Counted from the stretch's first letter, positions 1-64,000 are shown. The stretch: 64,000 nucleotides of DNA from Gloeocapsa sp. UFS-A4-WI-NPMV-4B04 (GCA_019359535.1 JAHHHE010000001.1:35040-99039); one strand, 5' to 3'. Made by a program: numbers and translations. The notes: generated from the sequence alone by a model not told the origin.

Positions 1-2742
1 GTACTCAGGCAGTTTCGTTTGCAGAAAGCTACGTATAGCACCAACATCAAGTGCTGACTGCCGATTTAACACTAAATAAGCCACTAGGCGTTGGTCGCCA
101 GGTACATCCTCTCGCACGATCGCGGAGGCTTGTCGTATACCTGGGTGTTGATTCAGTAATGCTGCAATTTCTCCTAGTTCAACCCGGAAGCCGCGAATTT
201 TTACCTGATCGTCAACTCGTCCCAAAAACTCAATGTTCCCATCCGGTAGATAGCGGGCGATGTCCCCAGTTTTGTATAACCGCGGTCCATCTTCAAAAGG
301 GTTGTTGATGAATCGCTCTGCTGTTAGCTCAGGTCGATGCAGATACGCACGAGCCAATCCAGCGCCACTGATGTACAATTCACCTGGTACGCCAATGGGT
401 ACGAGGCGTAGCTGCTGATCTAGCACATAGACTTGGGTATTGGCTAGGGGACGACCGAGGGGGACTGTTGCTGCATGACTAAGCTGATCAACGCAGTAAG
501 TTAGTACGCCTACGGTGGTTTCAGTGGGTCCGTAATGATTGAGAATTTGGCATGGAGACTGCTGTTGGATCTGGTGGATCAACTCCCAACTAGCGGCTTC
601 ACCACCAAGAACTAGGCGCTGGCGGGGGAGAATAGCTGATGAACTTGCTAGCAAAGTGGCGAGGTGGGAAGGAACAATTTTGAGACAGTCGATCGGATGG
701 CGATCGCAGTAATCCGCTAGTGCTGCTGGATCTGATGCCCGTTCTGAGGAGATAATATGGAGGCATCCCCCTGTACACAAGGCGGGAAAGATCGCAGTAT
801 TGCCTAAGTCTGCGGCAAAGGTGGAAACTGTCGCATAGCTAGCACCTGCTGGTAAATTCAGTTTCTCTAAAATTCCGTACAGGTAATTCAGCAGTTGTCG
901 ATGCTCAACGGCGACTCCCTTGGGTTCACCTGTAGAACCGGAAGTAAACAGCACATAAACTAAATTCTCACTTGTGACTTGGCTAGTTGGATTCGCCTTA
1001 CTTTTCTGAGCAATGACTTCCGAGTGATCCAAGCACACTACTTGTGTTGCTGAGTTGGGGACTGTCTCAACCAGCGATTGTTGTGTTAAGAGGACTCGTG
1101 CTTGAGTATCTTGTAGCCGGAAGCTTAAACCCTCTGTTGGTAAGGCTGGATCTATGGGGAGATATGCTCCGCCAGCTTTAAGAATACCAAGCATAGCAAT
1201 GATTATTTCTAGCGATCGCTCTAAATCAATCCCTACCAGTTCTTCTGCACCAACTCCCAAATCTTGCAGGTAGTGAGCTAGTTGATTCGCCCTTGTGTTG
1301 AGTTCGCGGTAGGTTAAATGTTGGTCTTCAAATACAACAGCAATATTGTGCGGTGTTTGCTCTACCTGTGCTTCAAATAAATGGTGGATACACTTTTGCG
1401 GATAATCAATTTGAGTGTTGTTGATGGCTAATATTTGTTGGCGTTGGCGATCGCTAATAATTTCTAATTCATTAACTGTAGCTTCGGGGTTTTTAGCCGC
1501 ACTTGCTACTAAGGTTTGAAATTGCTCCCCTAATCGCTGAATACTTTGTCTGTCAATTAGTTCGCGATCGTAGTGTAATTGAGTTGTGAGCGATTCTGGT
1601 TGATGCAAGCAAGTGAGTTTAACTTTGAAGCGATCAAAGCAAACGTAATGCTTGTCAAGGGAAAAAGAAACCCCGCCAGCAGAATATTTATCTAGCCATT
1701 CATCAAACTCAAAACTAATCGGGAAATCTACATTGGTTGTTAATGCAGGATCTTCCCAAATGAAATACTCCTGCCATTGGTCAATATTGTGCCAATTCTC
1801 ATCAATCTGAGCTAACACTTCAGTAAATTTCAAGCTCTCTTGCCAGGAACAACGGACAGGCAAGGATTTGGCTAATAGACCTAGTGATTGATGCAATTCC
1901 TGATATTTTCTGCCATTGAAAACAGTGGTAATGGTAACGTCTGATTTCCCTGTGATTCGCCCAATTAGTAGCTGCCAGCAGGCGAATAAAAATTTATCAA
2001 TTGTAGTGGAATGTAGAGTAGCGATCTCCTCCAGTTTCTGTACATCTGGCTCAATTTTTACTACATAAACATCGGGTTCAAACTTTGTTTTTTCACGTTG
2101 TTGACGCTCAAAAGGCAGAGTCAGCGATCGTAGCTCCCAGCTTTGTTGCCAGAAATCTTTTCCTACTTCTGCATCTTCTACTTCTAGTAGTTCGTTCTGC
2201 CATTCCGAAAATTGAATATACTGTACTGGTTCATCAGTTAATTCCTTGCCTTCTAAGCAAGCAGTATAGGCATTACTAATTTCTTGAACTAGGTTTTTAA
2301 GTGACCAACTATCTGCATATAACGATGGTAGGTTAATTAGCAAAATATGCTGTTTATCTGAAAGCTTAAGTAGAGATAAGCGCAATTGAGAAGCTTGAAA
2401 ATTAAAAATAAAATGCCTTTCTGCTTCAAAAAGTGCCTCAATTTTATCTAATTGTTCTTCGGTAGATAGACCGATCAAATTAATATCTTGCCAAAATATC
2501 GTACTACTTTCGCCTATTACTTGAATAGGAAATTTTATCCCAGGTCGCCGTTGAAAAGATGTCCGCAGAATTTCATGACGAGCAACAACTTTCTCCAAAG
2601 CTGCTTTTAATAATTCAGCATTGATTTGACCTTCAAGACGAATGGCACATTGAGTATAGTAAGCAAAATTATCTTGTTGTAATAACCAAAGATGCTTTTG
2701 CTGTGGGGAGAGCCTAAACCCTTCAATAGTTTGATTTCGCAT
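1..2742 (-). CDS. NRPS: interface (non-catalytic C-like) domain - adenylation domain (Asp-like code), truncated by left window edge
   Basis: Not in supplied ORF track because no stop lies in the window. Manual translation from ATG at 2742: MRNQTIEGFRLSPQQKHLWLLQQDNFAYYTQCAIRLEGQINAELLKAALEKVVARHEILRTSF..., open through position 1 (914 codons, ending ...RSFLQTKLPEY). The C-like HHxxxDG site reads LPSLYADS. A-domain motifs include YVLFTSGSTGEPKG, FAADLGNTAIF, LKIVPSHL, NHYGPTETTVG. Confidence 0.93.
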   Translation of the reverse strand, partial: MRNQTIEGFRLSPQQKHLWLLQQDNFAYYTQCAIRLEGQINAELLKAALEKVVARHEILRTSFQRRPGIKFPIQVIGESSTIFWQDINLIGLSTEEQLDKIEALFEAERHFIFNFQASQLRLSLLKLSDKQHILLINLPSLYADSWSLKNLVQEISNAYTACLEGKELTDEPVQYIQFSEWQNELLEVEDAEVGKDFWQQSWELRSLTLPFERQQREKTKFEPDVYVVKIEPDVQKLEEIATLHSTTIDKFLFACWQLLIGRITGKSDVTITTVFNGRKYQELHQSLGLLAKSLPVRCSWQESLKFTEVLAQIDENWHNIDQWQEYFIWEDPALTTNVDFPISFEFDEWLDKYSAGGVSFSLDKHYVCFDRFKVKLTCLHQPESLTTQLHYDRELIDRQSIQRLGEQFQTLVASAAKNPEATVNELEIISDRQRQQILAINNTQIDYPQKCIHHLFEAQVEQTPHNIAVVFEDQHLTYRELNTRANQLAHYLQDLGVGAEELVGIDLERSLEIIIAMLGILKAGGAYLPIDPALPTEGLSFRLQDTQARVLLTQQSLVETVPNSATQVVCLDHSEVIAQKSKANPTSQVTSENLVYVLFTSGSTGEPKGVAVEHRQLLNYLYGILEKLNLPAGASYATVSTFAADLGNTAIFPALCTGGCLHIISSERASDPAALADYCDRHPIDCLKIVPSHLATLLASSSAILPRQRLVLGGEAASWELIHQIQQQSPCQILNHYGPTETTVGVLTYCVDQLSHAATVPLGRPLANTQVYVLDQQLRLVPIGVPGELYISGAGLARAYLHRPELTAERFINNPFEDGPRLYKTGDIARYLPDGNIEFLGRVDDQVKIRGFRVELGEIAALLNQHPGIRQASAIVREDVPGDQRLVAYLVLNRQSALDVGAIRSFLQTKLPEY

Positions 2743-2772
2743 AGATATTGAAATTCTGGAAGTGTATTTGTA

Positions 2773-3393
2773 TTATTCGTCTGTTACGAGAACAGATCCC
2801 TTAGAGTCCCACAAGTTCTCACGGATTGCTCTTTGATACAAAGCCTCGAAAACCTCAGCCAAAGCGGGAGCAAAAGCCATAGCCTTCTTATTACGGCTCC
2901 GGCTCATCTCCTCCGTCACAAAGTGTTCTTGCCATACCCGTCCAGAACTAAAAACGTTTTGGGCAAAGGCTTGTAGCTTATCCATCGCTCTAGCAAACTG
3001 AGCTTCTGGTGTCGGAGCGATCTCAAATTCTTTCCACCAACCATAGACTAACTTTTGCACATCCTCCGGCAGCAAGGCGAACAGCTGATTTGCAGCAGTC
3101 TCCTCACGAGCATTCTGGTTATAGTTGCCCACAGTGTCATATGCAAACGTATCGCCAGCGTAGATTTCGACTAGATCATGGATGAGAATCAATTTCAGCA
3201 CACGCTCAATGTCAACATCAATTTCCATTTCCTGATAAAGAAGGAGAGCAAACAGGCTCGTATGCCAGGTATGTTCAGCATCGCTCTCGTGCCGACTATG
3301 GTCTGAAAGATATGCAGATCGATATATCAGCTTTAGCTGGTCAATTGTTTCGAGGAAGCCCAGTATTTTAGTGAAACGCTGCGAATCGATCAT
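2773..3393 (-). CDS. HD-domain phosphohydrolase (YfbR-like / HD_3 type)
   Basis: 206 aa; HD-type motifs (SDAEHTWHTSLFALLL, LILIHDLVEIYAGDTFAYD) with conserved H..HD..D arrangement. Confidence 0.75.
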   Translation of the reverse strand: MIDSQRFTKILGFLETIDQLKLIYRSAYLSDHSRHESDAEHTWHTSLFALLLYQEMEIDVDIERVLKLILIHDLVEIYAGDTFAYDTVGNYNQNAREETAANQLFALLPEDVQKLVYGWWKEFEIAPTPEAQFARAMDKLQAFAQNVFSSGRVWQEHFVTEEMSRSRNKKAMAFAPALAEVFEALYQRAIRENLWDSKGSVLVTDE

Positions 3394-3445
3394 ATAAATC
3401 TCCTGTCTACAAGTCGTTGCCTACAGTAGTGACTAACCACTACCC

Positions 3446-6400
3446 TTAAGTAGCGATTATTTCGCCCATTGCCACGACAATTTTGCGCGAACCTTCATAA
3501 GGGTTACGTCCATGAGCAGCCAGCATATTATCCAGCATCAAAATATCACCTTGTTGCCAAAGAAAACTGCTAGTTAATTCTTGATAAACTGCCTCTATTT
3601 CCGCAATTACTGAGTCTTCAATTGCCGAACCATCGCCGTAATAAACATTACGTGGTAATTTCTTTTCCCCAAACATTGACAATAGAGATTGCCGCACATT
3701 TGACTCTAAGCATGATACGTGATGCAATTGCAGTTGATTGAAAAAAACAAGCTCTCCTGTTTTCGGATGTTTAGACACTGCTGGTCTAATTTGGCGGGTT
3801 CTCAGATTATTATCTGCGAGCCACTCAAAATCTATTTTTGCTTGACGACAATATTCTTCAACTACTGCTTTATCAGTAGTATGAAAGAAATCTTGCCAAC
3901 TCACATCTAAACCTGCAATGTAGTTGCGGACATACATTAATTGTTTTTGCTCAAATTTTTCCCGTAACTTAGGATTTAGGCGTTGATATACTTGGCGACA
4001 GTCAATAATTGGAGTTTCGCCGCCTTTTTGTGCTGGTTGCACACAGAAAAACCAGATTTTTTGGGGAAACTGGTGTAAATGAGAACTTTCGTTATGAAAT
4101 AAGATCGCTTTGTCAGGCGGGTAGGGAGTAGAACTATAAACTTTGCCGCTAATTCCTTCTCTGGGTAAGTCACCGTACTCACCAAATAATTCTGGGCAAA
4201 TAGCTTGAGCAAAGTTTTCAAACTCAGGTACTGTAGTGAGATTAAATCCTCGAAACAGAATTGCTCCGTATTTGAGTAGGTTTGCTTCTATAAATTCGCG
4301 ATGATTTTTTGCCCAGTCAGCTAAGTCAATTTGAGCAAAATTAGGTTGAATTAACAAGGGAAAATATTTCCCTTGCTGTAAAGAATCTGTCTTAACTAAT
4401 TGCCCTTGGGGTAGGCTGATAGTTTTGGGTTTAACAGATTTAAATTGCTGGAAACTAACTTGTTTTCGTGCTTCTTGTTGAGTAATTTGTTTGGTTTTTT
4501 CAGTTTCAGTTAGGATCTCTAAAGCGTTGATTTTGGTGTCTGGTTGAGCAGCAGCATTGTTAGCTAAAGTTTCAAAGTTATTTGACATACGCTTGATAAT
4601 TGCCGGATGAAAAATGTCAGTGTTGTATTGCCAAGTGCCAACAATTCCTTGTTGAGTTTCTTCAATAAATAGAACTAAATCAAACTTTGTCTTGCTAGTG
4701 TTTATATCTACGGGACTAAGAGTTAAGTTCGTTAATTCCAAAGTCGAAGTTGGGGTATTTTGGAAGACAAATAACACTTGAAATAGTGGAGTGTGGCTCG
4801 TAGTTCGATTTGGTTGGAGAACCTCTACTAACTTGGCAAAAGGCAAATCTTGGTGAGCATAAGCTCCTAAAGCAACCTCCCGCACCCGCGCTAGCAATTC
4901 CCGAAAACTGGGGTTGCCAGATAAATGAGTGCGTAAGACAAGTAGGTTGACAAAAAAACCGATTAATGGCTCTATTTCCGAGCGATCGCGATTAGCAACA
5001 TCAGTCCCAACTACAATGTCATCCTGATTTGTATAGCGGTAGAGCAATGTCTGCAAGATTGCCAGTAGGGTCATAAATAAGGTGACACCCTCCTGGTTAC
5101 TCAGGGTTCTGAGTTGTTGGGACAGATGAGGAGACAGGAGAAAGGATTGGTCTGGATCTTCCTCTGGGGCATTAGATGAGGAAAGGCTACTCGCTATTTT
5201 GGGTAAGTCTAATGTTGTGGAAGCGCCTGCTAGCTGTTGTTGCCAGTAGGAAAGTAAATTTTCTAATACTTCTCCTTGTAGCCACTGACGCTGCCAGTAA
5301 GCAAAGTCACCGTATTGGATAGCAAGTTCTGGCAATGGTGACGGGTTTCCGGTCGCAAATGCTGTGTAGAGTGCCGATATTTCTTTAGTGATGATGCTGG
5401 TAGACCAACCATCAGAGACGATGTGGTGCATCGTAAACAACACTATATGTTCTGCTTCGCCTAGCTTTAGTAGCGTTCCTCGGAGCAAAGCATCTTGTTC
5501 TAGGTTAAAAGGCAACTGGGCTTCCGCAGCAGCTAGCCGCAGAACTTCAGCTTCCTGTGTTGGCATTAATTGCAGGTCTACTAAAGGCAGCTTTATAGTC
5601 AAGGTTGGGGCAATAACTTGGACAGGTTGCCCATCTACGACTGTAAAAGTAGTGCGTAAGACTGCGTGACGGCGGATAATTTCGTTGAGACTCTGTTCTA
5701 GGGCAAAAATATTCAGCGAACCAACTAGACGCACAGCAGCAGCAATGTTGTAGGCGGCGTTATTTGGCTGTAATTGATCTAGGAACCACAAGCGTTGTTG
5801 AGCAAAGGAAAGAGGTAGCTGCTGCTGTGAAATTCGCTCAATGGGCGGTGTTGTCAGTTTTTGTGTAGCTGAAATCGCTTGATTAAGGCGATCGCTCAAT
5901 TGAGCTACTGTCGGCGACTCAAACAACCAGCGCAACGGTAGTTCCACCTGAAAAACTGAGCGGATACGGGAAATCAACTGAGTGGCTAGCAGTGAATGTC
6001 CACCCAAGTGAAAGAAGTTGTCATGGATAGATGGTGCTTGTGCCAATCCCAAGATATCGACCCAGATACCAGCCAGTACCTCTTGAATAGGGGTACGAGG
6101 TGCGGCAAAAATTTTCTCTAACTCAGTGGTAGCGGGTGCTGGTAAAGCGCGACGGTCTACTTTGCCGTTGGGTGTTAGTGGTAAAGCCTCTAAGATGACA
6201 AACGCTGTGGGAACCATATACTGAGGCAACTGCTGCTCCAGAAAGCGACGGATCGCACTGTTTTCTAGCTCTGCGTCTGGCTCTGGTACTAAATAAGCGA
6301 CTAGATGAGAACCAAGTTTATCCTCTCGCACGACAACTACAGTTGTTCGCACTCCTGGATATTGACTCAGCACCGCCTCAATTTCTCTCAGTTCAATGCG

Positions 6401-9139
6401 GAAGCCGCGCACCTTCACTTGGCGATCGCACCTTTCTTGATACTCCAGAGTGCCATCTGGGCGATAACGCACTAAGTCTCCAGTTTTGTACAGTCGGGAA
6501 GTTGGATCGCTGTTAAAGGGGTTAGAAATAAATTTCTCGGCTGTGAGTTGTGGCTGGTTGAGATAACCACGAGCTAACCCAGCACCACCGATGTGTAGTT
6601 CGCCTCTAGCTGAGATCGGAACTGGTTGCAGGTGATTGTCCAGGACATAAAATTGAGTATTAGCAATCGGGCGACCGATGGCGACAATGCTGTGTGGTTC
6701 GCTACTATTTTGAGGCTCTACTTTATGGGCAGATGACCAGATCGTAGTTTCTGTTGGTCCATATAAGTTCCACACCTCAGTACCGCGTGCGACTAACTGA
6801 TTGGCAAGCAAGCGATCGAGGGCTTCACCACCACAAAGAATTTTCAATTTCCATCTACCCTGCCATCCAGCTGCTAAAAGTAGCCGCCAAGTGGCAGGAG
6901 TGGCTTGCATCACCGTTGCGCCGGAGGATACTAACTGTGCTAACAACTGAGTGCCGTCAGTGGCGACTTCACGGCTGACTATCACTAAGCGATCGCCTAT
7001 AACTAACGGTAGGTACAGTTCGAGTGCAGCAATATCAAAAGATAATGTAGTGACTGATAAAAACGTATCTCCCCCAGTCAAGCCTAGAGTCAAGCGCATG
7101 GCATTTAAGAAGTTCGTCAAAGCACTGTGGGGAATTTGCACTCCTTTGGGTTTACCAGTAGAGCCAGAGGTGTAGATCACATAAGCTAAGTTATCGGCAA
7201 CCGCCACACTGACGAGATTTTCGTCACTTTGTTGAGCAATCTCTTGCCAGTCGGTATCGAGACACACTACCTGAGCTTGATGTTCTGGTAGTCCTGCTAG
7301 CAACTGCGACTGAGCGATTAGAACGGACACCTGGGCATCTGACAACATGAATGCCAAGCGCTCTTGGGGATACGCGGGGTCTAGTGGCACATAAGCGCCG
7401 CCAGCTTTGAGGATGCCTAAAAGCCCAATTACCATTTCTAGGGAGCGCTCAACACAGATGCCGACTAATACCTCTAGCTGCACACCTAGTTTTTGCAAGT
7501 GACGTGCTAGTTGATTAGCTCGTTGATTTAGTTCTCGGTAGGTAAATTGTTGGTTTTCAAATACTACGGCGATCGCGTCTGGTGTCCTCTCTACTTGCGC
7601 CTCAAACAGCTCGTGGATACACAAATCAAGACCTGCTCCTGTGCCTTCTGCGCTCTGCCTTGCGCCTTCTTCATTCCACTCCACTAGTAGCTGCTGTTGC
7701 TCTAACTTACTCAGCAACGGTAAGTCCGAGATAGACTGTTGGGGATTTGCCACAATTCCTGATAGTAGAGTTTGAAAATGACCCAACATCCTGCTGATAG
7801 TAGTAGCCTCAAACAAATGCGTGTTGTACTCTAAGGCTCCAGTTAATCCCTGCTCTGTGTGACTCATCACTAGTGTTAAGTCAAACTTGGCACTGCTGGT
7901 GTCTACTTCTATAGGTTGGAGGGTTAGTCCTGAAAGCTCTAAAGTCTCGCTGGGGGCGTTCTGGAGGACAAACATTACTTGAAATAGTGGTGCGTGACTC
8001 AAGTTACGCTCCGGCTGCAACTCCTCTACCAACTTCTCAAAGGGTAAATTTTGGTGAGCATAAGCCCCTAAAGCTACTTCTCTAACCCGACGCAATACCT
8101 CTTGAAAGCTGGGATTACCAGTTAGATCAGTACGCAGAACTAGAGTATTGATAAATAACCCAATTAATCCTTCAATTTCAATGCGATCGCGGTTGGCAAT
8201 CGGCGAACCTACAAGGATATCTGTTTGCCCTGTGTAGCGGTAAAGTAATGTTTTGAAGGCGGCTAGCAGAGTAATAAAAAGAGTGGTTTCCTCTTGGAGA
8301 CTGAACTTAGTCACTGCCTCAGTTAAGGTTTTGGGCAGGATAAAAGTTTGCACTGCACCTGAGAAAATTTGGACTGCTGGACGTGGGCGATCTGTCGGTA
8401 AATCTAACACCGGAATACTACCGCCCAGCTGCTTTTTCCAGTAAGTCATCTGAGTATCCAATTCTCTTTGTAGCCACTGTCGCTGCCAGAAAGCAAAGTC
8501 TGCGTACTGAATTGGTAGTTTCGGTAATGGGGAAGGCTTGCCAGTGGCAAAAGCTTCGTAGAGTGTCCCTACCTCCCTAATCAGCACTCCCATTGACCAA
8601 CCATCAGAGACAATATGGTGCATCGCAAACAGTACCGCATACTCTGATTGACACAGATGCAGTAAGCTAACTCGCAGCAACGGCGGCTGTTGCAAGTCAA
8701 AGGGAGTTTGAGCTAATTCCTTCGCTAACCGCAGCACTTCTTGTTCACGCTTGGTTTCGGGAAGTTGGCGCAGATCCAGTATCGGTAAGGTTAATGACAA
8801 ACTAGGAGCGATCGCTAGAACTGGTTGTCCATCTACGGTGTCAAAAGCAGTCCGCAAGACTTCGTGTCGCCTGATAATTTCGTTGAGGCTCTGTTGCAGC
8901 GCTGCTACATTCAAGTCACCTTTGAGCCGCACAGCCGCAGGAATGTTATAAAAAGGATTACCCGGTTCCAGTCGCTCCAGAAACCACAACCGTTGCTGGG
9001 CAAAGGACAAGGTTAAAGCATTATCGCCACGCGGTTGGATTTTTGTTGGTGCGACATTCTGCTGCTGATACAACTGTTGCACCAGTAGTTCGCGTTTTTC
9101 TGGTGAAAGGGCGGCAATGCGATCGCTCAAATTACTCAT
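3446..9139 (-). CDS. NRPS C-A(Gly-like)-T-C with C-terminal TauD/TfdA-family Fe(II)/2OG beta-hydroxylase domain
   Basis: 1897 aa. C: MHHIVSDGWS; A: SFDIAALELY / VMQATP / ILCGGEAL / NLYGPTETTIW (reads D-I-L-Q-L-G-L-I-W, Gly-type); T: FFHLGGHSLLATQ; C: MHHIVSDGWS; TauD: LFHNESSH ... DNMLAAHGRNPYEGSRKIVVAM. Confidence 0.93.
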   Translation of the reverse strand: MSNLSDRIAALSPEKRELLVQQLYQQQNVAPTKIQPRGDNALTLSFAQQRLWFLERLEPGNPFYNIPAAVRLKGDLNVAALQQSLNEIIRRHEVLRTAFDTVDGQPVLAIAPSLSLTLPILDLRQLPETKREQEVLRLAKELAQTPFDLQQPPLLRVSLLHLCQSEYAVLFAMHHIVSDGWSMGVLIREVGTLYEAFATGKPSPLPKLPIQYADFAFWQRQWLQRELDTQMTYWKKQLGGSIPVLDLPTDRPRPAVQIFSGAVQTFILPKTLTEAVTKFSLQEETTLFITLLAAFKTLLYRYTGQTDILVGSPIANRDRIEIEGLIGLFINTLVLRTDLTGNPSFQEVLRRVREVALGAYAHQNLPFEKLVEELQPERNLSHAPLFQVMFVLQNAPSETLELSGLTLQPIEVDTSSAKFDLTLVMSHTEQGLTGALEYNTHLFEATTISRMLGHFQTLLSGIVANPQQSISDLPLLSKLEQQQLLVEWNEEGARQSAEGTGAGLDLCIHELFEAQVERTPDAIAVVFENQQFTYRELNQRANQLARHLQKLGVQLEVLVGICVERSLEMVIGLLGILKAGGAYVPLDPAYPQERLAFMLSDAQVSVLIAQSQLLAGLPEHQAQVVCLDTDWQEIAQQSDENLVSVAVADNLAYVIYTSGSTGKPKGVQIPHSALTNFLNAMRLTLGLTGGDTFLSVTTLSFDIAALELYLPLVIGDRLVIVSREVATDGTQLLAQLVSSGATVMQATPATWRLLLAAGWQGRWKLKILCGGEALDRLLANQLVARGTEVWNLYGPTETTIWSSAHKVEPQNSSEPHSIVAIGRPIANTQFYVLDNHLQPVPISARGELHIGGAGLARGYLNQPQLTAEKFISNPFNSDPTSRLYKTGDLVRYRPDGTLEYQERCDRQVKVRGFRIELREIEAVLSQYPGVRTTVVVVREDKLGSHLVAYLVPEPDAELENSAIRRFLEQQLPQYMVPTAFVILEALPLTPNGKVDRRALPAPATTELEKIFAAPRTPIQEVLAGIWVDILGLAQAPSIHDNFFHLGGHSLLATQLISRIRSVFQVELPLRWLFESPTVAQLSDRLNQAISATQKLTTPPIERISQQQLPLSFAQQRLWFLDQLQPNNAAYNIAAAVRLVGSLNIFALEQSLNEIIRRHAVLRTTFTVVDGQPVQVIAPTLTIKLPLVDLQLMPTQEAEVLRLAAAEAQLPFNLEQDALLRGTLLKLGEAEHIVLFTMHHIVSDGWSTSIITKEISALYTAFATGNPSPLPELAIQYGDFAYWQRQWLQGEVLENLLSYWQQQLAGASTTLDLPKIASSLSSSNAPEEDPDQSFLLSPHLSQQLRTLSNQEGVTLFMTLLAILQTLLYRYTNQDDIVVGTDVANRDRSEIEPLIGFFVNLLVLRTHLSGNPSFRELLARVREVALGAYAHQDLPFAKLVEVLQPNRTTSHTPLFQVLFVFQNTPTSTLELTNLTLSPVDINTSKTKFDLVLFIEETQQGIVGTWQYNTDIFHPAIIKRMSNNFETLANNAAAQPDTKINALEILTETEKTKQITQQEARKQVSFQQFKSVKPKTISLPQGQLVKTDSLQQGKYFPLLIQPNFAQIDLADWAKNHREFIEANLLKYGAILFRGFNLTTVPEFENFAQAICPELFGEYGDLPREGISGKVYSSTPYPPDKAILFHNESSHLHQFPQKIWFFCVQPAQKGGETPIIDCRQVYQRLNPKLREKFEQKQLMYVRNYIAGLDVSWQDFFHTTDKAVVEEYCRQAKIDFEWLADNNLRTRQIRPAVSKHPKTGELVFFNQLQLHHVSCLESNVRQSLLSMFGEKKLPRNVYYGDGSAIEDSVIAEIEAVYQELTSSFLWQQGDILMLDNMLAAHGRNPYEGSRKIVVAMGEIIAT

Positions 9140-9144
9140 AGAAC

Positions 9145-12100
9145 TTACACCTTTTTGGAGTTTAAATTAGGTAATTCTTCCCTGGTTTCCTGCTCTGCTC
9201 CTTGCTCCAACTCTGCTAACATTTGTTCTAGTAGTTCGTTATCTGTCTGTTCAGCTAGCTTTTGGGCGATCGCCACAGCCAGATCAGCTACGGTGGGAGA
9301 ATCAAACAAGTAGCGTAGTGGTAACTCTACCTGGAATGCTTGGCGCAGTCGGGAAATTACCTGAGTTGCTAGTAGTGAATGTCCTCCTAACTCAAAAAAG
9401 TTGTCGTAAATACCCACTCGCTCTAAACTCAGGACTTCAGCCCAAATTCCGGCTATTACCTGCTCGACGTTGGTGCGCGGAGCAAAAAAACCTGCTAATG
9501 GCTGTACTTGATCTGGTGCTGGCAATTGCCACCGATCCACTTTGCCATTGGGATTTAAAGGTAAAGTCTTGAGGGTCACGACTGAAGGGATCATGTACTC
9601 CGGCAATTTCCTTTGCAAAAAACTCCGGATAGAATTAATATCTGGTGTTGCAACGCGACTCAGCACTAAATAAGCAACTAAGCGCTTGTCACCAGGCACA
9701 TCCTCACGAGCCACAACTACAGCTTGTTCTACATCTGAATGTTGCCTTAGCACCGCCTCAATTTCCCCTAGCTCGATGCGGAAACCACGAATTTTTACCT
9801 GATCATCAATTCGCCCGAGAAATTCAATGCAACCATCGCGCTGATACCGGGCTAAATCTCCAGTTTTGTAAAGACGCGCCCCCGCCTCCTGAGTGAAGGG
9901 GTTGGGAATAAATTTTGCTGCTGTCAGTTCTGGCTGATGCAGATAGCCTCGCGCTAGATTATCACCACCAATGTACAATTCGCCAGGTACACCAATTGGT
10001 ACGGGCTGTAGATGGGCATTTAGGATATAAATCTGAGTGTTAGCGATCGCCCGACCTAGTGGTATTGTCTCAGCAGTACACCCAGGCTCCACCTGATATG
10101 TAAGTACACCGACAGTTGCTTCTGTTGGTCCGTAATGATTGAGGATTTGGCAGTTAGCAGCAGATTTTTGTACCTTCTCGACTAAATTCCCAGGTGCAGA
10201 CTCGCCGCCCAATATCAGCCTTTGACGCGGCAAAATTGACTCCCAGTTGACAGATGCTAGTAAAGCCGCTAGGTGAGAAGGCACAATCTTCAGATAATCT
10301 ATGGGGTGGTAGCGACAATATTCTGCTAATGCGTCTGCATCAGTAGCTCGTTCTGCCGATATTATATGGAGACAGCCACCTGTACATAAAGAAGAGAAGA
10401 TCGCTGTATTACCCAAGTCGGCGGCGAAACTGGAAACTGTAGCGAAACTGGAACCAGAACGTAGATTCAATTTTGCTTGGATACCGTACAGATAATTACA
10501 AAGTTGTTGATGTTCAACAGCAACTCCTTTGGGGACACCAGTAGAGCCAGAGGTATAAATTACATAGGCTAGGTTTTTTGATGTTACCTGAATAGGCTTT
10601 TGCTGGCTATTTTGGGCAATGATTGTATCCCAGTCGTCTAGACACGCTATTTGAGCTATGTCTGCGTCAAAGCGATCGCGCAAATCCTGTTGCGTCAACA
10701 AAATTTTTGCCTGGGCATCCTGTAACATCAAAGTCAGGCGTTCTGTTGGCATTGCCGGATCTAGTGGTAGGTAAGCACCACCAGCTTTGAGAATGCCCAG
10801 CATTCCCACCACCATGTCCAGAGAGCGTTCAACACAAATACCTACAATTGTTTCTGGTTCGACTCCCGATGTTTGCAGGTAGTGAGCTAGTTGATTAGCA
10901 CGGGTGTTAAGTTCCTGGTAGGTTAGTTGCTGATTTTCAAACACAACAGCAATATTGTCCGGCGTATCAGCTGCTTGTTCTGCAAATAGTTGGTGAATGC
11001 ACTTATCTGATGGATAATCGGCTTGCGTCTGATTGAATTCAAATAACAGTTGATTGCGATCGCTAGACTTGAGTATTTCTAATTGACTAATGGCAGTTTC
11101 TGGATTAGCGATCGCACTTGCTAACAGTGTCTGAAACTGGCTAGATAAGTCTTTGATATCTTCGGTTTTATATAGCGCGGAATTATAGTAAATCTCGGCA
11201 ATTAAAGCATTCTTCTGCTGCCAGCAAGTTAATTTTAATTTGAATCGTTCAATACAAGAGTAGTGTTTGTAAATTTCAAAAGCTAGCCCCTCTTCACAAT
11301 ATTCTGGCAATTCCTCAAATTCAAAACAAAATTGATGCCAGGAGTCATCTATTTTAATACTTTCCTCACAGCTAAAGAATTCTTGCCATTCTCTAGCATC
11401 TTTTCTTGATTTACTGACTCTTTTGATTAGTTCTTTGAATGAAAAATATTTTTTTAGATAACAGTGTAGTGGTAAGTATTTTGTCAACAACCCTAAAGCT
11501 TGGTTTAATTCTTCATATTTCCTACCATCATCAGCCACGGCGATTATAATATCTTGTTGTTGCGTCAGTTTCCAGAGCAAAATCTGCCAACAGGCTAGTA
11601 AGATGTCGCAATTTTCTACATCATATTCTTGCCCTAACAAGTTAATCTCTTTGACTAAATCGTTAGAAATTTCTAGGGGTAATAACTGAGGCTGAAATTC
11701 TAAATCAAAGTTTTTAGCTTCACACCACAGATGTAAATTGGGTATGGCAGTTAAATTCTGCTGTTGCCAGTATTCTCGTCCTATTTCTGAATCTTCAAAC
11801 AGTTCATTTTGCCACTCAGCAATATCTGCATATTGTAGCGATCGCTCAGATATTTCTTTACCCTGTAAGCTAGCTGAGTACGAAATACTTATCTCTTTCA
11901 CTAATTGCTTAAGGGTTATACTATCTGCGAGCAGTGCAGATAAACCAAGTAATAATACATATTTTTTATGTGATAATTTAATAATGTTAATAATTAAACT
12001 TGAGTTATTTTCTAGGTAAAATGGCTGTTGTTTTATTGCATCAAAAATTAACTCAATCTTAGCTTCTTGTTCTTGAAGAGAAAAATCATTTAAATTATGT

Positions 12101-12360
12101 TCATCGATAGAAATTTCGTAGGTATCAGCTATCACTTGTAGCGGTATTGTCATTCCAGGTAGACAATGAAAGCTAGTGCGAAGAATCTCGTGCCGCTCAA
12201 CAACATTTTGTAATGCTTTTTTAAAAACATTTATATTCAGATTTCCGGCAATTAAAACCGCACACTGAACGCGATAGAAAGATATACTTTCGCCTTGTTG
12301 TAATAGCCAGAGATGCTTTTGTTGGGGTGATAGCCGAAACCCCTCAATGTGTTGTTGCAT
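9145..12360 (-). CDS. NRPS: interface domain - A (Asp-like) - T
   Basis: 1071 aa. N-terminal C-like domain lacks HHxxxDG (LLGLSALLADSITL). A-domain residues FAADLGNT / YLKIVPSHL / LILGGES / NHYGPTEATVG read D-L-T-K-I-G-H-V-G, close to the canonical Asp code DLTKVGHIG. T: FFELGGHSLLATQ. Confidence 0.93.
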   Translation of the reverse strand: MQQHIEGFRLSPQQKHLWLLQQGESISFYRVQCAVLIAGNLNINVFKKALQNVVERHEILRTSFHCLPGMTIPLQVIADTYEISIDEHNLNDFSLQEQEAKIELIFDAIKQQPFYLENNSSLIINIIKLSHKKYVLLLGLSALLADSITLKQLVKEISISYSASLQGKEISERSLQYADIAEWQNELFEDSEIGREYWQQQNLTAIPNLHLWCEAKNFDLEFQPQLLPLEISNDLVKEINLLGQEYDVENCDILLACWQILLWKLTQQQDIIIAVADDGRKYEELNQALGLLTKYLPLHCYLKKYFSFKELIKRVSKSRKDAREWQEFFSCEESIKIDDSWHQFCFEFEELPEYCEEGLAFEIYKHYSCIERFKLKLTCWQQKNALIAEIYYNSALYKTEDIKDLSSQFQTLLASAIANPETAISQLEILKSSDRNQLLFEFNQTQADYPSDKCIHQLFAEQAADTPDNIAVVFENQQLTYQELNTRANQLAHYLQTSGVEPETIVGICVERSLDMVVGMLGILKAGGAYLPLDPAMPTERLTLMLQDAQAKILLTQQDLRDRFDADIAQIACLDDWDTIIAQNSQQKPIQVTSKNLAYVIYTSGSTGVPKGVAVEHQQLCNYLYGIQAKLNLRSGSSFATVSSFAADLGNTAIFSSLCTGGCLHIISAERATDADALAEYCRYHPIDYLKIVPSHLAALLASVNWESILPRQRLILGGESAPGNLVEKVQKSAANCQILNHYGPTEATVGVLTYQVEPGCTAETIPLGRAIANTQIYILNAHLQPVPIGVPGELYIGGDNLARGYLHQPELTAAKFIPNPFTQEAGARLYKTGDLARYQRDGCIEFLGRIDDQVKIRGFRIELGEIEAVLRQHSDVEQAVVVAREDVPGDKRLVAYLVLSRVATPDINSIRSFLQRKLPEYMIPSVVTLKTLPLNPNGKVDRWQLPAPDQVQPLAGFFAPRTNVEQVIAGIWAEVLSLERVGIYDNFFELGGHSLLATQVISRLRQAFQVELPLRYLFDSPTVADLAVAIAQKLAEQTDNELLEQMLAELEQGAEQETREELPNLNSKKV
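11050..12360 (-). other. Interface domain (catalytically dead C-domain homologue), approximate bounds
   Basis: C-domain-like N-terminus (FRLSPQQKHLWLLQQ, VVERHEILRTSF) with SALLADS in place of HHxxxDG at about 11919-11955. Confidence 0.8.
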
Positions 12361-12578
12361 ATCTATAGAACCTTTTTTTATTAAATGTTTTAACTAAGAA
12401 AAACAGCAGGAAAGAAATGTATATCAATGCCTTTTGTGAAGACGAACATAAGAAAGTGAATTCATTGGTGGAGAAGATCGAAAAATCCATGCCGAGATTG
12501 CTTGGAATGAAGCGTAAAGCATCCTTATTGAAATCCCTAAATTTATCATCGATAATTCCTCCTTCTGCCTCTTGCCTC

Positions 12579-13616
12579 CTACCTTCTGTCTCCTTCATAC
12601 TGTTCAGCCATTCCCACTACAACTTTGCGCGAACCTTTAAACGGTGTACGTCCATGTGCAGCTAACATATTGTCTAGTAATAAAACATCTCCTTCTTGCC
12701 AAGGAAAGATAATTGTTTCTTGCTGATAGATTTGACGAATCTTGTCTAAAACAGCAGCTTCGATTGGAGAACCATCACCGTAATAAGCATTGCGGGGTAA
12801 ATCTGATTCTTGAAATTCAGCTAAAAGCTGCTGACGAACAGTTGGTTCTAAATTGGAAATGTGGAATAAATGAGCTTGATTAAACCAGACTTTTTCTGAT
12901 GTTTTAGGATGGGTAGCAACAGCTTGACAAACTTGGCTAGTTTTTAAGCGATCACCATGCCATTCAAACTCAATTTTGTTTTTATTGCAATAATATTCTA
13001 CATCAGATTTATTGTTTGTATTAAATACATTTTGCCAAGATAAATCTATTCCTCCACCAGAATTGCGCGTATACATTACTCCCTTTTGGATAAACTTTTC
13101 TTTAATTTCTGCGTCAAGAGATTCAAACACTTTACGACTATCAGCAATTGGTGTTTCTCCTCCCTGTTGAGCTTTCTTAATACAAAAAAAAGCAATTTTC
13201 ATTGACCAAGTACGAGAGTAGGACATCTCGTTATGTAATGGAATAAATTGATTAGCAGGATATTCCGTTGAAGTATAGATGTTACCACTTACGCGACTAC
13301 GCGGCGTTGAACGATAAGAATATTCCAGTAACTCCTCAGAAATTGCTTTGATGAATTGCTCAAATTCACTAACATCATTTACCTGAAATCCTCGAAAAAG
13401 TATGCCTCCATACTTCAATAACTGAGTTTCAATCAAAGCTCGATTATTTTTAGCCCAATTAATAAAATTTAATTGAGCTAAACTAGGTTGAATAACTAGG
13501 GGTAGTGTCTCAGGTTGTAAATATGATGTGTTAATCAATTCCTCGGCGGAGACACTGATAGCTTTACGACGCATAGAAGTAAAGCTCTTTGGCGGTTTGG
13601 CTTCTGTATTTGCCAT
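12579..13616 (-). CDS. Standalone TauD/TfdA-family (SyrP-like) Fe(II)/2OG-dependent beta-hydroxylase
   Basis: 345 aa; GGILFRGFQV, IPLHNEMSYS (HxE), QGGETPIADSRKV, LLLDNMLAAHGRTPFKGSRKVVVGM; homologous to the C-terminus of the 3446-9139 product. Confidence 0.9.
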   Translation of the reverse strand: MANTEAKPPKSFTSMRRKAISVSAEELINTSYLQPETLPLVIQPSLAQLNFINWAKNNRALIETQLLKYGGILFRGFQVNDVSEFEQFIKAISEELLEYSYRSTPRSRVSGNIYTSTEYPANQFIPLHNEMSYSRTWSMKIAFFCIKKAQQGGETPIADSRKVFESLDAEIKEKFIQKGVMYTRNSGGGIDLSWQNVFNTNNKSDVEYYCNKNKIEFEWHGDRLKTSQVCQAVATHPKTSEKVWFNQAHLFHISNLEPTVRQQLLAEFQESDLPRNAYYGDGSPIEAAVLDKIRQIYQQETIIFPWQEGDVLLLDNMLAAHGRTPFKGSRKVVVGMAEQYEGDRR

Positions 13617-13629
13617 ATTTAGACCTACC

Positions 13630-16600
13630 TTATAAATTTTTAATTGGTTTGCGCTCGATCTTCTTTAATTTCTGAAGATTAGATGTTTGAATTTCTCTTT
13701 TTTGGATAAGTTGTTGTTCTTTATCAATGTGGGAGAGAATTTCTGCTAGCTCGTTCAGCCTCATGTTGGGCTGCTTTGTAACATGGTGCAGGAGGGTTTC
13801 AAAATATCTGATTAATCGGGTAATAGCAGCCTTGTCTAACAGCTGTGTTTTATACTCAAACGTGCCTTCGATTCCCTCTGGACTTTCCCAGATATTAAGT
13901 AGCAAATCGTGTCGTACCGTATCAGTATCAATCTCAACTAAGCTAAGAGTTAGCCCTGGCAATTCCAAAGGAGGCATAGGAGCATTTTGTAGGACAAACC
14001 ACGCTTGGTACAATGGATTATGGCTCAGGTTTCTCTCTGGTTGTAGTTCCTCTACTAGCTTCTCAAAGGGCAAGTCTTGGTGAGCGTAGGCTGCTAAAGT
14101 AACTTGACGTGATCGCATCAATAATTCCTGAAAACTGGGATTACCAGACAAGTCGATGCGTAGCACTAAAGTATTAATAAAGAACCCCATCAGTCGTTCA
14201 ATTTCAACTTGAGTGCGATTAGCAATGGGTGAACCAACTCGGATGTCTTCTGTACCAGTGAAGTAATAGAGGGATGCTTGGAATGCCGCTAAGAGTGCCA
14301 TGAATAAAGTAACTCCTTGCTGGCGACACATCTGAGTAATTGCGGCGGTTAGTTCAAGTGAGAGTAAGAAAGATTGAGTTGCACCTTGATGAGTGGGAAC
14401 GGTTAAGCGTCTACTTGGTGTAGGAAATGTTAGTCGAGGACATTTGTTACTCAATTGCTGTTTCCAGTAATTCAGTTGAGTTTGGAGTACCTCCCCTTGC
14501 AGCCATTGGCGCTGCCAAACAGCGAAATCTGCATACTGGATACTCAGTTTAGGGAGTGGCGAAGGCTGTTGAGTAGAGAAAGCTGCATAGAGTGCTGCTA
14601 CTTCTTGAAGTAACACCCCCATTGACCAAGCATCGGAGATAATGTGGTGCATTGTCAGCAGAACGATGTGTTCTTCTGCTTGCAATCGCAGTAGAGTCAC
14701 TCGCAGCAACGGACAGCAGGTTAAATCAAAAGGTTGTAGAGCATCTTTTGTAGCCAGCCTTTGCACCTCAGCCTCGCGCTGTGCGGAATGCAAATGAGAC
14801 AAATCTATTAATGGTAATGTGATTAAGGAAGGTGCGATCGCCTGCATCGGTTGACCATCTACGGCGATAAAGCTCGTCCGCAAGGCTTCGTGACGCTCAA
14901 CCACTTCATTAAAGCTGCGGGTTAGCGCTTCCACATCGAGCTTACCTTGGAGACGCACTCCTTCCGGGATATTATAGGCATTTTCCGGCTCTAATTGGTC
15001 AAGGAACCACAATCGCTGTTGAGCAAAAGACAGAGGCAGTTCTCTATCCCGTGAAATTAGTACTAGGGGCGGAATCTCGAGCCCTTGTTTGGCACGACAA
15101 GCTGTTTCTATGCGTTCAGCCAAGCCAGCTACAGTAGGCGACTCAAATAAACAGTGCAAGGGCAATTCAACCTGGAAGGCTTCGCGGAGGCGGGAAATCA
15201 TCTGAGTTCCTAGCAGGGAGTGTCCCCCCAATTCAAAGAAGTTATCATGAATGCCTACTTGCTGAAGACTTAGAACCTGCTCCCAGAGGCGTGTCATAAT
15301 TTCCTCAACCGGAGCGCGCGGAGCAACAAAGCTTGCCAAGTCGCCTCTAGCGGTGTCAGGTGCTGGCAATGCCCGATAGTCAATTTTCCCATTAGGCGTT
15401 AGCGGTAGTGCCTCTAAAATTACAAAGGCAGAAGGCATCATATAGTTTGGTAACTTCTCCTTCAGGAAGTGGCGCAGTTCATTAATCGTGAGTAACTGCT
15501 TCGGTTGAGGAACTGTATAGGCTACCAAACGCTTATTTTCTGGTTCATCCTCCCGCAGCACAACCACACTCGCTTGTACTGCTGGGTATTGACTGAGAAC
15601 CGCCTCAATCTCTGCGAGTTCGATCCGGAACCCTCGAATCTTCACCTGTTGATCGCTCCGCCCAAGATACTCAATGTCTCCATTAAGCAAATAGCGAACT
15701 AAGTCGCCGGACTTATACAGACGCGCCCCTGGTTTGTTGCTATAGGGATTAGGGATGAACCGTTCTAGAGTTAGATCAGGGCGGTTGAGATAGCCGCGAG
15801 CTAAACCAGCACCACCGACATACATCTCGCCAGGAACCCCAATCGGCACAGGTTGCAAGTAGCGATCCAGCACATAGACTTGCAGATCAGGAATCGGACG
15901 ACCGATCGCACTGCCCGTACTGCTAAGGTCTGCGATCGCTAGGGGACGATAGGTGACATGAACAGTCGTTTCTGTGATCCCATACATATTGACTAATTGG
16001 GGAACCTGATCGCCGTGTCTCTCAAACCAAGGTCTTAAACTTTGGAGTTCCAAAGCTTCCCCACCAAAGATTACTAGGCGCAAGCTCAAGTTTTGCTGAC
16101 TGCCCAAAGATTCCTCTGTTTGGATAAGCTGGCGAAACGCGGAGGGAGTCTGGTTGAGAACTGTCACCCGCTCTTGGCAAAGCAAATTGTAGAAAGCTTC
16201 GGGTGAACGGCTGATCCAGTAAGGTACTACCACCAGCCGCCCACCATAGAGCAACGCACCCCAAAGTTCCCAGACGGAGAAGTCGAACGCATAGGAGTGG
16301 AAGAGTGTCCACACATCCTGTTCACTGAAGTGAAACCAGGATTGCGTCGCTGCCAAGAGACGCACAACATTGGCATGGCTGATTAATACGCCCTTGGGTT
16401 TGCCAGTAGAGCCGGAGGTGTAGATTACATAAGCCAAGTTAGCAGGAGAAACTTTTGGAGCAGGGTGAGATGCTTTCTTATCTTCCCAATCGCCATCTAG
16501 ACACACTACCTTAGCTTGATGTTCTGGCAAAACTGTGAGTAACTTTGACTGCATTAGCAGCACTGACACTTGGGAATCTGACAACATAAATGCCAAGCGC

Positions 16601-18378
16601 TCTTGGGGATAGGCTGGATCTAAAGGTACATAAGCCCCGCCCGCTTTGAGAATGCCCAGTATCCCTACTACCATATCTAGGGAGCGTTCCACACAGATGC
16701 CAACTAATACCTCTGGTGCTACACCGAGTGTTTGCAAGTGATGTGCTAGTTGATTTGCTCGTTGATTTAGTTCTCGGTAGGTAAGTTGTTGGTTTTCAAA
16801 TACTACGGCAACAGCATCCGGTGTCCGTTCTACTTGCGCCGCAAACAACTGATGGATACACAAATCAAGCCCTGGGTCATGAGTTATGATAACTTCTTCA
16901 TTCCCCCCTGCTCCCTGCTCCCTGCCTTCTCCATTCCACTCCCCTAACAATTGGCGTTGCTCTAAAGCACTCAGCAACGGTAAGTCCGAAATAGACTGTT
17001 GCGGATTTGCCACAATTCCTGACAACAAGTTACAGAAATGCTCCACCATCCGGCTAACCGTCGTGGCATCGAACAAATCTGTGTTGTACTCAAATAACCC
17101 TGCTAGTCCTAACTGATTTTCAGAGATATCTAGGCTCAAATCAAACTTCGCTGTCTGGTTTTCTGACTTTAGGAAACTGATAGCCAAACCTGGTAGCTGC
17201 AATTCGTCCATCGGTGTATTCTGGAAAACAAACGACACCTGGAATAGCGGGTTATGGCTTAAATCTCGCTCAGGTTGCAGTTTTTCCACCAGGTACTCAA
17301 AGGGCAAATCTTGATGGGCATAGGCTGATAAAGTACACTCGCGCACTCGCTCTAGCAGATCCCAAAAGCTAGGGTTGCCTTCCAGGCTAGTACGTAGCAC
17401 TAGGGTATTGACAAAATAGCCAATTAACCCTTCAGTCTCAGCGCGGTTACGATTGGCAATAGGGGAGCCTACCAAAATATCGTCCTGGGAGGTGTAGCGG
17501 TGCAGCAATATTTTGAACGCTGCTAGCAAAGTCATGAACAGAGTCACCCCTGCTTTTTTGCTTAGTGCCTTGAGCGCTGTAGTTAGATCGGTGGGTAGGG
17601 AAAAGGATTGCGTAGCACCTCGGAAGGTTTGAATTACAGGTCGGGGACGGTCTGTAGGCAACTGGAGTACGGGGGGGTTGCTACCGATCTGCTGCTGCCA
17701 GTAGGCTAGTTGTGCATCTAGTCTTTCTCCCTGTAGCCACTGCCGTTGCCAAACAGCGAAGTCGGCATACTGGATAGGTAGTTCTGGTAGCGGTGATAGT
17801 TTTCCCGTCGAGAAGGCTGTGTAAAGCGTTGCTACTTCCTGAATCAAAAGTGTGATTGACCAACCATCAGAGATGATGTGGTGCATCGTAAATAGCAGCA
17901 CGTACTCGGTATCACTTAACTGCAACAGAGTAGCTCGTAGCATTGGGCATTGAGTCAAATCAAACGGTTGCTGCGCTTCCTGCTTGGCTAGTCGTAGTAC
18001 CTCCTCATCCCGCTCAAATTCCGGAAATTTCTGCAAATTTACTAGCGGCAAAGCCAAAGTCAAGGTTGGGGTAATTAGCTGGACTGGCTGACCTTCTACT
18101 ACCCCAAAGCTAGTGCGTAAGGCTTCATGACGGCGCACGATTTCGTTGAGAGTTTGCTGTAGCGCCGCTATATTGAGCGTACCAGTAAGACTTACAGCAG
18201 TAGGAATGTTGTAGGAGGGAGTGTTTGGCTCTAATTGGTCAAGAAACCATAGTCGCTGCTGGGCAAAAGACAGAGGAAACAAGCGGGGCTGGCTAGCCTT
18301 TTTTTGTAATAACTCTGCCAGTAATGCCCGTTTTTGTTCTGCTGAAAGAACGGTGATATCTTTATGAGTATTGCTCAT
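13630..18378 (-). CDS. NRPS C-A(Thr-like)-T-C
   Basis: 1582 aa; C: MHHIISDGWS; A: AFDFSVWEL / VLNQTPSAF / VIFGGEAL / NMYGITETTVHV (reads D-F-W-N-I-G-M-V-H, Thr-type); T: FFELGGHSLLGTQ; second C: MHHIISDAWS. Start ATG overlaps upstream stop (ATGA at 18375-18378). Confidence 0.93.
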   Translation of the reverse strand: MSNTHKDITVLSAEQKRALLAELLQKKASQPRLFPLSFAQQRLWFLDQLEPNTPSYNIPTAVSLTGTLNIAALQQTLNEIVRRHEALRTSFGVVEGQPVQLITPTLTLALPLVNLQKFPEFERDEEVLRLAKQEAQQPFDLTQCPMLRATLLQLSDTEYVLLFTMHHIISDGWSITLLIQEVATLYTAFSTGKLSPLPELPIQYADFAVWQRQWLQGERLDAQLAYWQQQIGSNPPVLQLPTDRPRPVIQTFRGATQSFSLPTDLTTALKALSKKAGVTLFMTLLAAFKILLHRYTSQDDILVGSPIANRNRAETEGLIGYFVNTLVLRTSLEGNPSFWDLLERVRECTLSAYAHQDLPFEYLVEKLQPERDLSHNPLFQVSFVFQNTPMDELQLPGLAISFLKSENQTAKFDLSLDISENQLGLAGLFEYNTDLFDATTVSRMVEHFCNLLSGIVANPQQSISDLPLLSALEQRQLLGEWNGEGREQGAGGNEEVIITHDPGLDLCIHQLFAAQVERTPDAVAVVFENQQLTYRELNQRANQLAHHLQTLGVAPEVLVGICVERSLDMVVGILGILKAGGAYVPLDPAYPQERLAFMLSDSQVSVLLMQSKLLTVLPEHQAKVVCLDGDWEDKKASHPAPKVSPANLAYVIYTSGSTGKPKGVLISHANVVRLLAATQSWFHFSEQDVWTLFHSYAFDFSVWELWGALLYGGRLVVVPYWISRSPEAFYNLLCQERVTVLNQTPSAFRQLIQTEESLGSQQNLSLRLVIFGGEALELQSLRPWFERHGDQVPQLVNMYGITETTVHVTYRPLAIADLSSTGSAIGRPIPDLQVYVLDRYLQPVPIGVPGEMYVGGAGLARGYLNRPDLTLERFIPNPYSNKPGARLYKSGDLVRYLLNGDIEYLGRSDQQVKIRGFRIELAEIEAVLSQYPAVQASVVVLREDEPENKRLVAYTVPQPKQLLTINELRHFLKEKLPNYMMPSAFVILEALPLTPNGKIDYRALPAPDTARGDLASFVAPRAPVEEIMTRLWEQVLSLQQVGIHDNFFELGGHSLLGTQMISRLREAFQVELPLHCLFESPTVAGLAERIETACRAKQGLEIPPLVLISRDRELPLSFAQQRLWFLDQLEPENAYNIPEGVRLQGKLDVEALTRSFNEVVERHEALRTSFIAVDGQPMQAIAPSLITLPLIDLSHLHSAQREAEVQRLATKDALQPFDLTCCPLLRVTLLRLQAEEHIVLLTMHHIISDAWSMGVLLQEVAALYAAFSTQQPSPLPKLSIQYADFAVWQRQWLQGEVLQTQLNYWKQQLSNKCPRLTFPTPSRRLTVPTHQGATQSFLLSLELTAAITQMCRQQGVTLFMALLAAFQASLYYFTGTEDIRVGSPIANRTQVEIERLMGFFINTLVLRIDLSGNPSFQELLMRSRQVTLAAYAHQDLPFEKLVEELQPERNLSHNPLYQAWFVLQNAPMPPLELPGLTLSLVEIDTDTVRHDLLLNIWESPEGIEGTFEYKTQLLDKAAITRLIRYFETLLHHVTKQPNMRLNELAEILSHIDKEQQLIQKREIQTSNLQKLKKIERKPIKNL

Positions 18379-21300
18379 TGAACTAAGTCCTTTTCAGCTA
18401 ACATTTGGTTGAGTAGTGCATCGACCTCTTGATCGGAAAGGGAATTCAGTTTTGTTAACTTCTGTTGGGCATTTTCCGGCTCAATTCTGGCAATAGTATT
18501 GATACTGTTGTTTTCTGCCTCAGTTTGGCTCTGTTGTACTGCTAAAGCTTGGTCAGCTACAGTAGGAGTTTCAAAGAGGCGGCGGATTGACATCTCTATA
18601 TCGAAAACTTTACGCAACCGAGAAATGACCTGAGTTGCTAACAGTGAGTCTCCACCTAATTCAAAAAAGTCGTCCTCTATGCCTATCTGCTGAATACCAA
18701 GGAGTTGTTGCCAGATGTTGGCAACTGTTTGTTCAACCTGATTACGAGGAGCAACGTAAGCATTCCTAAGATTAGGGCGCGGATGGCTTGGTTGAGAGAA
18801 ATCTGTTGGCGCTAATGTGTCTGCCAGAAATACTAGTTCTTCTAGCGAATTGAAAGAATGGTTTTGCGCGATCGCAGTTTGGAGTTCTTGGGTTGACACA
18901 ATAATCTGAGGCAATCCACTTTGGAGAATGCGACTAAAGGCATCTGCACCCTCTTGAGGTAATATTCCTGTTTTGAGACTTTCTTCATGCTTTTGTTTGA
19001 ACTGATCGGGGATAGCAGTCTCTACAGCCATTCCTACTTCTTGCCAGGTATCCCAGTTAATTGATACGGTCAATCTTTCAGATCGTGAAGCACGCAGCGC
19101 GATCGCATCTAGAAAGGCATTAGCCGCGCAATAGTCTATCTGTCCAACTCCACCTAGTATGGAACTTAGAGATGAACACAGCACCAAAAAATCTAGATTG
19201 ATATTCTGGAAAACTTTTTCTAATACCAGTGTTCCCGCTACTTTTGGATTCAACACACTGGAGGCAATTTCCGGCGTTTTGAGTTGAATCACACCGCCAC
19301 CAGCAATCCCAGCTGTGTGGATGACACCATGAATCTGACCAAATCGTTCTAAACTTTGGGCGATCGCCTGAAGTATTTGTTGCTCGTTAGTGACATCTGC
19401 ACTAATAGCTAAAACCTCCGCCCCCAAGTCTTCTAGTGCCTGGATTTTCCTCAGCTGACGGCTGACTTTATCTTGCTCGTCATGAGTCGTTAGCCATTGT
19501 AACCACTGACTTCTTTCAGGTAGACGTGATCGCCCAATCAAAATTAGTTTAGCCTTTACCTTCTGTGCCAGGTATTCCGCCAGCACCAAGCCAATACCTC
19601 CTAGTCCACCAGTAATGAGATAAACTCCTTGTTCTCTCAACCCAGCATAGGAGCGCTCTAAACGGACAGGCTGAAAAATTTGCACCCAGCGACGATTCCC
19701 CCGATAGGCAACTACATTCTCAGTTGTTGATGGTGCTGTAAATTCCCTGATTAAACAAGTTATCAGTTTCTTTGATAGCGTTCCGGTAGGAATTACAAGA
19801 TCGAAGCTACAACAAGTAATGTTGGGATATTCCTGGGGAATTACCTTACACGCGCCTAAAACTGTTGCCTTCTGGGGACATAATATCTCGTCACCTGTTA
19901 CGTCGTGGACATTGCTAGTGACAACCATCAACTTTACAGGCGCAGTAATATTCTGTTTTCCCAATGCTTGTGCTAAGAAAAGCAAACTGTAAAAGCCTAG
20001 ATATTGCTCATCAAAACAGTCCCTGCTTTCTGCCTTTTCATTCGGTGTAACACTCCAAAAATGGGCGATCGCTGAGAAAGTGAAATTGCGATCGCGCAGT
20101 GCTTGAATTAAGGCATCATAGTCTTCGCGTCGTTGGGGATTAATTGTATACAGGCGATCGCTGACTTGAGTAAACTGCTCACCTGCGATCGCCGTAATTA
20201 CATCCTCACCCTGTTGTCGCAGTCGTTTCGCTACTTCTGAACCGACTCCATAGGCATCCTCAAAAACCAACCAGTTAGATTTTTGTGCCAGTTCTCCGCC
20301 TTGAGACACTCCTAACGGTACAGATTCTTGCCAAACTAGGACATAAAACCAGTCAGCAATATCCGGCTTTTTCCTTAATGAAGTTGCAGGTAATCCTTCT
20401 ACCTCCTGCCTTCCTTCTAACTTCCCTTCAATCCAGTAACGTTGCCGCTCAAAAGGATACGTTGGCAAAGGCAGGCGATAACGCCGTTCATTAGCATAAC
20501 CAGCCCAGTTAATTGACACTCCCAACAGCCAAAGCCGTCCCAAAGTATTGAGTAAAAATGCTACATCCGACTGTTGCTCCTGCGGATGACGCAGCGAAGT
20601 CAGCGCCACCAGTTGAGCGTGATGCTGTTTAGCAAAGGTACTTAAAGTCCGCCCAGATCCAACCTCCAATAGAATTCGTGGCTGTTTGAGCAACTCAGCG
20701 ATTCCGGCACTAAAGCGTACTGGTTGCCGTAGATGCCTTGCCCAATAGTTAGGATCTGTCGCTTCCGTCGCTGTAATCCAAGTCCCACTGACATTAGACA
20801 CGAAAGGAATTTGCGGGGGGTTCAGCTTAAGTTGGCGTAACGACTCAGTGAATCGCTCCATAATCGGTTCCATCATCTGGGAATGAAAAGCATGAGACGT
20901 ATGCAACCGCCGACAGCCTATATCTTTTGCTATTAGCTGCTGTTGCAATTCATTCATTGCCTCACAGGAACCTGAAACCACACATAAAGAAGGACTATTG
21001 CTGGCAGCTAGAGCAAGTTCCTTCCCTAACAAAGGTAGAATCTCTGACTCAGAAAGTTGGACGGAGAGCATAGCGCCACTGGGGAGTTGCTGCATTAGCC
21101 GTCCCCTAGTAGCTACTAGCACTAAGGCATCCTCTAGAGAGAAAACTCCCGCCAAAGTTGCCGCTACATATTCCCCAATGCTGTGACCAATCATTGCTGC
21201 TGGACGTACCCCCCACGCCATCCACAACTTAGCTAGTGCGTACTCAATTACAAATAGTGCTGGCTGGGTAATAGCAGTTTGTTGTAGTTGCTGTGCAGCT

Positions 21301-23108
21301 TTTTCAGCCTCTGCCTCACTTGGATACAACACTGTACGCAGATCTATTCCCAAGTGCGGTTTTAGCTGTTCGCAACAATAATCAATTTGTTCGCTAAAGG
21401 TAGGTTCACTTTCATAGAGTTCCCACGCCATATTCACGTACTGCGCCCCTTGGGGGGAAAACATAAATACAATCGGGTGATTCGCTGACGCGACAGCTTC
21501 GCTAACGCCTGGTTCTTGAAAGTGGGTGAATCCTTCTGAAGATAGCGCCTGTACAGCATCGTTAAGGTCTTGACATACTAGCATTCGGCGATAATCAAAA
21601 GCTCTACGACCGACTTGCAGAGTATGAGCAACATCAGCTAGATTCACATCAGGATGGTGTTGGAGATAATCAGCTAAATTCGTTGTGGCAGTTTCTAGGG
21701 CAGAATTAGTCTTAGCAGAGAGTACCAGCAGTTGATATCTCCTTTGCTGCTCTGCTGCTCTGCTGCTCTGCTTTTCTACATTAGGGGCTTCTTCAAGAAT
21801 CACATGGGCATTAGTCCCCCCAATGCCGAAAGAACTAACTCCCGCACGGCGAGGCATATCGTTTACCTTCCACTCGGCAAGGGAACTATTAACGTAAAAA
21901 GGACTGTTGGCGAAATCTATTTGAGGATTGGGTTGCTTAAAGTGCAAACTCGGTGGTATCTGCTTGTGCTTGAGTGCTAGGACAGTTTTGATCAAGCTCG
22001 TCACTCCCGCAGCTGCATCCAAATGTCCGATATTTGTTTTTACTGAACCGATCGCACAAAAGTTATTTTTCTGGGTACTAGCACGAAAAGCTTGTGTGAG
22101 GGCGGCGATTTCAATCGGATCTCCTAGCGGTGTTCCTGTTCCGTGAGCCTCAATGTAAGTAATTGTCTCTGGTTCAACCTCAGCAATCGCTTGCGCTGTT
22201 CTAATCACCTTAGCTTGGCTGTCTATCCGGGGTGAAGTGTAGCTAACTTTGTTTGATCCATCGTTATTAATAGCAGAACCTTTAATTACAGCAGAAATAG
22301 TATCTTTATCTGCTAAGGCATCTTCTAATCTTTTCAAAACTACAATGCCCACACCTTCACCGCCCACAGTACCCCGTGCTTGAGCATCAAAGGCGCGGCA
22401 ATGCCCGTCAGGAGAAGCAATTCCGCCGTCTTGGTAAAGATAGCCAGTTTTGCGGAATGCACTAATAGAAACACCACCAGCCAAAGCTAGATCGCATTCG
22501 CCATTCAGCAAGCTTTGACAAGCTAAGTGAACAGCAACTAATGAAGTTGAACAGGCGGTTTGCACTGTGTAACTCGGTCCTTCTAAGTTAAGTTTGTAAG
22601 AGACCCGAGTAGTAAGGAAATCTTTATCACCGCCAATTTCAAGTTGGTTAAGATCGACACTATCTCTGATTTTTGGATTTAAATAAATATTGAGTAAATA
22701 ACTGCTTAGGCTAGCTCCAGCGTAAACACCAATTGCCCCAGAGTAAGTTTCAGAATTGTAGCCAGCATTTTCTAAAGCTGACCAAGCACACTCTAAAAAA
22801 ATGCGGTGTTGCGGATCGGTAATTTCTGCTTCTCTAGGATTGAAGCCAAAAAACCCAGCATCAAATAATTCTACATCTTCTAATACAGCCCCTGCTTTTA
22901 CATAATTTGGGTCATTTATGACATTTGCGTCTATCCTTGAAGCTAATAGTTCTTCATCAGTAAAAAAAGAAATTGACTCGACACCATTTTGCAAATTCAG
23001 CCAAAATTCATCAATATTTTTCGCTCCAGGAAAGCGTCCATCCATACCAATAATTGCTATCTCTGAACCATTTAGTGATAATCCATTCATTTTTATTGCT
23101 CTCCTCAA
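18375..23108 (-). CDS. Type I PKS KS-AT-KR-ACP
   Basis: 1577 aa; KS TACSTSLVAVH, EAHGTGTPLGDP; AT GHSIGEYVAAT, SHAFHS (malonyl-type); KR YLITGGLGGIGLVLAEYLA; ACP FFELGGDSLLATQ. Confidence 0.93.
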   Translation of the reverse strand: MRRAIKMNGLSLNGSEIAIIGMDGRFPGAKNIDEFWLNLQNGVESISFFTDEELLASRIDANVINDPNYVKAGAVLEDVELFDAGFFGFNPREAEITDPQHRIFLECAWSALENAGYNSETYSGAIGVYAGASLSSYLLNIYLNPKIRDSVDLNQLEIGGDKDFLTTRVSYKLNLEGPSYTVQTACSTSLVAVHLACQSLLNGECDLALAGGVSISAFRKTGYLYQDGGIASPDGHCRAFDAQARGTVGGEGVGIVVLKRLEDALADKDTISAVIKGSAINNDGSNKVSYTSPRIDSQAKVIRTAQAIAEVEPETITYIEAHGTGTPLGDPIEIAALTQAFRASTQKNNFCAIGSVKTNIGHLDAAAGVTSLIKTVLALKHKQIPPSLHFKQPNPQIDFANSPFYVNSSLAEWKVNDMPRRAGVSSFGIGGTNAHVILEEAPNVEKQSSRAAEQQRRYQLLVLSAKTNSALETATTNLADYLQHHPDVNLADVAHTLQVGRRAFDYRRMLVCQDLNDAVQALSSEGFTHFQEPGVSEAVASANHPIVFMFSPQGAQYVNMAWELYESEPTFSEQIDYCCEQLKPHLGIDLRTVLYPSEAEAEKAAQQLQQTAITQPALFVIEYALAKLWMAWGVRPAAMIGHSIGEYVAATLAGVFSLEDALVLVATRGRLMQQLPSGAMLSVQLSESEILPLLGKELALAASNSPSLCVVSGSCEAMNELQQQLIAKDIGCRRLHTSHAFHSQMMEPIMERFTESLRQLKLNPPQIPFVSNVSGTWITATEATDPNYWARHLRQPVRFSAGIAELLKQPRILLEVGSGRTLSTFAKQHHAQLVALTSLRHPQEQQSDVAFLLNTLGRLWLLGVSINWAGYANERRYRLPLPTYPFERQRYWIEGKLEGRQEVEGLPATSLRKKPDIADWFYVLVWQESVPLGVSQGGELAQKSNWLVFEDAYGVGSEVAKRLRQQGEDVITAIAGEQFTQVSDRLYTINPQRREDYDALIQALRDRNFTFSAIAHFWSVTPNEKAESRDCFDEQYLGFYSLLFLAQALGKQNITAPVKLMVVTSNVHDVTGDEILCPQKATVLGACKVIPQEYPNITCCSFDLVIPTGTLSKKLITCLIREFTAPSTTENVVAYRGNRRWVQIFQPVRLERSYAGLREQGVYLITGGLGGIGLVLAEYLAQKVKAKLILIGRSRLPERSQWLQWLTTHDEQDKVSRQLRKIQALEDLGAEVLAISADVTNEQQILQAIAQSLERFGQIHGVIHTAGIAGGGVIQLKTPEIASSVLNPKVAGTLVLEKVFQNINLDFLVLCSSLSSILGGVGQIDYCAANAFLDAIALRASRSERLTVSINWDTWQEVGMAVETAIPDQFKQKHEESLKTGILPQEGADAFSRILQSGLPQIIVSTQELQTAIAQNHSFNSLEELVFLADTLAPTDFSQPSHPRPNLRNAYVAPRNQVEQTVANIWQQLLGIQQIGIEDDFFELGGDSLLATQVISRLRKVFDIEMSIRRLFETPTVADQALAVQQSQTEAENNSINTIARIEPENAQQKLTKLNSLSDQEVDALLNQMLAEKDLVQ

Positions 23109-26100
23109 TTATTTCTAATTGAATGCATTTTTTGTAGACGTTTTTTTTGTTTATTCTTGTCGTATTTGATTTTCTCTAAATTAATATCAACTTCAGCGAA
23201 TGATGTTTTGATGTTAGCTTGACCAAAGTAATTTGCTAAAGAATTAATAGTTGGATATCTAAACATTTCAACTATAGATAAGTCGGTTTTAAATATCTCC
23301 CGCAATTGGCTATTAACCTTTAGCATGAGCAACGAATGACCACCAATTTCAAAGAAATTATCGTGGATGCCTACTTTTGCGATATTGAGAACCTGTTGCC
23401 AAACAGTAGCGATCGCTTGTTCGACCTCAGTTTGGGGCATAGCATGGGCAACTTCTACCTCTGAGCGAACTGACGGTACAGGTAGCGATCGCCTGTCAAC
23501 TTTGCCACTAGGCGTTAGTGGTAAGGCGGCAATCTGCACGAAAACAGCAGGAATCATGTATGGAGGTAACTTCTCGCTGAGGAAACGGCGTAAGTCACTG
23601 GTAGTAGGTGCTAACTGTTGCCTAGCAACTACATAAGCAACAAGGCGCTTGTCACTTGGTACATCTTCCCTAGCGGCGATCGCGGTTTCTTTTACCTCTG
23701 GGTGTTGGCTCAGTACAGTTTCAATCTCGCCAATTTCTATGCGGAAGCCGCGACTCTTCACTTGCTCGTCAGTGCGCCCCAGAAATTCGATGTTCCCATC
23801 TGGCAGATAGCGTACTAAATCCCCTGTTTTGTACAATCGCGCCCCTAATTGAGTGCTGAAAGGGTGGGGAATAAACTTCTGTGCAGTCAGTTCTGGGCGG
23901 TTAAGGTAGCCCCTAGCGAGGTTAACACCACTGATATAAAGTTCGCCAGCAACTCCGATTGGTACTGGTTTTAGGCATCGATCTAGTACATAAGTTTGGA
24001 CATTAGAAATGGCGCGTCCAATCGGTAGTTTTGAGAATATATCTGCTGCCAATTTGTACGTTGTTGCTACTACAGTGGTTTCCGTAGGACCGTAGGTGTT
24101 GACTAAAGTGCTGTTACCTGCGTACTTTTGCCAAGTTATGACTCGTTCCCCCAGCGCTTGTTCACCGCCAATAATTACCAAACGCAATGATTGGGGTAAT
24201 ACCAAGTCTGCTGTAGCTAAATCCTCAGTTAATTCATGCCAGTATGCTGTTGGCAAATCCAGCACTGTCAAAGCTAGATCGCGGCATTTTTGCTCAAATC
24301 TAGACCCGGAACTTAACATTTCATCAGTACGTAGTACCAGCGTCGCTCCACAACTCAAACAAGGGTAGATTTCTTCAGCCGCAGCATCGAAACTGATAGA
24401 GGCAAACTGGAGAATGCGATCACGCTGAGTTAAAGCATAGGTAGCGATCGCTGTCTTGGTAAAATTCACCAAAGAATGATGTTGAATCATCACTCCTTTA
24501 GGTCTGCCTGTGGAACCGGATGTGTAGATTACATAAGCTAAATTTTCTGGTGTAACACCACCAACGCGATTCTCCCGACTTTCTCGTGAGATTAGCCCCC
24601 ATTCTGCATCCAAGCATATCCGCGTCCCCTGTTCAGGTAGTCCTGCGACTAACTTTTCTTGAGTCAGCAGCACGGAAATTTGGGCATCCTCCACCATAAA
24701 AGCCAATCGCTGCGACGGATACGTGGGGTCTAATGGCAAATAAGCTCCACCTGCTTTCAGGATGCCTAAAAGTCCTACCACCATTTCTAAAGAACGCTCC
24801 ACACAGAGTCCCACCAGTACCTCTGGTTTCACTCCCACCGACTGAAGATAGTGCGCCAGCTGGTTTGCCCTAGCATTGAGTTCGTGGTAGGTCAGTTGCT
24901 GATCTTCAAAAACCACTGCAACTGCATCAGGTGTCCGTTCCACCTGTGCCTCAAATAGCTCGTGGATAGACAAATCAAGCCGCAAGTCATGAGTCCTGAT
25001 AAATTCTTCATTTCCCCCTGCCCCCTGCTCCCTGCCTTCACTCCACTCCATCAACAGCTGATATCGTTGATCTACTGTTAACAGTGACAATTCCTCCAGA
25101 CGCTGGTGAGGATTGGCAACGATGCTTTCCAATACATTCTGCAAATGCCCCAGCATCCTAGTAACGGTAGCCGTGTCGAAGCGGTGGCAAGAGTACGCCA
25201 TGCTAAAAGAAAATTCTGCTCCTACCTCTACAGTTAACTCCAAGGGATAATTTGTTTTTTGAAAACCATCAACGCTGCGAATTTGCAGATTTTCAATTTG
25301 TCCTTGTAAGGAAAGATCTAGAGGGTAGTTCTCAAATACCAAAAGAGTCTCAAACAACGGTACACCCCTTGGAACTTCACTCCACCCCTGAACCTCTACG
25401 AGTGGACTGTATTCGTACTGCTGCGACTCAAGTTGTTGAGCTTGAATTTGCTTTAGCCAAGGTAGCAAGAACTCTTCAGAATTCACCTGAACTCGCACTG
25501 GTAAGGTGTTGATAAAGTTTCCTACCATAGACTCGACATTGATCAAGCTATACGGGCGGCCGGAAACAGCTGCTCCAAAAACAATGTCTAATTCACTGCT
25601 ATAACAACTCAGAAGCAAAGCCCATGCTCCCTGGATTAAGATATTTGGGGTCAGATGTTGCTGCTGTGCTAGGGACTTCAGTGCTGTTGTTGTAGCTACT
25701 GATAGCTTAGTTTTTTGCTGCTCATAACTTGCTTCTTGGTTAGGTAACTGACCCGGATTTTGGTCTACCCACAGCTGCGTCGGAGCGGTGAAATTTTTAA
25801 GCTTCTCCCGCCAGAACGCCTCGGCTTGAGACAAGTTCTGCTGCTGTAGCCAAGCGATGTAGTCTCGATAAGGACGAGGTTGTGCTAAAAACAGACTTTC
25901 ACTTTGGCAAAAGGCTTTGTAGTAGGAAATAACTTCCTGAAAGATTAAGGGCAAAGACCAGCCATCAAGCAGTAAATGGTGATGACTCCAAATGAAGTGA
26001 TAGGTAGCTTCAGCTATCTGAATCAAAGTAAAGCGCATTAACGGTGCTTTGGATAGTTCAAAGCCGCGTTGGTCTTCCTGTAGTAAAGTTTCTAGTTGTT

Positions 26101-26404
26101 CTTGTTGCTCAATTGCGGAGAACTGCTGCCAGTCTTGATATTCCCAAGGGATATTTACCTCCCGAACTACTACCTGAATTGGCTTCTCCAGTCCTTCCCA
26201 TACGAAAGCAGTGCGTAATACTGGATGTCTAGCTATTACCTGTTGCCAAGCTTGAGCGAATGCTGATACATCTAAGTTTCCATGCAAGTCAAACCTAAGT
26301 TGATCGATATATACGCCGGATGTTGGTGCTAACAAACTATGGAATAGCATCCCCTCTTGCATCGGAGATAAAGGATAAGCATCTTCAATATTTTTTCTGT
26401 TCAT
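23105..26404 (-). CDS. NRPS C-A-T (A-domain specificity not assigned)
   Basis: 1099 aa; C: SHHHLLLDGWS; A: YVIYTSGSTGRPKG, SFDAAAEEIY, VLDLPTAYW, VIIGGEQA, NTYGPTETTVV; T: FFEIGGHSLLMLK. Confidence 0.92.
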   Translation of the reverse strand: MNRKNIEDAYPLSPMQEGMLFHSLLAPTSGVYIDQLRFDLHGNLDVSAFAQAWQQVIARHPVLRTAFVWEGLEKPIQVVVREVNIPWEYQDWQQFSAIEQQEQLETLLQEDQRGFELSKAPLMRFTLIQIAEATYHFIWSHHHLLLDGWSLPLIFQEVISYYKAFCQSESLFLAQPRPYRDYIAWLQQQNLSQAEAFWREKLKNFTAPTQLWVDQNPGQLPNQEASYEQQKTKLSVATTTALKSLAQQQHLTPNILIQGAWALLLSCYSSELDIVFGAAVSGRPYSLINVESMVGNFINTLPVRVQVNSEEFLLPWLKQIQAQQLESQQYEYSPLVEVQGWSEVPRGVPLFETLLVFENYPLDLSLQGQIENLQIRSVDGFQKTNYPLELTVEVGAEFSFSMAYSCHRFDTATVTRMLGHLQNVLESIVANPHQRLEELSLLTVDQRYQLLMEWSEGREQGAGGNEEFIRTHDLRLDLSIHELFEAQVERTPDAVAVVFEDQQLTYHELNARANQLAHYLQSVGVKPEVLVGLCVERSLEMVVGLLGILKAGGAYLPLDPTYPSQRLAFMVEDAQISVLLTQEKLVAGLPEQGTRICLDAEWGLISRESRENRVGGVTPENLAYVIYTSGSTGRPKGVMIQHHSLVNFTKTAIATYALTQRDRILQFASISFDAAAEEIYPCLSCGATLVLRTDEMLSSGSRFEQKCRDLALTVLDLPTAYWHELTEDLATADLVLPQSLRLVIIGGEQALGERVITWQKYAGNSTLVNTYGPTETTVVATTYKLAADIFSKLPIGRAISNVQTYVLDRCLKPVPIGVAGELYISGVNLARGYLNRPELTAQKFIPHPFSTQLGARLYKTGDLVRYLPDGNIEFLGRTDEQVKSRGFRIEIGEIETVLSQHPEVKETAIAAREDVPSDKRLVAYVVARQQLAPTTSDLRRFLSEKLPPYMIPAVFVQIAALPLTPSGKVDRRSLPVPSVRSEVEVAHAMPQTEVEQAIATVWQQVLNIAKVGIHDNFFEIGGHSLLMLKVNSQLREIFKTDLSIVEMFRYPTINSLANYFGQANIKTSFAEVDINLEKIKYDKNKQKKRLQKMHSIRNN

Positions 26405-26456
26405 AGTTAAGAGTAAAAAATAGTTTTAAATTGAAGAGAAAAGTAGTTGTAATTAA

Positions 26457-29400
26457 TCAAAACTGAATCTTGCTTAGAGCCTCTTCAAGTTCTTCTTCAT
26501 TAAGCTGCACGAGGGAAAAGTCTGAAGGTGTGTATTCGCTGACTGATTGCTGCTCAACTTGAATAGAACCAGTTATGCTAGCCACAGCAGCTAACTCAGC
26601 GATCGCTTGGTACTCAAAAATTTGCTTGGGTGTAATCTTTAGACCTGCTTGATTCGCTTTGGCGATAATCTGAATACTGAGAATCGAATCTCCACCTAAT
26701 TCAAAGAAGTTATCGTGGATACCCACTTGCTCCACACCAAGAACTTCAATCCAGATTTGGGTCAATTTTTCTTCAGTGGAGTTACGAGGAGGAACAAAGG
26801 TTGCTTCTAGTTCTGGTCTAGCTATGTCGGGAACCGGAAGTGATCGCCGATCTACTTTACCGTTGGGCAGCAAAGGTAAAGTATCCAGCATCATAAACAC
26901 TGAGGGAATCATGTAGTCTGGTAGCCGCTCTTTTAGGTAGCTGCGAAACTGGGGGAGCAACTGGCGAGTCAACTGCTGCTGTAAAGGATTATTGGCATAA
27001 GCACTCCAAGGTTTAAGCTCAATTTCCTCTGGGAATTCGGCTTTATCCGTATTTGTGCGCTGCAAGAGGACATCATAGTTACCATCGGTTCTGGAGTTCG
27101 ACCAGTTAATATCAATGAAATAGGGGAAGTCACAGCTCAAAGCCCATAAATTTTCCGGATCTACTCCCTCCCCGACAACGCTTGGTAGCAGCATCTGGAG
27201 GTCGCCCACTGTCTGAACATCATCTGCCGCCAACAGTTCTACAGTCTTGACATCTGGTAAAATTCGTGCATTCGGTACTCGCCGCAGTCTGAGTATCTCT
27301 GGCTCGGCTGTCAACAATTGGCGAACAGAGTCCAGGGTTAATTGCTGCTCCTGCCAGTCTAAGCTAGGAAGTGGAGAAGAATTGATCTGCTCCCTCTGCT
27401 CCCCTACACCTACATGGAGAATTACGTCATAGCGGAACTTAGTTAGTTCATTAGAGTAGCAACCCCGCTTCGGCTGAATCTGGACGCGCTCGATCTGGGG
27501 AAGATGCTGTTTGAAGGCGCTAAAGAAAGCTGGGTCAATTACTAATTCTTGCTCAATCGCAATGCGTCTTTTGATACGCTGCTGTAACTGTTCTAAGGAT
27601 AAAGATGTGGGGGCTTGATGCAGCTGAACTGAGGCATGAAAAGCCTCTAAAAGCGGTAAGCTGCGGATATCTCCTAGAAAAATAAAACCCCCAGGCTGCA
27701 CCAGATTAACCACGCCTTCTAAAACGCGCAGCAAATAACTAATGCTAGGGAAATACTGCACCACAGAATTGATAATGACAGTATCGAAGGTTGCTACTTC
27801 TAACCCAGCAAAGTTGTCAGCCATCCTTGGGAGTAGCTGTACCTGCGGTATTGATTCCAGCCGTTCTAATACGTTTTGGGTGTAGCGCAGTGCTGCTGTT
27901 GAAAAATCTGTGCCGCAGTATTGGGTACAGTGAGGAGCGATGGGGAACAAAAGTAACCCAGTACCACAACCAATTTCTAATACACGGGTTGGGTTTAAGG
28001 ATAAAATTCTTTCTGCCGTGCGATCGCGCCACTCGCGCATTTGAGGTTCTGCTAGCGGTAATCCGGTGTAACTACTATCCCAACCACGAATATTAAAGGT
28101 TGGGTCTGGGATTTGCTCGAAGTTCTCGCTATCATAAATTGTCTGCCACTGAGAAACTTGCTCTTGCTCTAATTGAGTTGGTAATTCCGCCTCGCTTTGA
28201 TAGTGAAGATTCTGGACTACATAAGCTACTAACCGCTTCTCTCCATGTGAGTCTTGGCAAGCGCTCACTACTGTCTCGCTAACGGCTGGATGTTGACTCA
28301 GCGTAGCTTCAATTTCTCCGACTTCAATCCGATAACCCCGGATTTTCTCCTGATAGTCAATGCGTCCGCGAAAGTCAATATTGCCATCAGGAAGCCAACG
28401 CGCTAAATCACCAGTTTGATAAAGCCTTGCTCCTGGTTCAACACTAAACGGATGCGGGACAAATTTGGCAGCAGTCAACTGGGGGCGATCGCAATATCCT
28501 CTCGCCAACCCCACACCACCGATGTATAATTCCCCAAAAACTCCAATTGGCACTTGTTGTAAGTGGGAATCTAAAATATAAATTTGGGTATTGACAAATG
28601 GTCGTCCAATCGGGACTAACTGCTCAACTGGCAGATGCACAGAAGCAGTTTCAAAATACGAACTATCTATAGTAGCTTCAGTCAAACCAAAAGAATTGAT
28701 TAAGCGTGTCTTTAAACCACACAACTGCCGGAATCTTTTGTACTCCTCGACGTACCAGCTATCAGAACCACAAATCAGCAGCCGCATAAAGTCAAGACGC
28801 TGGTTACTTTCTTCTAGGTACTGAATTAAGTTCCGCAGCACGACTGGCACAAATTCTGCACAGTCAACTTGTTCTTGACACATGAATTCGTAAAGTTCTT
28901 CGGGAGCTAGCAATAGCTCGCGGGGACACAAAACTAACTTGCCACCAGAGCAAAGCGATCGCACAACGTCCCCGGAAAACACATCGAAGGAAAAGCTAGC
29001 CATTTGCAAGTGACAGGTGAGCGATCGCAGTTGATAAGCTTGCTCCCAACTGCAATAAGCATTCACCAAGCTTTGATGAGCGATCATCACTCCTTTAGAC
29101 TTACCAGTAGAACCAGAAGTGTATATTACATAAGCGAGGTTTTGGGGTGTCACACTGCTGTGGGGATTTTCCTGCTTTTGGTGCGCTAGCAATTCCCACT
29201 TGGTATCGAGGCAAATCACTTGTGCTACCTGCTGGGGTAACTTTGGCAGCAGAGATTGTTGTGTTAGCAGCACTGACACTTGGGCATCTGACAACATGAA
29301 TGCCTTGCGCTCTTGAGGATAGGTAGGATCTAAAGGTACATAAGCGCCACCTGCTTTGAGAATGCCTAGTATCCCTACGACCATTTCTAGAGAACGCTCA

Positions 29401-31100
29401 ACGCAAATGCCTACTAGGATTTCCGGTTTCACTCCTAGCTGCTGTAAATAATCAGCTAGCTGATTTGCTCGTTGGTTTAGCTCTCGGTATGTCAGCTTTT
29501 GGTCGCCAAACACAACTGCAACTGCATCAGGAGTGCGCGCTGCTTGGGCTTCAAACAACTGATGGATACATAGTTCTCGTTCTGTTCTTCCTGCTGTCTG
29601 CCGCCTGCTGCCTGTTTCATTCCACTCCATCAACAGACCTTGTTCTGCATTTGTTAACAACGGCAAGTCTGCAAGATGTTGATCTGGATTTGCGACGATA
29701 CCTGTTAAGATAATTTGCCAATGACCTAACATCCGAGCGATCGTCGCTGCTTCAAACAGGTTAGTGTCATACTCCACATATCCTGTCAGTCCTTGCTCTG
29801 TATCTGTCAGACTCAGATCCAAATCAAACTTGGCTATGCCGCTATCGATTTCTAGCGGTGTTATAGTTAAGTCCCCAAGTTCCAAAAGTGGGATTGGGGC
29901 ATTGTTAAGAGTAAACATGACCTCAAACAGTGGTGATCGGCTCAAGGTTCGCTCTGGGTTAAGAACTTCCACCAGTTTTTCAAATGGCAAATCTTGATGA
30001 GCATAAGCTCCTAATGTGACTTCGCGCACTCGTGCTAGTAACTCTCGAAAGGTAGGATTGCCAGAATGGTCAGTACGCAACACTAGACTGTTGACAAAGA
30101 ACCCAATTAACGGCTCAATTTCTGGTCTATTACGGTTAGCAATTACGGAACCGACAACGATATCATCTTGATTTGTATACCGATGCAGCATTGCCTTAAA
30201 TGCCGCTAATAAAGTCATAAAAAGCGTTACATCTTCCTGCTGGCTCAAAGCTTTGAGTGCTTCAGACAATTCCTTAGACAAGGTGAAGAACTGCTTTGCA
30301 CCTTTGAAGGTTTGCACTGCTGAACGAGGCTTATCGGTGGGTAGTTCCAGAACGGGGAGGTTACTAAGTCGCTGTTTCCAGTAGCTTAATTGATTCTCTA
30401 ACACCTCCCCCTGCAACCATGTCCGTTGCCAGATAGCGAAATCTGCATACTGGATGGGCAATTCCGGTAGTGACGCGGTTTGTTTACTGGCGATCGCTTT
30501 GTAAAACTGGGCTAATTCGCGGACGATCACCCCCAGTGACCAACCATCAAAGATAATATGGTGCATACTCAACAGCAAAATGTGTTCTGCTTCGTTCAGC
30601 TTTAGTAGTCTGCCTCGCAGCAATATATCTTTGGTTAAGTCGACAGCGTGTTGAGTTTCGGTGATCGCCAGTTGCTGAACTCTAGCTTTTTGCTCAGATA
30701 CTAACAACTCGCATAGGTTTACCACTGGTAGCGTCAGAGTTAAGCTTGGAGCAACAACCTGCACTGTTTGTCCATCTACTGTCTTGAAATTTGTGCGGAG
30801 AATTTCGTGACGTAGCACAATTTCGTTGAGACTCTGTTCTAACGCCGCTACGTTAAGCGTACCCTTAAGGCTTACAGCTACAGCTTCGTTGTAAAAAGAG
30901 TTCTCTGGTGCAAACTGATGCAGAAACCACAGCCGTTGTTGGGCAAATGATAATGGCGCAGGCTCAGTTTTAGAACGTTCAGGAATAATTTTTAATAAAG
31001 AATCATCACCCTTACCCCGCAAACGTTTTTCGAGGAGTTCCTGTTTTGCCTGGGAAAGCTGCGATCGCCGTGCTAAAATTTCTTCTTTATTTTTGTACAT
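26457..31100 (-). CDS. NRPS C-A(Orn-like)-MT-T, methyltransferase inserted in the A domain
   Basis: 1547 aa; C: MHHIIFDGWS; A: SFDVFSGDV / CAEFVP / LLICGSDSW / NSFGLTEATID (reads D-V-G-E-I-G-S-I-D, Orn(2)-type); SAM motif VLEIGCGTGLLLF between A8 and A10 as in NRPS N-methyltransferases; T: FFELGGDSILSIQ. Confidence 0.9.
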   Translation of the reverse strand: MYKNKEEILARRSQLSQAKQELLEKRLRGKGDDSLLKIIPERSKTEPAPLSFAQQRLWFLHQFAPENSFYNEAVAVSLKGTLNVAALEQSLNEIVLRHEILRTNFKTVDGQTVQVVAPSLTLTLPVVNLCELLVSEQKARVQQLAITETQHAVDLTKDILLRGRLLKLNEAEHILLLSMHHIIFDGWSLGVIVRELAQFYKAIASKQTASLPELPIQYADFAIWQRTWLQGEVLENQLSYWKQRLSNLPVLELPTDKPRSAVQTFKGAKQFFTLSKELSEALKALSQQEDVTLFMTLLAAFKAMLHRYTNQDDIVVGSVIANRNRPEIEPLIGFFVNSLVLRTDHSGNPTFRELLARVREVTLGAYAHQDLPFEKLVEVLNPERTLSRSPLFEVMFTLNNAPIPLLELGDLTITPLEIDSGIAKFDLDLSLTDTEQGLTGYVEYDTNLFEAATIARMLGHWQIILTGIVANPDQHLADLPLLTNAEQGLLMEWNETGSRRQTAGRTERELCIHQLFEAQAARTPDAVAVVFGDQKLTYRELNQRANQLADYLQQLGVKPEILVGICVERSLEMVVGILGILKAGGAYVPLDPTYPQERKAFMLSDAQVSVLLTQQSLLPKLPQQVAQVICLDTKWELLAHQKQENPHSSVTPQNLAYVIYTSGSTGKSKGVMIAHQSLVNAYCSWEQAYQLRSLTCHLQMASFSFDVFSGDVVRSLCSGGKLVLCPRELLLAPEELYEFMCQEQVDCAEFVPVVLRNLIQYLEESNQRLDFMRLLICGSDSWYVEEYKRFRQLCGLKTRLINSFGLTEATIDSSYFETASVHLPVEQLVPIGRPFVNTQIYILDSHLQQVPIGVFGELYIGGVGLARGYCDRPQLTAAKFVPHPFSVEPGARLYQTGDLARWLPDGNIDFRGRIDYQEKIRGYRIEVGEIEATLSQHPAVSETVVSACQDSHGEKRLVAYVVQNLHYQSEAELPTQLEQEQVSQWQTIYDSENFEQIPDPTFNIRGWDSSYTGLPLAEPQMREWRDRTAERILSLNPTRVLEIGCGTGLLLFPIAPHCTQYCGTDFSTAALRYTQNVLERLESIPQVQLLPRMADNFAGLEVATFDTVIINSVVQYFPSISYLLRVLEGVVNLVQPGGFIFLGDIRSLPLLEAFHASVQLHQAPTSLSLEQLQQRIKRRIAIEQELVIDPAFFSAFKQHLPQIERVQIQPKRGCYSNELTKFRYDVILHVGVGEQREQINSSPLPSLDWQEQQLTLDSVRQLLTAEPEILRLRRVPNARILPDVKTVELLAADDVQTVGDLQMLLPSVVGEGVDPENLWALSCDFPYFIDINWSNSRTDGNYDVLLQRTNTDKAEFPEEIELKPWSAYANNPLQQQLTRQLLPQFRSYLKERLPDYMIPSVFMMLDTLPLLPNGKVDRRSLPVPDIARPELEATFVPPRNSTEEKLTQIWIEVLGVEQVGIHDNFFELGGDSILSIQIIAKANQAGLKITPKQIFEYQAIAELAAVASITGSIQVEQQSVSEYTPSDFSLVQLNEEELEEALSKIQF
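27370..28130 (-). other. Embedded N-methyltransferase domain (approximate bounds)
   Basis: TRVLEIGCGTGLLLFPIAPHCTQYCGTDFS...VVQYFPSISYLLRVLEGVVNLVQPGGFIFLGDIRSL. Confidence 0.75.
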
Positions 31101-31147
31101 TCGTCGTACTATCTACACAAAACAATCAATACAGTTCAATTAGTGAT

Positions 31148-31190
31148 GTTGTCCCCCACTTTTTAAGGGGGGCTAGGGGGGATCAATCTT
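31148..31190. repeat. Short GC-rich interrupted palindrome (ccccactttttaaggggggctaggggggatc)
   Basis: Visible in the intergenic gap between the FkbH gene and the NRPS; same motif style as the termini of the 42849-42983 element. Confidence 0.6.
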
Positions 31191-31210
31191 GCTGTGACGA
31201 ATCCTAAACC

Positions 31211-32278
31211 CTAACCAATAATCTCCACCTGCATATATTCAGGCAAAGGTTGAATTCTTGTTAAATCGTTTTCAAAAATTACTAAATCGCCCTGCTTTTC
31301 AATTTCTTTAAATCCCGCAAACTTGTAAGCGATATACATCATTCGATTGCGATCATTGGAAACAAATTCAGCTCGTAGCCGCACCTTTTTATCTTTAGCT
31401 AAATTCATAATATAGTTCAGTAAAATTGTACCTACACCTCTCGACATAACGCGACAAGACATCAGTAATAGTTTGACTGTCCAGAAGTTTGCTTGGCATT
31501 CTACAAGCGCCAATCCGATTTTTCCATAACTACCATATTTATCCTCCAAATCAGTAATTAGCAGTTTATACTGCTCAGATTGACGAAATTGATTAAGTTC
31601 GTCATAAGAATACGTATAACCCGTTGTATTCAATTGATGCGTTCGTACTGTTAATTCTTCAGCTCGCTGTAAATCTTCCTCTTGGGCAGAAGAAATAGTA
31701 AATTTCATCTTCAGCGTGGCTAAAAAATCTTGTTGAGAACCAATAAATTCTTCTTCAGCCTTCTGGCGTTCTATACCGCTAATATACATTAGCCTTCTAT
31801 TTTTTGAATCTTCTGTAATAAAAGGTGGATTCATTACTGGCATATCTAGTACCTGTTCCAGATCTGCTGTGTTAATACAAAGTATTTCAGGTAAAGAAAA
31901 GCTTACTTCTTCTAGTTCAAATAACTGATCGTCAATAAAAGCTATTGTATCAATGCTGATGTTAATTAATTTAGCAATTTGTTTGATCGAGGAAACTTTT
32001 GAGTTCCAATTGATTTGGGGGTAAAGAAAATAATCTTGCAAGCCAGTTTCTTGGAGTTTTGTCATGGCTTTAGTGTATTCATTCTTGCTAGCAAGAGATT
32101 GGAGAATACCTCGCTTATCTAAGGTTTTAATTATTTCAACTACTGATTTTCGTAAGTAAACTTGCTCGTCTTCCAACAAAACACCATCCCATAAAGTGTT
32201 GTCCAAATCCCAAACTACACATTTGATAGCTTTACGTTTTTGCTGGTTCTCTACTTGCTCAGAATTGATACAAATCAT
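31211..32278 (-). CDS. FkbH-like HAD-superfamily protein (glyceryl-ACP forming type)
   Basis: 355 aa; CVVWDLDNTLWDGVLLED, LASKNEYTKA, AFIDDQLFELEEV, C-terminal acyltransferase-like region. Confidence 0.9.
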   Translation of the reverse strand: MICINSEQVENQQKRKAIKCVVWDLDNTLWDGVLLEDEQVYLRKSVVEIIKTLDKRGILQSLASKNEYTKAMTKLQETGLQDYFLYPQINWNSKVSSIKQIAKLINISIDTIAFIDDQLFELEEVSFSLPEILCINTADLEQVLDMPVMNPPFITEDSKNRRLMYISGIERQKAEEEFIGSQQDFLATLKMKFTISSAQEEDLQRAEELTVRTHQLNTTGYTYSYDELNQFRQSEQYKLLITDLEDKYGSYGKIGLALVECQANFWTVKLLLMSCRVMSRGVGTILLNYIMNLAKDKKVRLRAEFVSNDRNRMMYIAYKFAGFKEIEKQGDLVIFENDLTRIQPLPEYMQVEIIG

Positions 32279-32279
32279 T

Positions 32280-33461
32280 TCACGTCCCTACTAATTGTTG
32301 AGATATCTCCGTAAGTTCGGCTGAAAATAGATATTCTTGATAACCATACTCAGCAATCGTAATCTGTTGAATTTGGGTACTACCTTCGATAATCTCCATG
32401 ATTTTCGCGTCTCGTAAATACCTCTGCACGGGATACTCACTACTGCAACCATTTCCCCCATGAATTTGTACAGCATCATTAGCTACTTTATTCACTATTG
32501 TGGAGGCAAAATATTTAGCAATTGATGTTTCTATAATCGATTTTGGATCGCCAATTTCTTTGAGATAGCCAGCTTGATAACACAATAATCTCGCTGCTTT
32601 GATATTCGCGATCGCTTCGGAAATCATTTGTCTAATTAATTGATGTTCTTTTAAATAAACACCGAACTGTTTTCGCTGACTTGTATACTTAATACAAGCT
32701 TCAAGACAAGCTTGAGCAATACCTACACAACCCCAAGCAACACTGTATCTGCCATAATCTAGTGCAGAAGCAGCGACATGAGAGAAACCAAAACCTTGTC
32801 TACACACAAGATTTTCTTGCGGGATTTGGCAATTATCTAGGTGCAGTTCTGCTAACATTGAAGCTCTCACGCCCAACATTCCAGAAATTGGTGCGATTGT
32901 AAGTCCTGGCGTATTTTTTTCAACTAAAAAAGTAGAAGGTTTACCTTCACAATTAGCAAACACTAAGAAAATATCGGCAATTTGTCCATAGGTAATCCAT
33001 TTTTTTTGTCCATTTAATATGTAAGAATCACCAGAAAATGTTGCTGTAGTTTCTACACTTTTGGCATCGCTGCCTACATTAGGTTCGCTTAAAGCAAAAG
33101 CAGCAATTACTTCACCTGATGCTAATTTGGGAATCCAATATTCTTTTTGAAATCGGCTACCCCATTTCAGAAGAGCATGAGCAACCATGCTATGAACTGT
33201 TAGCAAACTCCGCAGTGAAGAACATCCCCGCCCAAGTTCTTCATTAAGCAGACCAAAAGTAATCATATCCATGCCGCTACCACCGCTTTCTTGGGGGATA
33301 ACAGCACTCAAATAGCCTTTTTGAGCGAGCTTTTGAATTAAATTGAGTGGCGTACGTTCTTCGCGATCGCATTGATCCGCATAAGGAACTATTTGTTCAT
33401 CTACAAATGCTCTAAATGTAGCCTTAGCATTTTTTTGTTGCGGGTTCAGTTCTATTTTCAT
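32280..33461 (-). CDS. Acyl-CoA dehydrogenase-like (FkbI-type)
   Basis: 393 aa; AFALSEPNVGSDAKSVETTA, GQKKWITYGQIADIFLVF, QIHGGNGCSSEYPVQRYLRDAKIMEIIEGSTQIQQI. Confidence 0.92.
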   Translation of the reverse strand: MKIELNPQQKNAKATFRAFVDEQIVPYADQCDREERTPLNLIQKLAQKGYLSAVIPQESGGSGMDMITFGLLNEELGRGCSSLRSLLTVHSMVAHALLKWGSRFQKEYWIPKLASGEVIAAFALSEPNVGSDAKSVETTATFSGDSYILNGQKKWITYGQIADIFLVFANCEGKPSTFLVEKNTPGLTIAPISGMLGVRASMLAELHLDNCQIPQENLVCRQGFGFSHVAASALDYGRYSVAWGCVGIAQACLEACIKYTSQRKQFGVYLKEHQLIRQMISEAIANIKAARLLCYQAGYLKEIGDPKSIIETSIAKYFASTIVNKVANDAVQIHGGNGCSSEYPVQRYLRDAKIMEIIEGSTQIQQITIAEYGYQEYLFSAELTEISQQLVGT

Positions 33462-33532
33462 CCTATCACAAATAAGATAGATTACGGCAGGCAGAAAAAT
33501 AATTTTCTCTGCTTATCTTCAAGTAATTTGAA

Positions 33533-33784
33533 TTAATTACCTGCAACTACAGGTATCTTTCGTTTAATTAAAAGAGCCATAGCATTGATAGTTCTAAAGT
33601 TGTCAAAATCAAGGTCTTCATTCTCAATTGTTATTTGAAACTCTTGTTCAATAAATAAAACCAATTGCATAGCAAACATCGAATTAACAAACCCAAGCGC
33701 AAAGATATCTTCATCTGCTTGGAACTCATGACCAGTGAAAAAACGCGACAGAAATTTTTTGATTTTTGCTTTAACTTCTTCCAT
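33533..33784 (-). CDS. Discrete acyl carrier protein (FkbJ-type)
   Basis: 83 aa; phosphopantetheine-site motif FALGFVNSMFAMQL. Confidence 0.85.
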   Translation of the reverse strand: MEEVKAKIKKFLSRFFTGHEFQADEDIFALGFVNSMFAMQLVLFIEQEFQITIENEDLDFDNFRTINAMALLIKRKIPVVAGN

Positions 33785-33879
33785 ATTTATCTATTTTTAG
33801 AAATTACTCTGAATTGCAAATTTTGAAGCTAAAACTGAGGAGTTTCGCCAAGCAGACAACTTTACGTTTTTTCATCTAA

Positions 33880-34731
33880 TCACCCGTAAGAATAGAAACC
33901 TTGCCCACTTTTTCGACCGTATAATCCCGCATCTACCATTTTTCTTAATAAAGAACATGGTCTATATTTACTGTCATTGAAGCTTTCGTACAGAACTTCA
34001 ATAGAAAAGAGAATTGTATCTAAACCAATTAAGTCGGCTGTCTCCAACGGTCCCATTTTGTGACCAAAGCAGGTTTTGAAAATTTTATCTACTTCTGCTG
34101 CTGTCGCTACTTGCTCTTGAAGTACAAAAATAGCTTCATTAATAGTCAACATCAAAACACGGTTAGAGACAAAACCTGGTGAATCATTAACTATGATGCA
34201 TTCTTTACCCATTTGAGCCAACAATTGTTTTGCTGTCTCAATAGTTGTATCAGCAGTATAATAACCACGAATCATTTCAACCATTGGCTTCATTGGTACT
34301 GGATTCATGAAATGTATCCCAACCAGTTGAGAAGCGCGATTAGTTACTGAAGCAATCCGAGTAATAGAAATAGCAGAGGTATTGGCAGCAAAGATAGAGT
34401 CTTGGGGACAAATCTTGTCAATTTTTGCGTAAACCTCTTTTTTAATATCCCATTTTTCTGTAACATTTTCAACTATAAATTCTGCATCTTTTAATACTTG
34501 ATAATTTGTAGAAAATTTGATGCGCTGTAAAATATCATCAGGTATATCTAAATCTTTTTTGTTGAAAAATCCTTGAAATCGGATATTATTCTTTATTTCT
34601 TGTTTAGCCTGCTCTAGAGCCTTTTCTGAGTTATCTAAAAGTATGACTTGATGATTGGTTTGGGCGAGGTTTTGTGCTACCCCTCTACCCATAACACCTG
34701 CTCCAACAACACCGACTACTTTAATGTTCAT
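33880..34731 (-). CDS. 3-hydroxyacyl-CoA dehydrogenase-like (FkbK-type)
   Basis: 283 aa; GVVGAGVMGRGVAQNLAQTNHQVILLDNS, VGIHFMNPVPMKPMVEMIRG, DSPGFVSNRVLM. Confidence 0.92.
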   Translation of the reverse strand: MNIKVVGVVGAGVMGRGVAQNLAQTNHQVILLDNSEKALEQAKQEIKNNIRFQGFFNKKDLDIPDDILQRIKFSTNYQVLKDAEFIVENVTEKWDIKKEVYAKIDKICPQDSIFAANTSAISITRIASVTNRASQLVGIHFMNPVPMKPMVEMIRGYYTADTTIETAKQLLAQMGKECIIVNDSPGFVSNRVLMLTINEAIFVLQEQVATAAEVDKIFKTCFGHKMGPLETADLIGLDTILFSIEVLYESFNDSKYRPCSLLRKMVDAGLYGRKSGQGFYSYG

Positions 34732-34818
34732 AACTGATATCTTGTGAATACATTTTCAATGCTGTGGGGCAAGCTTCTAGCTTGTACTTTGCTTGCTCCC
34801 ACAAATCACTTACAATTG

Positions 34819-37800
34819 CTATATTCTTGACTTCAACTCAAAGCTTTGGGCTTTATTTAAAGTTGAATTAGCTTCGTCTTCAGATAATTTTTCTAACTCC
34901 TCTATGAGAAATTCTTCAGTAACCAAAGCTAACTCAGCTACAGATGGAGCTTCAAAAATAGAACGAACTGGGAGTTCTAGTTGAAAGTATTTACGTAGGT
35001 GAGAAATAAGGACAGTTCCTGTTAAAGAATCTCCCCCCAAAGCAAAGAAATTGTCATGAATTCCCACCGCATTGATTCCTAATAATTCTTGATAAATATC
35101 CGCAATTCGGCGCTCGATATCATTAGTAGGAGCAACATAGGCATTCTTTAAATTCGGTCGAAAGTGTAGAGAAGATACTTTAGATTCAGCAGCTTTTTGG
35201 TGCAAAACTGTAAATGCTGGCGGTGTCGGTGATTTTGTTGATGCATCAGCTTGAGCAAAAATTACGTGTTCTCTGAAAGGTTCAAATTCAGAGAAAGCCG
35301 CCATCTCAATAAAACCATGAGATTTTAGTGCTGCTTGCCACTGCTGCTGTGATAAAAAGGGATTACCCATGTTGCGATCGCCTTTTTTATCCTCAATTGG
35401 CTGCATAATCAGAGCATCAATTACTTCAGATTCCAGCTTGGCTTCAGTTGTCTCCCACAGTAGGAGTAACCCGCCAGGAGCCAGTAAAGAGCGAACGCGA
35501 TCAAGTGTTTCCTCAATGTTTCGAGCTACGTGCAGCACTTTGAAAGCTACCACTACATCAAAGCTGTGGCTTTCGTAGCCTTGCGCTTGTGGGGGTTGCT
35601 CAATATCGAGCAATTGATATTCAACAAATGGATAAGCACTAAATTTCTTTTTGGCAGCGTTGAGGAAAAAACCACCCACGTCAGTAAATGTGTATCTAGT
35701 TTGCTGGGATGGCAAGAGCGGTAACAAGGCTGCTGTAGCAGTACCAGTTCCGGCTCCGATTTCCAGTATTCTCAGATTCACCTGTGGTGATAGTGATTTC
35801 ACTACTTGTTCCATACACGCCTGCATGATGGAGTTGTAGTAGTTATTCATCGGCAAGTCTTGGATTGCAAATTCTCCTTCATTGAGTAAGGTAGAAACGT
35901 GCAATTCCAACGGTTCTTGTTCACCAGTCAAGATAGCTACCATATTTTCGCCGTAGAGTTGGAGTAGCTCTATCTGTTGCGGTGTGTCCATCCATCTGAC
36001 TCTTACTTCTGCTAAAAGCTGATCTAAAGAGTCTGCTGATAGTGGCGACAGATTGGAAAATAGCCCTTGCTCTTGATCTAACTGTCCTTGCTCTACTAGG
36101 ATTTCCAGCCATCGCTGCAATAATTCTCGATAGCGAGGAATAATCTGACACTGCTCAAACAACTCCTTAAAAGAATACTTGACGGCGCGATCGCTAAATG
36201 CACCTAAACGTCTCAAAGTGAGGTTGATATAGGCAATACATAAACGATCCAACCATTGTCTTTTCTCTTGATAAGGTTGCTCGTCAAGTTCCGCAATTCC
36301 AGCCTTCGCCTGAATTTGTCCAGCTTCTATCAGAGATTCCCAAAATGGTACTTTTAACTGCCCTCTGCCTTCTACCTCCTGGGTTCTGCCTTCTGCCTTT
36401 TCAATCCAGTAACGCTGACGCTCAAAGGGATAAGTTGGTAGAGGAAGACGATAACGACGCTCGTGGGCATAAAATCCCGACCAATTGATCTTGACTCCTG
36501 AGAGCCACAATTGACCTAATGTATTCAAAATAAAAGCTAAGTCTGACTGTGGCTCGTAGGCATGGCGTAGTGATGGTAAAACAACTTTATCAGCAGCTGG
36601 CATATCTAAACATTGTAGTGCTAGGCTACTTAATGTTTGTCCCGCACCAACTTCTAAGAGAATTGGACAGTGTTTCCACAACTGTTGCACCCCATCAGCA
36701 AATAGCACAGGTTCGCACAGATGTTTTGTCCAGTAGCTAGGATCTGTAGCTTGTTCTGCTGTAATCCAAGTTCCCGTGACGTTGGATATATAAGGAATCT
36801 GTGGGGGCTGGAGGTTGATTGTTTTTACAAGGGCGGTGAAAGAATCAGCGATCGCTTCCATCATTTGAGAATGAAAAGCATGGGAACTCTGCAATCGCCG
36901 ACAGGCTAAACCCTTAGCCGTCAACTGCTCTGCTAATTGCTCTACAGCCTCTGTTGTTCCAGCCAATACACACAAAGATGAGCCATTCACCGCCGATAAA
37001 GAAAGATGTTCGCTGAGGAAGGGTTGCACCTCTGCTGGGGAAAGAGGAACAGCTAACATTGCTCCTCCGGGCAAATCTTGAATCATTTGCGCTCTTCTGG
37101 CGACGAGAGTAATCGCATCATCCAGAGACAACACTCCCGCCTCAGTTGCTGCTACATATTCACCGATGCTGTAGCCAATCATTGCTACAGGCGTAATTCC
37201 CCAAGAGCGCCATAATTGAGCTAAAGCGTATTCAATGACAAATAGCGCTGGTTGAGTAAGATAAGTTTGATTTAGTTTTTGAGTCGCTGCATCCGGTTGT
37301 GCTGCGTCACGCCCCAGCATTTTCCGAAAATCAATCCCAGATTTTGCTGTTACCTCTAGCGAGTCTGGATAGATAACATCTCTAAGATCAACACCAAGCA
37401 AAGGTTGGAACAAAGCGCAACAGCGATCGCAATGTTCTCGAAATGTCGGCTCAACTTGGTAAAGTTCCCTAGCCATGTTGGCATAGTGAGTTCCCAGTCC
37501 CGTAAACATGAAAGCAACGCGGCGTTCATTCATCTCATGAGTGCTGGTTAGAACTCGTTTGGGATCTTGGAGTGCAACTATCGCATCAGAAATGTCTTGA
37601 CAAACAACTGTGCGCCTGTGATCAAAAGCATGACGACCAACCTGTAATGTATATGCAACATCAGCTAAGTTAAGCTCCGGCTGCTGCTGGAGGTAATCAA
37701 CTAAATTTGCCGTCGCCGTATCCAAGGCTGAAATAGTTTTGGCAGACAACATCAGCAATTGCCAGGGGCGAGATTTTCCCGAAGCTTCAACAACTGGGGC

Positions 37801-39093
37801 TTCTTCTAGAACGACGTGAGCATTAGTTCCCCCAAGTCCAAAAGAGCTAACTCCAGCACGGCGGGGGATGCCGTTTGTTTGCCATGCAGATAATTTGGTA
37901 TTGACGTAGAAGGGACTGTTGGCAAAGTCAATTTCAGGATTAGGTTGTTCAAAGTGCAAACTGGGCGGTATTTGTTGATGTTTAAAAGCTAGAGCAGTTT
38001 TGATTAAACTCGTTACACCAGCAGCTGTATTTAAATGACTAACATTAGTTTTAACTGAACCAATCGCACAGAAATTCTGCTTGTTAGTGCCAGCCCGAAA
38101 TACCTTTTCTAACGCCCTAATTTCGATCGGATCTCCTAGGGGTGTACCTGTTCCATGCGTCTCAATGTAGGTAATTGTCTCTGGATCGAATGAGGCGATC
38201 GCTTGTGCTTGGGCAATTACTTCTGCTTGACCTGTGACACTAGGAGCGGTATAACTTACTTTTGCTGCACCGTCGTTATTAATCGCTGAACCTTTAATAA
38301 CTGCATAAATGCGATCGCCATCGGCTAAAGCTTCTGCTAATCTCTTCAATACAACCACTCCCACACCTCTACCAAAAGGACCGCCTTGTGCTTGAGCATC
38401 AAAAGCGCGAGTGTGTCCGTCAGGAGAAGCCATCCCACCCGTTTGATAGAAATAACCCTCTGTTTGGGGAACTTGAATCGCCACGCCCCCCGCCAGTGCT
38501 AGATCACACTGATAACTGAGCAAGCCGCGGCACGCCAGATGCACCGCTACTAATGAAGTCGAGCAAGCTGTACCAACGCTGATACTCGGTCCCTTCAAGT
38601 TCAACTGATAAGAAACTCGTGTAGAGATCGAATCCTTATCATTACCGAGGGCAATTTGCATACTCAGCGATTTGAGCAAGTGAGGATGGGACGCAATATT
38701 GTTTAGCAAGTAGGTACTTAGGTTTCCCCCTGCATAAACACCAGTGAAATTTTTATCTGCTTTTGGGTCATAGCCAGCATTTTCCATTGCTGACCAAGCA
38801 CACTCTAAAAATAGGCGTTGTTGGGGGTCGAGGATTTGAGCTTCTCTGGGAGAGTAGCCGAAGAAAGAAGCGTCAAACATTTCAATGTCTTCTAGCACGA
38901 ACCCAGCTTTGACATAGTTGCGATCGCGCAATACAGCTGAATCTACGCCGGAAGCTACTAATTCCTCATCGTTAAATAAAGAAATTGACTCCACACCCTC
39001 GCAGAGATTCTGCCAAAACTGATCAACACTCTTAGCTCCCGGAAACCGACCAGCCATACCAATAATGGCTATGCCTTTCAAGTGATTATTCAT
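34819..39093 (-). CDS. Type I PKS KS-AT-MT-ACP
   Basis: 1424 aa; KS TACSTSLVAVH; AT MIGYSIGEY and SHAFHS; SAM-MT ILEIGAGTGTATAALLPLL...VVAFKVLHVARNIEETL; ACP FFALGGDSLTGTV. Confidence 0.93.
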   Translation of the reverse strand: MNNHLKGIAIIGMAGRFPGAKSVDQFWQNLCEGVESISLFNDEELVASGVDSAVLRDRNYVKAGFVLEDIEMFDASFFGYSPREAQILDPQQRLFLECAWSAMENAGYDPKADKNFTGVYAGGNLSTYLLNNIASHPHLLKSLSMQIALGNDKDSISTRVSYQLNLKGPSISVGTACSTSLVAVHLACRGLLSYQCDLALAGGVAIQVPQTEGYFYQTGGMASPDGHTRAFDAQAQGGPFGRGVGVVVLKRLAEALADGDRIYAVIKGSAINNDGAAKVSYTAPSVTGQAEVIAQAQAIASFDPETITYIETHGTGTPLGDPIEIRALEKVFRAGTNKQNFCAIGSVKTNVSHLNTAAGVTSLIKTALAFKHQQIPPSLHFEQPNPEIDFANSPFYVNTKLSAWQTNGIPRRAGVSSFGLGGTNAHVVLEEAPVVEASGKSRPWQLLMLSAKTISALDTATANLVDYLQQQPELNLADVAYTLQVGRHAFDHRRTVVCQDISDAIVALQDPKRVLTSTHEMNERRVAFMFTGLGTHYANMARELYQVEPTFREHCDRCCALFQPLLGVDLRDVIYPDSLEVTAKSGIDFRKMLGRDAAQPDAATQKLNQTYLTQPALFVIEYALAQLWRSWGITPVAMIGYSIGEYVAATEAGVLSLDDAITLVARRAQMIQDLPGGAMLAVPLSPAEVQPFLSEHLSLSAVNGSSLCVLAGTTEAVEQLAEQLTAKGLACRRLQSSHAFHSQMMEAIADSFTALVKTINLQPPQIPYISNVTGTWITAEQATDPSYWTKHLCEPVLFADGVQQLWKHCPILLEVGAGQTLSSLALQCLDMPAADKVVLPSLRHAYEPQSDLAFILNTLGQLWLSGVKINWSGFYAHERRYRLPLPTYPFERQRYWIEKAEGRTQEVEGRGQLKVPFWESLIEAGQIQAKAGIAELDEQPYQEKRQWLDRLCIAYINLTLRRLGAFSDRAVKYSFKELFEQCQIIPRYRELLQRWLEILVEQGQLDQEQGLFSNLSPLSADSLDQLLAEVRVRWMDTPQQIELLQLYGENMVAILTGEQEPLELHVSTLLNEGEFAIQDLPMNNYYNSIMQACMEQVVKSLSPQVNLRILEIGAGTGTATAALLPLLPSQQTRYTFTDVGGFFLNAAKKKFSAYPFVEYQLLDIEQPPQAQGYESHSFDVVVAFKVLHVARNIEETLDRVRSLLAPGGLLLLWETTEAKLESEVIDALIMQPIEDKKGDRNMGNPFLSQQQWQAALKSHGFIEMAAFSEFEPFREHVIFAQADASTKSPTPPAFTVLHQKAAESKVSSLHFRPNLKNAYVAPTNDIERRIADIYQELLGINAVGIHDNFFALGGDSLTGTVLISHLRKYFQLELPVRSIFEAPSVAELALVTEEFLIEELEKLSEDEANSTLNKAQSFELKSRI

Positions 39094-42000
39094 GCACCCT
39101 CCTCTTGCTCTTAATCAATTCCATTTCTGCTGCCATCGCCGCTTCTTGCCTCTTGGCACGCTCCTGTGCTTGTTCAAAGGCAGGTTCAACTTGTTTGCAG
39201 CTGAGATATTCTGCCAAGGCACTTATAGTTGAATATTCAAATAAATCAGCCGTTGAGATATTGCAATTTAAAGCTGCTTGCAATTTGCTACGTACCTGAA
39301 CCATAAGAAGTGAATCGCCACCTAGATCAAAAAAGTTATCGCGCACACCTACTTGTCTCCCCAGCAGTTCTTGCCAGATAGTAGTAATTTTTTGCTCAAT
39401 CTCATTTCTAGGAGCAACTTCGCCATTGCTTAGTGCTGGTCTTGGCTGCGTTGGCTGACGATGCTCCTCTAAAGCTTCTAGGTGTGGCGGACTATGAGCT
39501 TGATTGCGAAAATCATGCGTCGATACTAGAACTTGAGAGAATGTACTTCCCAAAATGCGACTAAACGCTTCGACACCCTCTGTAGGTAATAAACCTTGCT
39601 TAAGTAGCTGCGTTTGATACGAGTTGGCAGAAGCTACACCATTTTTGATTTTGAACTGCTCACTGCTAGGGGATTTTTGAGTATCTGTAGCAACCTGTAT
39701 TTTTAAAGATTCTCTATCTTGCACCGACACTACAATTTTACCGATATGCTTGGCTCTAGCCATATGTGCAAAAGCGCCAGCTACCGAGCTAATCGGGAAG
39801 ACTTGATGAGGAAGGGGACTAAAATTGCTTTCTTGGAAGTGTTGCACCACTTCACGCCACAGATCGTTGAAGTTAGGTAGATTACGATCAACGTTAATCG
39901 CAAAAAACGATAAGCATTTTTCAAAAACTCTTAGCCCTAATTGGCTATTGTTAAGAATGTCCCGCTTGCCAATTTCGAGAAACCGCCCATAAGGTGCAAG
40001 AACATCCAAGCTTTTGGTCATGAATTCCCCTGCTAGAGAGTTTAAAACCACGTCCACACCCTTGCCATTAGTAAGTTGCATCACTTGATCCGCAAAAGCT
40101 ACGGATCGAGAATCCATCACATGAGCAATACCCTTTGAATGCAAAAACTCTCGTTTTTCTGAGTTACCTGCTGTCGCAAAAATTTCTGCATCTACCCACT
40201 GGGCAATTTGCACCGCAGCCATGCCAACTCCGCCAGCAGCAGCATGAATAAGAACGCGATCGCCTTGACTAAGCCTGCCCAACTTGATCAGAGCATAGTA
40301 GGCTGTTGTAAAAGCTACAGGAATTGTTGCCGCCGCTTCTAAACTCAAATGTGCTGGTTTTGGCGCAACTGCCAAAGCGGAAGTCGTGATAAATCGACTA
40401 AAGCAGGCATCGCCAAAGGCAATAACTTCATCTCCAATTGCAAATCCCTCAACGCCTTCTCCCAACGCCACTATTTTGCCAGCACACTCCAAACCAAACT
40501 TGACTTCAACATCAGGGGGGACTGGTAGCATACCCAGTGCTAGCAGCACTTCCTTGAAGTTAAGTCCAGTCGCGCCGACCTCGATTTCCACCTCACCCAC
40601 ACTTGGCTGCTGGCGTGTAATTGCTTGAAATGTCAACGTATCTAAGTTGCCGAAGGAGGCTATCTGCAAACAAAAATTCTGGTTTTCTGGGGGAGAAGTC
40701 TGTTTAGTAGCGATCGCATCAACATCTACTTTCCGCAAGGTATACTCTTCAATCTCAACCAGTCCTCTTCCCTGGTGATCCATAATCGTGATGTCAAATT
40801 TCAGGGTTTCAGTTCGCGGTTGATTGTTCTCTGCATATCTGATATAGCTGTAAATCTTTTGCGGTAGAGGTGCGCTAACCCTCAACCTTTTATAAGCAAA
40901 CGGTAGGTAAGCACCTGCTGCTTTGAGCCTCAGAAAACCAGTAGCATTATCCAATAAAGCTGGATGCAACTTATAAAAGTTGATGTCGTCCGCGAATTCT
41001 TCCCCTAGTTCCAAGATTGCAAAACCCTGATTCGTACCAAATCTTACTTGCTGAAGGTTATGCCATCTAGAACCGAACTCTATATAGCCTGCTTGCGTAT
41101 GCTCACTCGTAATGATTTCCTGCTCGTTACACCTTGCCGCAATTTCTTTAATGTCATATTTTTCTAGTGATGACTCTACACAAGCTATTTGACCTCTAGC
41201 GTGTTCCAGCCATTGTTCCCCCGCTTGACTAATTATCGAAAATTCAAAGCTATCTTCCTGCTTTTTCAGAATCGTCCTAACTTCTTTTTCTGCATCCGCT
41301 TCTACCACTAAGGGGTGCAAGAAATATACTTCTCGGATTTCAATCATTCCCTGCTGGGTGTGGTGTTCAAAAGCTGCCCTAGCCATTTCCAGATAAGCTG
41401 TTCCTGGAAGTGTCGCTTTTCCCATTATTCTGTGTTCGTCTAGAACCCAGTGTTTGATGACACTAAGTTTGGAGATATAGATATCTTGTGAACCTTCGAC
41501 AATACAGCGATCAAACAAAGGATGAGTCACTTCTTTGGTTTGATTTGGACTATTTAGGGTTTGAGCCGAGCGCTTCGCCGCCTCAGCTGCCATACCTACT
41601 TCCTGCCAAGCAGACCAGTTAATAGCTACAGTGAACGTACTATCTCGGTTAGTTTTGTAGTGAGCAAAAGCGTCAAGAAAAGCATTAGCAGCAGCATAAT
41701 CTACCTGCCCAAATTCCCCCCGGATAGAAGTAAGTGAGGAACACAAAACAAAGAAATCTAGCTGTTCCTGAAAAATATTATTCAGAACCAATGTGCCTTT
41801 AACTTTAGGTTCCAAAATCCTTGCTATCATTTGAGGCGTTTTGCGCTGAATTACCCCACCACTCGGAACCCCAGCAGCATGGATTACACCATTGAACTTG
41901 CCAAATTGCTTCTCAGCCTTAGCGATCGCCGACTGCATTTGTTCAAAATTGCTAACATCAGCGCTCACTACCAAAACTTCTGCACCTAGTTGTTTCAGTT

Positions 42001-45000
42001 TCTGAAGTTGGCGAATTTTGCGGCTAATCTCATCTTCTGGGTTATGAGTAGTCAACCACTCTTCCCATTTGTCTCTAGCTGGAAATGCTGAACGTCCTGT
42101 TAAAAGTAGTTTTGCCCGTACTGTCTGCGCCAGATATTCTGCTAGCACCAGTCCAATTCCTCCGAGTCCACCAGTAATTAGATAGACTCCTTTTTCCCTT
42201 AATCTTGGTGTCTGTGCGCCGCTTTCAGGCAATTGCACAGGCTGAAAGTCCTCAACCCAGCGATGATTTCCTCGGTAAGCGATAGAGTCAGAAGATTCGT
42301 TTTGGAGTTCATCTAGCAGTTGATTGATTAGTTGCTCTGCTTGCCAACTTCCTAACGAGGGCAGATCAATATCAATGCTCCGACAGCTAAGATTTGGGTA
42401 TTCTTGCGGGATTACCTTCACAGCACCAATCGCCAGCGCTTTTTCTGGACACAGCACCTCGGCTCCAGTCACCTGCTGCATATTATTGGAAATGACTGTT
42501 ATTTGCAGACTTTCCGAAAGATGCTGTTTGCCTAATGCCTGAGCAAGAAATAGTAGACTGTAAAACCCTAAATCTTCTCCCAGGTTTGATTTTGGTGTGA
42601 CATTCCACAAATGCGCGATCGCCTTGGGAAACTTGTCTTCTGCTAAAAGTTGCTTAAGTAAAGCATCGTAGTCATTCCCCTGGCGAGGATTAAGGGTGTA
42701 TAGGCGATCGCTCAGTTTCCTGAATTCCGCCCCCACCCTCACAGTAATTACATTTTGTCCCTCTTGGAGTTGCTTCACCAGCTGTTCACCCAAACCGCAC
42801 TCATCAGTAAACACCAGAGTGCAAGACACAACAGACTTCTTGGTATCGATCCCCCCTTGCCCCCCTTGAAAAGAGGGGAACTTAGCTCCGCTTGTCAAGG
42901 AGAGTTCTGCTTCAGTTGATACAGAGTATTCACCTTGAAAAGGAGTGAACTTAGCCCCCCTTGTTAAGGGGGGTTGGGGGGATCTCCGAGGATTGAGCAA
43001 CAAACAGCGTTTCCACGATGGCACGTAGAACCAGTTAGCAATATCCGACTTTTTACTGGATAGAGTTACAGATAACTTTCCTTCTACCTTCTGCCTTCTG
43101 CTCCCTACCCCCTGCTCCCTGTCTCCTGCATTCTCTTCAATCCAGTAACGCTGGCGCTCAAAGGGATAAGTTGGCAAAGGAAGACGATAACGGCGTTCGT
43201 GGCTATAAAATCCCGACCAATTCACCTGTACTCCAGATAGCCAGAGCTTACCCAAGGTACTTAGTAAGAATCCTACATCTGACTTTTGCTCTTTAGGATG
43301 CCGTAATGAAGGTAATGCCGTCTGTTCTGAATGCTTGTTGACGAAAGTGCATAAGGTATTTCCTGGACCCACTTCTAGCAGAATAGAATTTGGTTGTTGC
43401 AGTAACTGGGCAATACCAGATGAAAAATTAACTGTTTGCCGCAGATGTCTTGCCCAGTAACTTGGATCTGTAGCTTCGGTTGGTGTAATCCAGGTTCCTG
43501 TGATATTAGAAACAAACTTAATTTTGGGGGGATGCAGTTTGACTTTATTGACTTCCTGTGTGAATGGCTCCAAGATTGCATCCATCATCGGAGAATGAAA
43601 GGCATGGGAAGTATACAGACGGCGAGAGTTAATACCTTGGGCTAATAGCTTGGCTTGTAAAACTTCCACAGCATCATCAGTTCCAGAAACCACGCATGAA
43701 GTTGGGGCATTAATCGCCGCTAGGGACAATCCAGAGGCTAGGGTTTTCCCTTCTGCCTTCTCTAATAAATCTCTAACTTCCGCCTCTGACAATGGAACAG
43801 AGAGCATTGCACCTCTAGGGAGTTGTTGCATCAGTCGCCCGCGTGTAGCCACCAACGCCAAAGCATCAGCAAGCGACATGACATCAGCCAGAGTTGCAGC
43901 GACATATTCCCCAATACTGTGACCGATCGCCGCCTGGGGAATAATGCCCCATGACATCCACAACTGAGCTAGAGCATATTCAATTACAAACAATGCTGGT
44001 TGAGCGAATTGCGTTTGATTGAGTTGTTCTGCTGCTGCCTCCGCCTCAGACTCACTAGGATAAATTAGCGATCGCAGATCCAGCCCTAGATGAGGTTCGA
44101 GAAGGTGCGAACAGCGATCAACTTGCTCCTGAAAAATTGGCTCAGTCTGATATAACTCCCGCCCCATGTCTGCATACTGAGCGCCTTGTCCGGGAAACAT
44201 GAAGACAATCGAGCGATCGCCCGGTTCTTGTAACTGAGTTGAAATCCAGTGATCATCTCTCTGCAATTGCTTGATTGCATCCTCAATACCCTGGCACACC
44301 AGCACCCGACGATGATTGAATTCTCTACGCCCCACTTGCAGCGTATACGCTACATCCGCCAAGTTTAGCTGGGGATGTTGCTTGAGGTGTTGAGCTAAAT
44401 TCTGTGTAGCAGTTTCTAAAGCTGACTGGGTTTTGGCAGAAAGTACCAGCAATTGCCAAGGGCGAGAAGGGCTAGATTCTGGTATTGTTGGTGCTTCTTC
44501 GAGAATTACATGAGCATTAGTTCCTCCAATACCCAAAGAACTAACACCAGCACGCCGAGGGGTACATCCAGTCCATTCAGCTAACTTGGTATTGACATAA
44601 AAGGGACTATTAGCAAAATCTATCTGGGGATTAGGTTGCTCGAAATTCAGGCTAGGCGGAATTAACTTATGTTTAAGGGCGAGGGTAGTTTTGAGCAGTC
44701 CCGCTATTCCAGCTGCTGCATCTAAATGACCGATATTCGTTTTTACTGAACCAATCGCACAGCAATTCTTTTGCCCGGTACTAGTACCAAAAACTTGGGA
44801 GAGTGCGGCAATTTCAATTGGATCGCCTAAACTTGTGCCAGTACCGTGAGCCTCAATATAATTTACTGTCTGAGGCTCAACCCCCGCTAGCATCATTGCT
44901 TCCGCAATTACCTCTGCTTGACCATCCAAGCTTGGCGCTGTATATCCAACTTTCAAAGCACCGTCGTTGTTAATTGCACAACCTTTAATTACTGCATAAA

Positions 45001-45796
45001 TACAGTCACCGTCTGCGATCGCCTCTGCTAGCCGCTTGAGGACAACAATTCCTACACCGTTACCAATAGTTGTTCCTTTGGCTCTGGCATCAAAAGCATA
45101 GCAGTGACCGTCAGGAGATAGAGTTCCGCCTTGTTCAGACAAATAGCCGCTTTTTTGGGGAACATGAATTGAGACTCCACCTGCTAAAGCAATATCGCAT
45201 TGGTAACTAAGTAAACTTTGGCAAGCAAGTGTTGTTGCTACTAAGGACGTGGAACAAGCTGTTTGTACTGTAATACTCGGTCCAGTGAGATTTAATTTAT
45301 AAGAGACACGAGTAGTTAGGAAATCTTTATCATTCCCAATTAGCGTTTGGTAGCATTGTGCTGAACCCAGGCGATCGCGGTTTAAATCAAAGGCATGATA
45401 GTTATTAAGGCTAGCTCCGCCATAAACTCCAATGCGACTTTTACACTTTTGCGAGTCGTAGCCAGCAGTTTCTAAAGCTTGCCAAGCACATTCTAAAAAT
45501 AAACGATGTTGAGGATCTGTTAGTTCAGCTTCTCTAGGGTTAAAGCCAAAAAATGCCGCATCAAACAACTCAATATCTGCTAATACAGCACCAGCCTTGA
45601 CATAATTCGGGTCATTCAGCACTGCTGAATTTATGCCTGAAGTTGCCAATTCTGCATCAGTAAAGCAAGAAATTGACTCTACTCCATCACACAAATTCTG
45701 CCAAAATTCCTCTAAATTTTTTGCCTGGGGGAATTGCCCCGCCATGCCAATAATTGCTATTCCTTCTATTGATTCGTAGGCTTGTGTACTACTCAT
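39086..45796 (-). CDS. Type I PKS KS-AT-KR-DH-ER-ACP (DH-ER nested within KR C-terminal region)
   Basis: 2236 aa; KS TACSTSLVATT; AT GHSIGEY, SHAFHS; KR YLITGGLGGIGLVLAEYLA; DH HRIMGKATLPGTAYLEM; ER ATGLNFKEVLLALGML, IHAAAGGVGMAAVQIAQ; ACP FFDLGGDSLLMVQ. Confidence 0.93.
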   Translation of the reverse strand: MSSTQAYESIEGIAIIGMAGQFPQAKNLEEFWQNLCDGVESISCFTDAELATSGINSAVLNDPNYVKAGAVLADIELFDAAFFGFNPREAELTDPQHRLFLECAWQALETAGYDSQKCKSRIGVYGGASLNNYHAFDLNRDRLGSAQCYQTLIGNDKDFLTTRVSYKLNLTGPSITVQTACSTSLVATTLACQSLLSYQCDIALAGGVSIHVPQKSGYLSEQGGTLSPDGHCYAFDARAKGTTIGNGVGIVVLKRLAEAIADGDCIYAVIKGCAINNDGALKVGYTAPSLDGQAEVIAEAMMLAGVEPQTVNYIEAHGTGTSLGDPIEIAALSQVFGTSTGQKNCCAIGSVKTNIGHLDAAAGIAGLLKTTLALKHKLIPPSLNFEQPNPQIDFANSPFYVNTKLAEWTGCTPRRAGVSSLGIGGTNAHVILEEAPTIPESSPSRPWQLLVLSAKTQSALETATQNLAQHLKQHPQLNLADVAYTLQVGRREFNHRRVLVCQGIEDAIKQLQRDDHWISTQLQEPGDRSIVFMFPGQGAQYADMGRELYQTEPIFQEQVDRCSHLLEPHLGLDLRSLIYPSESEAEAAAEQLNQTQFAQPALFVIEYALAQLWMSWGIIPQAAIGHSIGEYVAATLADVMSLADALALVATRGRLMQQLPRGAMLSVPLSEAEVRDLLEKAEGKTLASGLSLAAINAPTSCVVSGTDDAVEVLQAKLLAQGINSRRLYTSHAFHSPMMDAILEPFTQEVNKVKLHPPKIKFVSNITGTWITPTEATDPSYWARHLRQTVNFSSGIAQLLQQPNSILLEVGPGNTLCTFVNKHSEQTALPSLRHPKEQKSDVGFLLSTLGKLWLSGVQVNWSGFYSHERRYRLPLPTYPFERQRYWIEENAGDREQGVGSRRQKVEGKLSVTLSSKKSDIANWFYVPSWKRCLLLNPRRSPQPPLTRGAKFTPFQGEYSVSTEAELSLTSGAKFPSFQGGQGGIDTKKSVVSCTLVFTDECGLGEQLVKQLQEGQNVITVRVGAEFRKLSDRLYTLNPRQGNDYDALLKQLLAEDKFPKAIAHLWNVTPKSNLGEDLGFYSLLFLAQALGKQHLSESLQITVISNNMQQVTGAEVLCPEKALAIGAVKVIPQEYPNLSCRSIDIDLPSLGSWQAEQLINQLLDELQNESSDSIAYRGNHRWVEDFQPVQLPESGAQTPRLREKGVYLITGGLGGIGLVLAEYLAQTVRAKLLLTGRSAFPARDKWEEWLTTHNPEDEISRKIRQLQKLKQLGAEVLVVSADVSNFEQMQSAIAKAEKQFGKFNGVIHAAGVPSGGVIQRKTPQMIARILEPKVKGTLVLNNIFQEQLDFFVLCSSLTSIRGEFGQVDYAAANAFLDAFAHYKTNRDSTFTVAINWSAWQEVGMAAEAAKRSAQTLNSPNQTKEVTHPLFDRCIVEGSQDIYISKLSVIKHWVLDEHRIMGKATLPGTAYLEMARAAFEHHTQQGMIEIREVYFLHPLVVEADAEKEVRTILKKQEDSFEFSIISQAGEQWLEHARGQIACVESSLEKYDIKEIAARCNEQEIITSEHTQAGYIEFGSRWHNLQQVRFGTNQGFAILELGEEFADDINFYKLHPALLDNATGFLRLKAAGAYLPFAYKRLRVSAPLPQKIYSYIRYAENNQPRTETLKFDITIMDHQGRGLVEIEEYTLRKVDVDAIATKQTSPPENQNFCLQIASFGNLDTLTFQAITRQQPSVGEVEIEVGATGLNFKEVLLALGMLPVPPDVEVKFGLECAGKIVALGEGVEGFAIGDEVIAFGDACFSRFITTSALAVAPKPAHLSLEAAATIPVAFTTAYYALIKLGRLSQGDRVLIHAAAGGVGMAAVQIAQWVDAEIFATAGNSEKREFLHSKGIAHVMDSRSVAFADQVMQLTNGKGVDVVLNSLAGEFMTKSLDVLAPYGRFLEIGKRDILNNSQLGLRVFEKCLSFFAINVDRNLPNFNDLWREVVQHFQESNFSPLPHQVFPISSVAGAFAHMARAKHIGKIVVSVQDRESLKIQVATDTQKSPSSEQFKIKNGVASANSYQTQLLKQGLLPTEGVEAFSRILGSTFSQVLVSTHDFRNQAHSPPHLEALEEHRQPTQPRPALSNGEVAPRNEIEQKITTIWQELLGRQVGVRDNFFDLGGDSLLMVQVRSKLQAALNCNISTADLFEYSTISALAEYLSCKQVEPAFEQAQERAKRQEAAMAAEMELIKSKRRVHE
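42849..42983. repeat. 135-bp element with terminal inverted repeats (ATCCCCCCTTGCCCCCCTT...AAGGGGGGTTGGGGGGAT), in frame inside PKS ORF
   Basis: Read directly; internal near-repeat CCTTGAAAAG...GAACTTAGC.CC.CTTGT.AAGG occurs twice; encodes RSPQPPLTRGAKFTPFQGEYSVSTEAELSLTSGAKFPSFQGGQGGI. Confidence 0.8.
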
Positions 45797-45920
45797 ATCA
45801 CTTTAGATTTTTGATTGTAAAAGCCTTATAAAAGGTCAAGAATTGAAACTTTGTAAACAAGCTTGGCTATTTCGCCAGATAAAATTTTAAGGCAGGTATT
45901 TCTTTTGAAGTTTTTGACAC

Positions 45921-48900
45921 TCACCTTCTACGTCCTACTTTTTTCTGCCTTTCCTCCAGTTGCTTTTGTACCCGATTGCGAAGTGACTCAAAAGCAGGCT
46001 GTGAGTGTGAACTTTGACTTAAATACTGCGCTAATGAATTGATCGTTGGGTTCTTAAATAATTCGATAATTGATAAATCTCGGTGCAAAGTTTCCCGAAG
46101 TTTTTGATTAACTTGAACCATTAGTAAAGAATGACCGCCGAGGTCAAAGAAATTATCATTAATTCCCACTTTTTCTAGGTTGAGTACCTCTTGCCAAATA
46201 GAAGCGATCGCTTGTTCCAATTCCGAGCGGGGAGGTTGATGCTCTGCTGCTATTGGGCGCAATTTTTCCAGAGCAGGTAAAGCACGGCGATCAACTTTTC
46301 CATTGGATGTCAGTGGTAGAGCATCCAGTAGCATGAAAACCGCAGGCAGCATATACTCAGGTAGCCGCTCCTTGAGGTAATTTCGCAGTTCAATAGTTGT
46401 AGGTGTTTGGTCTTGATTAGGAACTACATAAGCCACCAATTGCTTGCCACTCGCTTCTTCCCGCGCCAGAACTACAACTTCCCGCACTGCTGGATGTTTG
46501 CTTAATACCGCCTCAATTTCTCCTAGCTCGATCCGCAAGCCTCTAAGCTTAACTTGATAGTCAATCCGCCCCAAAAACTCAATATTCCCATCTGGTTTGT
46601 AGCGAGCCAAGTCACCAGTTTTATATAGCCGCGCCTCCGGTTCATTGCTGAATGGGTTTGAAATAAACTTTGCATCAGTTAGTTCTTTGCGGTTTAGATA
46701 GCCACGTGCCAGCCCCACACCGCCAATATGTAACTCCCCAGACACGCCAATGGGGACAGGTTTTAGGTGCTGATCCAATAGATAAATCTGGGTGTTGGCA
46801 ATCGGGCGACCAATCGGAACAAGGCGCTGATTGCTACCGCGCTGGCAAGCCCAGGAAGTAACATCAATAGCTGCTTCGGTTGGTCCATAGAGATTGTGTA
46901 GTTCTGCATCTATACGCTCAAAGAAACGTTCCTGCAAAGCAACCGAAAGTGCTTCGCCACTACAAAAGACACGCTTGAGACTGTGACATTTCTCTAGTTC
47001 CGGCTCTTCAATAAACACTTGTAGCATCGAGGGGACAAAGTGCAGAGTGCTAATTTCCTGCTGGGCAATTAGTTGAACTAGATAGGCACTATCTTGATGA
47101 CCCCCTGGTTTAGCTAAAACTAGCCGCGCACCTGTAAACAACGACCAGAAGAATTCCCAAACTGATACATCAAAGCTAAAAGGAGTCTTTTGCAAAACTC
47201 GGTCGGATGCTGTTAATTGATAAGCACCTTGCATCCACAGCAACCGATTGGATAAACCAAGATGAGTGTTCATGACCCCCTTGGGTGTTCCTGTGGAACC
47301 GGAGGTATAAATTACATAAGCTAGGTTTTCTGGCTTAACTGGGCTAATAGGGTTTTCCTGGCTTTGATGCAAGAGTGCTTGAGCGTCGCTATCTAAGCAA
47401 ACAACTTGCGCTTTGAGTGGCGGTATCACCAGATGTTGTTGACTTAGCAGTAGCGGTACTTGGGCATCTGCCAACATAAACGCTAACCGCTCTTGGGGAT
47501 AAGCAGGGTCTAGTGGCACGTAAGCACCGCCAGCTTTGAGGATGCCTAATAGCCCAACTACCATTTCTAACGAACGTTCCATGCAAATACCGACAAGTAC
47601 CTCTGGTTTCACCCCTAGCTGTTGCAGGTAGTGTGCGATTCTGTTCGCTTGGTTATTTAACTCTCGGTAAGTCAATTGCTGATTTTCAAAAACTACTGCA
47701 ACTGCATCAGGTGTCCGTTCCACCTGTGCCTCAAATAGCTGATGCACACACAAATCAAGCCGCGAGTCATGAGTCTTGATATCTTCATTTCCCCCTACTC
47801 CCTGCTCTCTGCCTTCTTCATTCCATTCCACCAATAGCTGATGCTGCTCGGCTGCGTTCAATAGTGGTAATTCCCCAAGCCTTTGCTCCGGATTGGCAAC
47901 AATACCCTCTAGTAAATTCTGAAAATGCCCCAGCATCCGGGTAATTGTCGCTGCCTCAAATAGGTCAGTATTGTACTCAAATGAGGCAATTAGACCTGGC
48001 TCGGTAATTTCAATAGACAAACTTAAATCAAACTGCGCTGCCAAGCTTTCCACTCTTAACAGACTCAGTTCCAAACCAGGCATCTCTGGCATCTGTGGGG
48101 CATTCCTCAAAGTGAATGACACCTGGAATAATGGCGTGAAAGAGACATCCCGCTCTGGCTGCAATGCTTCTACTAAATACTCGAAAGGCAAGTCTTGGTA
48201 AGTATAAGCTCCCAATGCCACCTGACGCACTCGCCCCAAAAGTTCTGCAAAACTGGGGTTCCCTCCTAGATAGGTACGCAGCACTAGAGTATTGACGAAA
48301 AACCCGATCAACCCTTTAATCTCGTCGCGGTTACGGTTGGCAATGGGCGAACCTACAGAAATGTCATCTTGTCCTGTATAGCGGTAAAGAAAAGTTTGGA
48401 ATGCCGCCAGCAGCAACATGAATAAAGTGACACCCTGTTGACGGGAGAGAACTTTGACCGCCTCAGTTAAAGTTGTGGGTAGCTCTAGAGATTGCTGTGC
48501 GCCTCGATACGTCTGAACTGCGGGTCGCGGATGGTCAGTTGGCAGTTGTAAAGTAGTAGCGCCTGCGAGTTGTTGTTGCCAGTAAGTAAGCTGAGTTGTT
48601 AGAACTTCTCCTTGGAGCCATGTCCGTTGCCAGTGAGCAAAGTCCTTGTACTGAATGGGTAACTTAGGTAGAGGCGATCGCTTGTTTGTCAAGAGTGCTT
48701 TGTACACTGCTGCCATTTCTTGAAGAAACACTTCCGCAGACCAGCCATCACCAACAATGTGATGCATAGTCAAAAGCAGTATGTGTTCCTGTTGAGATAG
48801 GCACAGAAGTTTGGCACGTAGAAGTGAACCCTGGGTCAGATCGAAAGGCTGCTGAATTTCTTGAGTTGTTAGCCGTGTCACTTGGGACTCGCGCTTTGAT

Positions 48901-51251
48901 GGAGGAATTTCTTGGCAATCGACTAAAGCTACAGACAGAGATACCCGGGCAATGACTTGAATGGGTTGACCGTTAACTACAGCAAACGTAGTTCGCAAAG
49001 CTTCATGTCGCTGGACAATTTCATTAATGCTGTCCTCCAGCACCGTCAGATTCAGCAACCCCTTTAAGCGCAAGGCAAAGGCAATGTTATAGGCAGGATT
49101 GCCAGTCTCCAATTGGTCAAGGAACCACAATCTAGCTTGAGCAAAAGAAAGAGGGTAATCCGTTTGCTGTTGCCCAAGGGATACAGACGGCATCGAAGTT
49201 GCTGTTGTCAGTTCCGGTATCTTTGTTGCTAACTGAGAAATGCTCAATTCAAATAAATCTTCTACAGATACAGCTACTTCCAGGTCAACCTCAATGCGGT
49301 TTTTTAAATCAAAAACTATTAAAGAATCTAACCCCAAGGTGCTTAAAGGTTGCTGGCAGTTAACTTGGGCAAGCGCTAGTTTCAGCGATCGCGCTACTAT
49401 CTCCCGAAGATAAGATTCTAGAAGATAGTAGCGTTGGTGTGGAGAACTAAGGATTTCATGCTTCAAACTACTTGCAGACCCCCTCCCTTCTACCTCCTGC
49501 CTTCTGCCTTCTACAATCAAAATACTGCTATTAACGACTTCCAAATTACCTGCCAGAAAATCTGCCCGACAAGCGCGGCGTTGAATCTTGCCACTGGAGG
49601 TTTTGGGAATAGTCCCAGGCTTAATTAAAACTACCGCATAGACTTGCACCTCATATTCTTGGGCAACTGCTTGACGAATGGCGGCGGTGACTTCCGCCAA
49701 ATTCGGTTTGGCGCGAAACTCCAACTCTTGCACTACTACCAGCCGTTCTTCATTGCCAACTTCTACTGCAAAAGCTGCACTACTTCCTAGTCGCAGTGCT
49801 GGATGGCTGCGTTCTACCGTTAGTTCAATGTCTTGGGGGTATAAATTGCGTCCGCGTACGATAATTAAATCTTTAGCTCTTCCTGTGACGAAGAGTTCAC
49901 CATTGTCCAAAAAACCTAAATCTCCTGTCCGCAAAAAAGGTCCTGCACCTGTATCTGCTAGGTACGCGCGGAAAGTTTGTTCTGTCTCCTGCGGACGATT
50001 CCAGTAGCCGTGACCGATACTCGGACCCGACACCCAAATTTCACCCACTTCACCGGGTAAACAAGAAGTGCAGGTTTGAGGATTGGCAATGATGATTTGT
50101 TGATCTGGGAGGGTTTGACCGCAGCCTACTAAAGTACAATTTTCGTTTTCGGGACTGGCTGCGATCGCTCGGTTATTTTCTAGAGCAGTTTTCTGGATAG
50201 TTTTGCTAACTGGCGGAGTTGTTTTGTGGCTACCAGTAACCATCAAAGTTGCCTCTGCCATTCCGTAACAGGGGTAAAAAGCTGCGGAACGAAAGCCGCA
50301 AGCCGCAAATTTTGTCACAAATCGCTCTAAAGTATCCTGGCGGATCGGCTCTGCACCATTAAAAGCTACATCCCAGCTGCTTAAGTCAAGCTGCTCCTGT
50401 TGCTCTGGCGTAATTTTATGAATGCATAGCTCGTAAGCAAAATTGGGAGCGCCACTCGTTGTCCCTTGGTAGCGGGAAATCGCTTGCAACCAACGGTAAG
50501 GACGCTGGAGAAAAGCCGCCGGAGGCATTAATATGCAAGGAAAGCCGCCATATAGTGGTTGTAGGATGCCGCCAATAAGTCCCATGTCATGGTAAGTCGG
50601 CAACCAAGAAATAAATTTACTGTTGGGCGAATGTCCCATTAAACGGTAGGTCATGGCTGCATTGTGTAGCAGGTTGCCATGACTGAGCATTGCTCCCTTT
50701 GGTGTACCTGTAGAACCAGATGTATATTGCAGAAAAGCTAAAGTATCTGTATTTATAAAAGGCTCTTGCCAACTATCCTCTATACCGCTAGTAAGGCTGT
50801 CAGTAGTTAGCCATTGTAAATCTCTGTCAGTTTTTTCAGCTAGGAGAGATTGCACCTGAGACAGAATTGCTGTTGTTGTCAGAGCTATGCTTGCCTGTGC
50901 ATCTGCTACCACAGCTTGGATTCTGGGCGTGTTGCGTTGGTTACGCGGCGGGTAAGCCGGAACTGCGACTACCCCAGCGTACAAACACCCGAAAAACGCT
51001 ACTAGATAATCTAAGCCTGGAGGATAAAGCAATAAGGCTCGTTCACCGCTTAAACCCAAAGCTTGAAGTTGAGCTGCGATCGCTCGGCTGCACTTCTCCA
51101 ATTCTCGATAACTAAGGCTCTCTTCTACTGTTTCTCCATCTGGCAAAAAGGTGAAAGCTACTTGTTCTGGCTGGTGTAGAGTTCTGTAGCGGAGAACATC
51201 CACCCAAGTCGAACACCCAAAAATTTCTGGATTATTTAAAGTTTGAGCCAT
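45921..51251 (-). CDS. Loading protein: fatty acyl-AMP ligase (FAAL)-ACP-C-A(Ser-like)-T
   Basis: 1776 aa; FAAL: LQYTSGSTGTPKGAMLSHGNLLHN, FISWLPTYHDMGLIGGILQPLYGG; ACP: LGLDSLIVFDL; C: MHHIVGDGWS; A: SFDVSVWEF / TLHFVPSML / VFCSGEAL / NLYGPTEAAID (reads D-V-W-H-F-S-L-I-D, Ser-type); T: FFDLGGHSLLMVQ. Confidence 0.93.
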   Translation of the reverse strand: MAQTLNNPEIFGCSTWVDVLRYRTLHQPEQVAFTFLPDGETVEESLSYRELEKCSRAIAAQLQALGLSGERALLLYPPGLDYLVAFFGCLYAGVVAVPAYPPRNQRNTPRIQAVVADAQASIALTTTAILSQVQSLLAEKTDRDLQWLTTDSLTSGIEDSWQEPFINTDTLAFLQYTSGSTGTPKGAMLSHGNLLHNAAMTYRLMGHSPNSKFISWLPTYHDMGLIGGILQPLYGGFPCILMPPAAFLQRPYRWLQAISRYQGTTSGAPNFAYELCIHKITPEQQEQLDLSSWDVAFNGAEPIRQDTLERFVTKFAACGFRSAAFYPCYGMAEATLMVTGSHKTTPPVSKTIQKTALENNRAIAASPENENCTLVGCGQTLPDQQIIIANPQTCTSCLPGEVGEIWVSGPSIGHGYWNRPQETEQTFRAYLADTGAGPFLRTGDLGFLDNGELFVTGRAKDLIIVRGRNLYPQDIELTVERSHPALRLGSSAAFAVEVGNEERLVVVQELEFRAKPNLAEVTAAIRQAVAQEYEVQVYAVVLIKPGTIPKTSSGKIQRRACRADFLAGNLEVVNSSILIVEGRRQEVEGRGSASSLKHEILSSPHQRYYLLESYLREIVARSLKLALAQVNCQQPLSTLGLDSLIVFDLKNRIEVDLEVAVSVEDLFELSISQLATKIPELTTATSMPSVSLGQQQTDYPLSFAQARLWFLDQLETGNPAYNIAFALRLKGLLNLTVLEDSINEIVQRHEALRTTFAVVNGQPIQVIARVSLSVALVDCQEIPPSKRESQVTRLTTQEIQQPFDLTQGSLLRAKLLCLSQQEHILLLTMHHIVGDGWSAEVFLQEMAAVYKALLTNKRSPLPKLPIQYKDFAHWQRTWLQGEVLTTQLTYWQQQLAGATTLQLPTDHPRPAVQTYRGAQQSLELPTTLTEAVKVLSRQQGVTLFMLLLAAFQTFLYRYTGQDDISVGSPIANRNRDEIKGLIGFFVNTLVLRTYLGGNPSFAELLGRVRQVALGAYTYQDLPFEYLVEALQPERDVSFTPLFQVSFTLRNAPQMPEMPGLELSLLRVESLAAQFDLSLSIEITEPGLIASFEYNTDLFEAATITRMLGHFQNLLEGIVANPEQRLGELPLLNAAEQHQLLVEWNEEGREQGVGGNEDIKTHDSRLDLCVHQLFEAQVERTPDAVAVVFENQQLTYRELNNQANRIAHYLQQLGVKPEVLVGICMERSLEMVVGLLGILKAGGAYVPLDPAYPQERLAFMLADAQVPLLLSQQHLVIPPLKAQVVCLDSDAQALLHQSQENPISPVKPENLAYVIYTSGSTGTPKGVMNTHLGLSNRLLWMQGAYQLTASDRVLQKTPFSFDVSVWEFFWSLFTGARLVLAKPGGHQDSAYLVQLIAQQEISTLHFVPSMLQVFIEEPELEKCHSLKRVFCSGEALSVALQERFFERIDAELHNLYGPTEAAIDVTSWACQRGSNQRLVPIGRPIANTQIYLLDQHLKPVPIGVSGELHIGGVGLARGYLNRKELTDAKFISNPFSNEPEARLYKTGDLARYKPDGNIEFLGRIDYQVKLRGLRIELGEIEAVLSKHPAVREVVVLAREEASGKQLVAYVVPNQDQTPTTIELRNYLKERLPEYMLPAVFMLLDALPLTSNGKVDRRALPALEKLRPIAAEHQPPRSELEQAIASIWQEVLNLEKVGINDNFFDLGGHSLLMVQVNQKLRETLHRDLSIIELFKNPTINSLAQYLSQSSHSQPAFESLRNRVQKQLEERQKKVGRRR

Positions 51252-52032
51252 TTTTTAATGGAACCTTAAAAACAAGGAAAGAACTTCTGTAACTGCAACA
51301 GCGTTTTTCAACTGCATCTTATTCGGTGCAGTCATTTCGCATATTCTCGGTCTGAATCATGTCGGCTAGGTTTCCTTGCCGCCCACTCTCATAATCATCA
51401 GGGTTCCGAATCCCCCATAATTGTCCCCTTGTGCCTTCTGCCTTTCTTTAAATTTCTGAACTTGGCTCTACACAAAGCTTATAAAATCCAAAACGTGGAT
51501 AGGGTGATAATTTCTGCCATTGCAGACATACTTAGCAGCGCCACTCCAGGCAAGTTTTATCTTGCCGTTTTCATTGGCATCCACTACACCCAACACTTAG
51601 GAGTTTGATTTTTCCTAAAGTAGTTGCAAATATCTCCTGGCTTTATTGCTAGTCTTTTTCAATTGTTCTCAGTCACCCTACAGCAAATTTCTGGATTTTG
51701 TCAAGCAGCAATCGCGAGTATTTTTCATTATTTACAGCTTGCTCATAGTTAACTTGTTGTTAAATAAGCACAAACTTGTCGAAACTCAGTAGCTATACTC
51801 TCTACTATGTGGTGATAGCATTTGTATAAGCTGACACTTACTGTCAATAAATATATTTATTGTTCTTAACTTGACATTGGTAATAGGGCTGTTTTATTGT
51901 TAGCAGTTGTTATTGCAAATAATTAGCAAAACTACTGAGATGCGATCGCGTAAGCGGGGGCTTTAGCCTCCAAGCCCCAAAGGGTCTTGAATCGCATTCT
52001 CCGATTGCCTAGATTGAGTTTAAGGAAGACAA
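51252..52032. promoter_or_regulatory. Divergent intergenic region between the biosynthetic and uptake transcription units, with AT-rich palindrome at 51845-51862
   Basis: About 0.8 kb between divergently oriented genes; contains perfect 18-bp palindrome CAATAAATATATTTATTG. A Fur-type role is inference. Confidence 0.5.
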
Positions 52033-52188
52033 ATGAAACAAAAGCAATTACCTTCATCCTTGTCTATCGGAGGGGTGGGCGTGTTGGCAGCGATGCCTGA
52101 TTTAGCTAATGTCGTACAAGTGACAAGTGTATTGCGATGCACTACTGACATTAAGCAAGAGAAAGCTGTACTTAGTGACGGCAAGTAA
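52033..52188 (+). pseudogene. 51-aa ORF resembling the signal peptide/AMIN start of a TonB-dependent receptor
   Basis: Manual translation: MKQKQLPSSLSIGGVGVLAAMPDLANVVQVTSVLRCTTDIKQEKAVLSDGK*; ends 9 nt before the receptor ATG. Below the track's size cut-off. Confidence 0.55.
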
Positions 52189-52197
52189 GGGGAAGCC

Positions 52198-54987
52198 ATG
52201 AAACGATATCGACCCTTATTTTCCTTTGTACTGCTTGGTATTGGCATTATGCCACCAGCTCTTGCTCAACCAAAAATTTCTGAAGCTAGCGCGACCCAAA
52301 GATCAACAGCACCAGCCCAAAACACAATTTCTCGTCATCGCTCGGCGATCGCAGACATTCCGCGCCTTCAGGACATCGAGATTCCCCTTACTTCAGTCGA
52401 GGGACTATATCAGGAAGCTCTACCAAAGCCAGCAGGTGGAGCGGCGATCGCTCAAGGTAATGCTATTATCCGAGTAACAGGTGTACAAGTTAACCCCACA
52501 GACAACGCTCTAGAAGTAATCTTAGAAACTCCCCAAGCGAATCTACTGCAACCTGAAACTAGGACTGAGGGCAGAACATTAATTGCTGATATTCCCAATG
52601 CTATTCTGGCATTACCAGAGGGTATTCGCCGTGATAATCCAGCAGAGGGGATTGTTGCTGTCAGCGTTACTCAACTGAGTGGCAATATTGTCCAAATTAG
52701 GATTACCGGACAAACAGCAGTACCGACAGCAGAATTACTGGACAGCGATACTGGTTTAATTTTTAGTCTCACGCCTGGTACGGAAACTCCAACCGCAGAT
52801 GCTGCGCCTGCACCAGAATCAGACACGCCTAATGAAACTACTCCAGATACGCCTAATGAAACTACCCCCCAACAACCGACGGCGGAAGAAGAGCCGATCG
52901 AAATTGTGGTGACGGCGACGCGCACAGAACAAGCAATCACTAATGTGCCGCGTTCTGTAACAGTAATTGACCGCGAGGAAATTGATCAACAAGCTAAAGT
53001 TACGCGCAACGTCCAAGAAATTTTGGGTAACTTGGTTCCAGGCTTTGGACCACCGACTCAAAGTGCGCTGCTAAATAATGGACAGAACTTGCGGGGACGT
53101 TTCCCTCAAGTATTGATTGATGGTGTCCCGATTAAATCAAATGTTTTTACCAGCCAAGCTAGAGACTTGACAAGTATCGATCCCTCGGCAATTGAACGCA
53201 TTGAGGTGGTTCGCGGTCCGACAGCAGTTTATGGTGATGGGGGAACGGGTGGAGTCATTAATATTATTACCCGACAACCAACTGACGAGAGGCTAATTTC
53301 TACAGCAGAAGTATCGGTGAATGCTGCTGCTGGCGATGATTCGTTTTTAGAAGGCGATAGTTTTGGTAACTACTTTCAGTATGGAATCTCTGGGAAGGAT
53401 GGCAGTGTTGACTACACAATTTCCTTGTCAAGAGAAGACACTGGCACATTTTTTGATGCCGAGGGCGATCGCATTCCCGGCGATAGTGGGCTTAGTAATG
53501 TCGAGACTTTAGGCTTTCTCGGCAAGGTGGGGGTAAACTTCACTGAAGAACAACGCTTGCAACTAACGCTCAATCACTTCAACTTCAATGAAAACAGCAA
53601 CTATATTTCCGATCCAAGTATCTTTGATATTGAAGGCATTCAAAAAGCCCGTGCATTGCAAGTCCCAGAACGAGAAGCTATTGGAGCGCCAGAGCCAGGA
53701 AATCTCAATACAGTAATTAATCTCAGCTATAACCACGATAATCTGTTGGGCAGTCAGGTACAGGCTCAAGCGTACTATCGAAATAATGTATTTCAAGGCT
53801 CTTTCTTTGACGGTAGACCTTTCGATTTCACTGACCCTGAAATAGTCCAATTTATATTTGACAAAGAACTTTTTGGGGCGCGGTTGCAAATCGACACTCC
53901 CTTGTCATCGGCACTCTCGCTACTTTGGGGAGCTGATTACTCAAACGAGAAAATTTCCCAACCTATAAACGTTTTTGACCCACAGGAATTTGACGAGAGT
54001 GGGGAACGGGTTTTGCGGAAAGTTGACGAACTTACCAACAGCGATTACCGTGTCAATAATCTTGGTTTATTTGCTCAGTTGAATTGGGATCTCACCGAGC
54101 AGTGGATATTGAGTGGTGGGCTGCGTTATGAACGATTTGGTTTAAATGTTGATGACTATAGCACTGTAGAATTTGGTTTTGCTCCGAATCGGGATATTGA
54201 AGGTGGCAACATTAACTTTGATGATGTCGTGTTTAATGTCGGCGCTGTGTATAAACCTACAGATCAAATTAGTTTGTTTGCCAACTTTGCTCAAGGTTTT
54301 TCGGCTCCAGACTATAGCCGCATTTTGGCGGGTCCTCCCGAAGGATTTACTTCGGTTGAAGATGATTTGGATGTAACTCAACCGCAGCAGGTAGATAATT
54401 ACGAAATTGGCATCCGTGGTAACTGGTCAAATTTCCAAGCGTCTTTAGCTGCTTTCTACAATGACTCTGACTTGGGTGTAAGACTGATCCAAAGAGGAGG
54501 GGGACGTAATGCTGTAGTTGAACGTCAACCACAACAAATTTATGGTCTAGAGGCTAGCCTTGACTGGCAACCCGGAGCAGGCTGGGGACTTGGCAGTACG
54601 CTGACTTTGATAGAAGGAGAGTTTGAAAATGAGGAGGGCGACTTTCTGGCTCTCGACAGTACAGATATTCAGCCATTGAAGTTGACTACATATTTGGAGT
54701 ATGAAACTGAGTCTGGCTGGAGCAATCGATTACAAGCATTATATGTTGGCGATCGCTCTAGCGCCTTTGAAGACGGGACTGACTTCGTACCTATTGACAG
54801 CTATCTCACAGTCGATTTCATTAGTAGCCTTCCCCTGTTCGGAGGTCGGCTTTCCCTTGCCGTCGAGAACTTATTTAACGAACAGTATTTTCCTGTCTTG
54901 TCTCAATATTTCAGTGGCATTGATGACACATTAAATTATGCAGCCAGAGGAAGAACAATTCGTCTTGGTTACTCGATTGATTGGTAA
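52198..54987 (+). CDS. TonB-dependent siderophore receptor with N-terminal AMIN-like domain
   Basis: 929 aa; signal peptide; IRVTGVQVNPTDNALEVILET; plug IEIVVTATRTEQAITNVPRSVTVIDREEIDQQ, IERIEVVRGPTAVYGDGGTGGVINIITR; C-terminal YAARGRTIRLGYSIDW. Confidence 0.95.
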   Translation: MKRYRPLFSFVLLGIGIMPPALAQPKISEASATQRSTAPAQNTISRHRSAIADIPRLQDIEIPLTSVEGLYQEALPKPAGGAAIAQGNAIIRVTGVQVNPTDNALEVILETPQANLLQPETRTEGRTLIADIPNAILALPEGIRRDNPAEGIVAVSVTQLSGNIVQIRITGQTAVPTAELLDSDTGLIFSLTPGTETPTADAAPAPESDTPNETTPDTPNETTPQQPTAEEEPIEIVVTATRTEQAITNVPRSVTVIDREEIDQQAKVTRNVQEILGNLVPGFGPPTQSALLNNGQNLRGRFPQVLIDGVPIKSNVFTSQARDLTSIDPSAIERIEVVRGPTAVYGDGGTGGVINIITRQPTDERLISTAEVSVNAAAGDDSFLEGDSFGNYFQYGISGKDGSVDYTISLSREDTGTFFDAEGDRIPGDSGLSNVETLGFLGKVGVNFTEEQRLQLTLNHFNFNENSNYISDPSIFDIEGIQKARALQVPEREAIGAPEPGNLNTVINLSYNHDNLLGSQVQAQAYYRNNVFQGSFFDGRPFDFTDPEIVQFIFDKELFGARLQIDTPLSSALSLLWGADYSNEKISQPINVFDPQEFDESGERVLRKVDELTNSDYRVNNLGLFAQLNWDLTEQWILSGGLRYERFGLNVDDYSTVEFGFAPNRDIEGGNINFDDVVFNVGAVYKPTDQISLFANFAQGFSAPDYSRILAGPPEGFTSVEDDLDVTQPQQVDNYEIGIRGNWSNFQASLAAFYNDSDLGVRLIQRGGGRNAVVERQPQQIYGLEASLDWQPGAGWGLGSTLTLIEGEFENEEGDFLALDSTDIQPLKLTTYLEYETESGWSNRLQALYVGDRSSAFEDGTDFVPIDSYLTVDFISSLPLFGGRLSLAVENLFNEQYFPVLSQYFSGIDDTLNYAARGRTIRLGYSIDW

Positions 54988-55119
54988 ACTGTCCTACTCA
55001 CTAGCAGGCAGAAGGCACAAGAACCAGGTAATGGTATCAAAACTTCTGCTTGCTGTTTAAACACAGGTGGAAGTCATTAATAAACATTGGTAATTTGATC
55101 CAGGGAAGCGAGCACACGC

Positions 55120-56073
55120 ATGGATACTTTCTTTTGCGCTCAAGAGTCGGAACAAGCCCAAGAAGATATTATCGGCACGGCTAGCACTGCTGAAATTTAC
55201 GTCTTAGTTGAATGTCCACCTCCTTGGACAAGCAATGCTCTCAATTCAAAATCAATTCCTGCTAACTTGAGAGCCTTAGCGGCAGAAATTGATGAAACTG
55301 AACTCCCTGTATACTTATTTTTGATTTACAGCGATCGCCCCCATGCTGAAGGCTACACAAGATGCCTAATTTTTCACCAAAAGCCAGGTTTCTCTAATGG
55401 TTACAGTCAAAAAGAATTTTCTGTTCCTAACATTAGCGATGTTGCTCCTGCTTTGCAAGACTATTTAGCAGGTAAATTGAGTTATCAAAACACAGAAAAT
55501 CTCACTAGAGATATTCTTGTATGTACTCATGGCAGCAGAGATAAATGCTGTGCCAAGTATGGCAATATTCTGTATCGGCAAGCTCTAGCAACTGTCTCTG
55601 ACTTGTCTTTAGATCAGGTTCGCATCTGGCAAGTCAGTCACTTTGGCGGACATCGCTATGCACCCACGATCGCTGACTTTCCCGAAGGCAGATATTACGG
55701 TAGACTCGACCAAGAATCATTCACCTCAATCCTGACAAAAACAGGTGATATTAACTGTTTGAGCCGCGTTTATCGAGGTTGGGGAATTTTGCCTTGGGCA
55801 GCGCAGATTTTAGAAAGAGAATTGATTAGCAAGTACGGCTGGGATTGGTTTAGCTACTCTGTAGCCGCTCAAATTCTAGAACAGAACGAAGACGAAAGTT
55901 TTAACTGGGTTCAACTCTCATTTATCCAACCAGATGATGTTGTAGGAGTTTATCAAGCAGAGGTTGTTCAAGATAAAAATCAGGTTCTTTATCTAAGGGG
56001 TTCGTGTAATAACAAAGAAGCATCAGAAACCGCTCAATACATTGTTAAAAATCTCGCAAAAATTCAACATTAA
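55120..56073 (+). CDS. Sucrase/ferredoxin-like family protein (thioredoxin-like [2Fe-2S])
   Basis: 317 aa; ILVCTHGSRDKCCAKYGNILYRQ, IWQVSHFGGHRYAPTIADFPEGRYYGRL. Confidence 0.85.
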   Translation: MDTFFCAQESEQAQEDIIGTASTAEIYVLVECPPPWTSNALNSKSIPANLRALAAEIDETELPVYLFLIYSDRPHAEGYTRCLIFHQKPGFSNGYSQKEFSVPNISDVAPALQDYLAGKLSYQNTENLTRDILVCTHGSRDKCCAKYGNILYRQALATVSDLSLDQVRIWQVSHFGGHRYAPTIADFPEGRYYGRLDQESFTSILTKTGDINCLSRVYRGWGILPWAAQILERELISKYGWDWFSYSVAAQILEQNEDESFNWVQLSFIQPDDVVGVYQAEVVQDKNQVLYLRGSCNNKEASETAQYIVKNLAKIQH

Positions 56074-56078
56074 TAGTA

Positions 56079-57071
56079 GTGTTCTACCAATACTTAAAAA
56101 TCAAGAAATTAGTGCAGAAAACCTGTAAAATTCATCGTTCTATTAAACAGTTTTTATTACTGAGTCTGACTATTTTCCTGGTCTGCGCTTGTGCTGGCAA
56201 TGTTAATAAAAATAAAGAAAGGCAAATTAATTCTAGTTCGCGATTGCCATGCCACATAGTGAAACACGCACTAGGAAAAACTTGCGTTCCCAATGCTCCC
56301 CAAAGGGTCGTTGTCCTAGATATTTTAGATAATGTATTAGCGTTAGGAATTACGCCTGTCGGCGCAACTACATGGGATAATGGCAAATTTCGCACTTATC
56401 TGCCAGAGAAAACCGCAGCAATTGCTAAAGTTGGTCTACTGTCGCAACCCAATCTAGAAAGCATCTTAGGTTTGCATCCCGACTTAATTCTGAGTGTTTA
56501 TTGGGGTGATGAAGAAACATACGAAAGACTATCACAAATCGCTCCGACTGTTCTGGCTGGGAATGGCAAAGATATAGATTGGCAAGAGTGGCTGAAAACT
56601 TATGCTGAGGCTCTGGGAAAAACTCAAGAGGCACAGAAACTACTAGGTGACTATAATACCCGAATTGCAGCGTTTCGGGAGCAGATGGGCGAGAAACTCT
56701 CAAAAACCCAGGTATCCATAGTTATGTTTTGGGAAAATGTGCGGATCTACATGAATCAATCCTTTAGCGGTCAGATTTTAAATGATGTTGGCTTGCCCCG
56801 TCCGCCAGGGCAGGACAAAGAGAAAGTCAACGAAGATGTTTCATTAGAACTGATTCCCAAAATGGATGGAGATGCGATTTTTTTGGTACTGGGCGATCGC
56901 GCACCTAAGCTAGCACAATTTACCAGTCACCCCCTTTGGTCTCAGTTGCAGGCTGTGAAACAAGGTAAGGTGTACGAAGTAGAAGCCGATGCCTGGATTG
57001 CCGGATACAGCCCAGTAGCAGCCAACCGCATTTTGGATGACTTGTTCAAATACTTGGTTACAAAAAAATAG
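56079..57071 (+). CDS. FecB/FepB-like iron-siderophore ABC transporter substrate-binding lipoprotein
   Basis: 330 aa, GTG start; lipobox-like LVCACAGN; QRVVVLDILDNVLALGITPVGAT, LHPDLILSVYWGDEETYERLSQIAPTV. Confidence 0.9.
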   Translation: MFYQYLKIKKLVQKTCKIHRSIKQFLLLSLTIFLVCACAGNVNKNKERQINSSSRLPCHIVKHALGKTCVPNAPQRVVVLDILDNVLALGITPVGATTWDNGKFRTYLPEKTAAIAKVGLLSQPNLESILGLHPDLILSVYWGDEETYERLSQIAPTVLAGNGKDIDWQEWLKTYAEALGKTQEAQKLLGDYNTRIAAFREQMGEKLSKTQVSIVMFWENVRIYMNQSFSGQILNDVGLPRPPGQDKEKVNEDVSLELIPKMDGDAIFLVLGDRAPKLAQFTSHPLWSQLQAVKQGKVYEVEADAWIAGYSPVAANRILDDLFKYLVTKK

Positions 57072-57145
57072 TAAAAGGCGGTTCTTCGCCAAGTGCCTTG
57101 ACCAAAGGCAGAGAAGGCACAAGGAAATACTTATAGTTTTCTCCT

Positions 57146-58963
57146 ATGTTTAAAATTCCCTTAAAACAATACTGGAATTTACTCGTTAATTATCTGTCGC
57201 CACAAAAAGGTCGCGTCGCTTGGCTTGCCGTTACTTTACTCAGCAGCATTGGCTTGCAGGTATTCAACCCCCAAATTCTTAGCTACTTTATTGACACCGC
57301 CGTTGCTGGAGGCTCCCAGCAAGATTTATTCAACTCTGCTGGGCTATTTACTGGTATAGCATTAGTTATTCAAGTTTTAACGGTTGTTACTACTTACTTA
57401 GGCACAAATGTTGCTTGGACAGCTACGAATGCACTGCGATTTGACTTAGCTCAACACTGTCTTAAACTAGATTTATCCTTCCACAAATTCCGCACTTCTG
57501 GTGAGTTGGTTGAGCGCATAGACGGGGATGTCAACACCCTCTCCCGATTCTTCTCCCAATTCATCATTCACGTCTTGGGCAATCTAATTCTACTTGTAGG
57601 CATACTGATTGTCTTATTTTTCGAGGATTGGCGTGTCGGTTTAGGACTAAGCTTGTTTAGTCTAAGTGCTTTGATTACCCTAATGCGGCTGCGTTCCTTT
57701 GCTGTGCCTTACTGGGGGGCTTTGCGCCAAGTCCATGCTGAGTTTTTTGGTTTTTTAGGGGAACAACTCGCTGGCACTGCTGACATTCGGGCAAATGGAG
57801 CCATCAGCTACGTGATGCATCGTTTCTACGGCATCCTGCAACGCTGGCTACCTATTTATCATCAAGCTCGTTTAGCTGGCACGGTCTTGTGGGGAACAAC
57901 GATTGGTTTATTCATTATCGGCAATGCGATCGCCCTATTACTAGGCGCTTATCTGTGGAGCCAAAAAGCAATTACTATCGGCACAGTCTACCTAATTTTT
58001 TATTACAGTAATCTCCTCCAGCAACCAATCGAACAAATGCGAGAGCAGTTAGAAGAACTGCAACAGGTAGAAGCAAGTATTCTCCGTATCCAAGAATTAT
58101 TCCAAATCCAACGGCACCTGAGCGCGGGTGGGCAGATACCGCTACCTCAAGGGGCGCTGTCCGTAACTTTTGAAAATGTCTCGTTTAGCTACGATCACGG
58201 CTGGCTACACTCGGAAACTCACCAATCTCCTGCTGGAGTGATGCAAAATATTTCCTTTCATCTGCAACCTGGTCAGGTGCTAGGGCTGCTGGGACGCACG
58301 GGTAGCGGTAAGACGACGATCGCCCGACTATTGATGCGGCTGTACGAACCTCAAGCAGGTACAATCAGTTTGGGCGGTGTAGCACTTGTTCAAACACCCT
58401 TGAAGGATTTGCCGCAGCGAGTGGGGCTGGTAACTCAGGACGTACAACTGTTTCAGACGACAATCCGCAATAACTTAACCTTTTTCAATCCCAAAATCAG
58501 CGATGCCCAAATTTTCCAAGCGCTAGAAGTGTTGGGACTTTCTGCCTGGTTGAGATCGCAGCCATTTGGCTTAGACACTCAGTTAGGAGCAGATAGAGGC
58601 GGTCTTTCCGGCGGTCAAGCTCAGTTGCTTGCCTTTGCCCGAATTTTTCTCAAAGACCCTGGTTTAGTGGTTTTGGACGAAGCCTCTTCCCGTCTTGATC
58701 CGACAACTGAGAACTTAATTGAGCGGGCGTTAGACAAACTCCTGCAAGGACGCACTGGGATAATTATTGCTCACCGCTTGGCAACAGTACAACGGGCAGA
58801 CCGGATCTTAATTTTAGAAAACGGCAGGATAATTGAATACGGCGATCGCCAAAACTTAGCTAATAATCCCGATTCCCGATTTGCTCAGTTATTACAGGTA
58901 GGTTTAGCAGGGGAGCAAGTAGGAGGATCTTTCCGTATTACATCTTCAGGACGACCGATATAA
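57146..58963 (+). CDS. ABC transporter half-molecule (TMD-NBD)
   Basis: 605 aa; Walker A GLLGRTGSGKTTIARLL, signature LSGGQAQLLAFARIF, Walker B LVVLDEASSRLDP. Confidence 0.93.
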   Translation: MFKIPLKQYWNLLVNYLSPQKGRVAWLAVTLLSSIGLQVFNPQILSYFIDTAVAGGSQQDLFNSAGLFTGIALVIQVLTVVTTYLGTNVAWTATNALRFDLAQHCLKLDLSFHKFRTSGELVERIDGDVNTLSRFFSQFIIHVLGNLILLVGILIVLFFEDWRVGLGLSLFSLSALITLMRLRSFAVPYWGALRQVHAEFFGFLGEQLAGTADIRANGAISYVMHRFYGILQRWLPIYHQARLAGTVLWGTTIGLFIIGNAIALLLGAYLWSQKAITIGTVYLIFYYSNLLQQPIEQMREQLEELQQVEASILRIQELFQIQRHLSAGGQIPLPQGALSVTFENVSFSYDHGWLHSETHQSPAGVMQNISFHLQPGQVLGLLGRTGSGKTTIARLLMRLYEPQAGTISLGGVALVQTPLKDLPQRVGLVTQDVQLFQTTIRNNLTFFNPKISDAQIFQALEVLGLSAWLRSQPFGLDTQLGADRGGLSGGQAQLLAFARIFLKDPGLVVLDEASSRLDPTTENLIERALDKLLQGRTGIIIAHRLATVQRADRILILENGRIIEYGDRQNLANNPDSRFAQLLQVGLAGEQVGGSFRITSSGRPI

Positions 58964-58982
58964 ATAAAGAGCAAGCAGCCAA

Positions 58983-60815
58983 ATGACAGCGACAAAAAAG
59001 GTATCCGCCTGGAAACTACTGTGGCAGATGATCTGCTATGCACCGAGGCTGTACTTAATTGACAGCTTTTTGTGGATTTTAATCATGGGGTCGCCTGCTG
59101 TACCGGGATTGATTATCCGTGAATTTTTTAACACGCTCACTGATGAGTCCCAACTGAACTTGTCTCCTTTAACCTTAATTGCTCTACTGCTAGCTACAGG
59201 CGGCGGACGGATTGTTTTTCTCTTTGCTGGTCGCCTGACCAAAACTCAGCATCGGTTTACGATCAGTGCCTTATTGCGACGTAATCTCTTAGAGTGTATT
59301 CTCAATCGTCCCGGCGACCAACCTTTAGTAGATTTGGCAGGATTCAAAACGCGATCGCCTGGTGAAGCAATCAGCTACTTCCGGGATGACGCTGAACAAA
59401 TCGAGAACAACGTTGCTTTCATCTCTGAAGTCGTGGGTGCAGGAATATTTGCTCTTGTTTCTCTGGCAATCCTTCTGTTTGTCAATGTGCAGATCACGCT
59501 GTTTGTTTTCCTGCCCTTGGTGTGCATAGTAGCCGTTGTCCAGCGAGTCCAAAAGCGGCTCAAACAGTATCGCCGTCGCAGTCGCCAAGCCACAGAACAA
59601 GTGACAGGTACCATTGGTGAGATGTTTAGTTCTGTGCAAGCGATTAAAGTTGCTGGGGCTGAAACAGCAGTGCTTAACCATTTTCGTCAAGTGAATGCTC
59701 AACGCCAGCAGATGATATTGCAAGATCAATTACTCAGTGCCATCCTTGAATCTGTGTTTCAGAATCTGGTGAGTATTGGCACGGGGGGGATTTTGCTATT
59801 AGCCTCTACGTCAATGCAGTCTGGTGTTGGTAGGCTAACGGTGGGTGACTTTGCGTTATTTGTCTACTATCTAGCTTTTGTCACCGACTTTTTAGGCTTC
59901 TTTGGTCTTTTCTTGGCATTGTCTAAGCAAACTGAAGTTTCCTTTGAGCGTATGGAGGCATTGCTTTCTGGTACACCGGCTCAAATGCTGGTAGCACACA
60001 ATCAACTTTACCTCAATGACTTACTGGGTCGTCAACCAGAACTAGCGCCAGTAAACCAACCGCGTTGGAGCCAGAGCGATCGCTTGCACGAATTAACAGC
60101 ATTCAACCTCACCTATCATTATCCTGACACTGACCGGGGCATTAGTGGTGCAAACCTGAAGTTAACGCGGGGAAGTCTGACAGCGATCGTCGGCCGCCTT
60201 GGCTCAGGCAAAACAACGCTGCTGCGGACTTTGCTGGGGTTATTGCCCCAGCAAGCAGGCGAGATTTACTGGAACAATAATCTAGTCCTTGATCCAGCTA
60301 ACTTCTTCATTCCAGCCCGCAGCGCTTATACGCCACAAATTCCACAATTTTTTAGTTATTCTCTCCAAGAAAATATTTTACTAGGCTTGGATAAAAGTGA
60401 GTCTGAGGTGAAAGAGGCGTTGCATAAAGCAGTTTTTACACGGGATGTCGCTGCTATGAGTGAGGGGTTGGCAACAATGGTGGGAGCAAAAGGGATGCGG
60501 CTCTCTGGCGGACAATTGCAGCGAGCAGCTGCGGCGCGAATGTTTGTCCGCCAACCAGAATTGCTAGTTTTTGACGACCTCTCTAGCGCCCTTGATGTGG
60601 AAGTAGAACGAATATTGTGGTCGCGTCTATTTGCGACACCAAGCGCGACGGAGTGGACACCAACTTGTCTGGTAGTTTCTCACCGTCCTTGGGTCTTGCG
60701 CCATGCCGACCAAATTATTGTACTCAAAGAAGGTAGAATCGAAGCACAAGGCACGTTAGATGATTTGCTGTCTAGTTGTATCGAGATGCAGCTATTGTGG
60801 CAAGGAAAACAGTAA
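58983..60815 (+). CDS. ABC transporter half-molecule (TMD-NBD)
   Basis: 610 aa; Walker [20 protein letters not shown], signature [15 protein letters not shown], Walker [14 protein letters not shown]. Confidence 0.93.
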
Positions 60816-60816
60816 T

Positions 60817-60838
60817 ATTGGGTTGTGTTGCAAAAACT
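60817..60838. repeat. 22-bp direct repeat, copy 1: ATTGGGTTGTGTTGCAAAAACT (IS6-type end-like)
   Basis: Identical to 62355-62376, same orientation. Confidence 0.75.
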
Positions 60839-61233
60839 AATAGTGGTCTGGTGAAGGTCCCTGTGTTGTGGGACATCGAATGCTATGAATAATGTGGGTT
60901 AACCTTTAGCCAGATGTAATACTATCAACAGTCAAGCCATCGGCGATTGCCAGGGCCACTGATTGGTTCATGGGGTAGTGCTAAACAGGTAAGGATGCAT
61001 TGTAATGGTGAACAAAGTACCAGATTGCACCAATGTGGATTGTCCAACGACTTTGAAAACGATATTGTTAAGTGTTCCTTTTTTTAGCCCCCAAGTCTGC
61101 CTGACGAGGCACACTTTGGTATTTCGCATTGACTACCGTTTTGTAGCAAAAGCTCTGAAACCCTGCTCAGTTTAGCAAACCAAGCCTTGGGAATTTTTTC
61201 TCACAGTAGTTGGTCAATCAAATCCTTGGTTGC

Positions 61234-61368
61234 TTAGTCAATGAGCTTGTTTTGTGGATTCTGCACAAAATGTCTGCCACACTCACGGCATCGAAAGTTT
61301 GGCTTATCGTTATGAATTTTGCCATTCTTGACGGTATGAGTTGAGGCACAAGCAGGACAGGCAGGCAG
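61234..61368 (-). pseudogene. Remnant of IS1-family InsA-like transposase N-terminus
   Basis: Manual translation: LPACPACASTHTVKNGKIHNDKPNFRCRECGRHFVQNPQNKLID*, a zinc-ribbon with CxxC...CxxC. Confidence 0.65.
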
Positions 61369-61878
61369 AGAAACTCACATATCCCATATTGATTAACTGA
61401 ATTTGCTCTATCCTTACATCTTTGGGACTACCCAAGATTTGTAACTCGTTGTCCATTGCCCGACTAACTTGTAGAATTTTATCTTGTGATTTTTTATTCA
61501 TTATCTGCGGGAAGTGACAGAATAGGGATATTTGTAAGCAGTTACCGCAAAAATCTTTACGGCTAGCATTCAGCAGTTTTGACGTGGATCGGTACAACGG
61601 TCAGGTGTCGAATGCCAATCGAGTAGATCCAAACGCATCTTTTCAGTCAAGCGGTGTTAGTAGCACACTTTATTTTGGGCTACTTGGTGGACTTCCAACC
61701 CGGATTTTTTAGGTTTTTATTGGCTTAATGCCGACCGTTTTATTCTTGACGCGCTTCCTAATGTGGCAGCACCAGTGGAGAAAAGCCAGACGCAAGGAGA
61801 ATACGAAACAAACCAAATGCTAGCCGAAAAATCCAGTAGATTAACGATTAATAATGGTATTGAACTAAAAGGAGAAAG

Positions 61879-62310
61879 GTGGACAGTCATTCTAACCTGT
61901 GGTGGCTTTATGCGTTGCTCTCGGCACTGTTCGCGGCACTAACAACGATATTTGCCAAAATCGGGATTGAAGCCATTAATTCCAATCTTGCAACAGCGAT
62001 TCGGACTATCATCATTTTGATCGTTGCGTGGGGCATCGTGTTTGCTAAAGGTGATCTCAAAGGGTTAGCAGAAATCCCTAATAAAACCCTACTTTTTCTA
62101 GTATTATCTGGATTAGCAACAGGATTATCTTGGATCTTCTACTTTAAGGCGTTACAAATTGGCAAGGCATCGCTGGTCGCACCGATTGATAAGTCGAGTC
62201 TAGTTCTGGTGCTGTTATTCTCTGCGGCTTTCTTGGGCGAATCGTTAACGAGGCAATCGATTCTCGGTACATTTTTAATTGTGATAGGCACTCTGGTTCT
62301 CATTTTGTAA
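61879..62310 (+). CDS. EamA-family small membrane transporter
   Basis: 143 aa, GTG start; MDSHSNLWWLYALLSALFAALTTIFAKIGIEAINSNLATAIRT...KALQIGKASLVAPIDKSSLVLVLLFSAAFLGESL. Confidence 0.85.
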   Translation: MDSHSNLWWLYALLSALFAALTTIFAKIGIEAINSNLATAIRTIIILIVAWGIVFAKGDLKGLAEIPNKTLLFLVLSGLATGLSWIFYFKALQIGKASLVAPIDKSSLVLVLLFSAAFLGESLTRQSILGTFLIVIGTLVLIL

Positions 62311-62354
62311 TGCCAATTAACTGGCGTTGCATAATACAAGGATGAAGTGTCTTA

Positions 62355-62376
62355 ATTGGGTTGTGTTGCAAAAACT
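62355..62376. repeat. 22-bp direct repeat, copy 2: ATTGGGTTGTGTTGCAAAAACT
   Basis: Identical to 60817-60838. Confidence 0.75.
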
Positions 62377-62377
62377 T

Positions 62378-62527
62378 GTTGAGGTCAGAAAACTCCGAGC
62401 GGGAATTAACTATGCAACCACTCCAAAGACTTGGTTGATGAAGAGAACTCGTTCTTTGACGGTTCCTTTCGCTAGTCCAAGAAGTTTGACCTTTCCTGAT
62501 CATGTTCATTATTTCGTATCCCTTCAA
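62378..62527 (-). pseudogene. Fragment of IS6/IS240-family transposase C-terminus
   Basis: MKGYEIMNMIRKGQ resembles the IS6-family C-terminal KGYE.MNMIRKGQ motif; rest of the gene not seen. Confidence 0.65.
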
Positions 62528-62896
62528 CGTTCGCTAAAAGCAGAATTGAATGAGCCGAATTCCATGCCAGGTTTGACTAATCGGGAAATAGTCGGTTGCG
62601 GTATTATTTAGCACGGCTACATCGTAGAACTTTTTGCTACTCCAAATACGAATTCATGCTTAAACACTCAGTTCGTTTATTGTTACATTACTTGAGAACT
62701 TGGACTGTAACTGTCCTTCCTGAAATCATCTCTCTACTGTGCAACGCCCAAAAACGCCCCTTTGAGTCACAATGAATTTTAGTATCTAGAAGAGTACTTC
62801 TGATAACTAAATGAGTGACATTAGCCAGCAGATTGCGCTCGCATCTCCCTTAATCCTGATCACGCCGCTACCTCTAACCCAACACCCAGGGATAAT

Positions 62897-63872
62897 TCAT
62901 TCTAGAAGTAAAAACATTTTATCGATGTCATGGGCAAGAAATCGTTCCGCCTTGGTCAGAGAATCATAACCGCCCAGACGAGCAAGATTAATGGCAATAT
63001 TGCGGATAATAGACCAGTTGGTGGCAGCATTATAGTTGTTAAAGAGAGCGGCATCTTCGCCAAATACGACATCTTTGACCCAATGCAAGCGATTTTCAAT
63101 TTCCCAGTGCTGACGAATCCTGCAAGCAAATTTGGCGGCGGAGGTCAAGAGCGAGCTAATGTAATAGTTGGTCTGTAAATATTTCTTTCCTGAACGGATA
63201 CCGATGCGTTCGAGTTGAATCAGGCTTTGCACTCCTTCCCAATCAAGGACAATATCCTTAGGTGCAGTAAAGACTTTCACGATGCGACAGGTAATTCGCC
63301 CACGCGTTTTCTCAATATCAACAAACCGTTCGCAGTGTTTTTGAGTTTCGGCAATCGTTTTCAGTTGTCCTAATAGTCGAGGTTGATTACCTTTGACGGT
63401 GATAACGTAATCGTTGCCGCCCTCAATGAGCAGCTTAGTAGTTTTTTTGGCAGTGCAGGGCATCCATGGTGAACACCACTCCTTCTAACTGCAATGCCTT
63501 AAGTATTGTTTGCACCACTTTCAACTCACTGCTATTTTTTGATTCAAACTGTTGGGCGGCAAGCACTACTCCTTGTTGATGACTATAGACGGAGACTAAA
63601 GAAACAAAGTTCTGGTAAGCGGTACCCGGTTCTGTAACCGTTCCTTTAATGCTCTTGCCGTCTATCGCCACCCACTCGCCAGTTTCGAGAGTGAATGTAT
63701 TGTTAACCCATTGCTCAAACTGAATAGCCAAAGTTTGAAAATCGAGCTTCTGTAAGATGCGACGAAAAGTAGTATCCGATGGCAAGCGAGTTACTTCTAA
63801 TCCTAGTTGCTCGCTGACTGCCCTGTAGTGTCGCGCCCCAAAGTCTTCGAGTGCATAGCCCTGTTTTGTCAC
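62897..63872 (-). pseudogene. ISAs1-like DDE transposase split into two overlapping frames
   Basis: 63435-63872 (WVAIDGKSIKGTV...VVFTMDALHCQKNY*) continues in another frame at 62897-63463 (KKTTKLLIEGGNDYVITVKGNQPRLLGQL...ENRLHWVKDVVFGEDAA...NIAINLARLGG). Switch is at a 7-nt homopolymer near 63441-63447. Confidence 0.85.
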
Positions 63873-64000
63873 TCTAGGCAGAAGAAAAATAGAAATCAGA
63901 GTGAGGTAGGAATATAAAAATGGGAGAGGTGAGGCTATAAATAATAGACTGAAGTTGAGAAAAACCCAAAGATAATTTAGGAATAGGAAAAACTGTTAAC

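Follow-up and report, generated by a model that had tools for sequence, protein, structure and literature searches.

A probable cyanochelin-type siderophore locus in Gloeocapsa with two TauD-type hydroxylases of different clades, each placed before an interface-A(Asp)-T module

Interface (I) domains are already known to accompany the hydroxylases of beta-hydroxyaspartate (beta-OH-Asp) siderophore pathways, where a fused C-TauD is followed by a C-like domain and an Asp-specific A domain (PMC7100376, PMC12628792, PMC12230676). In the potashchelin system the upstream NRPS ends in the fused TauD, and the C-like domain and the Asp A domain come next (PMC7100376). For cyanochelin B, a pair of one fused and one standalone hydroxylase before Asp modules has been described, and the product contains two beta-OH-Asp residues (PMC12628792). 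The same study assigns S configuration to the fused and R configuration to the standalone enzymes, the product having L-threo and D-threo residues (PMC12628792). Potashchelin, made with one enzyme of each type, contains L-threo and L-erythro residues, the abstract and the introduction of that paper giving opposite stereochemical assignments (PMC7100376). Two cyanobacterial hydroxylase clades have since been named CyanoBH_Asp1 and CyanoBH_Asp2 (PMC12971057), and antiSMASH 8 includes interface-domain and siderophore beta-hydroxylase profiles (PMC12230676).

The stretch of DNA analyzed here (the window; 64,000 nt from Gloeocapsa sp. UFS-A4-WI-NPMV-4B04) carries on its minus strand the terminal part of a long NRPS/PKS cluster, as determined by Pfam, seed HMMs and translations. 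The cluster is a further cyanochelin-type beta-OH-Asp siderophore pathway, a kind already known: it is an NRPS/PKS hybrid with two TauD/I-A(Asp)-T units (predicted to yield beta-OH-Asp) and siderophore transport genes. Upstream of these units lie a FAAL loader, three PKS proteins and further NRPS modules (assigned from translations, KS and FAAL also by seed HMMs), together with a cassette of FkbH, acyl-CoA dehydrogenase and hydroxyacyl dehydrogenase. The cluster is bordered on both sides by transport genes (a TonB receptor, FecB, FecCDE and exporters); these and the cassette were assigned from translations. As transcribed, the order is C-A(Thr)-T-C, standalone TauD, I-A(Asp)-T, C-A(Gly)-T-C-TauD, an HD gene and I-A(Asp)-T-TD. 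The ORFs and coordinates of the initial annotation, a first reading of this DNA, were verified, and the features are as follows:

13630..18378, minus strand: NRPS protein C-A(Thr)-T-C (Thr code DFWNIGMVHK); its terminal C domain, at about 13714-15042, is catalytic (HHIISDA)
13642..13677, minus strand: C-terminal basic motif (putative tag) LQKLKKIERKPI of the C-A-T-C protein, 30.3 bits
12579..13616, minus strand: predicted standalone TauD-type Fe(II)/2OG aspartyl beta-hydroxylase; TauD is the only Pfam domain; standalone-type clade
13557..13592, minus strand: PKSFTSMRRKAI, the N-terminal segment of the standalone TauD, where relatives have the putative tag, only 4.1 bits
9145..12360, minus strand: I-A(Asp)-T protein; I at about 11044-12336, A at about 9508-11025 (DLTKIGHVGK), T at about 9274-9474
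3446..9139, minus strand: C-A(Gly)-T-C-TauD protein; C at 7685-9019, A at 6125-7639 (DILQLGLIWK), T at 5885-6094
3446..9139, minus strand, C-terminal part of the same protein: catalytic C at 4493-5821 and fused TauD at 3461-4384, fused clade
4418..4453, minus strand: linker copy of the basic motif, FQQFKSVKPKTI, between C and fused TauD, 15.1 bits
2773..3393, minus strand: gene for an HD-domain hydrolase (HD_3/YfbR-like), lying between the fused TauD and the I-A-T protein it pairs with
1..2742, minus strand: I-A(Asp)-T-TD protein, crossing the window edge; I at about 1429-2715, A from 1413 downward (DLTKVGHVGK)

Pfam likewise recovers C, A and T in the 9145-12360 protein and C-A-T-C-TauD in the 3446-9139 protein. 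The protein crossing the edge has its full length of 1451 aa in a neighboring stretch (L003:13427-17782), where Pfam recognizes C-A-T and a terminal thioester-reductase-type NAD_binding_4 domain. This reductase domain, which ends the second I-A-T protein outside the window, and the HD hydrolase gene at 2773-3393 are additions to the initial annotation. The HD gene was rejected as a component of the system, since none of the related clusters examined has it and any match was found in only 5 of 60 relatives (40–43% identity among the matches listed).

The closest described counterpart is the cyanochelin B cluster (ccs) of Leptolyngbya sp. NIES-3755 (AP017310.1), likewise a PKS/NRPS hybrid that contains FAAL and ends in a reductase domain, which also has one fused and one standalone hydroxylase, each before an I-A(Asp)-T module. 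A domain scan finds I domains at both of its units (AP017310, L006/L007). The two clusters differ in arrangement: in ccs the standalone unit is the last to be hydroxylated, contains an E domain and precedes a Gly-TD module, whereas in the window the fused unit is last, the cluster has no E domain and the TD sits on the Asp module itself. Leptolyngbya boryana NIES-2135 (AP018205.1) has the same order as the window, with a C-ending protein, a standalone TauD, I-A-T, a C-A(Gly)-T-C-TauD protein (1.9 kaa) and I-A-T, continuing as here with a type II thioesterase and a penicillin-amidase-like protein. It differs in having no HD gene and no detected TD in the last I-A-T protein, and its standalone TauD belongs to another subclade. 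The succession of fused C-TauD, C-like domain and Asp A domain is also shared with proteobacterial IbH/TbH systems of the cupriachelin, potashchelin and variochelin type (PMC7100376). The standalone TauD of those systems, however, is the first gene of the operon and has no interface domain beside it, while the standalone copy of the window has one. Nine of the cyanobacterial genomes with matches, this genome included, encode a standalone TauD together with a fused protein (about 1.9 kaa).

The two C-like domains of the window had been described as lacking HHxxxDG (SALLADS and LPSLYADS), as preceding Asp-coded A domains and as following a catalytic C domain and a TauD, once standalone and once fused; Pfam and motif alignment bear out all three points. 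When 353 C and I domains are aligned, the motif position holds LGLSALLADSIT and INLPSLYADSWS in the I domains of the window, and LTMHHIISDAWS and FTMHHIVSDGWS in the C domains directly upstream of each window TauD. HHxxxD is kept in 0 of 88 I domains vs. 94 of 95 C domains upstream of a TauD, a contrast far beyond chance. The typical I motif is close to LPALCAD, the window copies being LSALLAD and LPSLYAD. A single branch of a quick tree (SH-aLRT 99) sets all 88 I domains apart from catalytic C domains, and the I side includes the C-like domains after fused TauDs on Variovorax, Janthinobacterium and Eleftheria plasmids. Judged by this grouping, the window C-like domains are of the interface type, as had been suggested, and are not catalytic LCL domains. 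Like siderophore I domains, they combine a condensation fold, the loss of HHxxxDG, a position before the A domain of the residue predicted to be hydroxylated and an affinity to the corresponding domains of fused IbH-type systems. The two Asp modules are indeed spaced by one Gly module, and Asp codes occur in 64 of the 79 aligned I-A modules.

The wider comparison extends over more than 90 relatives, with supports and E-values as the tools report them. Among 122 TauD domains, which were collected by TauD similarity and are therefore biased to cyanochelin-like loci, 97 are followed next by an I domain, and in 95 of those 97 a C domain immediately precedes the TauD, either on the same polypeptide or on a separate one. 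This supports the earlier proposal that order rather than fusion defines the hydroxylase-I-A-T unit.

In split systems, a basic tail of approximately LQKLKxIKRKAI is found, unexpectedly, at the C-terminus of the upstream C proteins and resembles the N-terminus of the TauD. With a motif trained on tails alone and a cut-off of at least 6 bits, it is detected in 61 of 64 tails, in 31 of 37 fused linkers and at the N-termini of 45 of 66 interface-partnered standalone TauDs. Other NRPS tails contain it in 7 of 129 cases, at least three of these seven being C proteins before a TauD. Split pairs mostly have two scored copies (38/64) and fused linkers mostly one (22/37). The site in the tail of the window C-A-T-C protein (tail peptide SNLQKLKKIERKPIKNL) is the top-scoring one in 25,740 aa of ORFs, its score having been obtained with its own copy omitted from the matrix; the score of the standalone TauD N-terminus is not significant by itself. 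No mention of the motif was met in a literature search whose coverage excluded Reitz 2019 and Galica 2021.

It can be suggested tentatively, and with some doubt, that the basic motif serves as a docking tag for the interface module. Every separate polypeptide bound for the I-A-T protein would then carry a copy, C-terminal in the C protein and N-terminal in the hydroxylase, and a single copy would suffice for the fused form. Such a tag would explain how a dead condensation domain gathers a C domain and an oxidase on one carrier and why fusion is optional, and the motif offers a concrete peptide to mutate or transplant. The mean net charge of I domains is −20 vs. −12 for C domains, with acidic residues gained at I positions 174, 178, 181, and 182; an acidic I face as the docking site for the basic tag is only suggestive. 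A quite plausible alternative, if still short of probable, is that the motif is a flexible linker remnant of gene fission with no part in docking, which is compatible with the siderophore assembly explanation. A scar of this kind would be the natural trace of splitting or joining a C-TauD gene, and an AF2 model of the fused C-TauD predicts the linker as a helix running into a low-confidence loop (pTM 0.52, so that the C and TauD domains are not rigidly placed). Against such a remnant, the tail is kept in nearly all upstream C proteins, across several phyla, although C domains diverge independently of TauD. It is also present in every split pair with an upstream C among loci fetched later and outside the training set (some of them close to training sequences). 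Moreover, the N-terminal copy is missing in 14 of 14 TauDs without an interface partner (Fisher p 1.5e-6), and two TauDs without C or I neighbors in the later-fetched loci also lack the motif.

The role of the I domain itself can be considered through co-divergence. Within the standalone-type clade, over 40 Asp-coded loci, the distances between TauDs correlate with those of I (r 0.69) and A (0.65) and hardly with those of the upstream C (0.10), the bootstrap difference between the I and C correlations being 0.58 [0.38–0.75]. Across all loci, the partial correlation of TauD and I given C and A is 0.57 (permutation p 0.001). All domains of the fused clade co-diverge, as expected of a fixed chain, so that this clade cannot separate I from C as the partner. 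TauD distances thus follow I and A and not the upstream C: the hydroxylase co-evolves and moves together with its downstream I-A-T module, and the C domain ahead of it is exchanged. A testable rule follows, namely that a hydroxylase belongs to the interface-A-T module behind it even with a C domain directly in front, which could help to predict hydroxylated siderophores and to transfer hydroxylating modules from one assembly line to another.

It is very unlikely that the I domains are decayed condensation domains without a role, past which the hydroxylases reach T alone in the manner of interface-free TbH-type enzymes. A subclade that has no interface partner, with standalone TauDs from proteobacteria, Nitrospira and Sorangium, is nested in the clade of the window standalone copy, which means that this enzyme type can work without I, and in three acidobacterial loci the protein after the TauD is A-T, a C-like domain being absent altogether. 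Yet dead weight would be expected to be lost, while the 88 I domains remain one lineage with conserved residues of their own, and their divergence follows that of TauD beyond what A and C account for. The fold is also retained: the AF2 model of a window I domain is a confident condensation fold (pLDDT 92.2), whose best PDB matches in a fold search are the condensation domains 6p1j, 2jgp, and SrfA-C. The search also returns the P450-recruiting X domain (4tx3, E 5e-29; 4tx2), a match of fold that cannot by itself show recruitment. The X domain of glycopeptide synthetases is, like the I domain in its presumed role, a condensation fold converted to recruit a tailoring oxidase; it differs in recruiting P450s and in its position and lineage.

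The two window TauDs are 52% identical, and the active-site residues (H128, E130, and H321 of the standalone copy, invariant in alignment A1) are common to both. In a tree of the 122 TauD domains, the fused copy falls in a 25-row clade (100/99) whose members are all fused behind a C domain (25/25) and which holds the fused enzymes of Variovorax, Janthinobacterium, Azospirillum and Eleftheria plasmids; this places it with the NRPS-fused aspartyl beta-hydroxylases (IbH_Asp-like). The standalone copy falls in a 56-row clade (99/94) that includes proteobacterial standalone enzymes. Each clade spans several phyla, and the nearest relatives of both window TauDs are all cyanobacterial. Twelve fused enzymes lie outside the fused clade, and fusion state changes at least four times on the tree. 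From their placement, the two window TauDs are read as old paralogues, fusion state having changed separately in other lineages. Also very unlikely is the origin put forward in the initial annotation, by which a standalone TauD was fused to the upstream C and both copies represent one functional unit: identical domain order, the common active-site residues and the changes of fusion state elsewhere would fit it, but it is disfavored by the TauD tree, as the two lie in different well-supported clades and the fused copy is thus not simply the standalone copy after fusion, and published relatives of the two types also differ in stereochemistry (PMC12628792, PMC7100376). As a standalone gene in its clade the other copy resembles TbH_Asp, whose target module is interface-free; because an I domain follows it directly, it is not filed there and probably belongs to one of the CyanoBH_Asp clades (PMC12971057).

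The locus is thus very probably the terminal half of an assembly line for a siderophore of the cyanochelin type, where two I-positioned TauDs would hydroxylate T-bound Asp before reductive release. Each Asp would be activated by its A domain and loaded on the T domain of the same module, where the TauD, positioned by the catalytically dead I domain before the A domain, would introduce the beta-hydroxyl group. The growing chain would then be joined to the hydroxylated Asp by the catalytic C domain that terminates the preceding protein; for the first Asp module, this C domain would be the terminal one of the 13630..18378 protein. Gly would stand between the two hydroxy-Asp residues, the last residue would be released reductively by the TD domain and possibly transaminated, and the product would be expected to bind Fe(III).

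The stereochemistry predicted for the putative product follows a rule taken from other papers on relatives. The first unit has a standalone hydroxylase of the R-type clade, the second a hydroxylase of the S-type clade fused behind the upstream C. As the window cluster has no E domain, the first Asp is predicted to be L-erythro and the second L-threo. An E domain or a D-configured residue in either Asp unit was rejected, E-profile scores being at most 70 where C scores range from 199 to 892. Among units with a detected T domain, an E domain is present in 21 of 62 in the standalone clade vs. 1 of 13 in the fused clade.

Two genes in the neighbouring stretch beyond the window edge (L003) bear on the fate of the last residue of the product:

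L003:11903-13387, just outside the window, class III aminotransferase, read as GSA-aminotransferase-like
L003:13427-17782, extending beyond the window, I-A-T-TD protein (interface, A, carrier and terminal thioester reductase domains), with the aminotransferase gene coming next after it

An aminotransferase homologue lies near the I-A-T(-E)-TD protein (E, epimerization-type domain) in eight of the ten loci having such a protein, with identities of 64-72% in the seven of these eight other than the present one. Transamination therefore probably follows the reduction of the terminal hydroxy-Asp, so that its hydroxycarboxylate stays available to iron.

Further features lie in or beside the cluster:

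window 2773-3393, gene for an HD_3/YfbR-like hydrolase, inserted so that it separates the fused hydroxylase from the module it partners
window 23105-26404, C domain, read as DCL/dual-like, whose C1 motif is SPMQEGMLFH
window 31211-34731, FkbH, acyl-CoA dehydrogenase and hydroxyacyl dehydrogenase genes, a hydroxy- or methoxymalonyl-type extender cassette
L003:6704-8809, penicillin-acylase-like protein adjoining the cluster

The clusters in L099 and L031 share the extender cassette with the window cluster (69-80% identity). No related cluster examined carries the HD_3/YfbR-like gene. The cyanochelin-like cluster stretch of L. boryana (L008) also has a penicillin-acylase-like protein, 68% identical to the L003 copy; its role, by analogy with PvdQ, may be to cleave a fatty acid off the product. 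The DCL/dual-like C domain contrasts with the lack of any E domain found in the window cluster.

Among relatives whose TauD falls outside the fused clade, 14 of the I-A modules that follow it have non-Asp A codes:

DSALIAEVW, His-like, seven modules (L063, L067, L073, L079, L091, L051, L056)
DAWQ[FY]GLI[DE], Gln-like, three modules (L070, L080, L046)
SSRD[VL]AMGI, odd, four modules (L059, L075, L077, L025)

Judged from these codes, cyanobacterial beta-hydroxy-His or other hydroxylated residues could possibly arise from non-Asp I-A modules. Three loci of Acidobacteriota (L061, L069, L072) encode a TauD followed by an A-T protein without any C-like domain ahead of A, and the basic tag (consensus approximately LQKLKxIKRKAI) was not found on their TauDs. 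An acidobacterial MAG carries a tandem pair of TauD genes between one C and one I domain (L046:8184-10154).
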